Source: Bimastos eiseni
Taxonomy: Eukaryota; Annelida; Clitellata; Crassiclitellata; Lumbricidae
Reading direction: 5' to 3'
Assembly (NCBI GenBank): GCA_959347315.1
Contig: OY365810.1
Span: forward strand, 32,583,150 to 32,647,149
DNA: 64,000 nucleotides
Below are positions 1-64,000 of this stretch, piece after piece. The translations under genes and the position numbers were made by a program. The notes under the pieces are model-generated. The model had not been told where the DNA came from. It ran no database searches and saw nothing but the letters and a program-made list of their open reading frames with translations. The first letter of the stretch is position 1, and the number at the start of each line of letters is the position of its first letter.

Positions 1-1527
1 CAAAATATGCAAGTAAATAACTTGACAAGACAATATTATCAATTACTAGGATAAATAACTAATATTCTGTCTTTGCCTGATATTGAGATGCTCTAAATTC
101 AAAATAAGCTGCTTAAAAGAATCCCTAGGAACGATATTAAGGCTGTAGCCAAATTGTGCTTAACATAGCTACTTGCATGGCCATTGTGCCACATATGCCA
201 TATGCCATTACAGAACAGGAATTGTTAAGGTACATTGAAAATGAGATTCAAATTTGAAATGCCAATATATTTAGATGTAGTGCAAATGGATCACTTACTT
301 AATGACAACACCATCATTACCGTATTTCTGGCGATAGGCTATACACAACACATTCCACAAGCAGTGGCACCCACTGGCAATTTCTTAAACCTATTACGTA
401 TGGTTTTGGGACTTGCCAACGAGATATCGACATTAAGAAGGAGGTATCATGCTCTGAGTTTCAGAAAGAATAGAGACATCATGACCTAAGACTGAAATGA
501 GACCAAGATATTGGCTAATCATTTGAAGACAAGACCAATTTAAGATAACAAGTACATCTAAAGACAACATTGACAGCATGGTGACATGACCGAGACTACA
601 TAATCATTATAAAATAATACAATTAAATTTCAGACAGAAGGCAAAACAATGAACTTCAAACCATCAATGTTAAAGCAAACAGAGTCAAATTAAAAAAACT
701 TGCATGCAGCAATGTATTCACAGAGTTTAAACAAAAATAAATACAACTGTCACAAACTTTGTTACATTTACGGTATGATAAATTCACAAAACAGGACCAG
801 TAATCTCAAGAGATCGAGCATCAAAAGGTTGACAAAGATAAGAAAATTAACACAGAAAATTACTTCACACAAGTTTAATAGTGCAAATGTTCGATATTTA
901 AATCCCACTGCAATTCCTTAATCTACCTATCCTTTAAACGTAAGTCTGAAACTTGTTAAACACTGTCATTTTCCACAGCGGTTAATTTGGAATAAAGTCT
1001 TCAGTGCACAATACTTGAATCAAAGAAAAACATGTTGTAACAAGTCTCATAACTCATCGACATACTTGGAAATTGAACAAGGGAAACAACAATAAGATGC
1101 CTGCATCTGGCCATAAGAAGGATCATAGCAATGTCATCATGGAACCATAAGGAAACTTGTTGAAATTGTTGCCTAAAAATTAGTTTCTAATTTGATGCAT
1201 GCTCAAGAGGAAATCAGTGCACAAAACTAAAGTGTGCTTTGCTTAATCCATTAAAAAAGCAAGCTTGTAAAAGAAAATGCAGAGCAAGTAGCAACTGAAT
1301 TTAAAACTTGACAAATTTAACACAGAGAGAAGACCTGAATAAAGTTAAACTCGAAGACACTTGCAAGGCAGGTCAAGCAAATACAAAACTTGATAATTTT
1401 AAAGAAGCGTATATACTGTTGTCATTTTCTTAAAGCATTTCCGGAAGAGAGACGAGACAGCAGCGAAAGACTTTCCAGAAGTACAGTTAAGCCGTGACAA
1501 GAGGACGAGGCAACACAAACAGCCTAC
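1..1527. other. AT-rich non-coding stretch, probably intron
   Basis: No convincing exon or element was found here. The segment lies downstream (minus strand) of the RRM exon at 1528-1631, whose donor GTAGGC points into it, so it is most simply the intron of that gene. The small open frames present have no recognisable motif. Confidence 0.4.
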
Positions 1528-1631
1528 CTATTGTGAACTTCTTCAGTGTGCCATATTCACTAAGCAGCTGCTCTATTCCATCTTTCGTGTACGGGTTCGG
1601 CAAATTGTGGATCTCGAGACGATTACTGGGT
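1528..1631 (-). CDS. Exon encoding an RRM-like segment of an unrecognised RNA-binding protein
   Basis: The 104-base exon has an acceptor ending GTGACAG and a donor ATAG|GTAGGC. It gives 34 complete codons with one split base on each side. The translation contains RLEIHNLPNPYTKDG and LLSEYGTLKKF. This matches the beta1-alpha1-beta2 pattern of an RNA recognition motif: an RNP2-like hydrophobic strand, the 'NLP' turn, an 'E.LLS.YG' helix and a second strand. The preceding exon at 2455-2524 ends in the phase this exon needs. The rest of the RRM, including RNP1, must lie in a later exon, probably beyond the left edge. RRMs bind single-stranded RNA; which RRM protein this is I cannot say. Confidence 0.6.
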
Positions 1632-2454
1632 CTGTCACCAGAGGGACACAAGGCACATTTTAAAATGCATCACATACAAAAACGATTTAACAACAAATCA
1701 AAGACATTTTGAACATGAAAGCAGTAGCTAATAAAATAAATGAATAAATAAAATTAGGAGAGGAAATTTGACAAAAACTGAAAATTAGAAAATAGACAAA
1801 TAAACTTTCATTTTACAAGCTTAGACTAGTAATGAAACTGAACATAATTATCAAGAACTAAGATTCAGGAATCACTTGTGAAAACCCAGTCCACAATCTT
1901 GATATATATATATATGAAAAATGCAGACACAGTAAAACCAATTTAAATAAATAGACCACGAAAATAAACAAAATTTACAACTCAGACATTATAAGATGTA
2001 GTGCTAGCATAATCATGCAGAAACAACAACACAAAAACACAATGCTCCTGAGATGTGCAAAATTTATTTTCAGTATTTGCACCAGAATACATAGTTCAAA
2101 GACGTTTCATAACATACACACCACAGGCAACACCAGAACTAACAAATTTTTGCAACAAGTGCAATTTTATGGTAAAACAAACAACAGGAAAAAAATTTTA
2201 AATTGAACATACAAAAGATAAGGATCTCCAAAGAAATAGTGTGGGATATCCTTAACAAAATGTCCTCAACATATTACATTAATTTCACAGGTCCACAACT
2301 TTTTCGACACATGTTTTGAGGAACTTGTAATCTCCCCCAAAACAAAATAACCAATGCTACACAACAGGTACTCTATCTAAAAAACACATGTGTCATGCTG
2401 AACTTTTACTGGTTACAGGACTTGACACACATCAATTACCATAAAAATATCTAC

Positions 2455-2524
2455 CTGCGTCTGTTGGTGGCAGTTGAGTCTTGCTGCATCAAAGCACCCA
2501 TAGTTTCCAACCCCTGATTGAATC
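2455..2524 (-). CDS. Exon upstream of the RRM exon, Gln-rich segment
   Basis: The 70-base exon lies between acceptor TTTTAAG and donor CGCAG|GTAGAT. Read in the phase required by the next exon it is open for 22 codons and includes FNQGLETMGALMQQ and TATNRR. It ends with two bases (AG) of an arginine codon completed by the first base of the exon at 1631. That phase match and the good splice sites are the main evidence. No domain is recognised. The upstream exon was not found; an ATG with good context at 4280-4282 does not obviously connect. Confidence 0.5.
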
Positions 2525-2770
2525 CTTAAAACAAAGCATAAAATTACAAACCTGAGGCAATCAAACACGAGGATTTTGTATGTTCCAAAAATGAATATGC
2601 ATTCTGATCTACAGTGGCTATCAACATGGTACAGTCGGTACCATTAAATATTTGCTTAATTCATTTCTTTACTATACATGACAGTTATAGTATCAGATAC
2701 TAGCATGAGTAAAAGACCTATTCAACAAATATAAATGTCAAATCAGGTCACATGCACTGCTGATTCGAGT

Positions 2771-2816
2771 GGCGCTATATAAAGCTTGATTACATTACAT
2801 TACATAGTAGTTATGC
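2771..2816 (+). repeat. SINE/LINE 3' tail fragment (GGCGCTATATAAA type)
   Basis: The motif GTGGCGCTATATAAAG is followed by short ATTAC repeats. The same GCGCTATATAAA/ATCAA signature recurs near 9887, 23709, 30222 and 33083, the last at the end of a LINE reverse-transcriptase fragment. This is therefore the 3' end of a retroelement, with the body too decayed to classify. Confidence 0.5.
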
Positions 2817-2914
2817 ATTATTGACAGAAATGGCAGCTATGTGATGCTATCAGTGTTTGCATTTGCTCTTGATTAAACTTAGTCATGATTCAAACACTGT
2901 TCATACTCTACCAA

Positions 2915-3900
2915 TAGGGTTACCACATGTCCCGGATTGGCCGAGACTGTCCCGGATTGGGCGGAACTGTCCCGGGAATGATCAAATGTCACATGCACAT
3001 CCTTTCCAGGACAATGAAAATGTCCTGGAATGATCCTTTCTATAATTAAATACATAGAATTTAATATGTGGAAAGTCCAAGGGGCAATCGATAGAGGAGC
3101 ATGAGGCGGATGAAGGTGAGTGATTGTAATGATGGTGGAGGAACTGAAGGTGGAGGAACTGAAGAAGTGTGAAATTCAAGAGGAAGATCGCTTCACAGAT
3201 GTGGTGCAACTGGGTGTTGAATATGGCTCAGTTGGAGAAGTTGAGGTGAGAAGTGACCGAGGGTCGAGAAGGACCGAGATAGAAGGATGATCGGTTAGAG
3301 TAGTCGCCTGGATGGTTAAGAGTTCGCAAAGATATTTCAACTGGGAGTATTGTAGCAAGTTGTAGGTTGGGGATGTGATTTTGAAGTGGATTCGTTCTGG
3401 GATTTGCAGCCGATGGAATGATGAAGATAGTGGAAGACTGGACGTCATATGATGCTTGGCATTCTGGTGACAACTCTGCTAGCGAGTGTCGGATTAAGTT
3501 GCAGGTCGAGGAAAAGTATAGTCGAGAAAAAGCGAATTGCAGTAGTTGGGCTTCGAGTAGACAATGGAGGTAGCAATTGTGGAGACAGTTTTGTAAATCT
3601 CTGTACAATGTTGTACATCAAGAAAATATGCCTATGTACATTATGGCCTAAAATATGGTTACGTAGTGCCGCACTCTGCCAATATTTGCACAGATTTTGC
3701 ATTTATTAAATCGAGTCCTTCATGAACCTGGATTTCCTCATTTTAAAAGCCACAGATAAAATGCTCAACAATATATTTCAGTCGAGGTAGTGCATATGCA
3801 TAGTGCTCTTCCAGATGACCCCAGCTACTGATTTTTTTATTTTAACTAGATTAGATGTACAGGTGTCCCAGAATAGCAGAAAAGAATTGTGGTCACCCTA
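2915..3900. mobile_element. MITE-like element with TAGGGTNACCACA inverted ends
   Basis: The left end reads TAGGGTTACCACATGTCCCGG and the right end, reverse-complemented, reads TAGGGTGACCACA. The flanks ACCAA and ACCAA match over five bases, compatible with a decayed 8-bp duplication. The left subterminal zone repeats the motif TGTCCCGG. The interior is more GC-rich than its surroundings and has overlapping open frames on both strands (3176-3709), but none resembles a transposase I know. Probably a non-autonomous hAT-like element. Confidence 0.55.
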
Positions 3901-5316
3901 ATGACCAAATTTTGACATTTTTTGTGATGAAAGTCATTCAGACAATGCATTGTTTATGCACATCACATGCACAATTGACTTCTAAATATATCACATCTTG
4001 TTGCAAAGCGTGAATTTGCATAACATATTAAGTGTTTTGTACTTGCATACGATCTTCTTATGCATACAACACGACTGACGATAATGCTAATTCCGAAACC
4101 AGCCATTACACTGTCACATTTTGGCGCATTGCGGTATTACATTAGAAGTCATTAAAAAATAGTTATAATGTACTAGTCTCTACGATGGTCTAATGCTGTC
4201 CATCAAAACTGAAAAAATATGCAATCTGTGTCAAATACGCCACTTTGTCATAGCCCACGCGGCCAACCGAACCACCGGCCATTTTGTGGTCCCAGTGTAT
4301 CATGGCGTTCTTTCCGTAGCTAACTTTCAACGCATTTGTAATAAAATTTCTCCACACTGACACTGCTTATCAGTCTAACAGAATGCCAGACCGGAGCAGG
4401 GTGTCTTTTAGAAGCCTCTTACCGTTCATTTGGATGATATTTTCAAGAAGCAATTGGAACAGAAATTAAAATGTCGGCGGTAGCACGCGTTCAGCAACGG
4501 GAGAAGAATAACTGCTAACCCTGTTAAAAAGACAAAGCCTATCTCCCATTTTCAGCACGCTACTTCTTGAGGAACATAGTCCAACGATATCGTTCTCAAG
4601 AAGCACATGAAAATGTATTGTACTAGTATGAACACTTACCCGTTATCAGATTATTATTACGGGACTATTTCGGCAGCGGATTCGTTTCGGTCTTAGTAAA
4701 TTCGACCACAAGGCTGTTCTCGCCACGGAACGGTTCTTACAAGCAGTTGTCTACACTAATTGAGAACAGGGATGGTCAGGTTCAATCACACGCCTTTCTC
4801 ATTAACGTTTCTTCAATCAATGGTTAAATGGATTTTGCGCATTAACCCATTTATACGCTCTGTCTTTTCGTCCAGTGAAAGGTCAATTTTGGTTACTAAT
4901 GCTGCTGGACAACATGTGTTCTGACTGTGTATATATGCTGTGACACCTTTGCCATCAATGGAGTAGACGGGTCTTGGATCCGTTCGCGCCTACGACACGT
5001 GTGTGTTTCATTGTTTTCCAACCTCAGAAAACATACGTGGACCAGTAAAACACAATAAACTTTTCAGTTCCGTCGCAGATGACAAGTCTTGTGGTGCTTA
5101 AAGCTGCTTAGAGCTATCCTCAACATTTACCAAGTTCGTCTCGCGTCTTGTCGCCCCACTTAGTCTAGTAGCGCGTGCAGCGGGAGGTTAAGACTTCAAA
5201 AGAAGTAGCGCAAACGAAACGTTAAAACAATTATTGATTGACAACAGAGAAATTCAGACTATCTCGCTTGTAGTGATGTGGTTGGCCTGAGATTACGTCA
5301 TTGATCATATGGCGGA
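3901..5316. other. Unannotated stretch with a small CpG-containing patch
   Basis: No exon can be supported. Around 4240-4300 there is a CpG-containing patch with a minus-strand ATG in good context (AAAATGGCC, 4280-4282), open for about 30 codons. No donor in it gives the phase needed by the exon at 2455-2524, so it is noted only as a possible start region. Confidence 0.3.
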
Positions 5317-5324
5317 TTAATTAT

Positions 5325-6102
5325 CAGTGATGTATGGTCTCGAGACAGTTTTTTTGTGTCTCGGTCTGGGAAGCCTGGTGTTTCGGTCTCGGTTTCGAGA
5401 TAATTGTCTCGAATTTTTAGAAACTGTCTTGAAGTGAAAGTCTTGTTCTGTCTGGAACAAGCAGTCTCGATGAGTTTCGCGTCAACTGTCTTAAAATCTT
5501 GCGCTAGAAACTGAAACCGCAATCTACGAGAAATGGTTATTCTGGTTAATGCGCCAGTCACATGATACTAAAATCTACTCAATTATCTTAAAGTGGAAAA
5601 ATGTCTGACAGAGAACCTGAAATTGTGAAGTTTCCTTTTACGCAATTTGAAGTTATTAACAAACAATATTGCCGTGCCGTTGGTTATTGATGCAAAACTA
5701 CCATAACCGAAACTTTGAGTTTCTCAGTGTGAGTAAGGATATGCGCAACTTTTTAATTTCTTTTGGTATTAGGTATCGAATTTACTCGTTTATAATCGTC
5801 TAAAAGATTTTAGACATGTCTGAAAAGGTTTTCTTTATGTTATACAGAAGATATGCCGACGAATAGATATCGAAAAAGATAAAACGCGGCAATATAAAAA
5901 CGTTCTCAGGAATTGGTACTACATACAGCATAAGTTTCAAATTGAAATCGCACATGAACATTACTCCCAAAAACTGATACTTTAGTATTTCACAGTATTT
6001 TATATAAGATCACTTGTCTTTTACCGTCTCGTACTGTCTTGAGCCGAGTGTCTGGGTCTCGGCACCTCACTGTCTCGTCTTGGAGTCTTGCATACATCAC
6101 TG
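5325..6102. mobile_element. hAT-type MITE with GTCTCGG/GAGACC subterminal repeats (copy A)
   Basis: The 778-bp element has inverted ends CAGTGATGTATG on both sides. It is flanked by TTAATTAT (5317-5324) and TTAATTAG (6103-6110), an 8-bp target duplication with one mismatch, as for hAT elements. Both subterminal regions are rich in GTCTCGG and its complement. No transposase is encoded. A second copy, inverted, lies at 19822-20576 and matches over most of the interior, for example around AAAATGTCTGA..GAACCTGAAATTGTG. Confidence 0.8.
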
Positions 6103-6423
6103 TTAATTAGTAACTTTTCAGCGAAGGAGAAGCACAGCTCCGAATCATGAGGTCGAAGCTGACTTACATTGCTTGGTAATGGCGCAATAAATATTGACCG
6201 GTGTATCCGCGCGCAGCTTGAACCGTAGAATCCCTGCATTGTTTGATTCCCTGCATGATGGATGATATTCATTTTTTATGTAATTATTACCATAAGTCAT
6301 ACCACATCGTGGGTTACAAGGAAATGTATTATGCTTATTATCTAGGCATTAATTAGAATGTCATTCGATCTGTCTTTAGCGGACATTTGATATTCTGGTA
6401 CAAAATTCTAGACATGTAGGGGC

Positions 6424-6980
6424 CTAGCCGTTTAGTTTTAATTGTCCTTTCTGTACGACGGTACTATGGAGTCTGGAGTGCAAACGCTCAAGACTTAGTT
6501 CTTGTTGATCCGATGCATTCGCATATTCCATCCAGGCGGGAAGCTTACAATTAGCGAGATACTGAACATTAGTCTCTGCAACTACATTTAGCCCACCACA
6601 TGTTAAGAATAGGTATAGGGACCACAAGCGAGTCCTTAGCACGCGCAGTGCTGGAAGCGGCGCTGAACTGGCGAAGATTATTTCCTTCACGTGGGCAATC
6701 ACGCTGAGATTTTCTCCAATGGTGACTCCAAGGATTTCAGTGTCTACGCTAGTCACTTGTTATCCGATCGTTTAAATACCAGCACATATCAGGATTTGGA
6801 ATAGCTGACCCTGGTGTTATATTTGTAGCCCACATCGAAACAGCCTGAAGCTCGATCTTTCTCTAGTCTAGATGACGAACCGACCAATTAGATAATTATA
6901 TATGCATATTTTGTCCTCACATTCAATGACCTGTTTGGGCTTTAGGTCAGTGTCAATAGAGTAGAAGGATGACCCAGGAC
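6424..6980 (-). pseudogene. Decayed non-LTR retrotransposon reverse-transcriptase C-terminal fragment
   Basis: The minus-strand frame 6424-6756 contains EILGVTIGENLSVIAHVKEI followed by a leucine-rich stretch and WMEYANAS. This matches the thumb region after the RT core of LINEs, where 'K.LGV.I...L.W..HV..I' and 'P.LEYA...W' are hallmarks. Short remnants continue upstream to about 6980 in other frames. No endonuclease or catalytic motif is present, so it is a dead fragment. Confidence 0.6.
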
Positions 6981-7609
6981 AACAATCACGTTCATTTGCA
7001 CGAAATTGATGACATCGATAAACTTAAACATGGTCCTGATAGATCTATGTATGCTTTGTGCATGTATATTCCTATAAACATGCGGTATGCATGTGCAGGA
7101 AAAATTTAGAAATTCACGGAAAACAAGTTCAAAATAGTGTATATCAACATTTTTAAGTGCAAGATTTTATAATTGTGCCTTGATGTTGTAAGTTATATGG
7201 GATCAAGGAACCTTATCTGTGATGTGTTGCAGTTCGGCAAGCTTTATACCAATTCTGGAAACATTCCAGTACTGAACCAACTTTAGATTTGTCATCTTCA
7301 TCTGTTGTCTTCTCCTAATTCCGTGTTACAGCGCATGTTTTCTACTATGGATTTAAAAGTTCAAGTTTGTCTGCCAAAAAGTTGCACAACATAGGCAATC
7401 ATAAAATGTAGCTCATTACTGGGAACACCATGATGTATTGATCCATCCCTTTAAAAATTGTCACTTTATTTGTCAGCTGTCCTGTAACTTATATTTTCTG
7501 AACATTGAGTCGCTTTTAAACAATTTGTGGTTTAATAGCCAAATTCGCATAAACGAGGCAATACAACGAATTAAACCAAATTAGTTATCATTTGATTTTC
7601 TGAACTATT
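6981..7609. other. Unannotated AT-rich stretch
   Basis: No exon, repeat border or RNA gene could be supported here. Confidence 0.3.
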
Positions 7610-7731
7610 TTAAATGTAATGATCAAGTTGGATTTTCTGTTGAATGGCATAGTCCAAGCTTAATTCAGTTATTTCGTGTAACACATCATTGGCAGCTCCT
7701 TCAACCACGGTCTTGGCCCTCTTGGGTCTGG
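7610..7731 (-). CDS. Possible terminal coding exon of an unrecognised gene
   Basis: After an AACAAAG acceptor the minus strand is open for 39 codons to a TAA at 7610-7612. The peptide starts RPKRAKTVVEGAAND and ends QQKIQLDHYI, with a basic start resembling a nuclear localisation signal and a helical, charged C-terminus. The composition looks like real protein, unlike most short frames here. No upstream exon with matching phase was found, and RPL41 lies just upstream on the same strand. The call rests on composition and splice context alone. Confidence 0.3.
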
Positions 7732-8740
7732 CTTTGTTATCCAACAGAAAACCGTATACCGTTATCATGACATAAATTGCTCAAAAATTGCCCAATATTC
7801 TTTGGCAGATTTTCATTTGATGTTGCCTTTATTTACAGAAATGGTTCACAGATCTAGGGCTTTATTGTAGAACCATGTAAAAATATGAAATTTTAACATG
7901 TATACAGCCAGCAATGGTCAGATAAAAAGCAAATGGCAAACTTGAAGACACTCTGCAGTCAATTCTTTAGGATATCAGGGACAGCATAGCAAGTTCTCTA
8001 TCTAAAGACAAAGAAGCACAGCAGATAACTGGACGCAAAACAGCTAATCAAAGAAAGATGGGCATAAATGTCTAGCAAAATTTTTAAACAATTTGTGCCA
8101 ATTGGTAACACCTAGCATACAACAATTGTATGCTTAACACCATTTGAAAACCACTGATTTCGATGACTCAACATGCTGACCCAGGTAACAGCAATTAAGT
8201 AAGTAAAATAAAGCAATGTAAATAATGAAACTGAAGTAATGCTCTGGCTCCAGATTCGTCCAATCAACTTTGGTCTAAATCAAACTCAGAGTGACGACTG
8301 ACAGTGCAACGCCTTCTGGTAGGAGAGTGAAAAAGACAAGAGATTGATTGTTTGCCTTAACTGAAAAGTCCTGTCACTTAATAAATTTTTAATAATTAAC
8401 CAATTCAAGAGAATTCATTAAAAATTTATAATTGGCCTTTGCCGAGTTAATTGTTCGAATAAACTTTTCCAACAACATACTATTAAAGAGCTCTGAATAG
8501 AAACAAACTGATGTATCATCAAATACATAAGTTCTATTTTACACGCAGCAGTCACAGGCTTTGTTCTGCTGTTGCCTTGTTGTTCAAGTTCTTCCAACAA
8601 GCTGTCCATTCACGAACGTCAACTTTAACAAAGCCTCGTTGCCCACGTTTTTCCAAGCGCGATGTTGTTACACAGCAGGTTGACTGACATCTGGCTACTG
8701 AGAAAGAGGACTATGCTCAAGATGATCCTCTTGCCAAGAT

Positions 8741-8750
8741 CTACTTAGAC
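8741..8750 (-). CDS. RPL41: RPL41 last coding exon segment (RSK-stop)
   Basis: The acceptor ATGCTTTAG is followed by G TCT AAG TAG. The G completes the split AG|G arginine codon, then Ser, Lys, stop. The 3' UTR continues toward lower coordinates; its end was not fixed, though an ATTAAA-like signal occurs near 8390. Confidence 0.9.
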
Positions 8751-10612
8751 CTAAAGCATACAAAATATTTTTACTTGCTATTAATGTCTAAAATGTAACA
8801 TTACAAGTGCACAACTGTCATAAATTGTTCAAATATTATTTCAAATTGCCAAACAGAATACACAATAAATGCAATTCAACAGTGCAGGCCAACTTAAGCC
8901 TTCACTTACAAACAATATTACGTAGCTTCTAGACAAACTCAACAGCAGCCATGGAAAATTACATCAATGTATCAGACTTGCTGAGCAAAATATTAGTCGC
9001 AACCGTCCAAGTTTCCACAGCAAACCACAGAAATTCTGAGCACCTCTGACGAGTTTCTTTTGAAGAGACGAGACATAAATCTGATTATAATTGCAGCTAC
9101 CCAGCAAGATACCATTGAGCCTTTACCAGGCAAAAATTAAACGACGAACTGCATTGATTTCCCAAGTGTTTTAGTGCGATTATATAATTAAGATAAAATA
9201 CTAAAATAGTGTAACTTCGTTAGGCCTATATTAATTATTTGCAACTTGTGCCCTTAGATTAATGGCAGATTCCTACCAAAATACTGGTGTTGAAAATGAA
9301 TAAACTGGTTATTAGCCTTAATTTAAATAGTTTTTGTGATAGTCCACGTCTTTTGATCCCTTGGATGCAAAAGACATTTACCTTGCTCGCATCTTTCGCC
9401 TCTTGCGCTTCAGCCTTCGCATCCTCTTCTTTCGCCACTAAAAATTCACAAGACAGCTTGCTGTTAAACACTAAAACATATTCTGCATAGAAGGATTTCA
9501 ATACATTCTGTCTTTATTTAGGTCATAGCAGATCTTATCCACAAGAGCCTTTAGTGTGGTTGGCTTAAATGGTCAGATCAATAACCTCAAAGTTGTGCTC
9601 ACTTTGTGCATTGTAAACAGAACCCTTTCAAGACTTGAACTATCACAAGCTAAATTGTCTAGATTTTACAGTTCACCACAAACTTACACAATGCTGTCCT
9701 TTCACGCAATAAAACCGATTCATTTGTAGTGAATTTATTTTCTATATTTTAATTGACTTTGACCTAATACATGTCTCCATCTCCCACCTAAGAACTCCTC
9801 ATCTTCAGTTTATGCCTCTCTTAAAACTGTCCTTTTTGGCTGAGGGTTAGGCAGGGAGCACCTCTGATTAGATATCTTGAAGGGGCGCTATATCAATTAT
9901 TTAAGATTGATTGACGTCTCTCCTAGCTATAATGAAGCTACAATACACAGAGTATCTCAGTTCCTGTAAATTTGCATCTAGGATTTTTAGCATATTTTAG
10001 ATTATGCTTATATAAAACACAAATCCAACTTCATTGAATATTTATTTCAGATGCATTATTATAGTATTAACATAATATTAGTGAAGCTTAAAATAATGAT
10101 AATCATAATATAATGCTGATAGACACCTAGTTTTATTAACACGCTAAATAAACTTGGGTGACAACAATAATTAAATAAAACCACAATTCAAGAGGCGACA
10201 CTAAAAACAACGCTAATGCATGAGCAGTACTAATGACTAAAATGCATGACAAAACTACAGTAAAAGCAACAAAAAGAGCTCTCAACATATTCTGTTTCTT
10301 AATTAAACATTTCATCACAATTAGCGAGACATGTTTTTGTGACTTGCAACTGAAGGGTCGCAGGTTCGAACCCACCTCAAGTCACTGCGTAGCGATCTTG
10401 GACAAGTTGCTCACCCATAATTGTTTGTGAGGAAGGCAACGGGAAACTCGTCTCATTCCCGGGTGGCGTAAAGCCAACACACCTGCCTTCGGGCAGAGAA
10501 CTCAATTTACAGTTGGGTAAATATAAGTATAGCTAAATTTTGGCAATTGTTTACTGGTGTTGTTAGTTTATATAAATTCATGAAAACCTTATCAACATAC
10601 CTTAGCTCTCAT
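8741..10612 (-). CDS. RPL41: Ribosomal protein eL41 (RPL41), three coding exons, complete
   Basis: The exons are 10601-10612 (ATG AGA GCT AAG, MRAK), 9382-9437 (WRKKRMRRLKRKRRKMRA plus AG) and 8741-8750 (G TCT AAG TAG, completing RSK and stop). They total 78 bases, which is 25 codons plus stop and the known length of eL41, and the protein matches the near-invariant sequence. Junctions are AAG|GTATGT, AAG|GTAAAT and acceptors TTTTTAG and TGCTTTAG. eL41 is a tiny, very basic helix of the large ribosomal subunit that reaches the inter-subunit bridge. Splitting after MRAK and inside the penultimate Arg codon resembles the vertebrate gene as I recall it. A SINE lies in the intron between exons 10601 and 9437. 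The gene looks intact and functional because introns are retained and no codon is broken. Confidence 0.93.
9382..9437 (-). CDS. RPL41: RPL41 middle exon (basic helix)
   Basis: The 56-base exon encodes 18 residues, WRKKRMRRLKRKRRKMRA, then the first two bases of an Arg codon. Another frame of the same exon reads as an Ala/Glu-rich peptide (AKEEDAKAEAQEAK), which is a shadow. Acceptor AATTTTTAG, donor AG|GTAAATG. Confidence 0.93.
9845..9915 (+). repeat. Retroelement 3' tail with GATTGATTGA end
   Basis: AGATATCTTGAAGGGGCGCTATATCAATTATT ends in a GATTGATTGA repeat (only short pieces: GGGGCGCTATATCAA, GATTGATTGA). It closely matches 30195-30250 (AGATATCTTTAAG, GGCGCTATATCAAG, GATTGATTGA). This is the common tail of a SINE or LINE family. 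Confidence 0.55.
10340..10505 (+). mobile_element. tRNA-related SINE fragment in RPL41 intron
   Basis: A perfect RNA polymerase III B-box, GGTTCGAACCC, lies at 10363-10373 and is followed by a SINE-like body (GTCACTGCGTAGCGATCTTG, GACAAGTTGCTC). The A-box half is missing or decayed, so it is probably 5' truncated. The body resembles the 'CACTGTGTAGGGACCTTGAGCAAGTCC' module of the other SINEs in the window only partly, so it may be a different subfamily. Confidence 0.55.
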
Positions 10613-10625
10613 TTTCTCACACAAA
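10601..10625 (-). CDS. RPL41: RPL41 first coding exon with 13 bases of 5' UTR
   Basis: The acceptor CATTTTTTTCAG is followed by TTTGTGTGAGAAA and then ATG AGA GCT AAG|GTATGT. The good acceptor shows a further non-coding exon upstream, as expected for a ribosomal protein gene. Only 10601-10612 are coding (MRAK). Confidence 0.88.
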
Positions 10626-12371
10626 CTGAAAAAAATGAGAAACAAATCAAGTTAATCAATCATTTGCATACAAGACAACATCTGATAATTTGTAATCCTC
10701 TTTAAACTTCGAAGTTTGACTTCCAAGTGCATTCCAGTGTGAATTCAGATCACAGTATTTATCTGCAGGATTATTTCAGCTCAGCTCATCTAAGTGCATC
10801 CCATCCTACCATCTCCGATGCATATCATCTTTGTCAGGGATATGTTGTTACATAAACTTATCACACACACCATCTCCAAACTGGCACAATGTGAGCTGGT
10901 ATTTCCACCAAAAAGTACACCAACCTGGAAGGTCTATTTATAGGGGAAAACTTTCTCTCAGTCCAAGTGGTCCTTAGCAAATGGAAATATGCACATTTTA
11001 TCAGTGTTTCGAAAACTCTTCATCTTAACCTAAGAGAGAAGTTGCATTTATTTTAAATTTACTTAATAACTAGATCAAGCACATTCTCAAAACGTGCAGC
11101 TATTTCAATTCCTTATTTAAATAGACAATACCAGTTTTAGAACGAATTTTGCATTGATCGATTGCCAAATTGTAATTGCTGAACTTGAGATTGGTCATAT
11201 TTGAGCAAAAACAATGTGTATGCTAGAACTAAAGCTAGAAATCTGCCAGGTCTTATTAAAAAATGGCACGTTTAGTCCCTTATAGTATTTGGAGTACAGC
11301 CGTCGAGAACCTTGTACAAGTAATTCACGCCGAGGGTCAATCGTCATACATCGGTTCAAGCGCAATTTGCTGGTATTTCATATTATTCAGATTAAGATTT
11401 TTAGCACATGAGCTACATTGTATGACATCTGTCTAGCAACTGGATGCAGATCGCGTAAGATTATTAATTCCCTGCAAATTTTCACTCACCTCACGTCCAA
11501 CGATAAACTCAAAAGCGGAAGAACCTCTACCAAGAAAGAGCCAAAATATCTGTTTAAATCCAAAGATACAAAGTAAGTAAGTATGTCGGGTACGTAGAGA
11601 AATGAACCGCCACTCGTAGTAGTTGCAAAAGAAAAAGAATGTGAAGGTGCAGTACGAGAAAGGATTCAAATAAAGTATATGTAGGCCTATGCCCTTAAAT
11701 TTATGTAAGTCTCGACCTATGACTCACTTTTTCAAATGGGATCTCATGTAGGCTACTATTGCTGACTGCCGATCTGCCGCAGCTCATTTTCTTGTATTGA
11801 CGTCTTGGCCTACACTCTACCGTTTAGGCTATAGGCAACGAATGCCGACAATTGATTCTGGAACTTCTGGTGCGCCATCGGTGAATGCATATTGTGCGGC
11901 AAAAAATCAGTTGGCGAATTAAATTCGTTTCCAATATTATTGTATACACTGAGTAATTTTTGTGAAATTGAATTGTGACATTGGGAAGTGATTTTCATTA
12001 GAAGCTAGTTCAAGCGAAACAACTATGGATATCAACTGATGCATAATATTATGGTACATAACAATGAAATTCGCAAAATTAATTGATTAGATAATAATTA
12101 TTAGAGATTGGAATGCAGAGCAGCGTGACGTCACGCGATGGACTCGTCGACCACGAGGTCGCTGTCGTCGACGCGCAGTCGAGTTTGTTCTTACGAAAAT
12201 GGAGGAAGACGGAGAAAATCAATTTTAGATGTCGCTAGAGCAACGCCAGCAATCTGCGAAAACTCGAGTCTCAAAGAGATACTATTTGTCTTTACTAAAA
12301 TTTCAAACGCATTTATGATCTCTTGAAAACGATTACAGAACAGCGATAATTGCAAAATGATAATGAGAGTG
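10626..12371. other. RPL41 upstream region with possible TOP promoter
   Basis: No coding exon found. The non-coding first exon of RPL41 should lie here. A pyrimidine tract C-TTTTTCTTTTGC on the minus strand (11623-11637) resembles the 5' TOP start of ribosomal protein mRNAs and is a candidate start site, but neither its donor nor a core promoter could be confirmed. Confidence 0.3.
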
Positions 12372-12372
12372 G

Positions 12373-12535
12373 CAGTGTTGGGCACGAGACCAAAACCTCG
12401 AGACTAAGACCGAGACCAAGGGGTCCAAGACCAAGACCGGGTAGACCGAGACCAAGACCAAGACCGAGTGGTCCGAGACCAAGACCAAGACCTAGGGTCC
12501 GAGACCAAGAAGAGACCGATACTCTTTTTCTATGA
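12373..12535. mobile_element. MITE terminus with (GAGACC/AAGACC)n repeats
   Basis: It starts CAGTGTTGGGCACGAGACC, like the CAGTGTTGTATG end of the element at 19822. Then come about 140 bases of GAGACCAAGACC-type hexamer repeats, which give a spurious Arg/Pro-rich open frame. The other end was not found. A short related block recurs at 13270-13320. Confidence 0.5.
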
Positions 12536-12779
12536 ACAATTCAATTTATTAAGACGCTAAAACGGAATAACTCGCTAAAAACATTAATTTTATTGCAGAA
12601 GAATACTAATCCTAATAATGGTCCAGAAAACAGCTTTACCGGCCAGTCTGAACTTTGGCGGGTTCAGTCCTAGGCTTCGGCCTGAGAATATCGCTCTATA
12701 AATTGCTTACAGTAGGTTATAAATAAGACATATGAACAAGTAGATTAACGTTCCGTTTGAATGGTGTAGGGCTGTAGGC

Positions 12780-13050
12780 GAGAGGCGTAACAAGGTTTTG
12801 AAAGTGGAGGCATAATTTCTAAAATATTTCGTGAAGCGCAACAAATTTTTTTGTCTCCCCACTTTTTGAAGTTTGTCCCCCAGAAATTCGAAAAATGGGG
12901 GCACAAATTATCTTAACAAAAGTCATCTTAAAAAGCCATTGTAGAAACATAAAAAAGAAACGATTTGGTGGCACATGGGGGTATTGAGCACTAAAACTGG
13001 GGCTTTGCCCCCAGTTTTGAAACGGGGGCCCCCCGCTTGCTATACCCCTG
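12780..13050. mobile_element. hAT-type MITE, 271 bp, perfect 8-bp target duplication
   Basis: The element is flanked by CTGTAGGC at 12772-12779 and 13051-13058. The ends read GAGAGGCGTAACAAGG and, reverse-complemented from the right, CAGGGGTATAGCAAG. It is a sister copy of 53557-53828, with the same length within one base and the same internal modules (AAGGTTTTGA, CATAATTTCTAAAATATT, GCACAAATTATCTTAACAAA, GGCTTTGCCCCC). It has no coding capacity. Confidence 0.88.
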
Positions 13051-13459
13051 CTGTAGGCTTACTTGACTACACGTGGCCGACCACATAATTATTAGATTGT
13101 TCTAAAACCTTGAAATTGATAAAAGCAAATTTGGAAATGGCTGGTTCCGTTGCAAATGCATTGTTTCCCATATTAACTCGTATATATAGATGGTCAGTAC
13201 GTCATAGATCGATACAAGCGCGTAGGGCCTAAACATCCGGTGTCTCTAATAATCGAAAATAACCGACAAATCCATGACCGACGTAGTCAAGACCAAGACC
13301 GATGGTCCGAGACTAAGAGGGGGGCTGCTGCGGCGCTGCCCCATCCCGGTCCAGGTTGGGTCTTGAGATTCGTGCAATTTCGAAGTTTTTTATATGGGGG
13401 TGGGTTACCCTACGTGACTTGTAATTTGACATATCACAATTAAGGTCCTATTTGCATAT

Positions 13460-13697
13460 AATATAGCCAAACATTGTCGCAAATCGAAACGATCTATGTA
13501 CTTTCATTTCGAAATTAGGCTATAGTTGAAAAGTTTTGAGGTAAACAAGAGCCCAAAATGTACTTAACTTGGCATCAAATGCTTAAATTGCGCAGGATTC
13601 TGGGGATCCGCCCGAGACCCCGACAGAGAAGCTTACGACGCTCACCTAATCATTAGGGGCTTTTTGCCCCCAACTTCCAAGCTCTGGCGACGCCACT
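13460..13697. repeat. Dispersed repeat, copy 1, ending GCTCTGGCGACGCCACTG
   Basis: It shares the modules GAGCCCAAAATG, CATCAAATGCTTAAA and TTAGGG..CTTTT with 13945-14205 in the same orientation. The right end reads CAGTGGCGTCGCCAGAGC in reverse, a typical hAT MITE terminus. The left border was not fixed. Confidence 0.5.
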
Positions 13698-13944
13698 GCA
13701 TACGTGTACCAATTGTAGGCCTACATCCCATATTTTGCATACAGCCCAACACAGAATATATTTCCAGATGAAACTGGTCCGGTTGCGGTTGCAAGGCTAT
13801 AGTTTTATTTCAAGGCTTAACTTCATCTCGCTTTTAAACATCTGACTATGGCTTGCAGTTGAAGTCTAGAAAGACACTGCAATTTCCATTGCTTCGACTG
13901 CGAACGTCGAAACGCCTTCTAACGTCTAAACCCTAAGCTTCCTT

Positions 13945-14205
13945 GCATATAATTTAGGCAAATTGTTTCACACATAGAGATGAATTTTATTAGGTACTTT
14001 TATTTAGAAATAATAGTTTGAAAATATGAGGTAGACAAAAGCCCAAAATGCACTTCATTTGACATCAAATGCTTAAAATTTCGCAGGCTCCCGGTGCTTC
14101 GCCCCAGACCCCGCTGGGCGAGCTTACAACACTCCATAGACTCCGTATAGTTGTTAGGGACTTTTGCTCCTCCAAGCTCGAAGCTCTCGCGACGCCACTA
14201 TAGAT
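13945..14205. repeat. Dispersed repeat, copy 2, direct orientation
   Basis: This is a diverged direct copy of 13460-13697, ending CTCTCGCGACGCCAC. The two copies about 480 bases apart could be a tandem duplication or two insertions. Confidence 0.5.
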
Positions 14206-14652
14206 TGCAATAACTAAAAAGTTAGATACAGAGGCGTCCAGATAGGGGGTCCGGAGGCAAATGCCTCCAATTTCACGTAGGGGGATGTTTTTTACTCTTA
14301 GGGGTAATATTTTTCCTTCCATACCCTTGGGACTGGGGGTTTGTCTCCCTCACTCAGGGATGGATTTGCCGCCCCTGGTTAGATATGAGCTGCTCATTAT
14401 CTAGTGTTGAAATCTCTGTATTGAGTCCCGTTCAGCAAAATATCTGTTTCAATCATGGTTTCAGGGCCGGTCCAACGGTTTTTGTTAACGTAGGCGACAT
14501 GTAATTTTGCCGCCCCACACAATTTGTGACAGTAACACAAACAGGTGTAATACTAATAATGTGTTTCAAAGTACTATACTAATGTTATTAACGATTGACA
14601 AAGTTGCAATATTTAGCATTATAATCAATATATATTTACCGTGGTAATTTAT

Positions 14653-16275
14653 TTATGAGAAATTCACTTTTCTGGCTTTCAATGCGGCAAACTCTTGAAT
14701 GACCTCTTCCATATTAATTTGATCTGCAATTTCCTTTTCGATCGAAATTGTGGCCAGACCAACTAAGCGAGCCTGCGACATCTGTGATCTCAGATATGTT
14801 TTTATGAGTTTTAACTTTGAAAAGCTTCGTTCAGCGCTGGCAACTGTTATAGGCAACGTTAGAAGTATTCGAAGCGCAACATAGAGATTTGGGAATGATT
14901 CAACAACATCGCATTTGCATAGATGTTCAAGCACACTGCGTGGATCACAACTTTCAATGTTAAGGCGTCTTCTTAAGGCTATTATTTCTTCACAGAGTTC
15001 AATGGCATTTACATCTGATTGGCCATCACAGGACGTAAGTGCCAATTGCAGTTCCTTGCATTGCTTGAGTAAATCCCCAGTCTGCAGATTCAATAAACCA
15101 ATATTGTAAAGGAAACCAAATAGCTGATTATGTTCTGACAATTGTATAAATCGTTCATTTATTGCCTGCAATGCAGTATCCACTATTTGATTGAAAAAAT
15201 TGACCTTGAAGTTATGCTCCGGGGCCATTATAGGATCATCACGAGATTCATACTGAAATTGTTTACTTTTCCTTCGAATACGCACAGGTTCTTCTCTAGG
15301 AAACAATCCGTCAATTTCAAGTTCAGTCGCCAATTCCTTGGCTTTTTCAAGCGCTGCTGCAAATCCCGTGTCAGATCGATATTCTTGAAGGAAAAGTTTG
15401 GTACTCTCTAACTGTTTAAGTGCCGAAGGCAAATTGAATGTCGCTGATTGAAAACACTTACTGCAAACGTTAATTTCAAATAGAATATCATACCAAACCA
15501 CCAGAGAACAAACAAATTTGAAATTGACCATTTTAGAAGCTATTGCTTTGGCTTCTGAACGGCTTTTGACCCCAGATGCACTGGTCAAGGTGTTGTCTTG
15601 GGCTATTGCTAGCAGTGCATCGTAAACTTCTCCAATTTGAAACCGAATTGCTCGCACAGCATCCACCCTACTTTCCCAGCGAGTGGCACTTAGCGGCTTT
15701 ACAGTGAAGTCGCTCGTGTGCTTTACCAGTGTGTCCCAGCGGTGAGTTGATGCGGAGAAATAGACGTAAATGCACTGAATTAAGTCAAAGAAAGCAACAG
15801 CGTCCAGGCAGCAATTTGCTGCATCGTTCAAAACTAGGTTGAGCGAATGAGCACTACATGGTACGAAAAATGCACGGCGATTTTTCTCACGAACTTTGGC
15901 TTGGACACCATTGTGCTGACCACACATATTCGCCCCATTGTCGTAGCATTGCCCTCTCATATCATCAATATTCACATCTAGTTCTTGCAGCATCTTGAAC
16001 AGAACTTCCGTCATATTTGCACCAGTGGTGCTATTCAATTCAAGAAAATCCACGAAGTGTTCAGCAACTGTAACCTCAACTGATTTAGATGTTGAGACAA
16101 ATCTAAAAATCACTGTCATCTGCTCTTTATGGCTAATATCTGGGGTACAATCAAGAATAATCGAATAATACTTTGCCCGTTTTAACTCTGTTAGTATATG
16201 ACGCTTGATTTTGTCGCTCAGAAGTTGTATGATTTCATTCTGTATGTGTTTTCCGAGGTAGTTGTTGTGAATTTC
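14653..16275 (-). pseudogene. hAT transposase, catalytic and dimerisation part
   Basis: The frame starting at the first ATG (16119) gives 488 residues, but the same frame is open and protein-like back to about 16275 (NYLGKHIQNEIIQLL, AKYYSIILDCTPDISHKEQM). The true coding part therefore starts upstream and joins the N-terminal half. Hallmarks are the catalytic Asp in IILDCTPD, the second conserved segment GQCYDNGANMCG, the 'C..HSLNLV' motif, SATRWESR, and the C-terminal hAT dimerisation motif SAERSFSKLKLIKTYLR (from residue 428 of the 488). It catalyses cut-and-paste transposition in the nucleus. It is separated from 16323-17396 by a short tandem repeat with stops. Confidence 0.88.
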
Positions 16276-16283
16276 CCTTGACG

Positions 16284-16319
16284 TTATTCGTTCTATTCAT
16301 ATTATTCGTTCTATTCATA
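16284..16319. repeat. 18-bp direct duplication breaking the transposase
   Basis: The unit TTATTCGTTCTATTCATA occurs twice exactly (16284-16301, 16302-16319), followed by diverged partial copies to about 16345. Reading on the minus strand, the normal protein runs ...DPVMKEHI then TSREIHNNYLG. The repeat block lies exactly between and introduces a stop (TAA) after NNTNNV. Confidence 0.85.
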
Positions 16320-16322
16320 TTA

Positions 16323-17396
16323 TTATACGTTATTCGTATTATTCATAATATGTTCTTTCATAACAGGGTCATAATTTCCCAAAAATTCTATAAATGCTAG
16401 GAAATTTCCCTTATTCGCCTCATGCAGTTTTTCGCAAGTCCCTCTTAAGGCTAGGTTTTGCCCAGCCAGGGTCTTAATCAACGTGATGATTCTTTCAATA
16501 ACCTGTTTCCAATGTTGCGTCTCAGATTGAATCATTTTCTGATTAATGTCATCAACTGTTGTCCCACCCTTAATTCTCAATTCCAGCTCTTTCCAGTCTT
16601 GATAAGAATTGATGTGGGATGTTGAGGTTTCATGTCTTTTAATAATAAGAGACATATTTTTCCAGTCTCGACAGCCTTCATTAGACGAGAGAGAGAACTT
16701 ATTTGCACAAAACAATTTGCAACAAAAGCAATACACAGCATCACGTACATTGGAGTAAATCAACCAAGATCGCCTAACTTGTTCGCCGTTTGACATTCGG
16801 CGATTGAAATGAAATGACGAAAATTTTCTACCTTCTTTGTCTAAGGGAAACGCAGTCACATTATGTTGGTAGGGACCACATTGCACCAACCAGACTCGCG
16901 ATCTGTCATTTATTGCAGGCCAGTGAGATGGATCTGTGGAAACCATGTCATTCATGTTGTTGAAATGATCGTCTTCAACGACCATAGCGTTCCCTTTATC
17001 AGCAACGCCTGCATCCTCAGCATTTACATTTTGTACATCTTTGCATGTGCATGTAGGCCTTCCTGTAGGCTTATCACTTAAACAGTCGACGCAGTTGATA
17101 ACGCTTACGCTACATTGTATTTTATCATTGTTAAATTTACCTTCATTATCGCTGTATTCATTTTGCTCCTCTGTGCCGAATTTGAATTCCTCAGTTAGAT
17201 TTTGTTCTTCGTGGTCGGATGAGGAGTCTTCGTTGTCATTAGGCGCCTCAGTAGATGCCAGAAGTTTAGGTTCAGTAAACTTGAGGATGGCGTCTTTCTG
17301 TTTAGCTGCAGCCGATTCACGTATGAGCCTTATTTTTTTATATTCTGACCCAGACAATCGTTGTCTCTTTCTTCCACTACGTTTTGGATCCGCCAT
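16323..17396 (-). pseudogene. hAT transposase, N-terminal half with TTF zinc finger
   Basis: This part is 357 residues, starting MADPKRSGRKRQR with a basic nuclear-localisation-like start and an acidic region (about 50-90). The TTF-type zinc finger region begins at HWPAINDRSRVW (residue 158) and includes VYCFCCKLFC and a RHETSTSH Cys/His pair near residue 260. The DUF4371 start follows. The frame ends in the tandem repeat at 16284-16345 and continues in 14653-16275. The zinc finger binds transposon ends. Confidence 0.9.
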
Positions 17397-18045
17397 TTGG
17401 GTTAAAGTTATGAAATTTTTTAAAGAAATAAAACAAGTGAATGAAATGTACTAAATTAGCTTTGATTTATACTGATAAACAGAAGCCGGAAATTGACGAC
17501 GCTATGACGTTTTGAACATATGACGTACGTTTTACTGTAGGGCTACTCTATGCCGAGCTAAATTCAGTGTTATCAACAATACTTCATGCGACGAAAAGAA
17601 TTGGAAAATAAATTCCGAAAATTATATATTTTCTGTTAACCAATTCCAAAAAGACAAAGTGCAGTAAAAATATTATTAAATATGAATACTGTACATTATT
17701 TTCCTGGGCAGATTTTATTACATATCTTAAAAGTGCCGCCCCCTTAATTTGCCGCCGTAGGCAGCCGCCTACTTCGCCTACGCCTCGGACCGGGCCTGCA
17801 TGGTTTATATGTATACTGTATAAAGCATAAAACAAAATTGGTCAACCATATAGTACCATATAGTATTTAACTCTAGGCCTAGATCTAAGATATTTCAAAT
17901 CTTTGTAAAGTTTCCTGGTTTATCCGAAGGCCACTACCTCTGCAGTGTGGCATAAATGTCTCGCTATTGCCTACATCTTTTTACAGAAAAGAAATCATGC
18001 ACAATTATATCCTTGACCGGTCTCCATTTTCACGGTATCCATCAA

Positions 18046-18514
18046 TAAGGTCACGCACATAAGTTCGCGCCTCAAAAGATCGTACACAAAAGGTCGCGAC
18101 ACAAAAGATCGCAGACTAATAATTAAGATCGCGGCACAAAAGATCGCCAATGACAATGGTCCTTGGTTGATTGTCAAACACCAGCGACCCGATATGGAAG
18201 CAGGATTAATGAAAACAATAATGCATAAATGGAAGCTGGATTTATGAAAAGAATTCATGCTTAGCCCTAAGCAAAAGCTGGATTGATGTATCGAATATTG
18301 CTTAAGAGATGAGAAAATACCGCATTATAAACGGAAGCGGGATAGAAAAAAAATGACTGTGTAAGCAGAAGCTGGATTGATGAAAATAATTTTGCTTAAA
18401 TGGACGCTGGATCGATGAAAATAAGGCTCCGAAATTGTTTGACATCGGTGATGTGTTGGGCGATCTTTTGTACCGCGGTCATTATTAGTTTGCGATCTTT
18501 TGCACTCGACCTTA
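18046..18514. mobile_element. Foldback element with CAAAAGATCGC repeats in long inverted ends
   Basis: Ends are TAAGGTC ... GACCTTA, and inverted arms of about 60-100 bases share AAAAGATCGCAGACTAATAA and GCGGCACAAAAGATCGCC with the right arm in reverse. The centre has repeated 'AAGCTGGATTGATGAAAA' units. No target duplication was clear and no protein is encoded. Confidence 0.6.
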
Positions 18515-19364
18515 TCGACGTAAACCCACGTTCACGTTGCATAGCATAGTTGTAAAACTATTTCATGCGATCGTGACATTGTGAGCTCAGGTCGATAGCC
18601 ACTGTGATGGCTTATCGACAATGACGCTAAATTGATTTTGGTATATTATTGCATAAAATATGATATCTGCATTGGCGTGATGCTTATAAGCTATAATTGG
18701 TTTGACTTTGGTATGATCGCAGCTTGGGAACACACATATTAGTACAATGTGTAGGGCCTAAAGGTATAGCTAGAAAATTAAACAGAGCACGCGAACTGCA
18801 CATCGTTAATGTAACATAATTTTTCTGGACAGGGGTAACCAAATGTAGGCCTACAATTCGCCATTGAGAGAATCCTTGCCAGAGAGGACTGCACAATTTG
18901 AGAATAAAAGTAAAAGGCTTTTCATTCTTCACTGCGTTGAAGTGAAATCAAATTAATGTGCTAGCAACATGTCAGTCAATGCCAAATCTTTATTCCATCT
19001 TAGGCCTATGGGTTTTTTGATAAGGAAGGCCAACATCAAGACAATTTTACATAACATTACATTATAGACTACAACCCTCTGAGGAATCATTGCTTCAACC
19101 TGATGACTCTGGTTTAAAGACATTATAGTAGTGAGGTAAGACTCACCTCACTACTCATCATAATTCATCATAAAACTAACGATCTTTATATCTTGTTTAT
19201 TTTATTTTTTATATTCTTCTAACTATTTTCTTTGAGTTCTGCACAGAGATTAAATAGTGACTCGTGCATAGAAATATCGACAGAAATTGCATTTAATACT
19301 TAATAAATACAAATTGAAATTCTTGAAATTCTTGAAATTTTATATCGCCCTTCTTTCTTCAAAC

Positions 19365-19561
19365 ATCTTTTGCTCAGAAGTGCACGCGCCTTGACGGCGC
19401 AATTGCAATTGTGCTGCAGAGCAATTGTGCGTGAAGGACTTTCTCAAGGTCCTTACACAGTGACTGACGTCTCGGACGAGGGTCGAAGACGCGCTCACTC
19501 AGCACAAACTGAGTGTTACGGGCCGACCGCCATAACCGATTAGCCATGTGCACCGTGCTAC
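19365..19561 (-). mobile_element. tRNA-derived SINE, minus strand
   Basis: On the minus strand the head reads CACGGTGCACATGGCTAATC, the B-box region is CTTCGACCCTCGT, and then come CACTGTGTAAGGACCTTGAG and TCCTTCACGCACAATTGCTC. This matches the SINEs at 43593 and 51763 module by module, so it is the same family. Confidence 0.75.
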
Positions 19562-19566
19562 ACAAA

Positions 19567-19630
19567 ACAATGGTCAAAGAGGGTGGGACAATGGTCAAAG
19601 AGGGTGGGACAATGGTCAAAGAGGGGGGGG
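19567..19630. repeat. 21-bp tandem repeat, three copies
   Basis: CAATGGTCAAAGAGGGTGGGA is repeated three times next to the 5' end of the minus-strand SINE, ending in a run of nine or more G. Confidence 0.85.
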
Positions 19631-19821
19631 GGGCAATGATGCTATCATTCTAGATAACCTTAGGAAACAGAATATAATATTGATGCCTTTTACTGAATTG
19701 TGTAATTGTTACTGCTAGTGACACATGCCATTTAGCGTGAGAACGTGGCACGGTCATTATGAGTTGCGAGTCCACAGTCAATTATTTCATTTCCATAATC
19801 AACTATGTTACTGAATTTATC

Positions 19822-20576
19822 CAGTGTTGTATGCAAGACTTGGAACTTCGAGTTCAAGACGAGACCGAGACAGTGAGGGGCCGAAACCGAGACAGTGACG
19901 TACCAAGACCGAGACATGTACTAGGTCCAAGACAGTGCGAGGCACTAAAAGACCAATAATCGTAAAAAAGGTGTAAGATACTCATGTATCAGTTTTCGAG
20001 AATAAGGTTCATTTATAATTTCATTTTGAGACTTATAATGTAGGCCAAGGCCGAGTGCCAATTCCCGAGAACAGTTTTGCTATTGCAGCTTTTTACCTTT
20101 TACGATATCTCTTTGTCAGCCTATCTTCTGAAGAGTATAAAGGAAGCCTTTTTAGACACGTCTGAAATCTTCTGGATTACTTTAAACAAGAAAATTCGGA
20201 TACCAGATACCAAACGAAATTATAAATTTGCGCATATCCTTAGGTCCTACTCCATCTTGAGAAACTGGAAGTTGTTACGATCGTTTCGGTTATGGTGATT
20301 TTACATTAACGACAAACTGCACGCTATAGCTATTGTTGGTCAATAACTTCAAATTGCGAAAACGCAAACTTCACAATTTCAGGTTCTCACTCAGACATTT
20401 TTCCACTTTAAAATAATTGAAGTGATTTCAGTATCATGTGGTTCGCGCGTTAACAAGAATTAGTGTTTATTTATAGCTTCCGGTTTGAGTTTATAGCGCA
20501 AGATTTTAAGATATTTAACGCGATATTTATTAAGACCGCTTGTTCGAGATAGAACAAGACTTTCACTTCAAGACAG
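19822..20576. mobile_element. hAT-type MITE copy B, inverted relative to copy A, one end missing
   Basis: It begins CAGTGTTGTATGCAAGACTTGG (short match CAGTGTTGTATGCAAGACT) like the right end of 5325-6102, followed by GAGACC repeats. The reverse complement of 20040-20576 aligns along the interior of copy A. Homology stops at 20576, about 100 bases short of the other terminus, so this end is deleted. No second target duplication can be assigned. Confidence 0.75.
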
Positions 20577-20639
20577 CTTATAAAAATATATTCACTACGA
20601 AGATGTCGATGGTCGAAAAATATAATATGTATAGGCCTA

Positions 20640-20885
20640 TTTATATATATGTCACACTGATATTAACATTCACATTCAGTCTAAGCACACACAGACACTC
20701 ACAGACATTCACACAGACACACACAGATATACGCGCGTACGCAAACACACACGCATACACACACACACACACACACACACCAAAACACCAACAAGCCATG
20801 ACCTACAGAAAGAGAGAGGAGAGAGAGAGACAGAGAGAGACAGGCAGACAGATAGACAGAGACACAGACAGATACCACGCCGTTG
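20640..20885. repeat. (CA)n and (GA/GACA)n low-complexity block
   Basis: CA dinucleotide runs (20690-20780) pass into GAGAGACAGA repeats (20812-20875). The open frame across it is spurious. Confidence 0.9.
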
Positions 20886-20956
20886 TGCAGATAGGAGACA
20901 TTAGAAAATGTGACCCATTAGCTGCGGAAAACAAAGGAAACCACGTTAAAATATAA

Positions 20957-22784
20957 TGCTCATTAATAGTAAGTCATTATTCATGTCGTCAATAGACTAC
21001 CGTATTCAACACACCCCGCTCGTGTGCATGAACGCCTGAACACGCAATGGGTTGGCCAATAGGTTCTGGGTGTGGCTATTATCTGTGGCTTACGGTATTA
21101 TTCGTATCTAGTCGACAACACCACGACTATCTCGTAGGCGGACCATTTGTCACCATTCATTTTATGACCGACATTATTTTTTCTAAAGTTCACCTGCATG
21201 GTCCCATGCGCATGCGTGATTCGAAGTGTGTACATCAAAGCGCCAAGGTCACACTACTGTTTTTCGCTGTGCCATAAGCATGTGACCTCCTTGCGTAGGG
21301 GGAGCTGTTGGGCATGGCTAACTGGGGAGGTCGCGTAGGATTTACTTTAGCTCTATTTGTTAATCTTTGTGCAGAGTTGTCACCCAGTAGTACGACATGA
21401 GGTCAGTGGAAATAGGTCAAACGCTGGGTCGTGACCTGATGAACGAACTGCGGAAAGGGCGGAGTTCGCATCGTTTGCCCTAGTTGTGTGACTGAACTGC
21501 CTCGCTTTTCGACCATATAGGTCAGGTATCGATGGATAAGATAACAATTAATTAATCCAGGATGGGGGTCCAACCTTCTCTAAGCACACGTCCGCCGGTG
21601 ATATATGATTGCCGAATACCCCGTGGTTGAAGACCCAGGCGTGGCTACCCACCTGCTCGTTGGGGACGAAATCGAGTTCATTAACGACGTTGTGAAGCCG
21701 CCGTCCGCACCGATTGTTTGCTGAGGTTGAAATCGTTAGGACAAGAGGGTGAGCGGTGACCGACTTATGGGTCCGGCACAACACCGCATCATTCATTCAG
21801 TCGGTCGCGCATTCATTCGATCGGCCACCGATTGCGAAGATTGACATTACGAAGGATATTAATAGCTTCAAGGGCAGCGCCGACCACGCCCATCACTCGC
21901 AGTTGGAACAGTTCCAGGTCAGTGGGACGTTTCAGGTGAGGGGTCGTCCACGCACAACGAAACGATTCTCAGATTCGCCGATCGAAACGCGACCGATTCT
22001 GATAATAACCCATACCAGATCGCAATTAGAAGACATCTATGACGTTTGATAGAATTTCATGCGAGAAAATTGGCGAAATTCGCAGCAATTCGCCAGTTGT
22101 ATTCGCGGTTTTGAGCTGGCCCCCGAACCAGAATCTCTCGAGAGCATCATAATTCGTGGCCTTGGGCTGTTCGTGCCTAGCCAACATGTAATGCAGAAGC
22201 GGCAGGCCACCGCTGCGGCGGCTTTTGCGGGCCGGACCCATCGTGCATAGGAGCGAGAGCGACGACTTGGTTGGGCCGCAGTAGGGTAGTTGCGCCCAGT
22301 TGGCGCTTTGCGAGCTGTAACGCGAAATTCTAGCGACGGAACAACGGATAAATGGAAAAAAGGAGGAGTAGGTGGAGGAGAAGGAGGAAGAAGAAGCTTG
22401 GCGGTAAAATATCGTCTTTTCCTTATCTACTTCCTGTAGTTTTAGCTGGAAAGTGCTTCTTTTGAAGTTTCAGCTTTTTATACTCTAATAGGAAGGGCAC
22501 TTAACCAACTATCTTTACGTTAATATGCCAAATAATAACCCCGTTATGCGCCAGTTTTCGCCAAAAACAGTTAACTGTATCTGTAAATAACTATTTTGAT
22601 GACGATTAATAATCACAATAATACTGAAATTAGACAAATAATTGATTTTTAGATGTAAAACGGTTCGTGTGCGGTTAAGCGTTGCTCACTTTTCTGTGCC
22701 ATAAAACCAACTGAGGTTGACCTTATTTCATCATGCAGGTCAATTTACTACGCCTGTGTTTCTTTGCAGTAGGTCAACTTCCTT
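20957..22784. other. GC-richer stretch without an assigned gene
   Basis: Between 21500 and 22300 the GC and CpG content rises and several frames stay open on both strands. The most protein-like is minus 21548-21796, containing NVVNELDFVPNEQ and HAWVFNHGVFGNHI and ending SWIN, with possible splice signals around it. I do not recognise it. The stretch could be a CpG-rich promoter, a decayed transposon or a small exon. Confidence 0.3.
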
Positions 22785-22924
22785 TTGACTCAATCGCAGC
22801 TACTCATCACTGACTCTACTCTGCTGGCTTTCCCCACCATCCCCTCTCCTCATTTTGCTCCCCAATTTTACGTTTCCCAACTCACTCTGCGCTGCCTTAC
22901 TTTTCTTCCTTCTGACCTCTTAGT

Positions 22925-23290
22925 CTCCTTTTCTTTGTCTTCCATTTTCATTTCTCTCTCTCTCCCTTCCTCTCTCTGTCTCTTTATGACTGTCTCTCTC
23001 CATCTATTTTTCTCTCTCACTCATTCACTCACGCACTCATTCACACACACTCACTCACGCACACACACTCCCACGCGCACTCACTCACGCACTCATTCAT
23101 TCACTCACGCACGCATTAATTCACTCACTCACACACTCAATCAATCGTTCACTCATTCACTCACTCGTTCGCTCGCTCGCTTACTCACTCGCTCGCTCAC
23201 TCGCTCGCTCGCTTACTCACTTTCTCTGTTTCGCTCGTCTCTGTCTCTTTGTCTGTCTGTCTTTCTTTTTCTCTGTCCCACTCTCTCACT
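22925..23290. repeat. (CACT/CATT)n and (GCTC)n low-complexity block
   Basis: Pyrimidine-rich DNA passes into tetranucleotide CACTCATT/CACTCACG repeats and GCTCGCTC repeats. The 180-codon frame across it (Leu/Ser/Thr/His-rich) is not a gene. Confidence 0.9.
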
Positions 23291-23689
23291 CATTCTCTTA
23301 TATCGCACGACTGCATTGACTGGGTGAGAGTATCGTGGGATAGCTGCACCAGTCTTACGTAGGCTCTATGTACCTGCATAGGATTACCTGGAGTCTGATG
23401 AGGCTGCCTTAGCAGATGGAATGACACCGTGGCCCGTGCTTCACACTGCTGTGCGATCCAGTAGCAAATGATGCTGGAGCTGAATAAGACTAGTATCAGC
23501 CGCCGCATGAGATACTAAAGAGAAAGTGATGATGATTCATGAAAACTCAAGGATATACTTTCATCATTATTATCAATCCATATATTTTCAATATTTTATT
23601 TATTCAACCAACCAGATTTCGAGCAGTAACATACTTATATACTCTTTTTTTATACTCGCCTTAAAACTTTTTTAGCCGTGCCGGGGTCT

Positions 23690-23752
23690 GGCGCGCTCCA
23701 GAGTAGTAGCCTGATGGGGCTCTATATAAATTTTCGTAATGAATGATTGAAC
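23690..23752 (+). repeat. Retroelement 3' tail
   Basis: GGGGCTCTATATAAATTTTC followed by GAATGATTGA is of the same type as the tails at 2771, 9845 and 30185. Confidence 0.4.
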
Positions 23753-23902
23753 TATAGGCATATAGGCCTATAATGCATGTAGCTCATAACTTGCAAAAAA
23801 TTTACTTGAGCTTACATTTAATACTTAGGCCTATCAGTCACGCATGCATTGGGTGCATTTAGTTCTGCTTCGTCGTATCCTGTTAAGAGAACGTGTATAA
23901 AC

Positions 23903-23944
23903 ATATATATACTCCTTGGTATATACATACCAAGGAGTATATAT
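23903..23944. repeat. Near-perfect short palindrome
   Basis: The arms ATATACTCCTTGGTAT and ATACCAAGGAGTATAT are exact reverse complements around a 4-base ATAC spacer, with AT flanks extending the pairing. It could form a hairpin or cruciform; no function is assigned. Confidence 0.85.
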
Positions 23945-25689
23945 TCTAAATTACGTGCGCCGGATATGCGCTACAGAAATAACCGAACAAAATAATAATG
24001 TTGAAATATAACTGCGTCCCTCGGTGTTTCATCAAAGCTTTTAGATATGCCTATACGATGCTGGCGGATTTCTGTCGGTGTTCTTGGTCCAGTATAGAAA
24101 TTTTACGAAATTGCGGCTTCCATTACTAGGAGAAATAATTAATTAGGCCTATATTATTGTACGAATTTAATATCTTTTGCGGCGCGTATCACAATATCAT
24201 GTGATGAAGTGTGTTGCCGCAAACTATTAATATTTGTAAATATTTTTATGCATTTATTGCCTATATATATTTTTTTGAGTTCGTTACCTTGTAGATACGC
24301 CAGCTCAAAGAATTAAAATATAGCAAATCCCAGTGCACTTTTCAAATCCATTTTTTTGTTCACAATGATTATCTTGAAATTTGGTATACGCAATAGCAGT
24401 AATACGCATGTTCCGCTCATTATCGTCCGATAGGGAAAGCCGTTAACACATATGCTTCCCTATTAGCTATTCTGATTCTCGAAAACAGCAGTTAAACACC
24501 GTAAGTGCTAAGTAGGTATGTTCTGACGAAGTTAAAAATTTCATTTTATTTAAAAAAATAATTATTTGGTTAAATATTTTAACTTCTTTTATACGGTTAA
24601 AAATGTTGTTTAAATAGTTTTGGTGAATTTTTTCTTTCTTTTGGTACGCAATTGCGCATTTTGCTTCCAAGCAGCGCCGCCACTACTTATTGAACAAATT
24701 AAAAATAATTATTGATTTCGTTGTACCTTTTCAAGTACGCACTAGGCCTTTACAAATTCAATTTCGATCGATGCATTTTTTATTTAATTCGAAGTATTTT
24801 TTACCTTTTACTGTTCTCAAAATTCGAATTGGACTCCCCACCTTCCAACAACTGAGGCGTTGGTCATATTCTGACACAATTCCTATTATATATTTTCGTT
24901 GACCGTATGCGCAAAAGGGGAGTTATGAGTTTATGAAGCTTACAGGTTTCTCCCTATGATGAATTCATCAGCCACATGCGGTTACCATATCTGAATCCAA
25001 CTCATTCTAATATCATTGAATCGTGAGTTGGTCATTTTTAAATAGCATATGCCTACTTGAAAGTTAGGTACGTGCAGAGAACTTCAGCTTATTCGTGAGC
25101 TGTAGGTAATCTAATGCAAGCTGTCAAGTTCTTCATACTTAGCGCTATGATACTGGACAACTTAGCAGCTGGATAGCAGACGAGCGCTGAGCATCTGTTC
25201 TACTATTCTTACCACCCCTATGTTACATCTGGTTCGCATCATCATCCAATGCATGACGATTAAGGTTAGGGTATGAAAACTCATCTTTTCCAGCTTCTTT
25301 AGCAGCCTAAGGCTATCTCCGCCTTCTCTGGTTTTCCTCTCTAAGCGACAGTTGATTATGTATAATGCGCGTATAATCAATATATATAAAGGGCCCTGGG
25401 CCTACTTCTGCGATATCGCTTCGAAGCGTCCATCTATCGATCTTTCTTCACGCGCTCTATAGATTGACGCAATATAAAGCAAATAGACGACATGGTCACC
25501 ATGGAACTCCTGTTAGGACCCGTCTGACATGCGAATAGCGAACACGCAGCTTGTAAAACCTAATACAAACGCGATCTCTTATTTTCTCCAATGTTTACGG
25601 TGTCTTACACTGATTTTTGGATGACATCTTATGATAACGGCTTCAGCCCTTTAAGGAAAAGCTATCGTGACAAATATATTAACTATATA

Positions 25690-25975
25690 TATAAATGCAA
25701 TTCTTCATGAACATCATAATCGTCATTATTATCATCATCGTCATGATATTAAGTAACATCATTATTACTCTATATGCCCAAGATAAACAATGATCCATTA
25801 TTATTATTTTATTATTATTATTATTATTACTATTGTTATTATAGTTATTATTATATTAATATTTTTTTACATTAATTAAGTATTATTTTTTAAACTATTA
25901 TTACTATTATTATTATTGCTATTATTATTATTGCTATTATTATTGCTATTATTATTATTATTCATCATTGTTATC
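25690..25975. repeat. (ATT)n microsatellite
   Basis: Imperfect ATT trinucleotide repeats with ATC interruptions. Confidence 0.9.
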
Positions 25976-26189
25976 GGCGTCATCATTGTGCATTTATTAA
26001 GCGCCACTATATACAGTCCCGGGTAGCAGAGCAAGCGGAGTATCTACTCTAAGATAACGGTTGCTCTGTAGTAAGGAAAAGGCATTCCTCATGAAACTGG
26101 ATAATGGCTCCTCCCCTGCGAGATGGACAGACTTTGGAACCTACCACCTTAACCTCCCAAACAGAGTCATGTTATGAATAGGCTAGTGG

Positions 26190-27130
26190 GAACATTATCT
26201 CAAGAGTTCCGGGTAAAACGGGAAGTGAGACAGGGTTGTGTACTTTCACTATACCACAACTTTTTAGTCTTTTTAATATCCTATAGCAGAGATGGTAATG
26301 AGAGAAGCACTGGAGGGATATGAAGACGGGGTCAGAATTGGCGGCAGGAGAGTGTCCAACTTGCGATATGCTTACGATATCATCTTGCTCGCATGCTCTG
26401 AGGCAAAGCTCCGGAATATGATAGAATGAACGTAGCCAGTAAGAAATTTTAATAAACATGGAAAAAACAAAAGTAATGACAACAGAATCAGCATCATGCA
26501 GAATACAAATCAATAACTACACTTTTGAACAAGTGGGCCTAAATACTTTCTTGTGTCTTGGCTAATAATTAGAGAAGGGTGACAAATGACAATGGGAAAG
26601 AGATAAGATCACGCTTAACAAAAGGATACGGACGGCATAGCAACAGGACTCAAAAAATTTGGCATATTCATGGAATACAGTTAACAACAAAACTCCGATT
26701 GCTGAGGACCCTCGTATGGCCAGTAGCCATACATGGAGCGTAAAGTTGGACGTTATGGAAAGACGAAGAAACAAGAATAGATGCTTTCGAAATGAAGTGT
26801 TTGAGACTTTTCCTATAGGGATATCTTGGAAAGACATGAAGACAAATGAATGGGTGCTGGAAACTGCATCTGTGGAAAGAAAATTCTTTCGTGTTGTAGG
26901 AGAAGCGAAGATGAAGCATTTTGGACATGTTATGAGTAAAGAAGAGGGAGTAATAGATAATATTAAGAACAATAGAGGGTGCTAGAGGAAAGGGAAGACC
27001 AAGAACAAACTGGCTGCATAATATCAGAAAATGGAAGAACCTTTCGACAACACAGATGATGAGGGCTACACAAGAGCAGGCAGAAATGGAGAAGGATTTT
27101 GCATGACGAGGCCTACCTGCGTACCGAAGA
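26190..27130 (+). pseudogene. Decayed LINE reverse transcriptase (RTE-like), catalytic motif mutated
   Basis: The plus strand encodes REVRQGCVLS near the start, then, after a frameshift, EALEGYEDGVRIGGRRVSN and LRYAYDIILLA (26361-26390). It later continues with ISWKDMKTNEWVLE, KHFGHVMSKE and GKGRPRTNW. These are the RT motif B ('RQGC.LSP'), motif C ('YADD') and C-terminal modules of RTE-like non-LTR elements. Motif C reads YAYD (codons 26367-26378), losing the first catalytic Asp. There are several frameshifts and a stop after NMIE. Dead copy. Confidence 0.8.
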
Positions 27131-27675
27131 CGCGGCTAAAGAACAGCAGAACAGATGCGCAATATTGAAAAAGCATCGGTCGATTACTATGAGAAATAAT
27201 ATCATGCCAATAAAATAATGTCAGTGAAGAACATATACTTTTAAGGTCCCTATATAAGGGCCTACAGTGTATAAACCATTAGAGTCTCAGATCTGGAGAA
27301 GGCTCAACCCAGACAAACCTGTATACTTAATTCGCTTAGGCCTATATTAAAAGTCGAATACTCCAATCGGCTGATTACCAGCGTGTCTTCTCAATCGTAA
27401 AAAGCATGCATGATTAATAAGAGACATCGTCGCTTACAACATGTTATTGATCCGGAAGTAACACTTTCATTTGTGCGCTATAAAAGTGCTTGTGGCTCAT
27501 TTATTACCTCTGACAAAGTCTTCTGTCTTCTTCCCTACTGGTTGAAACCTCTGCACGTGATGCAGCAGATGCAGTGCAGCTCCTTGGAATAATCCGTTAT
27601 CCGCTGGATATGGACTCTGTCTTTCTTGGACGTAGACCTATGCTTAACAGCATGATTCTATATAGGCCTGTAGTG

Positions 27676-28624
27676 CAGTGATATTTCAGTTCTAAAAATA
27701 ATTCCCAATTTTCATTCTAAGTCAGTTCTAATGGTAAAATGTCAATTCTAATTCTAGAATTAAAAGATTACTATTTTAAAAATAATTCCAAATTCTGTTC
27801 TAATTCTATTTCTGAAATAATTTCAGTTCTTATTCAAATTCTGAAATAATTTCAGCTATGAATAAAGTTCTAAAATAATTTCAGTTCTAATTCAAGTAGT
27901 GAAATAATTTCACTTTTTATTCAAGTTTTAAATATGATTTCAGTTTCATTTCAAGCCCTATAATAATTTCAGTTTATGTTCCAGTGCTGAAGCTATTTTT
28001 CACATAAGGAATAATATCGATTCAGGTAAAACGATAACATTGCAAAAACACAACAGCTGCTAGACAGTTCCGGCTTGTTACACAACAGCCTATAACATTT
28101 CTTTTGGGACATTGCTAGAAATAAATCATAGGCGTCTTTGTGAATCTGCTGGATATGTGCCATCAAAGCGCTGGAATTCTTGGCTGCTAGCAATGTCCCA
28201 CAAACAACACTGATGACTGTCATGTACAGTGCAGACCAATTTAACCTAATTAAATTCCCAAGCTTAACTATCTTTGTTTCTCCCTGTTACCTCGCGTGAT
28301 GGACTCATTTTCACAGAAACTAAGAAGCACACGATATTTTGTGCATAGCCGAAGATTATCGAACTAGAAGACTCTAGCTCAGACACATGCTTAACGACGA
28401 ATTGTCTCACTTATAGCCTATAGACAACGCACTGCAAAAATAGCACAAAACAATAATTTTCGTTCTGAAATAATTCCTATTCCTATTCCTATTTCCATTC
28501 TCTGCAGCGTATTTCCGTTCTAATTCTATTTTCATTCTCAAATTAATTCCCAATTTTCATTCTTATTCTCGTTAAATTAATAATTTACTTCTAATTCCTA
28601 TTTCCATTAACGAAGATATCACTG
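27676..28624. mobile_element. hAT-type MITE, 949 bp, perfect 8-bp target duplication
   Basis: CTGTAGTG occurs at 27668-27675 and 28625-28632. Both ends read CAGTGATAT inward. The two subterminal zones are made of degenerate TTCTAATTC/ATAATTTCAGTT repeats. The centre (about 28000-28440) is unique and has a 76-codon minus frame without known motif. Confidence 0.88.
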
Positions 28625-29595
28625 CTGTAGTGTATACTGTAAAATCACTGTAACAGGATTGCGGTATATTTCTCTCTCTCCTTGCATATCCATCGCCTCG
28701 GTCTGTGTATAACTATCCCCGAATAGTTCTGCTAGAAATAGTGGACAATGGGCAAAATGGAGGAGGACGAGGCGGTGATGAGGTTCTCGCATAATTTTGC
28801 GATTTTAGCAATTAACCCGAATGACATATTGAAAATACGTGAAATCTTCTATTATTGTGTTTTCGTTTATTGAAATAGAAATATCGCTGTCAAGACGCAG
28901 CGACTTGCAATGCAAGTTCATGATGCTACAGAGGTATCAAACAGTCATTGAGTTTACCACAATCCTAACTTCGTGAAAGGTTCAGTCCGTGGGGACCGTG
29001 GACGCTTAGGGGACCTAAGGTTGTCAATAATAGATGTTTTATCTCGCATTTTCTGACTAAATCTTACAACAGAAATAGCAAATCTTACCGTACAATTTAT
29101 GGAGTGGCGAGCGTGAAGAGGATCCTATAGGCTTAATCATTGATAGAGAATAGTGGGATGTCGTTAGGAACTGATGACGATTGTGGGCTTGTGGCAGCAT
29201 AAAGTTATGATCATTACGACTACGGCGATTGGGACGCATCTGGTTATGATGATAAAGACTATGGCGATGAAGATGCTGTTATTGCTGATTATTATGATAA
29301 CAATGATTATGTTGATGATAAAATACGCGTTGATTGTCGGCACATCGACGTTGTTTTTTTGTCGGGAGATATACATGTATAGGCCTACATGTAGTCGCTT
29401 CGAAAAGGATTTAGCGTATAACTCTAATGCGCTGTAACTCTGAAAAAATTCAGGGACTTATATAATTATCAGGCTGTGAATAGAGGACAATACATGAACA
29501 AGAACGCAAGACGGCGACGCCCATGCAAACTGGCAGTGGTCGATTAATTTGAAATGGGATCAGATTGTATTGTTGTAAGGGCAGTACTGTTGAAC

Positions 29596-29636
<41 letters not shown>
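29596..29636. repeat. (AT)n microsatellite
   Basis: About 20 AT units. Confidence 0.95.
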
Positions 29637-29640
<4 letters not shown>

Positions 29641-30184
29641 TAATTCGGAAGAAACGCAAGCGCATGCGCAGATAGGCCTACATCAGGGCAGAAGAGATCT
29701 ATTTTACGCGGCAACATGGTTTAAAGCCTTATGTATAGATACTGTTATACAGAACCCACATCTATTATATGCTCGTGAGCTATAGAATTGGTTGATAATT
29801 ATTATAAGGAATTAATGAATAGATAGGTATACTGACACTGCGATCAATATATATTGTGCTTTGATATTCCTACCAACATTAGCTTAGGTAGGCGCGCCTA
29901 TGCGAGCGCATAATATATGCATGCATGTAGGCCTATGCATGTATGCATATGACTGTATTGTTTGTGCTATGTAGATATATATATATGTATGTATGCATGC
30001 ATAGGGCCTATATGTAAACATGCATGTATTTGTGCATGCAATGCCATGCATGTTGTTATAGACTTTTGCACAATTTGCTCATTAAAATAAATGTATACAT
30101 GCATACATGCGTACAATCATACATACAGATATACTAGTGTACATAGGCCTACAGATAATAATGTACATAGACCCTGCAGCTTAT

Positions 30185-30252
30185 CATTAACGAGCGCCTC
30201 TCAGTAGATATCTTTAAGTGGCGCTATATCAAGTATTTTTGATTGATTGATA
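30185..30252 (+). repeat. Retroelement 3' tail with GATTGATTGA end
   Basis: GAGCGCCTCTCAGTAGATATC, then GTGGCGCTATATCAAG and GATTGATTGA (quoted in parts). Sister of the tail at 9845. Confidence 0.55.
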
Positions 30253-30779
30253 ATACTAGTTGCGGTGTGCCAACCATATTGATCAAATAAACGAAGGTAT
30301 GCAAAATATAGACACAGCAGTTGTAACATTGCTGGCTCATATGTGGTCCATTTGTTACCCATATTTCCATATGGGAGCGGAGATAGAGTCCACTTTTTTC
30401 CTATATATGGAATTCAGTGTACATTTTCCCTTAAGCATTAGGTAGATGTCGTCGCATTTCTACGTTTGTCACTTAGACCATGCAGCTTATTATTAACAAT
30501 GCTGCATACCAATTGCGAATATATTGATCAGTTTCCATTTATTACGTGGGAAATTTTATGTTAAGCTACTGATGTTGATGTTGTACCAACCAACCAAACC
30601 TCCTTCTGATGTTAACCTTTGCCAAGTCCTTCGACCCTACTCCCTAGATGGTAGAGCTTGTCTGTATGTCCGTTATCTGTTGACGGGCCTTCTAAGTGCA
30701 AATTTTTTTGAATTATTTCCATTATTTATGTTTTGTGTCGCTGTATCTGGTCTCTTCGGTTAGTTAAGTGTAACTACTC

Positions 30780-31470
30780 CATCAGTATAATCACTGACCG
30801 TTCTTCTTCGTTCGTTCATGCCGTCTGTCCTTCGTTCCTATCTTCTTTACCCACTTCCTATGCCCTTCCTTCCTCCATTAGGTTTTTCCATCCCCTTCTT
30901 TCGCCCCTTCCTTTCCTTCTTACTTTCTTTCTTCCCTTCCAACCAATGTTCCCTCTAATATTTTGGAGATTGTATGCGCAATATATTAATAAATGTTTCA
31001 CATATTTGTGCGCAGCTCCGAGCTGAGTGCGATGATAAGGTCAGATAGACTAAGAAAAGTTCCTTGTTGTATTGTACGTCATTGCAATTAGCTATCAATT
31101 TATTTGCAATTTCCTATTGGCCGTCTAGTTAAACATTGGTTTACAGTTCATCTTTTAATATTTGTTTTTCCAAAAAAAATCCTCGTGTGCGCTGATTCCA
31201 TGGTGTACGGTCTATGTGCGCGAGCAATGCGCACCGCTTAGAGGGCCCATTGCTTCCAACCCATTTGATTCTTGTCTTCCTTCATTTTTGCCTTTCCTCC
31301 AATCTCTCATTCTCCCTTCCTTAATTCCTCCCTTCGTCCTGTTTTCTGTTCTTCATTCTTCTTTCATTTCCTATTCTTCAATCCTGCTTCCTCTCCATCT
31401 TCTTCTTTCAATCTACTTCCGGTCTGTCTATCTTCCTCTTTTCCTTCCTCCCAGATGTACATCTTTCCAT
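30780..31470. repeat. Pyrimidine-rich (CTT/TCC) low-complexity region
   Basis: Two CTTCC-rich blocks produce Ser/Leu/Pro-rich spurious frames on the plus strand. No gene supported. Confidence 0.7.
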
Positions 31471-31901
31471 CCTCTTTGCATCGTTTGTGTGATTATGGAA
31501 ATGTGAAGTCGTCTTGTTCTTCTGTGTGTTCTTCTATAGATCCAGAACGACCTTAATCGACACCAATCGAGTCTCCGATTGGTCAACCCTCTCTGTTACA
31601 TGACGAAGCCAGCCAATCGGCAATGGCCTTTGATGAAGTGCACGTCACAGAGATTAAAAGAATGGAGAAGAAGGAGAAGACAGTTGGAAGTGGAAGATAG
31701 ATCATGTTGCCTACATTCTGAACGTCTAAAGGTTTCCTGTTGCAAATATCAGGAAGATGTTCTTAATGTAGGCTTCCGTTGTCTGTCGTTGGCGACCTTT
31801 TGACCTCACCTCAGCAAAAGAAGGACAGCTTCAATCGACACCCAAGTGCAAATAGATTTAAACTGCCAGCGAATAAACGTCATCGAGAAGCATGCCGTCA
31901 G

Positions 31902-31924
31902 TTTATATATATATATTATATATG

Positions 31925-31995
<71 letters not shown>
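31902..31995. repeat. (AT)n microsatellite
   Basis: Long AT run with one ATATGTTTA interruption. Confidence 0.95.
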
Positions 31996-32440
31996 TGAGA
32001 GAGAGATTACTGAGAGAGGGTGAAATATTAGATATGAGGGTGATGATTCAAAATGGCGTGGATCAAATTAGAGGGAAAGGAATCGGTAGAGTTCCAAGGT
32101 AGAGCTGGCTGTAGCTTAGGACGATAGTCTGAGAATCAAGGATGGGAGCCATATGGAGACGAATGACTGTTTCTACAAGGTTAAATTAGACTCTCGGCAG
32201 ATTCATGTGCTCTGCATAAGAGTTTTGGCTGTAGCGGGAAAATTGAAAGCGACGTGAGACATGCGGAGATGATAGAAGGAGTTTGAGAAAAGAAGAAATG
32301 TTATAGGGATTGATTGTGGTGGACTGCGATGCCATGGAGTAACGGAGGATGATGTAGCAGAGAATGGAAAAGACGAGAAATGCCCAACGATAGAAACACG
32401 ATATTATGAGAAATTATTGAATGACAAGCAGTACGGACGG

Positions 32441-32495
32441 ATAGACAGACAGACACACAGACAGACACACAGACAGACACACAGACAGACACAGA
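32441..32495. repeat. (GACA/CACA)n microsatellite
   Basis: GACAGACACACA units repeated. Confidence 0.9.
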
Positions 32496-32724
32496 TTAGA
32501 AAAGAACCAGGCAGAATCAACTGTGAATCTGTGGTCTAATGTAGCGACATCTTTAGTTGCAATACGCAAAAGAATCTAAACCAAACGGCATGACAAGAAC
32601 GCATGGGAACCCTACATGTATGTAGGCCCACATGGATTCCATACGAGGCACATAGTCCCATATGGCACCCTTAAGGAATCTATATTGATCCCATCAAACG
32701 TTCAAAGGTATGCTTCTCGATGGT

Positions 32725-33115
32725 GATGTCCTGCATTGGTTGCATCTATAATCCCGCTTCGCATTGAGTTTAGGCTTTGTTTTCTCGTATTGAAATCCGT
32801 TCACTGGACCTCAGTATCTAAGCGACTACTTCACAGAGACACGTTCCTTTGCGTCTTGGCTGTGGCTCGGATCGCTTCAGAAGACCGACTATGCGTACGT
32901 AGGTTGAGGATACGCTTCGGCGATCGCGCCTTTTCGACCGCTGGTCCTAGATGCCGGAACAGTCTTCCACCGCCATCAGATTGGTTGACTCAGTAGACTC
33001 CTTAAAAATCTATAAGCCTTAACTCATTTTCTTGGCAAGGCGTATCCCGCTTAGTGCCCTAGATGCTTGACCACTTTAAAATGCTATATAAATTGCTATT
33101 ATCATTATATTATTT
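32725..33115 (+). pseudogene. LINE (L2/CR1-like) RT C-terminus plus 3' tail
   Basis: The plus frame reads IPLRIEFRLCFLVLKSVH and then RRLRIRFGDRAFSTAGPRC and NSLPPPSDW. These match the post-RT C-terminal signature of L2/CR1-type elements ('R..YK....FK.LH' and 'YGDRAFSVAGPRLWNSLP'). Downstream, 33080-33115 ends with ATGCTATATAAATTGC and ATT repeats, the 3' tail. Only the 3' end is present (5' truncated). Confidence 0.75.
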
Positions 33116-33299
33116 TACTTGTGGCCGGTAGGCATGAAATGATTAGTAATACAGAAACGCCTCAGGTTCTTTTGAGATGATCCGTATATAGCTCTAACGT
33201 GTGACGTCGTTAGTGCACCAACTGTTGAGCTGTTTAAAGAGAGATGACTGGTGCGTTGGCGCGATCTCCAGCCTCGACGTAAATGACAATCGATTTCTG

Positions 33300-34037
33300 T
33301 CTGCATGGACAATCGGTGCGTAGGCCGACTAGCGTGTTCACCTTTAATGACAGGCTGTGGTTGTTTGCTAAGAGGAACGTGTTTGAAGCCCAGAGCAGAA
33401 CGGAAACGAAATACACCGTTGTCAATTGGTCGAATAGGAGCAGGGCAAATGGGTTTTGAGTGGGTGGAAGGAGAAAGGATGGGAAGAAAGGAAAGGCACA
33501 ATACAAACAGAAGTTGGAAAGTAAGGTGATTTAAAGAGTCTAATTTGTATCGCGCCATCGAGATAATGCACTTAAGTCGTCAGACGCAGCCAACCATCTC
33601 CGATCATCCAGGATACTTCCTGTTGCCGAGTCGGTTCCAGATACTTCCTTTAGTCTTCTCTTGGCGCTATAGAAAGCCAGAGATGTTGATTGCCATAACA
33701 GACTGCTTGATCCGCGTCGCAGGGTCTGTGTTGTGTATAATGTATACGTCTGGACTACGCTTCATCTGGCTTATCGCCAAGATGCGTCTGAACTGAGTGC
33801 AAATGCAAGGTCTTCGTTTGGCGGCAGTCCAAGCGGTCCACTTTTATTATGTGCTTTTGCCATGCATGTACACGTATCGGGTTGTAAGAGCGTGTCGAAT
33901 AGCCGCATAAATGCAGAAAACACGAAACTAACATCCTTATCAGGCCTATCTGTTATTTGGACAGACAGCTCTAAGACCCTTGATAATAGCTTCAAAGTCC
34001 TGACGACCACAACTGTAAAAATTGATTGATTGATTAC
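33300..34037 (+). mobile_element. Possible decayed tRNA-derived SINE with (ATTG)n tail
   Basis: A-box-like GTAGGCCGACTAGCGTGTTC and B-box-like GTTTGAAGCCC at 33316-33391 are followed by a long body and ATTGATTGATTGATT near 34020-34034. Boundaries and family are uncertain. Confidence 0.35.
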
Positions 34038-34339
34038 TACCTTCACCGCACTTAAACTACCAAGTATTTCACTTTTTTCCATTTGATAATCCATGCACCT
34101 CAATCATTAATTAACAGAGCAATTTATAATTTGATGTTGGTAATAATTTAACAAAATGAATCAGAGTACAAGAAGTAAGTATTAAAGATTAATTCAAGTC
34201 GCTAAACTGTAGTAATTATTAGTGTTTCAATCATGATTCCATAAATATTAAATATGAGAAACTGCGTTGACACCTGTTTTATTATTTCAAATTCCTGAAG
34301 GTTTCATGGAGTCGACCTCTGGCAAATCGTAAGGTGACC

Positions 34340-34377
34340 CCCATGGGTGTCGCGACCCACAGGTTGAGAATAGCTGG
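34340..34377 (-). mobile_element. Charlie-like hAT terminal fragment
   Basis: On the minus strand: CTCAACCTGTGGGTCGCGAC, a terminus motif widespread in Charlie-type hAT MITEs. The partner end was not identified. Confidence 0.4.
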
Positions 34378-34441
34378 CAAGCTTTTGTTAATCTGAGCAA
34401 AATTGATGGAATATATATGTGCTTCTAATGAGTTGTAGGTC

Positions 34442-34780
34442 CATAGGCGCCGGAATGATTCTGAAAGTGGCATGGCTCAGGCAGAGCCGCAGAGGATTCA
34501 CGAGGGGACGGAGGGGGACTCAGCCCCAAAATTGACAATTAGCTTTCGTAATTTGTTTAACAAGTCCACAAAAAGATAAGTTTAGTTTTTCTAAATTTCA
34601 AAAGTTAGAAATTGGAGAAAGTTTATAACTGGAAATGACCAAAAATATTTCTCCTATAGCCGTTGAGAGATACGAAGTCACTTGCAACTGAATTGATTAA
34701 TTAAGACCAATGTCAAAGTGTCCATTAATAGGAAATAATGGTTGTCAAAGTTGAACATATATAAAGACATACAAACACAC

Positions 34781-34818
<38 letters not shown>

Positions 34819-35730
34819 CACATGCTACACATAGACATATGAATGGAATCGTAACGAATTAACCACATTAACAATCAAATATTTAATCAATAGTGGAGTA
34901 TCCATTTCGTATACAGATTATCTTAACGAAGATGAGACCTAAGAATACTAGAAGATTGTGAAGCTGAGCTCTGTAGAGTCTGTACTTTCTCTTTTGCGAC
35001 GATAAAAGTCATCAACGTGGCTTGCCTAAGTCTCTTGTTAGGTGGACCGCTAGACATAATTACAATTACATTCCTAAACCTAGCTTTGAAATGACGATAA
35101 AAACGCATATTATTCTGTGATACCAAGAAAAGTCTTGCGAGTCGCGAGTGCAAGATGAATTTACTAGCCCATGATCCTGTATAACGTAGGCCATAGCCCA
35201 GTGGTTCCCACGCCTGCTGCCTTTTTTGAGTTGCCCGCCGTCTGGGACCCACTGCTATGGCCTATAAACGTTATGGATGTTGACTCGACTGCAACCGCGA
35301 TGTACTCTAAGCAGGTCACTCAGGTCTGTAGTGGCTATCGCGCTCATGAATAAGTATAACGGGTATAACCTCAAGTCTCAGGTTCTACGGCAGTCTCTGC
35401 AGCTGCTGTTGAGTGAACATTCGACCGCTTGTTGCTCAGGAGCTCTACGGACCTGCTTAGGCTTAGCTGCGGAGACAGTCGTAGTATACGACTGCCTCAA
35501 ACGCTAAGCAGCTGTTAAACCGCTAAACACTATTGAAAATTAACATGGAGTGACTGAATGGCGAATACAAAAAACTTCTCGACAGTGTCCACGTCTCTGC
35601 AGAAAGATGAATGTCCAATTACAGAAAAAATTCTCACAAAAAGTGGCACGGCTCATAGCATTGTGAGCGGTGCCACATTTAAAAGTGGCACGGTTTAGCC
35701 GTTTTACTCAGTTACATTCCGGCGCCTATG
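34442..35730. mobile_element. hAT-type non-autonomous element, 1289 bp, perfect 8-bp TSD
   Basis: The direct repeats TGTAGGTC lie at 34434-34441 and 35731-35738. The terminal inverted repeat CATAGGCGCCGGAATG is nearly exact at both ends. Inside are an (AT)n run (34783-34814), a nested palindrome (35181-35283), and near the right end repeated GTGGCACGG motifs. No transposase is recognised. Confidence 0.88.
35181..35283. repeat. Nested ~100-bp palindromic element
   Basis: ATAACGTAGGCCATAG and CCCAGTGG on the left pair with CCACTGCTATGGCC and AACGTTAT on the right. This resembles a small foldback insertion inside the larger element. Confidence 0.65.
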
Positions 35731-35738
35731 TGTAGGTC

Positions 35739-37432
35739 TATTGTGGACATGTGGCTTTTATTATTTTTACCCGACTCTTTGATTAAGACAGCTGAACGAA
35801 GGAAATGCGATGAATTTGAATCGGTATACGTCTATGCATTCGCCTAACTAATCCACAAGTTTCCAAAATCACAGTCGCTCAAAATACGTCTTCGATAAAA
35901 CTGGTTCATTAATTGTCATGGTTACAAAAGACTTGTCTTGACCTCTTCCGAACATTCACCAAACGAGTTCGTTGGGTTTAGGCCTTCAACCCTACATACA
36001 TGTGCTCATGATTTAATAGCTTACCAAAGATCATGGTCCGCATCACGGTGCCGGTCAATTTGCTTTATCTGCAGATCCGATGGTGTTAGAAACTTGTGGT
36101 TTCAATTAAACGGCAGCGGTGCTACGTGATCAATAACGTCGCCCTCCTACTTTATCCAGGCTTCTGACTGGCACTGCCACTGGCGGACACTCGGATTCCC
36201 AGTACAGATCATCATAACTGGCGGCATTGTTTGCCACTGACTAACAACCAATGGCAACGAGGCACCGTGAACGAAATACCGATTTAGATGGAATCCGTGA
36301 GTAGGTTGTGGGCCTGAAACGATAGGACACATCATCATTTAGAGCAGATTTTCAGAGAGGGAAGAGGCTTTGAGATTGACTTAGGCGGCATCGTCACGCC
36401 TTTAGCCTACATGCAAACACTGAGGACAATAAATTATTATGGGCCTGTCTGTGAAGACCTATAGGCACGGTTCCAGTTTTAGTTAGGATTGTTGATCTTA
36501 ACTCTCAGTTTCGCTTTTAGTTATGATTGATTCTCCAATTTCGTTTTCGTTGCCTACGTGTTTTAGTTTTCGCTGAGTTTTTGCTTACTGCTACTTTCGT
36601 TATCGCTTTTTTATCGCTGACGAAAACAACACTAGGCCCACTGTAGGCCTAAAGACCGCTGCGCTTCTAGGGTTTCGAAAAGAACCTGCGTGCACAATCA
36701 TCATATTTACTTACTTACTTATCATTATCATCATCATCAGTTCCTGAGGCTGCGATGGGTACAAATAAATGATTGACATTGTTCTCGTGTGTTTTGTAGT
36801 CCATTGTTCTCCTCAATGCCAATTACATCAAATACGTAGGGCCCACTCAGTAGGCCTATATAATACATGCATTGCCTGTATTACGTAAATTATATGCCTA
36901 CGAACATACAATGTCATACAGGTAAATAGTTTAAATATAGGGCTGCCAACTCTGAACAAGCACATGCATTCCGGGACAATCTCCTGTTTTCCATGTGATA
37001 AATGGCAAATCGCTCAGATTTCCAACTTTGAACAAACCAAAAACCAGGAAGTTTCCCAGTTCCCACTTTATATATGATGACTGATTTATGCAGTTCATTG
37101 TTCACATCCATTAAAAAACTAAAGGTAGGCCTACTGACATCAAACATAAACAAATCGCATTCCGTTAGGCTTATGAAATGAAAATTTTTGATGGGTTAGG
37201 TCGCAAGCGGTTTGTCGACATCCAAACCTCGAGGGCAACCAGAGTCTGATTCATTACCAGAACAGCAGCAGAGACATTAGAAGCCATGCAGTGTAAGTAT
37301 ATGCTTGATTGTCATCAACGTAGAGGTGACCCAGCACAGCAATGCATTTTAAGGACAGAAGCAATTTAAAAAGAATGGATGACTTGCAGAAATGGACACA
37401 GCAATGAGCCCTGAGGAAGGCCTAAGAGGCAG
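35739..37432. other. No gene recognised; low-complexity TTTTCG block
   Basis: At 36470-36620 there is a degenerate 'TTTTCGTTTTCG/AGTTTTAGTT' block like the interior of some MITEs. At 36942 AGGGCTGCCAACTCTGAAC followed by ATTCCGGGACAA resembles a hAT MITE end related to 2915. No exon supported. Confidence 0.35.
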
Positions 37433-37632
37433 NNNNNNNNNNNNNNNNNNNNNNNNNNNNNNNNNNNNNNNNNNNNNNNNNNNNNNNNNNNNNNNNNNNN
37501 NNNNNNNNNNNNNNNNNNNNNNNNNNNNNNNNNNNNNNNNNNNNNNNNNNNNNNNNNNNNNNNNNNNNNNNNNNNNNNNNNNNNNNNNNNNNNNNNNNNN
37601 NNNNNNNNNNNNNNNNNNNNNNNNNNNNNNNN
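37433..37632. other. Assembly gap of 200 N
   Basis: Two hundred undetermined bases inside the purine-rich repeat. The even length suggests a placeholder, so the real repeat length is unknown. Confidence 0.99.
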
Positions 37633-38525
37633 GAGAAATGACAAGAATGAGGAATAATAGGAGGGGAATGAGAAGGAAGAGGAGGAGAATGAGGAGGAGA
37701 AGAGGAGGAGAATGATGACGAGTATGGAGAAGAGGAATAGAATGAGGAAGAGGAGGAGAATGAGTAAGAAGAGAAATGAAAAGAATGAGGAATAATAGGA
37801 GGGGAATGAGAAGGAAGAGGAGGAGAATGAGGAGGAAGAGGAGGAGAATGAGGAGGAAGAGAATAAGAAGGAAAAGGAGAATGACGAGTATGGAGAAGAG
37901 GAATAGAATGAGGAAGAGGAGGAGAATGAGTAAGAAGAGAAATGAAAAGAATGAGGAATAATAGGAGGGGAATGAGAAGGAAGAGAATGAGAAGTAGGGG
38001 GAAGAGGAGGGAAAAAAGGAGGACGAGGAGCAGATTGAAGAGGACGAGGAGGGGAATGAGAAGGAAGAGGAGGATAATGAGGAAGAAGAGGAGGAAGAGG
38101 AGAGCAATGAGAAGTAGGGAAAAAAGGAGGGGAAAGAGGAGTAGGGAGAAGATGAAGAGGAGGAGAGTGAGGAGGAAGAGGAGGAGAGTGAAGAAGAGGA
38201 GGGAATGAGGAAGAACAGGAGAGAAATGAGGAGTAACTAGAAGTGGAGAGGAATGAGGAGGAGAATGAGGAGGAAGTAGAGCAGGAGAATGAAGAGCAGG
38301 AAGAAGAGTAGGAGAATGAGGAGAACGAGGAGCAGGACGAAGAAAATGATAATGAGGAGGAAGAGCCTGAGAACGAGGAGCAGGAGAAAAAAGATAATGA
38401 GGAGCAGCATAAAGAGGAGGAAACTGACAAGGAAGAGTAGGAGAATGAGGAGTAGGAGCACAGTGAAAATGAGGTGCAGGAGAATGAGGAGTGGGAGGAA
38501 GAGAATGAGCATGAGAGAATAGTAT
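37633..38525. repeat. Purine-rich minisatellite with 166-bp higher-order unit
   Basis: Almost pure A/G on the plus strand, built from GAGGAGAATGAGGAAGA-type units. A higher-order unit is visible: GACGAGTATGGAGAAGAGG occurs at 37717 and 37883, and GAGAAATGAAAAG at 37771 and 37937, both 166 apart. Long Ser/Phe/Leu-rich (minus) and Arg/Met-rich (plus) frames are artefacts. Confidence 0.92.
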
Positions 38526-38831
38526 CAGGAGGCTGAATAGAAATTCAAAGGACACCATGCCCACACACAATGGCTGATGTCACCTCAAATTGGTCATTAT
38601 GTGATGCGCTTCAGTCATTGATAATGAGAACTGACCCCTCACATAATGACCGATGTCGCATGGCAATCAATAGATGCAGGTGACTCCAAAATGATAATAG
38701 AAAACATTACTCTGGAAGAACATCTAGAAATATAATATTATAAAAGCAAAAATATATATAAATCATTATACATGTAATGCTTTGCCTCTGATCAATAAAG
38801 TATTGACGCACGTCTAGTAAATCTCATAATA

Positions 38832-38837
38832 TTTATT
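38832..38837 (-). promoter_or_regulatory. Candidate polyadenylation signal of the ADAM17-like gene
   Basis: AATAAA on the minus strand, about 395 bases below the predicted stop codon at 39232 and the first AATAAA after it. An ATTAAA near 38930 is an alternative. Confidence 0.45.
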
Positions 38838-38974
38838 CATTATTCATAATGTACAGTGTGACAGTTTTGTAAAATTAATACAATAGCTGCAGAGTTCACT
38901 CACTATAAACAAACTGAAATTTTCCAACATTTAATATTTAAGATTTTCTTGAAACATCAGTGCCTAACACCTAG

Positions 38975-39132
38975 AAAGAGTAGTTTTTAACATAGTCTCT
39001 TGAGAGTAGTTTTTAACATAATCTCTTGAGAGTAGTTTTTAACATAGTCTCTTGAGAGTAGTTTTTAACATAGCCTCTTGAAAGTAGTTTTTAACATAGT
39101 CTCTTGAGAGTAGTTTTTAACATAGTCTATTG
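38975..39132. repeat. 26-bp tandem repeat, six copies, in predicted 3' UTR
   Basis: TAGTTTTTAACATAG recurs at 38981, 39007, 39033, 39059, 39085 and 39111, with a unit of exactly 26. Spacers vary by one or two bases (TCTCTTGAGAG). It lies between the predicted stop codon and the poly(A) signal, so six copies would be transcribed in the 3' UTR. Confidence 0.92.
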
Positions 39133-39231
39133 TTCGTTCTACCCCACAATGAGATGGATTTTCTTCAGCACAAATTGTCAATTCAAATACAAAGCGCCCA
39201 CCGAATATACAGCCAGTTGAAATCTAAACCA

Positions 39232-39264
39232 TTAAGATTTAGGAGAACGCCTCCCAGCTGAGTT
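39232..39264 (-). CDS. ADAM17-like gene, terminal exon (SPKS-stop)
   Basis: Acceptor TTTTGTTGTAG, then ten codons [10 protein letters not shown] and TAA at 39232-39234, phase 0. It fits the phase of all other tail exons and is short and basic/Ser-Pro-rich like them. Confidence 0.6.
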   Translation of the reverse strand, partial: NSAGRRSPKS

Positions 39265-42200
39265 CTACAACAAAATGAAAAGACAGTAAGACTAGTCAAG
39301 CAAATGATCTAGTGTATGATTTTGGAAGGTTGCATCTTAGAGGCATTATAAAAACTTATCTAGCAACATTATGAAAACTTATCTCTTTTCAGTCTGCATT
39401 AAAAATTTTCCCATTCACTCAGCAAATTTTGAAAGACTCTAAAAGCATTCAGATTCAGGTCAGATTTTCAGGGTTAGATAATATGTCGATCACCAAATGT
39501 CTGAATATACATCAGATCATGGTTCTGATGAGCTGACAGATGAAGCCTTTTGCAATAGACATAGGGGCGATACACAAGCAATTACTAATAATGACAATAA
39601 TAAAAAATAATGAGAACAGAATATGTACCAAAGCATAAATTTATCAAATAATTTGCTTATATCAGAAAATAGTTGCATGCAGCACTCTTGAAAGATACAT
39701 GAAAAGCAATATGCTAAGTGTCTTGATAAATGTACAATAATTAATAGTTCAATAGAAGCACACAAAACTAGTACAAACTCCAAGAAATGGCACCCAGTGC
39801 CATGAAAGCATTACTTTCAGGCCTCATGCAATACAAAAATAAAAAACCTTACCTCAACTGCTGCTCTGATATACTCCCTCCTTTTTTCCTGCAGCACACA
39901 AAACAAATTTGGTATGCAAAGTTTTTTTTAAAAGATTCAGCTAAAACCGGCCAAAAAAGAAATGTTGCCATGAACCAAATTCTGTAATCTAATAAATTAA
40001 TAATGTAATAATAAATTAATAATGCAATAAAGAATAAAAGTGGCACAGTTACTAAGAGCTTTTTTTACAATAGGCCTACCTAATATTGCATAATTTCTGA
40101 GTATAGAATTTAGCATATTCAACAGCAGAACAACGAACATTCTTGGAACTGCCTAACTACAACACCATTAAGACGAATTTTAGTTTCTCCCCAATGGACT
40201 TTATAGAGTCATTGCTCCAAAGAGAAATAGAGAGCAATGAAGAAGAACATCTCATTAGAGTCAATGAATGATTGGGGTTGAGTGTTGAGTACTAAGTCTG
40301 ACCCATCTGACACCCTATTTCCTCTTAAACTAAAGACTGATTGATAACAGATCAGGGCACATTCTGCAATTGTGTATAAGGAACTTTCCAAGTCACAAAA
40401 CACCATCTATTGCAGCAGGTTCTGAATCCACGACTGCACACTTGCAACAAAGCAACAAGGAAAGGCGTCAGATTACATTTTCGCATAAAGGCAATGACTA
40501 ATTCAATGTAACTTATTAATCAGTCTTCTAATATATGATAAATAACTTCTATTGTGTCGGTCTCTAAAGCACTAGGCATCAACCGATGGCACACCAACCT
40601 CGTGATCAGATCAATATCCAGAAACTAAATCCGCAAGACAGAGAGGCAGTCTATAGTGGTCACGCAATTTGAAAGAGCTAGGTTTTAAGTTGAGATGAAA
40701 TGATACAAGTGACTACGTAGAGTGCAAAGACACAGGGAGAGAGTTACAAGAAGTTGGTCCAGTAACGGAAACTGCTGGTTCACCAAGAACATTTCTTGAT
40801 TGATGTTTGACTAGACAAAGATAATAGATGACCTTGTTTACAAATGATACATATTGGGAATAAGAACTGAATTTTAGTATTGTGTTCGCCAGAACTCACA
40901 GTTTCTAAACTGTGAGACTCAATTTGAAATTAATTCATTATCCTGAAAATGGCTTTAGCCAACGAATTCTGAACTCTCTGCAGCTTCAGTATGTGTTTGA
41001 CTTACTGATATCAGAAAGGAGCAAGTCATAGTAATCTAGGCATTAGTAGGCAATCTGCATGACACAGTGAACATAATATACGGTAATCAAATGCAATCAA
41101 ATATTTATATAGTGCACCTTCAGATATCTACTCAGTGGCGTTCTCTGCGCTGGCCACAATGATGTTAAATTCCAGTTAGCAAGTAAAAATATATCTATTA
41201 GCAACTATAACTATAAACAGTAAGCTGAAAACAGTAATCAGTGGTGGGCCCACGCACAAGCGTGGAACCAACCAAAGGATTCCCGTCGACTGCTGACAGA
41301 TCAGGCTGTTCAGAGTCTCTGGTTCAAGTTGCATCAATGAGTAGAGTAGAGCGACAATTGGCCAACGCCGATCGCAGACACAGGACGTTGTCAATGAGTA
41401 GAGTTTCATTGTTGGAAGATAAACATCAAATGGTATATGGGCAAATAAGCTGACCTCTATCAAACATGCTACAATCAAATAGAAACGAAAGCTCAAGTAG
41501 TTGAATCATTAAAGAAAAGTTGAACTCACTGGTTGTTCACCTACTCGTCGTCCTCTTGGTGGACTAGAAGCTGGATAATGAGCAGGATGATCCTGATCCA
41601 ATCCATCAAACAAACAAAAAACCAATATAAAACATTGTTTTTCATTTCTCCAATGTGGCTCAAGTCGATAAGTTCTGGATTTTATATATATTTATATATA
41701 TATTTTATATATATTTATATATATAGTTTACTATAACTTGCTTCTTACTGGTATCAGTAAGTCAAACATACTGAAGCTGTAGAAAATCCAGAACTTATAG
41801 ACTTATCGAACCTATCGACTATATCTATATCTATCTACTACTATACTCATCAGGGACCACTCAGTGGTCACATCGAATTAAATAAACCCCACACTAAAAT
41901 AACCTATGGGTGAAGCCCAATCTAATTTTGAGAAGTAAAAGCTGATCCATTACGGAAAGCTGGAGGATGAGGACGAAATGGAGGAGGAAGAAGAGGAAAC
42001 ATAACAGGGAGAGAAAGAACTGCAGGAGGAGCAGGAACAGAAATTATTAGATGGAGGAGGAAACGACGAAGGAGGAGAAAAGGTAGAGGAGGATCAGCAG
42101 GAGGAGTAGCAGAAAAAGGAGGAGGAATGAGAAAAACAGCAATTAAAATACATACAAAGAGGAGGGGCAGTAAGTGCAGGCATATGGTACTTGAAGTTAG

Positions 42201-45200
42201 TATGAGCTAGTTTGTCTATTATAGTACTTAGGTCTCTGATGATGCATTTACTAGTTATGATTGAATTTGTGTAATCAGTGGTGGGCCCATGCACAAGCGT
42301 GGAACCAACCAACAGATTCCCGTCAACAGCTGATCGATGGCACGGGTGTTCAGAGTCTCTGGGCCGAGTTGTGCCAATGAGTAGAGCTGACAACTGTCAA
42401 CGCCGATCGCAGACACTGAACGAATAGACTCTCGATGGTGGAAGATAAACATCAAAAGGCACATGGAAAATATGCTGACCTCTTTCAATCATGCTACAAG
42501 CAGTAGAAATGATAGCTCAAGTAGTTGAACCATTGAAGAAAAGTTGCACTCACTTGTTGTTCAACTACTCGTCCTGTTATTTGACTAGAAGCTGGATGAG
42601 GAGCAGGTTGAGCCTGACCCAATCCATCAAAACAAAACAAAAAACAACATAAAACATTGTTTTTCATTTCTCCAATTTGGCTCAAATCGATGAGTTCTGA
42701 TTTCTCTACAACTTCAGTATGTTTGGCTTACTGATACCAGTAAGAAACAAGTTATAACAAACTAGGCAACTGGAAACTAGGCAACTGGAAACAAATCCAT
42801 TCACTAGAGATCATATAATTATATATATAGCGTCGAGGACATAGGCAAATGCCTAATTCTGTGTATCAAAATGATCATAATGCTCAATATGCATCAGTGA
42901 CTACTATACACATCAGGGAACACTCAGTGGTCACAATGAATTAAGTAAACCCCTAACTAAAATAACATATGGGAGAAGCAGATCCAATTTTGAGAAGTAA
43001 ATGTCCTGATCAATTAGCATGTCTGTATAGTACAATAGAGCTGAAAGGTTTCAGAGCACACCTGTTTAGATTCATAACTTTTAAACATCTTTTGCCAACA
43101 AAGGTCTTTCCAAATTAGCAGAAGTTTCATAAATAACAGATTGGAAGCAGATACAAAGTCCAGCCTACAGACGGGTATATCCTGAAGTTTTACGTTATCC
43201 ACTACACGTAGGATACGTAAGTGAGTGATTTCTATATACATGCATGTAAAAGACAGCGACATATACAATGCAACAACTCAACTTTCCAAATGCATAGATA
43301 TTCGAGAAATTACTGATTCTACATCATACATAAAATGGTACATGGGCTATTGTACTTATCTCTTTCAAACATGCTACGAGCAAGTAGAAACGAAAGCTCA
43401 AGTAGATGAGCCATTTAAGAAAAGTCTAACTCACCTGTCGTGCGTCAGCCTGTTGTCCTTTTGGTGGACTAGTTCGACCAGAATCATCATACTTATCCAA
43501 CTCATCCTAAACATAACAAACAACATAAAACATAGTGTGACACTTCACCAATATTCAAAGGCATTATTATATTTTATTCTTCCAAACACATTGTGGCATG
43601 GTGGCCGATTGGTTAGAGCTATTGGCCCGTAGCGTTCCGTGTGCGCTGAGTGAACGGGTTCGACCTTCGTTCGACGGTCACTGTGTAGGGACCTTGAGCA
43701 AGTCCTTCATGCACAATTGCTCTGCAGTACAACTGCAATTGCACAGTTGAGGCGTTTCCACTTGTGAGCAAAAATGTTGTTTCTGTTTTCCATGGCTTGC
43801 CCGTACTGCTGACTTTCGTTTTAGGGTGTAAGGCGTCCTAGTAGTAGTTAGGGCCTTGTTTACGGTGCCTTATAAATCGGCGTTGTTTATATTATAATTA
43901 TTATGATCATATGGCTTGATGTAATGTAACGCAATGTAATGGAATAACCTCTGGCTGATGGTCGAGGCTCAAAGCATGCTAAAAGAAAGTTAATTCAGAA
44001 GGACCCCTATGCCAACCGGATGATACAACACTGGATATAATTATTTTTATTATTACCATTATTATTGCTATTTTTAAGGTTCCTAAATAAGCATAGGATT
44101 TGGTTAATCATAGGCCTGTATTTAAAGATTCAAGCTCCCTCAGTCTTGGACTTCTATTTCTCAAAAGCATGGATATGTGATAGAAACCAACATGTGGACT
44201 TGAAATATGATATCATATAATCATAACCATAACCATCAGTTTTATTGCTCCAAAATACAAGATACATCAACTGACAATATGCATGTTTAACATTTCGGTG
44301 GAGACAAGAGGAGACCCAGAAGGGACCGTGGTCCCGCTAGGTAGGGCCACCTATATGTACACAAGGAAAAACAACTAAGGATTGACAATGAAACTTCACT
44401 ATATAATAACAGAGTTAAACAGAAGCAAACATAATAAACACATTTAAACATAATAAGCAATGTAGGAATCCAATTAAACGTCCTGCTCAGTAATCCATGT
44501 TCTCAAGAGATGCTTGAAAGACTTTAAGTTTGGAATATTGTGAAGGCGCTGAGGTATTTTATGCCATTCTTATGGTCCGGAACATCTAATTCAAAATTTA
44601 CAGGAGTTAGTACGAACAAATTCACTTCTGTATGAGGTTAGAATTCTCGTGTTGTAGGAGTGCATGTCTGAGGTTAGGTTGTAAAGATTAGCCAGCGAGC
44701 TAGGTAATTTATTGTTAAGTGTACCTATACATAAATTCACTGATCTGGAGTTGCCTAATTTGTGTAAGTTTTAGAATGCCAAACTTATCAAATAATTGCT
44801 TTGTATGATAATTATAGGGGGATCCGGCTATTAATCTAATTATCTTCTTTTGTAGGATTTGTATTCTTAGTAGTCAACAATCATAATATGAGGCCCAAAT
44901 CATATTACAATACGAAATGTAGGGATATATCATGGAATAGTATAATGTAAGCATAATATTTGTAGATAGTAGATAAGATATTCGTTTCAATATCCCTACG
45001 TTTTTTGCAATTTTTAGTGCAATTTGTTCAATGTGTTCGTTTCAAGTAATGTGTTGATCTACATATACTCCAAGGAATTTCACGGATTTTACTTGTGGAA
45101 TGTCAATATTATCAATTTGAACCTTTCCCTTCTGCGGTGGTATTGATTTCCTATGGGAGCAGATAAAGATATGTTGTTTTTGTCAGATTGAGGGATAATT

Positions 45201-48200
45201 TATTTGCCTTAAACCAATCCGATACTAGTGCAAGTTCCTGATTAAGTATTCTAAATAGTTCGTCATAGGATTTATGAGATAAAAAAACATTTGAATCGTC
45301 CGCAAAAAGAACGAAGTGAAGAACAGAGGATATGTTAGGAAGATCGTTGATGTATATCAGGAATAACAGAGGACCTAGTATGAAGCCTTGTGGTACCCCA
45401 TATTTTATTAATTTAAATATAGATTTTATGCCATTCCATCTAACTTGTTGCTGCCGATGACTAAGATAATCCTTAAATCATGAAAGAGGGATACCTCGGA
45501 TTCCATAATTTTCCAATTTTTTATTAGTATACTATGATTTACGGTATCAAATGCTTCGGCTAAATCTAGAAAAATTCCTATAGAGTAATCATTATTATCA
45601 ATGGCTTGAGTTATCTTATCCTGCATGTTTATGAGAGACATAGATGTTGTATGGCCTGGTCTAAATCCATGTTGCAGAGGGTGGAGGATATTTATTTTGG
45701 AAATGTATAGCTATATAGTCTGTGGTACATAACTTTTTCAAGTAATTTAGAGAAGTAGGGCAATATGGATATAGGTCTATAATTTGTAAAATCATCTCTA
45801 TTTCCCAGCTTGAATATTGGTGTAACCGTAGATCCTTTCGTTTCACTAGGTACTACTCCTGTTAATAATGAACAGTTAATTATATCTGCTAACGGGGTTG
45901 CTATAAAGGGCAGAAGTGGTCCGACTATACTTGGATCAAGTTGGTCCGGTCCAGAACTATGTGAGAGTTTGAGAGATTGGTTAATCTCCAGTAACTCTTC
46001 TGGTGATGTTGGGAGTAACTGCAAAGGAATTAACAGGTGGGGGTTTTAAATGCTTCATGAAGGAGCAAGTAGGATCTGGAATTTTTTCAGATAGATTTTT
46101 AGCAATGCCAGTAAAGTAATTATTAAACTTCTCAGCCATAAGCTCACTGTCAGTGATCATCTGACCATTTATGGTAAAAGATTCAATTCCCGCATCCCCA
46201 TTTTCGAGTTAACTATAGTTTTTATAATGTTCCAAGTCTTTTTAATGTCACATTTATATTTTGAAAATTCGGTAGCATAATAGTTACATTCAGATCTAAT
46301 TTTGATTGTTTTAAATTTATTTCTATATGCAATGAACCTATTTTTATTTATCTGGTCTGGATTTTTTATATATTTTAGGTACAGTTTATTCTTTTGCCTG
46401 CACGATTTAAGTAATCCATTTGTCATCCAAGGATGGTCATAAGAGCTACAACTGCGTTTATTGACTTGTTTCAGAGGGAAGGCCAAGTTGTACGCATCCG
46501 TATACATGTCGAGGAAGGTTTCATAAGCTTTATTGGGGTCTCTTCCTATACATATATCTGAGACTGAATCAAAATTTAATTGCGACAGGAGCATTCCGAA
46601 TTTATCCATGGATTGATCATTTACGAACCTGGTTGTGGTTGATTCCAGTTTGTCAATCTTTGTCACCCCCATTGAGTACCAGGCAATAATTGGCAAATGA
46701 TCCGAAATATCAGTAACAATAATGGATGAATACACAATTCTAGGCCAGATATTTGTGAAAATATTATCGATTAACGTTGAGGTAGTATCAGTAATCCTTG
46801 TGGTTTGTAGTATAGCAGGCAGAAAGTGGTAAGAAGAAATACAATCAAGGAAGCCGCTTGTCATTGCATGATCAGCGTGCTTGATTTGAGTAGATCAACA
46901 TTATAGTCGCCCATTAAAATTACTTCCTTCTTTGTTTCAGTTAATTCAGATAATAGTTGGTTAAATTCATCAATAAATAGTTCCAGATTTTGACCGGGTG
47001 GTCGGTATATAACCCCTATTATAAGGTCTGTGGTTTTCTGACGTGGAATTCTTATGAATAAGCTCTTGTAGGTACTGTGTGAGGAGTTATGGTTGAGTGG
47101 AGAAAATGGATGGAAGCCTATTTCTTTCTTAACATAAATTCCTACACCACCTCCATGACCACTTTCCCTGGGTTTATGTATAGAATTATATCCTTCAATC
47201 TGTACTGTGTCCGATAAGGTGGCCTCCAGCCATGTTTCGGTCACTGCTAGAATCCCAACAGGCAATTTGTACATGAGCTGTATGTCGGTGAGTTTAGGTG
47301 AGATACTTCTACAGTTGATGTGCATGAACGAACAGGCATGCATGGCTGATCCTCATTTCGAAGCTAATTGAGAAGGAGTGGTATAACCTTTATTCACTGG
47401 TCTACTCATGTAGTAATTATTATCCGGATCTGGGTGAGGATTGTTTATTAAGGGTTTATCCATTTGGTCCTCATTAAAATAATTGAGTTTCAGGCTTTGT
47501 ATAATTTTATATGAGCCTACTGTGGTTGTGGTGTCTGCAAGTCCACCAATACAATTGTTAAAAATATCTTCATCTACAATACGGTTAAATGGTAAAGATG
47601 ACTCAATACAGATACGACAGTACCAAGATCTAAGATCCCTAGAATTCAGCGGTGTAGTTAAGCAACACTTTTCGTGATAACAGTTTTTGCATGCAGAGCA
47701 TTGAATTAAACTATAGACAGCAGATTTAGAGCTCCTACATAAGCTGCATTTGTCCAAACTGGTCATTCGCGTATAATTGACAACGAATGGGTCACCAAAT
47801 AGACGGGGTCGTAGACACGGAGCATGACGTAAATTCGTAGAATAGTAATCAAATATTCACAACCAATGAATTTTAAATAAAAGTAAATAAGTAGCCTATA
47901 CCTGGCTTATTAATAAACTAAAAGCAAGAGATGTCTCACTAGGAAGCTCTTTGTTAGTGGATGAGAGTTAGTCCATGCATGGTTGGTCTACATCGGTAAT
48001 CGAGATCACCCGCTTTGGCTTCTCTGATGAAGAGTCTGTCTTCCGAACGTAGATAAGACCACCCGACGACCAGGTGGAGTGATACTTCTTTTCCCGGACC
48101 ATTTTCCTGGTGAGTGTGTAGATGTGAGCATTTGTTTTCGTCAGGTGTTCGTTGATGTAGACTTGATTAGGATATGATTATGATGAGCGCAGGGACTTTC

Positions 48201-51200
48201 TCGCAGAATAAACCTGGTCATGAGCTCGATGCAAGGTGAAGCTGATCAGAATTGGGTACTGCTTTCCTTTCCCAGTCCTCGGGGAGCCCTGTGAGCGTAG
48301 GCTATGTCATTCCTGTCAATTTGCAGACACAGTTGATTTCAACATAGGTCTAATGCCACAGCTGCGACATCGCGGGTTGGTTCCATGTTGATTTGCTGCC
48401 CAACTATCCCTGTTGATGAGTTTGGAGTAGGAGAGGTCTCAGGCAAACCGTAGACGACTAGGTTGTTTAGCCTGTTGATATTTTCCATATCATTTACCCG
48501 ATGATTCAACTTGCTGTTTTCCTCTGCTAGTAACGACAGTTTCGAGTTACTCTGTCGCCATCTTGACACACCTCATGAATACATGTATCCATGATATGAT
48601 AGAACATGTGAAGTTCAAATGGAACCAACAAATCTCATATGGGCTTCATAAGTCCTATGCATAACGTTGATGTAATCAGTGCATGCTGATAAGACTAGAA
48701 TGGCTAAAACAAATCAATAACCAGATTTAACACAAATAGGAGTCATCCTTACCTCTACTAGTTCATTAATAAGTGCCTCCGTTTCTCTGTAGGCTCTCCT
48801 GTCCTAAAAGCGAAAATCTCTCTTTTACCAAAAATCGACCCATCTTAATTAGATGAAACCTGAGCTTATCTTAACAAATAGACATTTGCTGCTGGCTAGT
48901 AGCAATGATGACATCAACAGCACACGATATATTTCACAAACAAGCAACAAGTGTAGGACATTTGCCCTGGACAATTGCCCTGCCCGATTTTGCGTTAAAC
49001 ATTTGCCCTATGGACAAAAGCCCCTCAATGAAAAAATTGAATGGGAAATATATTTTTCATCAATCCAAATTTGCTTTAAACAAGAAAATAAGCAATTAAT
49101 CATCATGGCATGAAGGACACAATGCGAGGCAATAATCTACGTAATTGGGTTAATTCACTGGTGTGAATTTAATACACAACTCAGCCAAAGGATAAGTTAA
49201 CTTAAGAATTTCTCGTTCTCTTCATAGATGTATAAATACTGAAAGTCAGTGATATGTATTATTATCTGCCTTTAAATGCAGTCGCTAACAAACTTTATTA
49301 TGAGCTTAAGTGACATGCATTATCATTATAGAGCCCCTATCTCTTGGTTTGTTGGCATGGGCATTTGTCCTAGTTCAGGTGGCTTTTGTCCGGAGGGCAA
49401 TTGTTGGGGCCAACTGTCTGGGGGGGGGGGGGCAACTGTCCAGGGTGGAAGAGGGGGTCAATTGAACGTTCCCCTCAAGGAGTAGATGACAGAAGTTTCA
49501 AGAACGTCATGAATATGAACTCAGTCCAGCTGCCATGGCATCAGTGCATTGTGCGAAATATATGAAGGTTATTTCTTGCTCTATGCCACAGATCAGAGAT
49601 AACCTAACATCACAAATATGTAGGCAAGCGAAAGAAATTGTACAAAGCTTCCAAGAATTTGCACTTGAAGGCGCCCAGAAGCACCTCGTCTTAGACAGAG
49701 ATTCTGCATGTAATTTCTACACTCATCTGAACACTGCTCTTTTCTGCCGAGGTTGGGCCATGAGGGCTCCTGAATACCTTGGAAAGTATCTATATAAGCG
49801 CTCTGAAGAACATGGTCAAGACGGCAGGGAGAACATATAACCAGCACCCAAAGAGGGGCTAGCTGATGACATTGGTGGTACACTGAATATCCAGTGACTA
49901 TTTTTATCAGCCTGTGTAGTAAGGCAGGTGACGGTCAGTTACATGGCTCTTAATGTAAATTAGAAAAGAGTCGATCATGCAGTAATCCTACAGACTATTA
50001 CAGATCACACGGTGGGTTAAAAGCAAAACCGTGGCAAAGTGCCCACAAGGAAACTGCATATGAAGAGCAGACTACATGGCAGTTTCTGATAAGAGAGTCT
50101 GCAGCAAAGGTGAAAAAGAAATAATTCATTGTCGAATGTTTAACAAGAACATAAGCAAGATATTTTGATGAGTTACCGATGGAATTTATTAATTGTGTAC
50201 AGCCCAAATGGTTTAAAAAAGAAAACAATGAAATGTTCACATGAGGTTAAATGAATCAACCTACCAAATAGCTGACAAAACAGCTCAGAGGAACCCAGAC
50301 GATGAGTGAAAGTATCATAATCGTAACGACAATATTGCTTCGCATAAACTTGACTGCAAGAAGAACAGCAGAAAGGAAATGCAATGAATTCTACAAAGTT
50401 AAATGGATACATTAATGAAAACCTGCACAAGCACAGAACGACCGATGTTCAAAGACAAAAGCAACAACAACTACAAAGAATACTACCTCAAGACCACCAT
50501 ATCAATGATATTCACAATCATACTATACTGCCTCCTCAGCTTGACCTCAGTTTGAGCAACCTGTATTCTGACTTCAGCTTGACCTACCTGGATTCTGACC
50601 TAAGCTTGACCTACCTGGATTATGACATTGATTTGACCTACCTGACCTGGCTCCAAAAACATTCAAAACAACTAAGCTATAGTGACTTAATTTAATATAG
50701 CTATGGTCAGTGAATATGCTGGTCTCTCAATGAGGCTTTTACGTGGTCCTGAGAAAGTCTGGATATTTACATCACACTTCATTATAACTGGAAATTCAAC
50801 TTTGTTGCAGGAAGCATCTTTCTTACCAAACGCTGATGCCGAAGTGAAATCAAAAAGCGCCCATAATCTTGCCATCGGGTTACGCGAAATAGTCAAGCAT
50901 TCTCCCTAGAAACATAATAACTACATATTTTAAATAAATTCGATATCCTGCCACAGTGAAAGCAAGCACAGTTGTCAGCTAAATCAGACATCGAATCAGG
51001 AAAAGGCGTCTTCAAAGTAACCAATTTACCCGAACATTTGTTCAAAGCATGTTTCCTGTAGTAGTGGTCTGCTCCTCAAAAGGATTTGAATCATGTTGAG
51101 GATCACTAACAGAAAGTAGAGTACAGAGAGAATGACCAGAAATGTGATAGGCCTATACAGATGATGCTAACGTCTGCATTGCAGATTCCGTATAGGCAAG

Positions 51201-51691
51201 GTATTCCATCTGAGAGCAGCTGAAAAGAGTTCGTTTCCTCAAGAATCAGCGGCAAGCAAATGTTGTTTACATCCAAACAACATCTCTTGCAAGCATCTAA
51301 CTCTGAAAAAGAGACAACAGAAGCAATATATTACAAGAATAGGAAATGAAATGTATAATATTTAATACTTTCTGCAACCGCGACTAGTTCTACAGCAGGT
51401 GTGTCAAAAAGCCAGCACGCGGGCCAGAAATGACCCTCGAAGCCTTGTCCAAAAACAATACAATTGAGAATAAAAGGTCGAATTGGTCATTTTACAGCTT
51501 TATTTGTTTTCTGTGATGTTTGTAACTGATAATGTATAATTCAACTATTTGTATGGCCCCTCTGAGATTCTACCCTATTTTCCTCATGTGCCCTCAGCAC
51601 TCTGGCCTGCCACTTGCTGAAAAATATTACTACTGGCCATCACAAAAACGTTTGACACTCAAGTTCTACAGATTGCTAGCTGACACATTCC

Positions 51692-51726
<35 letters not shown>

Positions 51727-52457
51727 TATATATTAGTAGCAATTACAGCTCATCCCCTATGTGGGCGGCATGGTGGCCCATTGGTTAGAGCGGTCGGCCT
51801 CATCTGAGGCAATCACTGTGTAGGGACCTTGAGCAAGTCCTTCACACAATTGCTGTGCAACATAACTGCAATTAACTGCATAACTGTGACACAGTGGCCG
51901 ATCGGTGAGAACGGTCAGCCCGAAACGTTCAGTGTGTGCTGACCAAGCGGGTTCAACCCTCGTCTGGGGAGTCACTGTGTCCCTACACAGTGACAAGTCC
52001 TTGAGCAAGTCCTTTGCTCTGCAATACAACTGCAAATGCGCCGTTGAGGTGTGTGTATTTACTTCTGAGCAAAAAATGTTGAAATAAGGGCAGTATCAAA
52101 TTTCGGAAATAAAATAAAAATAAAATAATTGTGCAATTGAGGCATGTGCACTTCTGGACTCTGGGTAACTTAGGAAGAAGGTCGAAATCAGAGGCAGTTG
52201 TATTGCACATGGCTCAATAGAGAAGAATTGCAATAATATAACTCTGCTTCATAGTTAGCAATTATTATATAACTTCATTTTATCGTATCTTTACATTATC
52301 CATTACTATCATATCTATCGACTTCTTAGAACCAATGCCTAACTATGCTCACATGGTAATCAGATGGCACCTGTAATGAAGCAACTAGTCCAGTACTCAA
52401 AGGCTACACTACACTTCCTCTCAAGTCTGAAAAGTACCCATGTGCATAATAAGATAA

Positions 52458-52501
<44 letters not shown>

Positions 52502-55500
52502 TATACATATATATGTCCCAGCTAGAACAAAAACATTAGACTAATCCTTCTGTTGCTAGGCAGCAGCATTGGTTATGACATAATCGCCACCTTGCACGGA
52601 TGTTAACAGCTAAATTCGTACATAATGTCGTCATACATTCGTACCATACTAGCAATCATACTGTGGTATGTCAGTTAGAAAATTATTATAAAATATATAT
52701 GTATAAATAACAATATTCCCAAGTAGAAATGTCTGTATGTATATATCATGGCAGGTCCCCTGGCACAAACACCCGCAACTGGGAGACACTGACCACAAAG
52801 GTCTTAATGTAAAGTCCCCCAGACACTGACCCACACTAACAAAACCATGACCAAGACTGACCAAACAAGTGCTGCCAACCCAAGGTACTGACCCAGACTG
52901 ACCAAACACTGCCACCCCAAGGTACTGACCCAGACTGACCAAACACTGCCACCCCAAGGCATTGACCTAAGATTGATAAACTGCTGTCAACAAGAGGCAA
53001 TTACCCAGACTGACAAAGTCAGTCTAACCAAAACATTCAAAATCGCAAAATGTACACTTACGTTCTTCACAGCTGCAAGTTGTACGGCCTACACTTTCAC
53101 AAAGGCTCCTGCAAACTCCAAGCACACATATCCCTCTGCACAGAAAAATATAAGAGTGATAGAGTAACATAAATGTGTTGTAACAAAATGTAATCATTTA
53201 AAATGATGCAATCCTTAAATTTAGCAAGCACAGATTTATACAAATGTATAAACTACGAAGTCATGTGTGTAGAAAGCAGACAAAACTGGTGTATGATAAT
53301 ACATGTCTATCTGTAAAGAACGTTCAGCTGCTCACTACACCCTACTTTCAAGTTACAAGACAAAATATCCTGTACCCCATATTGTGCCTAGAATCAATAT
53401 AGTTAATAATCTCGGCATAGGATGCTTTAGCGCCATTGTTTTTGGCAATTACAAACCTACACACATTATTTTCTTAATAAACAACAAAACGTACCACCAT
53501 CCACTGAGAAGGCCTCAAACTTTCTACTTTGAGTCAATCACAATATGACTTAGAGTTACAGGTGTAACAAGGTTTTGAGAGTGGGGGGCATAATTTCTAA
53601 AATATTGTGCCACCCACTTTTTGAATGTTGCTCCCCAGAAATTTGAAAAATGGGGGGCACAAATTATCTTAACAAAAGTCATCTTAAAGAGCCATAAAAG
53701 AAACTTGAAAAAGAACCGATTTGGGGGGCACATGAGGAGCACTGAGCACTAAAACTGGGGGGCTTTGCCCCCCCCCCGTTTTGAAACTGGGGGGCCGATG
53801 CCCCTGCCCCCCGCTTCTTACACCCCTGCTTAGAGCCACACTAGTGTGCTAATATCCATTTGGAAGGTCTCCAAGGTCTTGGATCATACATTTGTAACTG
53901 ATAAGTAAGTAGTGCCATATAACTTTACATACTAGAATAACAGTACATGCCAAAATGCAAATGTATGGGTTTGTCTAAACATACACAAATGTTCAAAACT
54001 GGAGCTTATTGTATTAATAAACCAGATTTCCCAAAGGTGATTGACCCATCTTCAGCTTGAAATACAAAACCTGAGTTGAGCTAAAACAGGACATTAATGT
54101 AAACCTTTCAAGTGCCAACCGTCTGAAGTTATAAATCTGCCAACTTATACAATAAGTCTGAATCACAATTTTCTGACGACTGAATTTGGAACTGAAGGAA
54201 GGACAGAAGGCAACAATAAACAAAATAATAAAATTTAATCTAAAACAAACACAGTTCAAGCTTTACCTATTGAAACATTCTGTCCCATTTGGCTTTGAAG
54301 TTGCACTTGGACAAGTTCCACTTAGTCCACTGCACAAATTTAAGTAGTCAAAGAATTTAACAACTACAAACAATGTTCAACATAACTTATAGAAATCCGA
54401 ATGTTTCAAGCATGTATAATGCACAATCATGTAGCAAATTATTAAAATAATTCTTTTAACAACTGAGTGAGGTGAATGTGGACTAAAAAGTGACTGGGAA
54501 ACTGGGAAACCAATGCACTTTGCCATTAAAGAGTGAAATGTGGTTGCAACATGACTCAAGACAAGTTTAATAAGCATTTGAAGGAGAGGAATTTGTGGAC
54601 CATGTAATGTGGTTCGACAAAATAAAAAAATCAGAACGGATATACGTTCATACTGATCGTAAAACAATATAATATTTACCTCTTTGAACCCTGACTTCCT
54701 GAAGTAGTAACCCATGGACCCTCGGTTCCTGAGCACATCTTAGCCATGAATATAAGTAAGCATGTATGTATGCATTTATGTATGCATGCACACATACATA
54801 CATGCATACATACATACATACATACACACATACATAACCATCAGTTTTATTGCTCCAGACCTACATGGTACATCAATTGACAATATGCATGTTTAACATT
54901 TTGATGGAAACAAGAGGAGACCCAGTAGGAACACCTATATACTTGTACATGGAAAAATTTATAGATGGCTAAGAATTGACAATGAAACTTCACTATATAA
55001 TAACAGAGTTAAACAGAAGCAAACATAATAAACACATTTAAACATAATAAGCAATGTAGGAATCCAATTAAACGTCCTGCTCAGTAATCCATGTTCTCAA
55101 GAGATGCTTGAAAGACTTTAAGTTTGGAATATTGTGAAGGCGCTGAGGTATTTAATGCCATTCTTATGGTCCGGAACATCTAATTCAAAATTTACAGGAG
55201 TTAGTACAAACAAATTCACTTCTGTATGAGGTTAGAATTCTCGTGTTGTAGGAGTGCATGTCTGAGGTTAGGTTGTAAAGATTAGCCAGCGAGCTAGGTA
55301 ATTTATTGTTAAGTGTACCTATACATAAATTCACTGATCTGGAGTTGCCTAATTTGTGTAAGTTTTAGAATGCCAAACTTATCAAATAATTGCTTTGTAT
55401 GATAATTATAGGGGAATCCGGCTATTAATCTAATTATCTTCTTTTGTAGGATTTGTATTCTTAGTAGTCAACAATCATAATATGAGGCCCAAATCATATT

Positions 55501-56002
55501 ACAATACGAAATGTAGGGATATATCATGGAATAGTATAATATAAGCATAATATTTGTAGGCAGTAGATAAGATATTCGTTTCAATATCCCTACGTTCTTT
55601 GCAATTTTTAGTGCAATTTGTTCAATGTGTTCGTTCCAAGTAATGTGTTGATCTACATATACTCCAAGGAATTTCACGGATTTTACTTGTGGAATGTCAA
55701 TATTATCAATTTGAATCTTTCCCCTCTGTGGTTGTATTGATTTCCTGTGGGAGCAAAAAACAATATAAGTTATTTCTGTCAGATTGAGGGATAATTTAAT
55801 TTGCCTTAAATCAATCCGATACTAGCGCAAGTTCCTGATTAAGAATTCTAATTAGTCCATCATAGGATTTATGAGATAAAAAACATTTGAATCGTCTGCA
55901 AAAAGAACAAAGTGAAGAACAGATGATATGTTAGGAAGGTCGTTGATATTTACATGATATATACATACATACATGCATGCATAGATACATACATTACATA
56001 TA

Positions 56003-56033
<31 letters not shown>

Positions 56034-59000
56034 CCTACATACATACAAACATACATACATATATAGATACATGCATGCACGCTCGCAAGCACACACACAC
56101 AAACATACATGCACGCATACATACATAAATACATACATACATAGTATTACATACATACATACATAGTATTACATACATACATACATAGTATTACATACAT
56201 ACATACACACATACATAGTATTACATACATACATAGTATTACATACATACATAGTATTACATACATACATACATAGTATTACATACATACATGCATGCAT
56301 TCACGCTCGCACTCACACACTCAAACATACATGCATGCATACATACATACATACCTAATGCATACATACATACATGTGCACATGTATACATACACTCATA
56401 TATATAATCATATACACAATACATGCATACATACGTCCGTGCATACATACATTACATACATACATATTCAATGCATACATACATACATACATGCAATCAT
56501 ACATCCATACATACATACATGCATTCATGCATACATACATATACCACCATTGTTGTACCCTGGGATATAAGTTGATACGCCCATCCCGCTATTGTGGGAA
56601 ACCGAGGATTACGATTATAAGGCTTCCCGCTATAGCGGGGTCCCAGGTTCAAAGTGTTAATGATCATAACTTCGAGATTTTTACAGCATTCAAAGAGCAC
56701 AGTTGCAGGAACTAACTATTCATCACAGTATGTCAAAAATGTAGGATCAGTACCAGGTCAATGCCTAGGTTTGGCAGAAATACAGTCAGACAAATATAAG
56801 GATGGTGTGGAGAATTGGAGCCATGAGAGAGCCAAGGATAGTAGGGGGAAACGAGGTGCAACTTAAGCCATTATCAAATGAAATTCTGATTCTTTTTATG
56901 AATACAGTAATAATTATTAATCAGATACATAGTCAAGGAAACATGTGGGGTTTAGTTTTGGAATTTTTATATTGAACTTCGTGATATTTTCTACAATTTT
57001 AGGTCATAATAAAAGTAATATATTTATTTTGGGGATTTGAACCCATAAAATTCCTTAAATATGTCGTTGTTAGTACTTATCTTATACCATAATTCTAACA
57101 GAAATTGAATCACAATCATTACTAATAACATATAACTGATTTGGTTCAAGGCAAATTGCAACGATTAAAGTTGGATGGACTTAATTAAATGTGCAAAGCA
57201 TTATTAGTCAATGGCGCAAAGATGATTAGTCTATAAACAACACAAGCCCAGAAACATCTAAATGAGAAGTTTTTTTTACTAAGGGGCTGTTCACATATTA
57301 TATAATGCTCAAGGGGTAGGTGGGTGGGTTCCTGTTTGTTAGCGTTATATTGTGTAGGGTGGGGGGTTAGGTTGAAGGTTTTGTTATATAACAAACTTTT
57401 TTCAGCTTATGCTATTTTGCCTGTTTGCCTGCCAATCGGAAATTCCATGTACCACTGGCCTTTTTTAATCGAAGTTCACAAGACGTTGTGAACCTAAACT
57501 AGCACCACCAGCCAGCTGTCACCTGGTGAATTGATTCATTACTTATAAATCCACTTTTAAGAATTTTCTGATTACAATTTTAACAATTTCCTGTGCATAG
57601 CTTTAAACGCTCTTAAATTCAATCCTGTGTGATTTGTTTTGATTCTGGTTTAAATTAAAATTAATTCACTTGAAATAATTATTTAGTTAGGTATTATCAA
57701 GATGTTTGATTTCATTTTCTATGGTAGGCCTACGAGTAAACCGTTTATATATGTTTTTCTTAAATACACAATTGTAGTCGTAGTATACACTCAGTATCAT
57801 GCGCTATTAAATAGGCAAAGTTGTTCCACAAACTTATCGATAAATACCTGATAGTGCAACATTTAACCAATCGATTCTGTGTGATACTGTAATCCTCATT
57901 TCTAGTGCAAAACAGGAGGGAAAAAAATGGTGTTTTTATAAAAGTTTCAAATTAGGCAATACAATTATGTCGATTGTATGTCTTTTAATATGCTCATAGA
58001 TTGGGGTGGGGTAGGGGGGTAGGTAGCATATCTGTTATATAATATAGGGGTGAGGGGTCACAGCTGCTGTTATATAACGTTATTAGGGGTAGGGGTGGGT
58101 CAAAAATTGAGATTTTATGCGTTATATAATATGCGAACGGCCCCTAAGAGTAGAAATCCAGTCCATTAAAAAATGCACAAAGAGTTGTGAAAGGCCCAAA
58201 GTATTTATTAAAAGTGAATGAAAATAGATATATAGTGACTGCACACACATTTCATTACCAAAGTCGATTGTGCATCATTTTTATTGTAGAGAAAGTAACT
58301 ATATGTATAGGCACTTCCTATATGACAAGACAAAAAACCATAACAATTTAATGATGACCTGCATTGTCTTTCCCGTCACTTTTAGTACACTCTTGACGTG
58401 ATAGTGGTAAAGGACAGAGGCAACAAGAGTCCAAGAGGATGCAAGCTAAGCTACTCTGTAGTAACGATGGTAGTAGTAGTAGATGATCAGACAACAAAGA
58501 ATCTGTAGCCAGAAAATGCCCTAATTATTATTATTATTTTAATCATTAATTATTTCACTTCAGATACTATCACCATCACTACCACCACCACTACTTCCAA
58601 CACATTTGCTACAATTACTTTTATTCTTATTACAACTACTTCTTTTACCACTACCACTAATACTTGTACGCCTAAAACTTCTGCATGTACAAATTAATAT
58701 TAGCTAGGTTGGTTACATACAAAAGGATACTTGCAGTAACTGTCATGCTGACAAACATCAGCAGATGTATTGAAGCATTTCACTTTAGCAGCTTCTGGTA
58801 TAGCTTGACAAATATTATCGCAGCATAAATGATTTTTGTCACTGTAAGATAAAAACTGACAATGAATACACACAGAAACTCGAATTGAGAAGATTTCATT
58901 CTAAACAGAAATGAAAGATTTGTTTAAAAGGCCTAGTCTGAGTTAACATGAAATAAAACTAATTGCCAGACAAAAGAAATAGCGAATCATAGGTATGTAA

Positions 59001-62000
59001 GAAACATATTCTTTTAATCAGCCGTCTGCATTTGCACGATATGTACAGACAAAATTTGCAAGTACGATCAAAAAAATTGATATATCATAAGCATAGAAAT
59101 TTATAAAATGCCGGATAGCAACTGAAGGCCAGGCAGGAATAAAAGCCAATGGGGATAAACGCACTGATAAAATAATCTAATGATGAAACAACACCGGATG
59201 CAGCTGCATACCTCTTAAATATGGTATGGTTGGCATTGGTTGCAACATTTATCCAACACAATATAATGAATTGAAATACCGACCTCTCCATTAGTGCATC
59301 CAAGTACTGCAACAGGTATTTAAACCTCAGCTGGGTCTTCTCTAAAAGGTCTTTCTAAAAGTCTTCCTGTTCCCTTTCTGCCACATTGCTGCGTCCTCTC
59401 AGATCTCGCAATTGGCTTGACCTTTTTCTTCCTCGTGTTAGAACCACAATGGCTAAATCCAGGTCCTCTCTCTGCATCGGTCACTCTCTATAGAATGGAC
59501 TTCCATCCTCTCTGTGCTCTACCACCTACCCTGGCTGCATCTCTGCCTTCTTGTCTCACCTCAAAACCTTACTTTTCTTCAGGAGTACATTGCACTGGAA
59601 GCGCTCCTGAAGGGTTTACGCTGTGAGAAATGCTTAATTACCGAACAGATACAACACAATGCAATAAAGGGACTACAAAGCAATAAAGTGATGATTTGAC
59701 ATGGGATAGATTTTCCAATATGTGTCGCATATGAGATGCATCATACAAGTGGTGTATATGAACATGTGAAGATAATCAGATATGAGCTACTTAACTACAT
59801 TGAGCATTTGGCTTCAGCTTGCAATCACTGGTACAGCAGAGGTCGCCACCAGTTCCAACGTCGACCCCAGGATCACATTCTTCCTCAGTGTCTATGCGAT
59901 AGTTCCCACAGAAGATATCCTTCTGCTCTGAAAAACAGAAACTAAGAAACTGAATCCCAGTAGGACAGTGGAAAAGCGGAGTGCTGTTGCGTTGCAGTGG
60001 TTATGCCTGTTTCTGAGGTCCTCATCGGAGAAAATGAATCTTTTGTCCCCAGGGTCATGTATTTCAGGAACTTTCTATAGCTAGAGACATACAAAGTAAG
60101 TAAGTGTAATCTCTAGTGAATATGCTACCAGATAGAATAATAGAGCAAACAGGAGAAAGCATGCTCCAGTTGAGGCAAAGGATTGAGGTCGAAAGGTCGA
60201 GTGAAGTGGACGGAGGGAGGAAGCAGAATGCGAATGAATTATCAAGTCAATCAGACAAGACCCCGCTGAGCCTTAGGAATTAAATATTGAATGCAACCAT
60301 GGAGAGAGAGCCAATTTGAGCTCATGAGTAGTTTCTTGAAGGGGTATTATATATAAATGCTCAGTATAAATGAATGAAGTTCATCAACAATAAAGGTAGA
60401 GATGAAGAGCAGTGGGGAAGGTAGACTAATACAATGCACGATGGAAGCTATGATGTCAACACCAAACGAATCTAACTGTATTTACACACTTTGGTGTATA
60501 TAACATAAGACAAGACATTAAATGCAACTAAATATAACAATGTCGTTTCAAAATAATCTGTTCAAACATTTTAATTGCAACAGTCATCAAACTAGGGTGT
60601 CATGTTAACAAATGATTGAATGAAGAATGTACTTTTGTATGCTTGGTCAAAATTGTTCCAGATATCACAAACCACAGACTGTCAGGTGGTAACATTCTGA
60701 TTCAACCTCTATGACTGCAAATTCACTGTTATTGTAGGCAAACATTTTCATTGCATTCTCTAAGTATCTCTACATGCTTTTCGAAAGCACCCACTAAGCT
60801 AGATAGATATATATTCGTTTATTTAGAAATAACACAATCTGACAATAACGCAGAAAGCTTACAAGAGCGACAGTGATGAACAATAGTAGCTAGAATTAAT
60901 AACAAACTAGTACATAAATGTTTTTGTATGATGATCTGGGGATAAATTGAGTAGTCTCTGGGTGGGAGAATATGGTTGTGTGCTCTAGGGTTTAATTGGC
61001 GCATGGAGTGGGGACAGAGTGGAGGAAGTAGTTGGTGAAGAACATGCTTGGGGTTGTGTAAAATGGAGAAAAGGAGTCTGACATCTGATGATGTAGCTTC
61101 AACTATGATATGACCCCAAAAAAGTTCTCAGTCTCTAGACAGATATCTAGAAGGGTAACAATATCTAGTCATATTTTGTAGATAAGTTTATTATATGTCA
61201 CAGTAAATTTCGTACAAGCAAGGAAATGGTAAATAATGTGGAGCACTGTGAAGACCTGATCTTTGGATTCTTATCCTACTGGCTAAAATCAAGTAACCTT
61301 TTCACAAAAGAAGACATCATCACACATATCTTATCATCATGCTTAAATAGTTATTTATTGCAGATATCCTACAATTAGAAAGATTTGTTCATGTACATTG
61401 TGATCAATTTAAGTATTCTATACCATATGAAGTATTCTTGTCAGATATAAGAAAGGCTACCAACGTAAGTACTTGCTCAAACAACCCCACCTGTGGTAGT
61501 GCTAGACCCAAGCCTGGAGAAAGGTGGAGGACACTGATAGTCATCAATGTTATGACATAGTATTGTAAATCAGCAACTAACCAACCAACTGGCTCAATTC
61601 TTCACTGGCAAGCATGCACCAAATGCATGAGAAAACCTATGCAGCTTACCGTTAAACGGTTAAACTATAGACTGTAAATAAAAAAAATATACTGTCAAAG
61701 CAAGAAGCTTTTGATTCCAATACACCACCAATTGATATCCTGGAACATGGTGAAAACACCTAAAACACAATGCCAGAAACACATAAGAATTGCAAAATTG
61801 CACTGCCATTAAGACTTTAGCATATATTGTACAAATTTAATCTATATTGTATGGCATCTAAGCATTTGTAAAGTGCCTTTAGCAGGGTAAAGAAGCGCCT
61901 CCAGTGCACATGGACTACGAGAAAAAACAGGTTTGAGAAAAGCAAAAAAGAAGAGATAGAATGGTAGAGCAACCAGTTGAAGCATGTTCTAAAGTAGGGA

Positions 62001-63391
62001 TGTTAAACGATAATTGGAAATCCGGGTATCGGTTTTGAAAACGATAATCGGTTCCTGTCAGTTGCAAATCGATAATCGAATTTTTTCCGCCTTTATCTCA
62101 CTTGTTCCGGATTAGTTCCCATAGAAATGGGCTCATCTTCAAAGGTACAGACGTGACTAAGCGAAATATTCCAGGCCGCGTCTTCCAACAAGGTAATAGC
62201 TGCGCTAGTGAACAGTCCTCTAGTACAAACAAGCCTACTGGGGGAAGGAGCACTAGGGGATGGGTAACCCAAGCCGACGACGATAGACAGAAGAGCTGAC
62301 CGCAAGGCACTCAAATTTGATCCGTGCAGAGGGAGATCTCACAGACGAGAGAGGGAGCGGGCAAAGCGACTGCCGGTGGGTTTTTTTTAATGGACAACGA
62401 ACTCAGCGTGCAACCCACTAGCGGCCAATACATAACCACAGCAGCAAGCTTTAAAGCACGTGAGGGAGAGCGTGAGAGTCAAGTGCTGTGGGATACTGTT
62501 TGTTCCAGATAACAATGTGTCCTAAAAACTTCGGTACCAAGTGCTGATGCTGCATTGCGATACGTAATACATAAAATAACGTGCATTGTTGTGTCATATT
62601 ATAATTTACAATATTTTTCTAAGAACACCAATATAATCCAATAACTGATTTTAAATCGGTTTTTAAAATCCGACAACCGGTTTTAAATCGGTTTTTAAAA
62701 TCCAATAATCGTTTGCCCCAAAAATCGATATTAACAACCCTATTCCAAAGAGAGGAACCAATTGAAGCAAAGGATCTAGACTGAACCATTGTAGTTCTAG
62801 CATGGGAACCAAGAGGTCAAATCTATTGGACAAACGAAGTAGACAGAAGGAAGAAACTAAATGAGGGCAAAGTATTACACTAACCAGATATTTCTAGGCA
62901 AGACTCCATTGAGCCGAGAAGATAATAACAAGGATTTTAAACTGCGATCATGGAGACGGAGCTGATAAAGTTAATCAAACATAAAGGTAGAGATGTGAGA
63001 GTAACGGGAAAGGCAGGTTATACCAATTCACAATAGAAGCTGTGATGTCAACACCAAATTAATTCACTCCAGATTTAAATTCACCAATGAGACAGCACAT
63101 TCAATGATAGAATTCTGAGTTTGTTTATTAAGATCGAACTTTCTTTCTATCAGGTAAAACTGGCATGCAAAACAATTATAAGTAATGATTTGTTAATTGT
63201 TAAAGTTACACCATAGACATGTGCTTAAACACTTAGGGATTTAAAAAAAATGATTAAAGTCACACATACATGATTATTCTTGTCATCACCGCCAACTGAA
63301 ACTGGATACATCAGGTATCGTCCACCATCAGATACTGAAGGAACACAGTTTCCAGAGTCGCCAGAATCGTGAGGAGAGCCCCAGTTGTGTC
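39232..63391 (-). CDS. ADAM17: ADAM17 (TACE)-like membrane metalloprotease gene, 3' part, 15 exons located
   Basis: This is a host gene whose 5' exons lie beyond the right edge. The located exons, in order, are 63270-63391, 60744-60798, 59795-59925, 58731-58841, 54267-54329, 53062-53135, 51172-51302, 50827-50905, 50265-50353, 48753-48803, 43435-43506, 42555-42614, 41530-41592, 39853-39888 and 39232-39264. Together they encode the end of the zinc protease domain (GHNWGSPHD, Met-turn YLMYP), the disintegrin domain, the Cys-rich/membrane-proximal domain with CKRC, a juxtamembrane helix, one transmembrane helix and a short cytoplasmic tail. ADAM17 sheds membrane-anchored ligands and receptors at the cell surface. 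Order, spacing of cysteines and length between motifs follow ADAM17 rather than ADAM10. Phases agree at nearly every junction; exceptions are one unlocated short exon and one odd donor. The tail exons are the least certain. Confidence 0.85.
39853..39888 (-). CDS. ADAM17-like gene, tail exon ([12 protein letters not shown])
   Basis: A 36-base exon, phase 0 at both ends, with acceptor TGTGTGCTGCAG and donor GAG|GTAAGG. Twelve charged residues, similar in style to the juxtamembrane exon at 48753-48803 (also ending VE|GTAAGG). Could be an alternative exon. Confidence 0.5.
41228..41672. repeat. Duplicated exon unit, copy 3
   Basis: It shares with 42262-42705 the blocks CAGTGGTGGGCCCA, ACAAGCGTGGAACCAACCAA, AACGCCGATCGCAGACAC, GAAGATAAACATCAAA, the exon itself and AAAACATTGTTTTTCATTTC (quoted in parts). 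The copy includes the exon and roughly 300 bases of downstream intron. Confidence 0.88.
41530..41592 (-). CDS. ADAM17-like gene, tail exon, duplicated unit copy 3
   Basis: A 63-base exon, phase 0, with acceptor GGATCAG and donor CCA|GTGAGT. It encodes 21 residues with the core [16 protein letters not shown] PxSSPP/R-rich stretch could be a SH3-binding or trafficking motif; this is inference. Confidence 0.6.
42262..42705. repeat. Duplicated exon unit, copy 2
   Basis: Direct copy of 41228-41672, about 1034 bases away, clearly diverged (many substitutions) but collinear. Followed by a CAGTATGTTTGGCTTACTGA block that recurs near 40990 and, inverted, near 41770. Confidence 0.88.
42555..42614 (-). 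CDS. ADAM17-like gene, tail exon, duplicated unit copy 2
   Basis: A 60-base exon, phase 0, with acceptor GGGTCAG and donor CAA|GTGAGT. It encodes 20 residues with the core [15 protein letters not shown], paralogous to copy 3. Confidence 0.6.
43339..43550. repeat. Duplicated exon unit, copy 1 (shorter)
   Basis: It matches the exon-proximal half of the other two units: TCTTTCAAACATGCTAC, GAAACGAAAGCTCAAGTAG, AAGAAAAGT, the exon, ACATAAAACAT (quoted in parts). Confidence 0.8.
43435..43506 (-). CDS. ADAM17-like gene, tail exon, duplicated unit copy 1
   Basis: A 72-base exon, phase 0, with acceptor TTATGTTTAG and donor CAG|GTGAGT. It encodes 24 residues starting [11 protein letters not shown] with the core [13 protein letters not shown]. 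This copy uses an acceptor 9-12 bases upstream of the site used in the other two copies; there the corresponding AG has been lost. Confidence 0.65.
43593..43905 (+). mobile_element. tRNA-derived SINE, near full length
   Basis: A-box-like TGGCCGATTGGTTAGAGC lies at 43602-43619 and B-box GGGTTCGACCT at 43656-43666. Then come CACTGTGTAGGGACCTTGAG, CAAGTCCTTCATGCACAATT, AGCAAAAATGTTGTTTCTG and the tail GGTGCCTTATAAATCGGCG with AT-rich end. Best copy of the family in this window; it sits in an intron of the ADAM17-like gene. Confidence 0.8.
44490..47766 (-). pseudogene. LINE ORF2: PHD finger, endonuclease, reverse transcriptase
   Basis: Residues 1-60 hold a Cys4-His-Cys3-type finger ([26 protein letters not shown]). 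A single in-frame TGA (47353-47355) separates it from the APE endonuclease ([42 protein letters not shown]). A frameshift near 46885 leads to DISDHLPI, the conserved catalytic endonuclease motif. Frameshifts near 46190 and 46030 precede the RT ([15 protein letters not shown], motif [14 protein letters not shown], motif C FADD at 45295-45306), followed by [18 protein letters not shown] thumb sequence. The catalytic residues are present; the frame breaks make this copy inactive unless some are sequencing errors. Confidence 0.88.
47950..48569 (-). pseudogene. LINE ORF1 protein (coiled coil + RRM-like)
   Basis: It begins [18 protein letters not shown] with heptads, then [18 protein letters not shown], the RRM start typical of CR1/L1-type ORF1 proteins. 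After frame changes come [14 protein letters not shown] and then [19 protein letters not shown] and [10 protein letters not shown], matching the C-terminal domain. It binds the element RNA as a nucleic-acid chaperone. Broken by frameshifts. Confidence 0.75.
48753..48803 (-). CDS. ADAM17-like gene, exon just after the transmembrane helix
   Basis: A 51-base exon, phase 0 at both ends, with acceptor TTTTCGCTTTTAG and donor GAG|GTAAGG. Seventeen residues [17 protein letters not shown], charged, as expected for the cytoplasmic juxtamembrane segment (human ADAM17 has DKKLDKQYE here). Confidence 0.72.
48945..49462. repeat. Foldback-like repeat with GGCAATTGTCC motifs
   Basis: The left block has GGACATTTGCCCTGGACAA and TTGCCCTATGGACAAAAGCC. 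The right block has the complementary-order GGGCATTTGTCCTAG, GGCTTTTGTCCGGAGGGC and GGCAACTGTCC with a run of 13 G. The arrangement is inverted, as in a MITE with repetitive ends. Confidence 0.6.
49535..49840 (+). CDS. Unrecognised 101-codon open frame
   Basis: A plus-strand frame inside an intron of the ADAM17-like gene, starting [12 protein letters not shown] and ending [13 protein letters not shown]. The composition is protein-like. The last third ([23 protein letters not shown]) loosely recalls the ferritin helix with 'KYF...SEEEREHA', but the metal-site residues cannot be matched with confidence. It may be a decayed retrocopy, or chance. Confidence 0.2.
   Translation: MASVHCAKYMKVISCSMPQIRDNLTSQICRQAKEIVQSFQEFALEGAQKHLVLDRDSACNFYTHLNTALFCRGWAMRAPEYLGKYLYKRSEEHGQDGRENI
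50265..50353 (-). CDS. ADAM17-like gene, transmembrane exon
   Basis: An 89-base exon with acceptor TTCTTCTTGCAG and donor TTG|GTAGGT. 29 codons: [16 protein letters not shown] then [14 protein letters not shown] single hydrophobic helix after a basic residue; human ADAM17 has KFLADNIVG..SLIFWIPFSI at this point, with matching NIV and W(V/I)P. Confidence 0.88.
50538..50650. repeat. 27-bp tandem repeat (CTTGACCTACCTGGATTCTG)
   Basis: About three and a half imperfect copies; gives a repetitive [13 protein letters not shown] frame on the plus strand, considered spurious. Confidence 0.8.
50827..50905 (-). CDS. ADAM17-like gene, juxtamembrane (CANDIS-like) exon
   Basis: A 79-base exon with acceptor TGTTTCTAG and donor [25 protein letters not shown] then [11 protein letters not shown]. 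It aligns without gaps to the human GKCEKRVQDVIERFW..F segment, the conserved amphipathic juxtamembrane region that recognises substrates. The split Val codon (G|TC) continues in the transmembrane exon. Confidence 0.88.
51172..51302 (-). CDS. ADAM17-like gene, membrane-proximal domain exon with CxxC
   Basis: A 131-base exon with acceptor TTTTTCAG and donor GAC|GTTAGC. It contains [17 protein letters not shown] and [13 protein letters not shown]. The CKRC motif corresponds to the CKVC motif of human ADAM17, the cysteine pair whose disulfide arrangement is switched by protein disulfide isomerase to control activity. The PC..G.C pattern also matches. Confidence 0.9.
51692..51733. repeat. (AT)n microsatellite
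   Basis: AT run with one TAAT interruption, next to the SINE pair at 51763. Confidence 0.95.
51763..52090 (+). mobile_element. SINE dimer (two tRNA-type heads in tandem)
   Basis: The first head, GGCATGGTGGCCCATTGG and GTTAGAGCGGTCGGC, runs straight into the body (CACTGTGTAGGGACC). A second head follows at about 51886 (ACAGTGGCCGATCGGTGAG, then B-box CGGGTTCAACCC) with its own body to AGCAAAAAATGTTG. The first copy has lost its B-box region. Either a SINE inserted into a SINE, or a dimeric element. Confidence 0.72.
52456..52514. repeat. (AT)n microsatellite
   Basis: AT run with ATGT interruptions. Confidence 0.95.
52846..52994. repeat. 37-bp tandem repeat
   Basis: GGTACTGACCCAGACTGACC begins units at 52884 and 52921, and a diverged unit begins at 52958; a further degenerate copy precedes. 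Period 37. It lies about 70-100 bases upstream, on the plus axis, of exon 53062-53135's donor side. Confidence 0.85.
53062..53135 (-). CDS. ADAM17-like gene, Cys-rich exon
   Basis: A 74-base exon with acceptor TTTCTGTGCAG and donor [24 protein letters not shown] then [10 protein letters not shown]. It aligns to human GKCKDGKCIPFCE and the following CAC cysteines with identical spacing. Confidence 0.9.
53557..53828. mobile_element. hAT-type MITE, 272 bp, sister of 12780-13050
   Basis: Flanks CTTAGAGT (53549-53556) and CTTAGAGC (53829-53836), an 8-bp duplication with one mismatch. Ends TACAGGTGTAACAAGG and, from the right, CAGGGGTGTAAGAAG. Long G/C runs near the right end (GGGGGGCTTTGCCCCCC) can form a hairpin. 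Confidence 0.85.
54267..54329 (-). CDS. ADAM17-like gene, short Cys-rich exon
   Basis: A 63-base exon with acceptor TTTGTGCAG and donor [31 protein letters not shown]. It completes the split Asn codon of the preceding exon (YC-N) and matches the 'C.....CP.......GT.C' segment. Confidence 0.88.
   Translation of the reverse strand, partial: WTKWNLSKCNFKAKWDRMFQ
54760..54836. repeat. (CATA)n microsatellite, left part
   Basis: CATACATACATA repeats abut the 3' end of the truncated LINE; continues on its other side at 55960. Confidence 0.9.
54837..55948 (-). mobile_element. 5'-truncated copy of the CR1/jockey-like LINE
   Basis: Homologous base for base to 44232-45350 with sparse substitutions (for example GTATTTAATGCC versus GTATTTTATGCC). 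It covers the RT thumb ([14 protein letters not shown]) and 3' UTR and stops before the FADD motif would be reached, truncated in the usual LINE manner. Lies inside a (CATA)n microsatellite in an intron of the ADAM17-like gene. Confidence 0.92.
55960..56550. repeat. (CATA)n microsatellite with ACATAGTATT higher-order pattern
   Basis: Long CATA tract. Between 56140 and 56285 CATACATACATAGTATTA units recur seven or more times. The Ile/His/Tyr/Thr-rich frames on both strands are artefacts. Confidence 0.95.
57283..58144. mobile_element. PIF/Harbinger-type MITE, 862 bp, TAA target duplication
   Basis: TAA at 57280-57282 and 58145-58147. Terminal inverted repeats GGGGCTGTTCACATATTA (left) and GGGGCCGTTCGCATATTA (right, reversed) continue as TATAA for about 28 bases. 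The 3-bp TWA-type duplication and GGG..GTTC ends suggest PIF/Harbinger. Subterminal G-rich GGGGTAGGTGGG blocks are present. No transposase. Confidence 0.82.
58731..58841 (-). CDS. ADAM17-like gene, disintegrin/Cys-rich exon
   Basis: A 111-base exon with acceptor TTTTATCTTACAG and donor [29 protein letters not shown], then [15 protein letters not shown]. It aligns to human S-DRNSPCCKNC and SYC with matched ends. Confidence 0.9.
59380..59630 (+). pseudogene. LINE RT C-terminal fragment
   Basis: In broken plus frames: [25 protein letters not shown] and [10 protein letters not shown]. This is the 'SFSV.GP.LWN.LP..L......F...LKT.LF' signature at the end of LINE reverse transcriptases. Short dead fragment. 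Confidence 0.55.
59795..59925 (-). CDS. ADAM17-like gene, disintegrin exon; non-canonical donor
   Basis: [20 protein letters not shown], then [18 protein letters not shown], aligning with human VCGNSRVDEGEECDPG and CCNSDC..KEGVQC. The acceptor is a tandem CAGAG: the reading phase of the upstream exon selects the second AG (start 59925). The next exon needs this one to end TGTAG, but the following bases are TTAAGT, not GT. A GT one base earlier (TGTA|GTTAAG) would shift the frame. Confidence 0.85.
60110..60480. repeat. Dispersed repeat, copy 1
   Basis: It shares GATAGAAT..TAGAGCAA, TTGAAGCAAAGGAT-like, AAAGGTAGAGATG, GAAGCTATGATGTCAACACC with 61890-63060 minus the inserted MITE. A related stretch occurs near 40640-40800. 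Nature unknown; possibly the 3' part of a retroelement. Confidence 0.6.
60744..60798 (-). CDS. ADAM17-like gene, exon linking protease and disintegrin domains
   Basis: A 55-base exon with acceptor ATCTATCTAG and donor AAT|GTTTGC (weak). [18 protein letters not shown]. Joined to the next exon it gives [13 protein letters not shown], the same length between the two cysteines as human ECFQERSNKVCGN. It begins with the last base of a codon, consistent with a Ser after the expected FSxC, which would be in an exon I could not find. Confidence 0.6.
61890..63060. repeat. Dispersed repeat, copy 2, interrupted by a MITE
   Basis: 61890-61994 and 62743-63060 together form a second copy of 60110-60480; the 748-bp element at 61995 was inserted later. 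Confidence 0.6.
61995..62742. mobile_element. hAT-type MITE, 748 bp, rich in ATCGATAATCG motifs
   Basis: TTCTAAAG (61987-61994) and TTCCAAAG (62743-62750) form an 8-bp duplication with one mismatch. Ends TAGGGATGTTAA and, from the right, TAGGGTTGTTAA. Subterminal CGATAATCGG/ATCGATAATCG and, on the right, AAATCGGTTTTTAAAATCC repeats. Confidence 0.85.
63270..63391 (-). CDS. ADAM17-like gene, end of zinc-protease domain
   Basis: A 122-base exon with acceptor TATATAAAG and donor [27 protein letters not shown], then [13 protein letters not shown] and KNNH. It holds the second and third zinc-binding histidines of HExxHxxGxxHD (the first His and the catalytic Glu are in the preceding exon, outside the window) and the Met-turn (YLMYP; human YVMYP). 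Begins with the last two bases of the Gly codon. Confidence 0.92.
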
Positions 63392-63714
63392 CTTTATATA
63401 GAAATAAAAATATACAGTACTTGTCCCAGACACTTTCAACATGACATCATAACTTATCACATATAAACTATAAAATGTGCTTGGTAGGATCTGGAATTAG
63501 TTGTCACACTACCAATTTAGCTTTAAGTGAAAAAAACACAGAGTTCAAGACAAGAATCCTATCTTCAAGAAGTGTAATACAGCAAAACATTTCTTGCAGA
63601 ATAAAAAGCACAGCTTGGAGGACAATTCATTAAAATTGACAGAAAGGATCTGCAGCTGTATAGGGGCATTGGAGAGGCACGCGTTCATGTCTGAGAGGAA
63701 TTGCAGAAATAAAG

Positions 63715-64000
63715 ACAGGTCGAATACGAATAATTGGACCAACTATTCAGCTGAATACAAATACGAATAGTCAAATAGTGTACAAAATACGTGTACCAAA
63801 AAATTTCAAAATTTCAAATGTATGCAAAAAAATTTCATAACATATGCTGCAATCACAGCATATATTATGTTAAAGAGAGAGTTACTTCAATCCACTCCAC
63901 AGAGCAGCTGCATGTGTAAAAACAGATGTCACGTGACCACAATTTGTATTAAGTCAGGCCGCTACTATTCGGCTGAATACCGAATAGCTATTCCTCCCAC
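63715..64000. mobile_element. Probable MITE with GAATACGAATAG repeats, cut by window edge
   Basis: CGAATACGAATAATTGG and ACGAATAGTCAAATAG on the left, with the inverted type CTATTCGGCTGAATACC at 63965-63985. It resembles repetitive-ended MITEs; the right border is outside the window. Confidence 0.4.

What the first reader, a model, noticed from the sequence alone, without database searches (positions are those of the whole stretch)
41228..43550. Triplicated exon units build the cytoplasmic tail of an ADAM17-like protease
Three direct genomic units each contain one short phase-0 exon with the same donor (GTGAGT) and related peptides: TSPPKGQQADARQ, PASSQITGRVVEQQ and PASSPPRGRRVGEQP. Because all are phase 0, any subset can be included or skipped without breaking the frame, which could give tail isoforms with one to three Ser/Pro/Arg modules. 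The tail of human ADAM17 carries phosphorylation and SH3-type sites; a modular duplicated tail would be a new arrangement as far as I know.
Basis: partly seen in the sequence, partly recalled or inferred. Interest (0 to 1): 0.78.

Follow-up and report, generated by a model that had tools for sequence, protein, structure and literature searches.

The report
Triplicated tail exon in worm ADAM17
In what looks like an annelid worm, one small exon for the inner tail of an ADAM17-like cell-surface protease has been copied in tandem to three in-frame copies, and a neighbouring sister gene has two; it is real but resembles a known trick of ADAM15, and whether the copies make different protein forms is untested.

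Summary
The triplication is real. Three units, 0.9-1.0 kb apart (A, B, C), each hold one phase-0, multiple-of-three exon ending in GTGAGT. A whole-genome search (660 Mb) found the exon-bearing sequence three times, all here. The gene is ADAM17-like, and the exons sit between the transmembrane/juxtamembrane exons and two predicted terminal tail exons. Corrections: the animal looks like an annelid, not an echinoderm (mitochondrial gene order and code). The gene is one of three tandem ADAM17-like genes; one neighbour carries two copies of the same exon, from an apparently separate duplication, and the other possibly one (seen by eye only). The tail has no PxxP motif, so the SH3 idea is unsupported. 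Modular ADAM tails from in-frame exons are known in ADAM15. The peptides are no more conserved than the flanking introns, suggesting a tail where frame and length matter more than sequence. No RNA was available, so isoforms are unproven. In this assembly the gene also lacks one splice donor in its disintegrin region and may be decaying. In passing: in four of four ADAM17 genes examined here, the catalytic glutamate appears to lie on a 6-nt microexon.

The parts
43435..43506 (-). tail module exon A, 72 nt, phase 0-0
   Evidence: donor CAG|gtgagt
42554..42613 (-). tail module exon B, 60 nt, phase 0-0
   Evidence: acceptor pyrimidine tract 8/17
41530..41592 (-). tail module exon C, 63 nt, phase 0-0
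   Evidence: acceptor pyrimidine tract 8/17
43328..43552 (-). recognisable duplicated unit around exon A
   Evidence: blastn to units B and C
42271..43016 (-). duplicated unit B (aligned parts 42271-42703 and 42900-43016)
   Evidence: blastn to unit C
41234..41952 (-). duplicated unit C (aligned parts 41234-41682 and 41837-41952)
   Evidence: blastn to unit B
48753..48803 (-). juxtamembrane exon JM, DRRAYRETEALINELVE, phase 0-0
   Evidence: equivalents in both tandem neighbours; aligned to P0001
39853..39888 (-). predicted tail exon D, EKRREYIRAAVE, phase 0-0
   Evidence: possible equivalents in both neighbours seen by eye only
39232..39264 (-). predicted terminal coding exon E, NSAGRRSPKS-stop
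   Evidence: possible AATAAA at 38837; no neighbour or cross-species support
50265..50353 (-). transmembrane exon
50827..63391 (-). distal metalloprotease, disintegrin and membrane-proximal exons (63391-63270, about 61759-61697, 59927-59795, 58841-58731, 54329-54267, 53135-53062, 51302-51172, 50905-50827)
   Evidence: donor of 59927-59795 not canonical
44290..47856 (-). LINE-type retroelement in several broken frames (PHD, endonuclease, reverse transcriptase) in the intron between JM and A; not part of the module
41966..42246 (-). dispersed repeat inside the B-C intron; not part of the module

Best explanation
An ADAM17-like gene in a three-gene tandem cluster of a probable annelid has had one small tail exon duplicated in tandem twice. 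Because the exon is symmetric (phase 0-0) and a multiple of three, each copy could be added without breaking the frame. The spliced tail is most likely JM-A-B-C-D-E, about 104 residues, with B and C (weaker acceptors) perhaps sometimes skipped. The modules are short and probably disordered; what is preserved is frame, not sequence. The likely consequence is lengthening and retuning of a tail that affects protein stability or trafficking, not a set of SH3 docking sites. Shown: the duplication, frame, splice-site dinucleotides, ADAM17 identity, position, and the same exon in a neighbour gene. Inferred: splicing of all three, skipping, disorder, function.
For: Repeats and frame; three genomic matches. 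A profile of the A/B/C units run over 184 kb, both strands, gives one further significant hit, between JM and the next tail exon of neighbour g2 (E 3.8e-5; next 0.58). g2 has a second copy about 1 kb on (156 nt, 69%, E 6e-8). The g1 and g2 modules separate with 100/100 support, so duplications look independent (5 sequences). P0001, an uninterrupted ORF of the same clade (99/98 support), joins JM to a D-like segment through about one module length (D match by eye). Exons are no more conserved than flanking introns. Removing the mouse ADAM17 tail strongly lowers protein level (PMC8191336 abstract).
Against: No transcript of this gene was found: the tail search (621 candidates of about 338-1076 aa) gave none at E<=10, and a four-sequence profile (about 204-648 aa, reported at E<=1e-20) gave no new clade member. 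The disintegrin exon 59927-59795 lacks an in-phase GT donor, so this gene or allele may not give a full protein. The single copy in neighbour g3 was found by eye, did not rank among the eight best in the scan and is missed by the profiles. D equivalents in g2 and g3 are by eye. The divergence tests are small, non-independent and mixed.
Confidence: 0.66

Rival explanations
1. Regulated cassette or mutually exclusive exons: A, B and C are chosen by regulated splicing to give tail isoforms with one to three modules.
For: All copies are in frame, so any subset is allowed; acceptors of B and C have the weakest pyrimidine tracts of the gene (8/17, against 11/17 for A); flanks are conserved between units; ADAM15 does this (PMC2148059 passages).
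Against: No RNA evidence. Two other exons of the gene (JM and 54329-54267) are nearly as weak at 9/17. In-frame length removes the usual need for mutual exclusion. Docking or selector RNA structures were not tested.
Confidence: 0.3
2. The gene is a recently broken copy in a tandem cluster and the triplicated exons are relics without a protein.
For: The donor after 59927-59795 reads TGTAG|TTAAGT where the neighbours have AG|GT; the only nearby GT is one base upstream and shifts the frame to a stop. The donor of 51302-51172 is weak (GTTAGC).
Against: The other exons found are open, inside and upstream of the window; tail exons stay open and in frame; a single-base assembly error or an allele would look the same.
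Confidence: 0.25
3. The units are only intronic repeats with chance open frames.
For: Short exons; peptides poorly conserved.
Against: A homologous exon with intact splice sites lies at the same place in a neighbour gene. For g1 alone, keeping 3n length twice and gaining no stop twice has a rough chance of 0.02 (values times 1/9).
Confidence: 0.06
4. The units are copies of a dispersed transposable element that became exons.
For: A dispersed repeat lies in the B-C intron, and 62 nt at the far end of unit C (41239-41300) has one match elsewhere, on C17.
Against: The exon-bearing part matches only three places, all here; the dispersed repeat lies outside the aligned unit parts.
Confidence: 0.02

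Closest known systems
ADAM15 cytoplasmic tail (human) with alternative exons 19-21
   Same: Several small tail exons, three of them 72, 75 and 72 nt (20a, 20b, 21a), divisible by three, whose use changes the tail in modular fashion (PMC2148059 passages); the tail printed in PMC4380453 shows, by eye, three PLP[PA]DP segments.
   Different: ADAM15 variants carry up to seven PxxP motifs and their mRNA variants are reported; here there is no PxxP and no cDNA, and the gene is ADAM17-like.
ADAM17/TACE
   Same: Disintegrin, ADAM17_MPD, transmembrane segment, tail.
   Different: A divergent paralog, one of six ADAM17_MPD loci in its genome; its tail has no evident similarity to the vertebrate tail beyond proline-directed Ser/Thr sites (SPPK, SPPR here; QTPGR in the human tail printed in PMC4380453).
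Tandem duplicated exon arrays such as Dscam and Snap25 (search listing and abstract starts only)
   Same: Tandem duplication of an exon inside one gene.
   Different: Those abstracts describe mutually exclusive use; here nothing about use is known and exclusivity is not needed for frame.

Membership tests
ADAM17 family | membrane-proximal domain ADAM17_MPD | tested here: met
   2.3e-12, 47.4 bits against cut-off 26.2
ADAM17 family | disintegrin domain followed by MPD and one transmembrane helix | tested here: met
   Disintegrin 6.9e-10 and MPD; alignment through the transmembrane segment to ADAM17
ADAM17 family | HExxHxxGxxH zinc site | tested here: inconclusive
   Complete only if the 6-nt exon AATTTG beyond the window end is spliced in; splicing not shown
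ADAM17 family | iRhom-dependent maturation and sheddase activity | not testable with these tools
   needs cells; a search for iRhom in the genome did not complete
ADAM15-type modular tail | multiple tail exons of 3n length that keep the frame | tested here: met
   72, 60, 63 nt
ADAM15-type modular tail | PxxP SH3-binding motifs in modules | tested here: not met
   none in the whole 104-residue predicted tail
ADAM15-type modular tail | alternative inclusion seen in mRNA | not testable with these tools
   no RNA data held
Mutually exclusive exon cluster | one and only one copy per mRNA, often with docking and selector RNA pairing | not tested
   no RNA; pairing not searched
Exonised dispersed transposable element | many genomic copies of the exon-bearing unit | tested here: not met
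   3 matches in 660 Mb, all at this locus, (very common words are skipped by that search)

The most novel reading that the evidence does not exclude
Annelids have a tandem ADAM17-like cluster in which the same tail exon is duplicated again and again, separately in each gene (three, two, possibly one copy), with peptides diversifying faster than the introns around them, so that the tail is a fast-evolving, splice-tunable module; together with a skippable 6-nt exon carrying the catalytic glutamate, splicing could set both the tail and whether the protease is active.
Probability: 0.12. Interest if true: 0.68.

Novelty: new variant of a known kind. Interest (0 to 1): 0.36.

Why it matters
ADAM17 controls release of growth factors and cytokines, and what its tail does is not settled: dispensable for rapid activation but needed for normal protein level in mice (PMC6451368 passages; PMC8191336 abstract). 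Related genes with three, two and possibly one copy of one tail exon would be a natural test of whether tail length alone matters. It also suggests that in-frame tail exons as modules, known for ADAM15, arise in another ADAM branch. It is otherwise an ordinary kind of event.

Tried and rejected
Tried without result: a tail-only protein search (621 candidates, none at E<=10) and a four-sequence profile search (20 of 5369 candidates at E<=1e-20, no new member of the clade), so no transcript of this gene was found. No A/B/C-type module was detected near the other three ADAM17_MPD loci (about 10 kb downstream each); the profile also misses the possible g3 copy, so a divergent or more distant module there is not excluded.

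Rejected: dispersed element; SH3 modules; echinoderm. Positive selection is only hinted at: exon versus flank identity A-B 52/78% p 0.0004, A-C 60/77% p 0.015, B-C 83/89% p 0.37 (83/82%, p 1, with a longer flank), g2 pair 58/71% p 0.07; B-C has 10 nonsynonymous and 0 synonymous changes, p 0.054, but A-C (last 12 codons) shows no excess, p 0.44. These pairs are not independent and the A alignment is shifted by an acceptor move. A fourth unit: flank sequence recurs at 40964-41042 but no exon was identified there.
Full report
What was checked. The three exons lie on the minus strand at 43506-43435 (A), 42613-42554 (B) and 41592-41530 (C), each with AG acceptor, GTGAGT donor, length divisible by three and no stop in phase 0. 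The surrounding DNA is duplicated: B-C 82% over 453 nt, A-C 73% over 235 nt, A-B 71% over 234 nt. In the whole 660 Mb assembly the exon-bearing 242 nt of unit C has three matches (three candidates, three scored), all here (the search skips very common words). A wider query (40 of 3913 candidates scored) gave 45 matches: 5 at this locus, 39 elsewhere over a dispersed repeat at about 41966-42246, which lies between the aligned unit parts, and 1 elsewhere (C17) over 62 nt at the far end of unit C.

The gene. Exons upstream encode the end of the metalloprotease, disintegrin, ADAM17 membrane-proximal and transmembrane regions (ADAM17_MPD 2.3e-12, Disintegrin 6.9e-10; ADAM17 chain 8snm 7.7e-51). The chain transmembrane 50353-50265, JM 48803-48753, A, B, C, D 39888-39853, E 39264-39232 is phase 0 at every junction from the end of the transmembrane exon on and ends in TAA. 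A LINE-type element with PHD, endonuclease and reverse-transcriptase matches sits in the JM-A intron; its 44228-45351 part is 93% identical to 54833-55947.

The organism. The finding implies an echinoderm. Contig 118 is a mitochondrial genome. Its COX1 reads best with the invertebrate code 5: several lysines that I recall as conserved are AAA, which the echinoderm code would turn into Asn. The order is nad4L-nad4-(rRNA region)-nad1-nad3-nad2-cox1-cox2-(atp8 region)-cox3-nad6-cob-atp6-nad5, all on one strand. Pfam confirms nad4L, nad4, nad1, nad3, cox1, cox2 and cox3, and gives nad2 only as a general NADH-oxidoreductase match. nad6, cob, atp6, nad5 and atp8 I read by eye from the frames, and the rRNA genes I inferred from the gap. 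That order is the common annelid one; this is recalled and comes from no call. I take the animal to be an annelid; the species is unknown.

Neighbours. Six loci in the genome match ADAM17_MPD; three are in tandem on one contig, all on the minus strand. Coordinates below continue the window numbering; the contig C5 position is the number plus 32583149. Neighbour g2 has JM at 95812-95762, then DLVNNDTDSVSITPSEASVQPVGGVAQQS at 93886-93800 and KMASGVEPVSAALSETSAGPTERLAQRR at 92904-92821, both with GTGAGT, then a possible D-like exon at 91754-91704, by eye. In a scan of 610 candidate exons g2's first copy ranks first for B (score 28, next 20) but is not among the eight best for A or C; the second copy ranks first after the first copy itself (30, next 23). 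The g2 pair shares 156 nt at 69%, E 6e-8. A profile built only from A, B, C with flanks finds g2's first copy (E 3.8e-5) and nothing else significant in 184 kb on either strand. Neighbour g3 has JM 140643-140593 and, by eye, one possible copy ERLNKSHTKNESEGVKQ at 139714-139664 (donor GTGAGA) and a possible D-like exon at 136910-136860. The g3 copy was not among the eight best, the profiles do not detect it, and I had its coordinates one base off. So the count is three, two and possibly one. In a tree of the five clear copies the g1 and g2 modules separate at 100/100, which points to separate duplications, though gene conversion could give the same picture. The other three loci differ: two (C1:1397402 and C8:5411911) have JM exons of the type DRKR... 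and the third (C1:55055266) DHKKK..., with no module detected in about 10 kb downstream of each; since the profile misses the g3 copy too, this absence is weak.

Other species. A search with the window protein gave 56 proteins at E<=0.001 among 3702 candidates. The best, P0001 (625 aa, source lgn, no name), groups with g1-g3 at 99/98 support on 116 columns of the membrane-proximal to juxtamembrane part (27 rows); inside that group it sits beside g2 with weak support (91/44), so the three tandem genes need not be younger than the split from P0001's species. Its tail runs CYLDRRAKDERLKILREVVE-EVSGGKIPGLTAPMTVPDSHDKK-MLRENIRRLTIEVNN: a JM segment (aligned), about one module length, and a D-like segment (by eye). 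As an ORF spanning many exon junctions it is probably from cDNA. It supports the chain JM-module-D, not the triplication. Tail-only and profile searches found no further member.

Constraint. Exon identity is at or below that of the flanks (A-B 52 versus 78%, p 0.0004; A-C 60 versus 77%, p 0.015; B-C 83 versus 89%, p 0.37, or 82% with a longer flank, p 1; g2 pair 58 versus 71%, p 0.07). Frame is kept: the simulated chance of no stop is 0.62 for B-C, 0.25-0.27 for A-B and A-C, and 0.30-0.32 for the g2 pair. For g1 alone, with 1/3 for each of two length changes, the rough chance is 0.02; the g2 exons were chosen by a scan that demanded open frames, so I do not add them. The acceptor of B and C is displaced relative to A by 15 nt, keeping phase (alignment, read by eye), and has the weakest pyrimidine tract of the gene (8/17; A 11/17; the other exons 9 to 15).

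Function. The predicted 104-residue tail has no PxxP and no PPxY; it has three Ser-Pro sites, two of the form SPx[KR], in A and C, not B. Human ADAM17 selected no SH3 domain significantly in a phage screen, though binding to Eve-1 is reported (PMC4380453 passages). The tail of mammalian ADAM17 is dispensable for rapid activation (PMC6451368 passages; PMC3288042 seen in search listing only) but needed for normal protein level in mice (PMC8191336 abstract). I therefore favour an effect on stability or trafficking through tail length or Ser-Pro sites; this is inference. ADAM15 gives the precedent for a tail changed in modular fashion by in-frame exons (PMC2148059 passages). Listings of searches (ADAM17 with echinoderm, ADAM17 with annelid, tandem exon duplication, annelid ADAM families, duplicated exons with cytoplasmic tail) showed no title on duplicated ADAM17 tail exons or annelid ADAM17; none paired ADAM17 with exon duplication, and the library holds only open-access papers.

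A result against the gene being intact. The exon 59927-59795 ends TGTAG|TTAAGT; the neighbours have TGCAG|GTTTAT and TGTAG|GTGAGT. The only GT close by is one base earlier and shifts the frame to a stop. This may be a real lesion, an allele or a base error.

In passing. The catalytic motif is split so that the Glu would lie on a 6-nt exon flanked by phase-1 introns: AATTTG in g1 (64692-64687, just beyond the window; HEFGH), AACTTG in g2 (HELAH with its next exon), AGTTGG in g3 (HELGH) (expected 0.03-0.07 pattern matches per intron, observed 1 in each of 3) and AATTTG in the gene at C1:1397402. That is 4 of 4 genes examined; the genes at C1:55055266 and C8 were not examined. Of 67 fetched homologues, 59 have HExGH or HExAH, 4 lack the region or motif, 2 (P0021 spider, P0044 bivalve) read LVTAHGHNWG as if this exon were left out, and 2 (P0037, P0048) have unrelated residues before GHNWG. 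Either gene prediction misses an old microexon or it is skipped; I cannot tell which. A search for microexon with ADAM17 listed 2 papers, neither about this by title (listing only).

Noticed in passing
64687-64692 in window numbering (beyond the window end; C5:32647836-32647841); equivalents in g2, g3 and the gene at C1:1397402: Predicted 6-nt microexon, phase 1-1, carrying the catalytic Glu of HExxH in 4 of 4 ADAM17 genes examined; two annotated proteins (spider P0021, bivalve P0044) read as if it were left out.
   Followed up: partly
59790-59800: Non-canonical donor TGTAG|TTAAGT after a disintegrin exon, where both tandem neighbours have AG|GT; possible lesion, allele or base error.
   Followed up: partly
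C5 tandem cluster: window gene, C5:32684641 and C5:32728846: Three ADAM17-like genes in tandem on the same strand, plus three more ADAM17_MPD loci in the genome.
   Followed up: yes
44290-47856 and 54833-55947: LINE-type retroelement in the JM-A intron; its 44228-45351 part is 93% identical to a copy in an upstream intron.
   Followed up: partly
14653-17396: hAT-type transposase ORF (Dimer_Tnp_hAT 1.5e-12 in 14653-16119) beside a second ORF with only a weak zinc-finger match.
   Followed up: no
38977-39132: Six copies of a 26-bp tandem repeat about 100 nt downstream of the predicted stop codon, perhaps in the 3' UTR.
   Followed up: no
G000 contigs C15, C16, C6 (two), C5, C4: Besides the mitochondrial contig C118, six matches over the whole cox1 profile in large contigs, with TGA codons kept, suggesting nuclear insertions of mitochondrial DNA (35 cox1 matches in all).
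   Followed up: no
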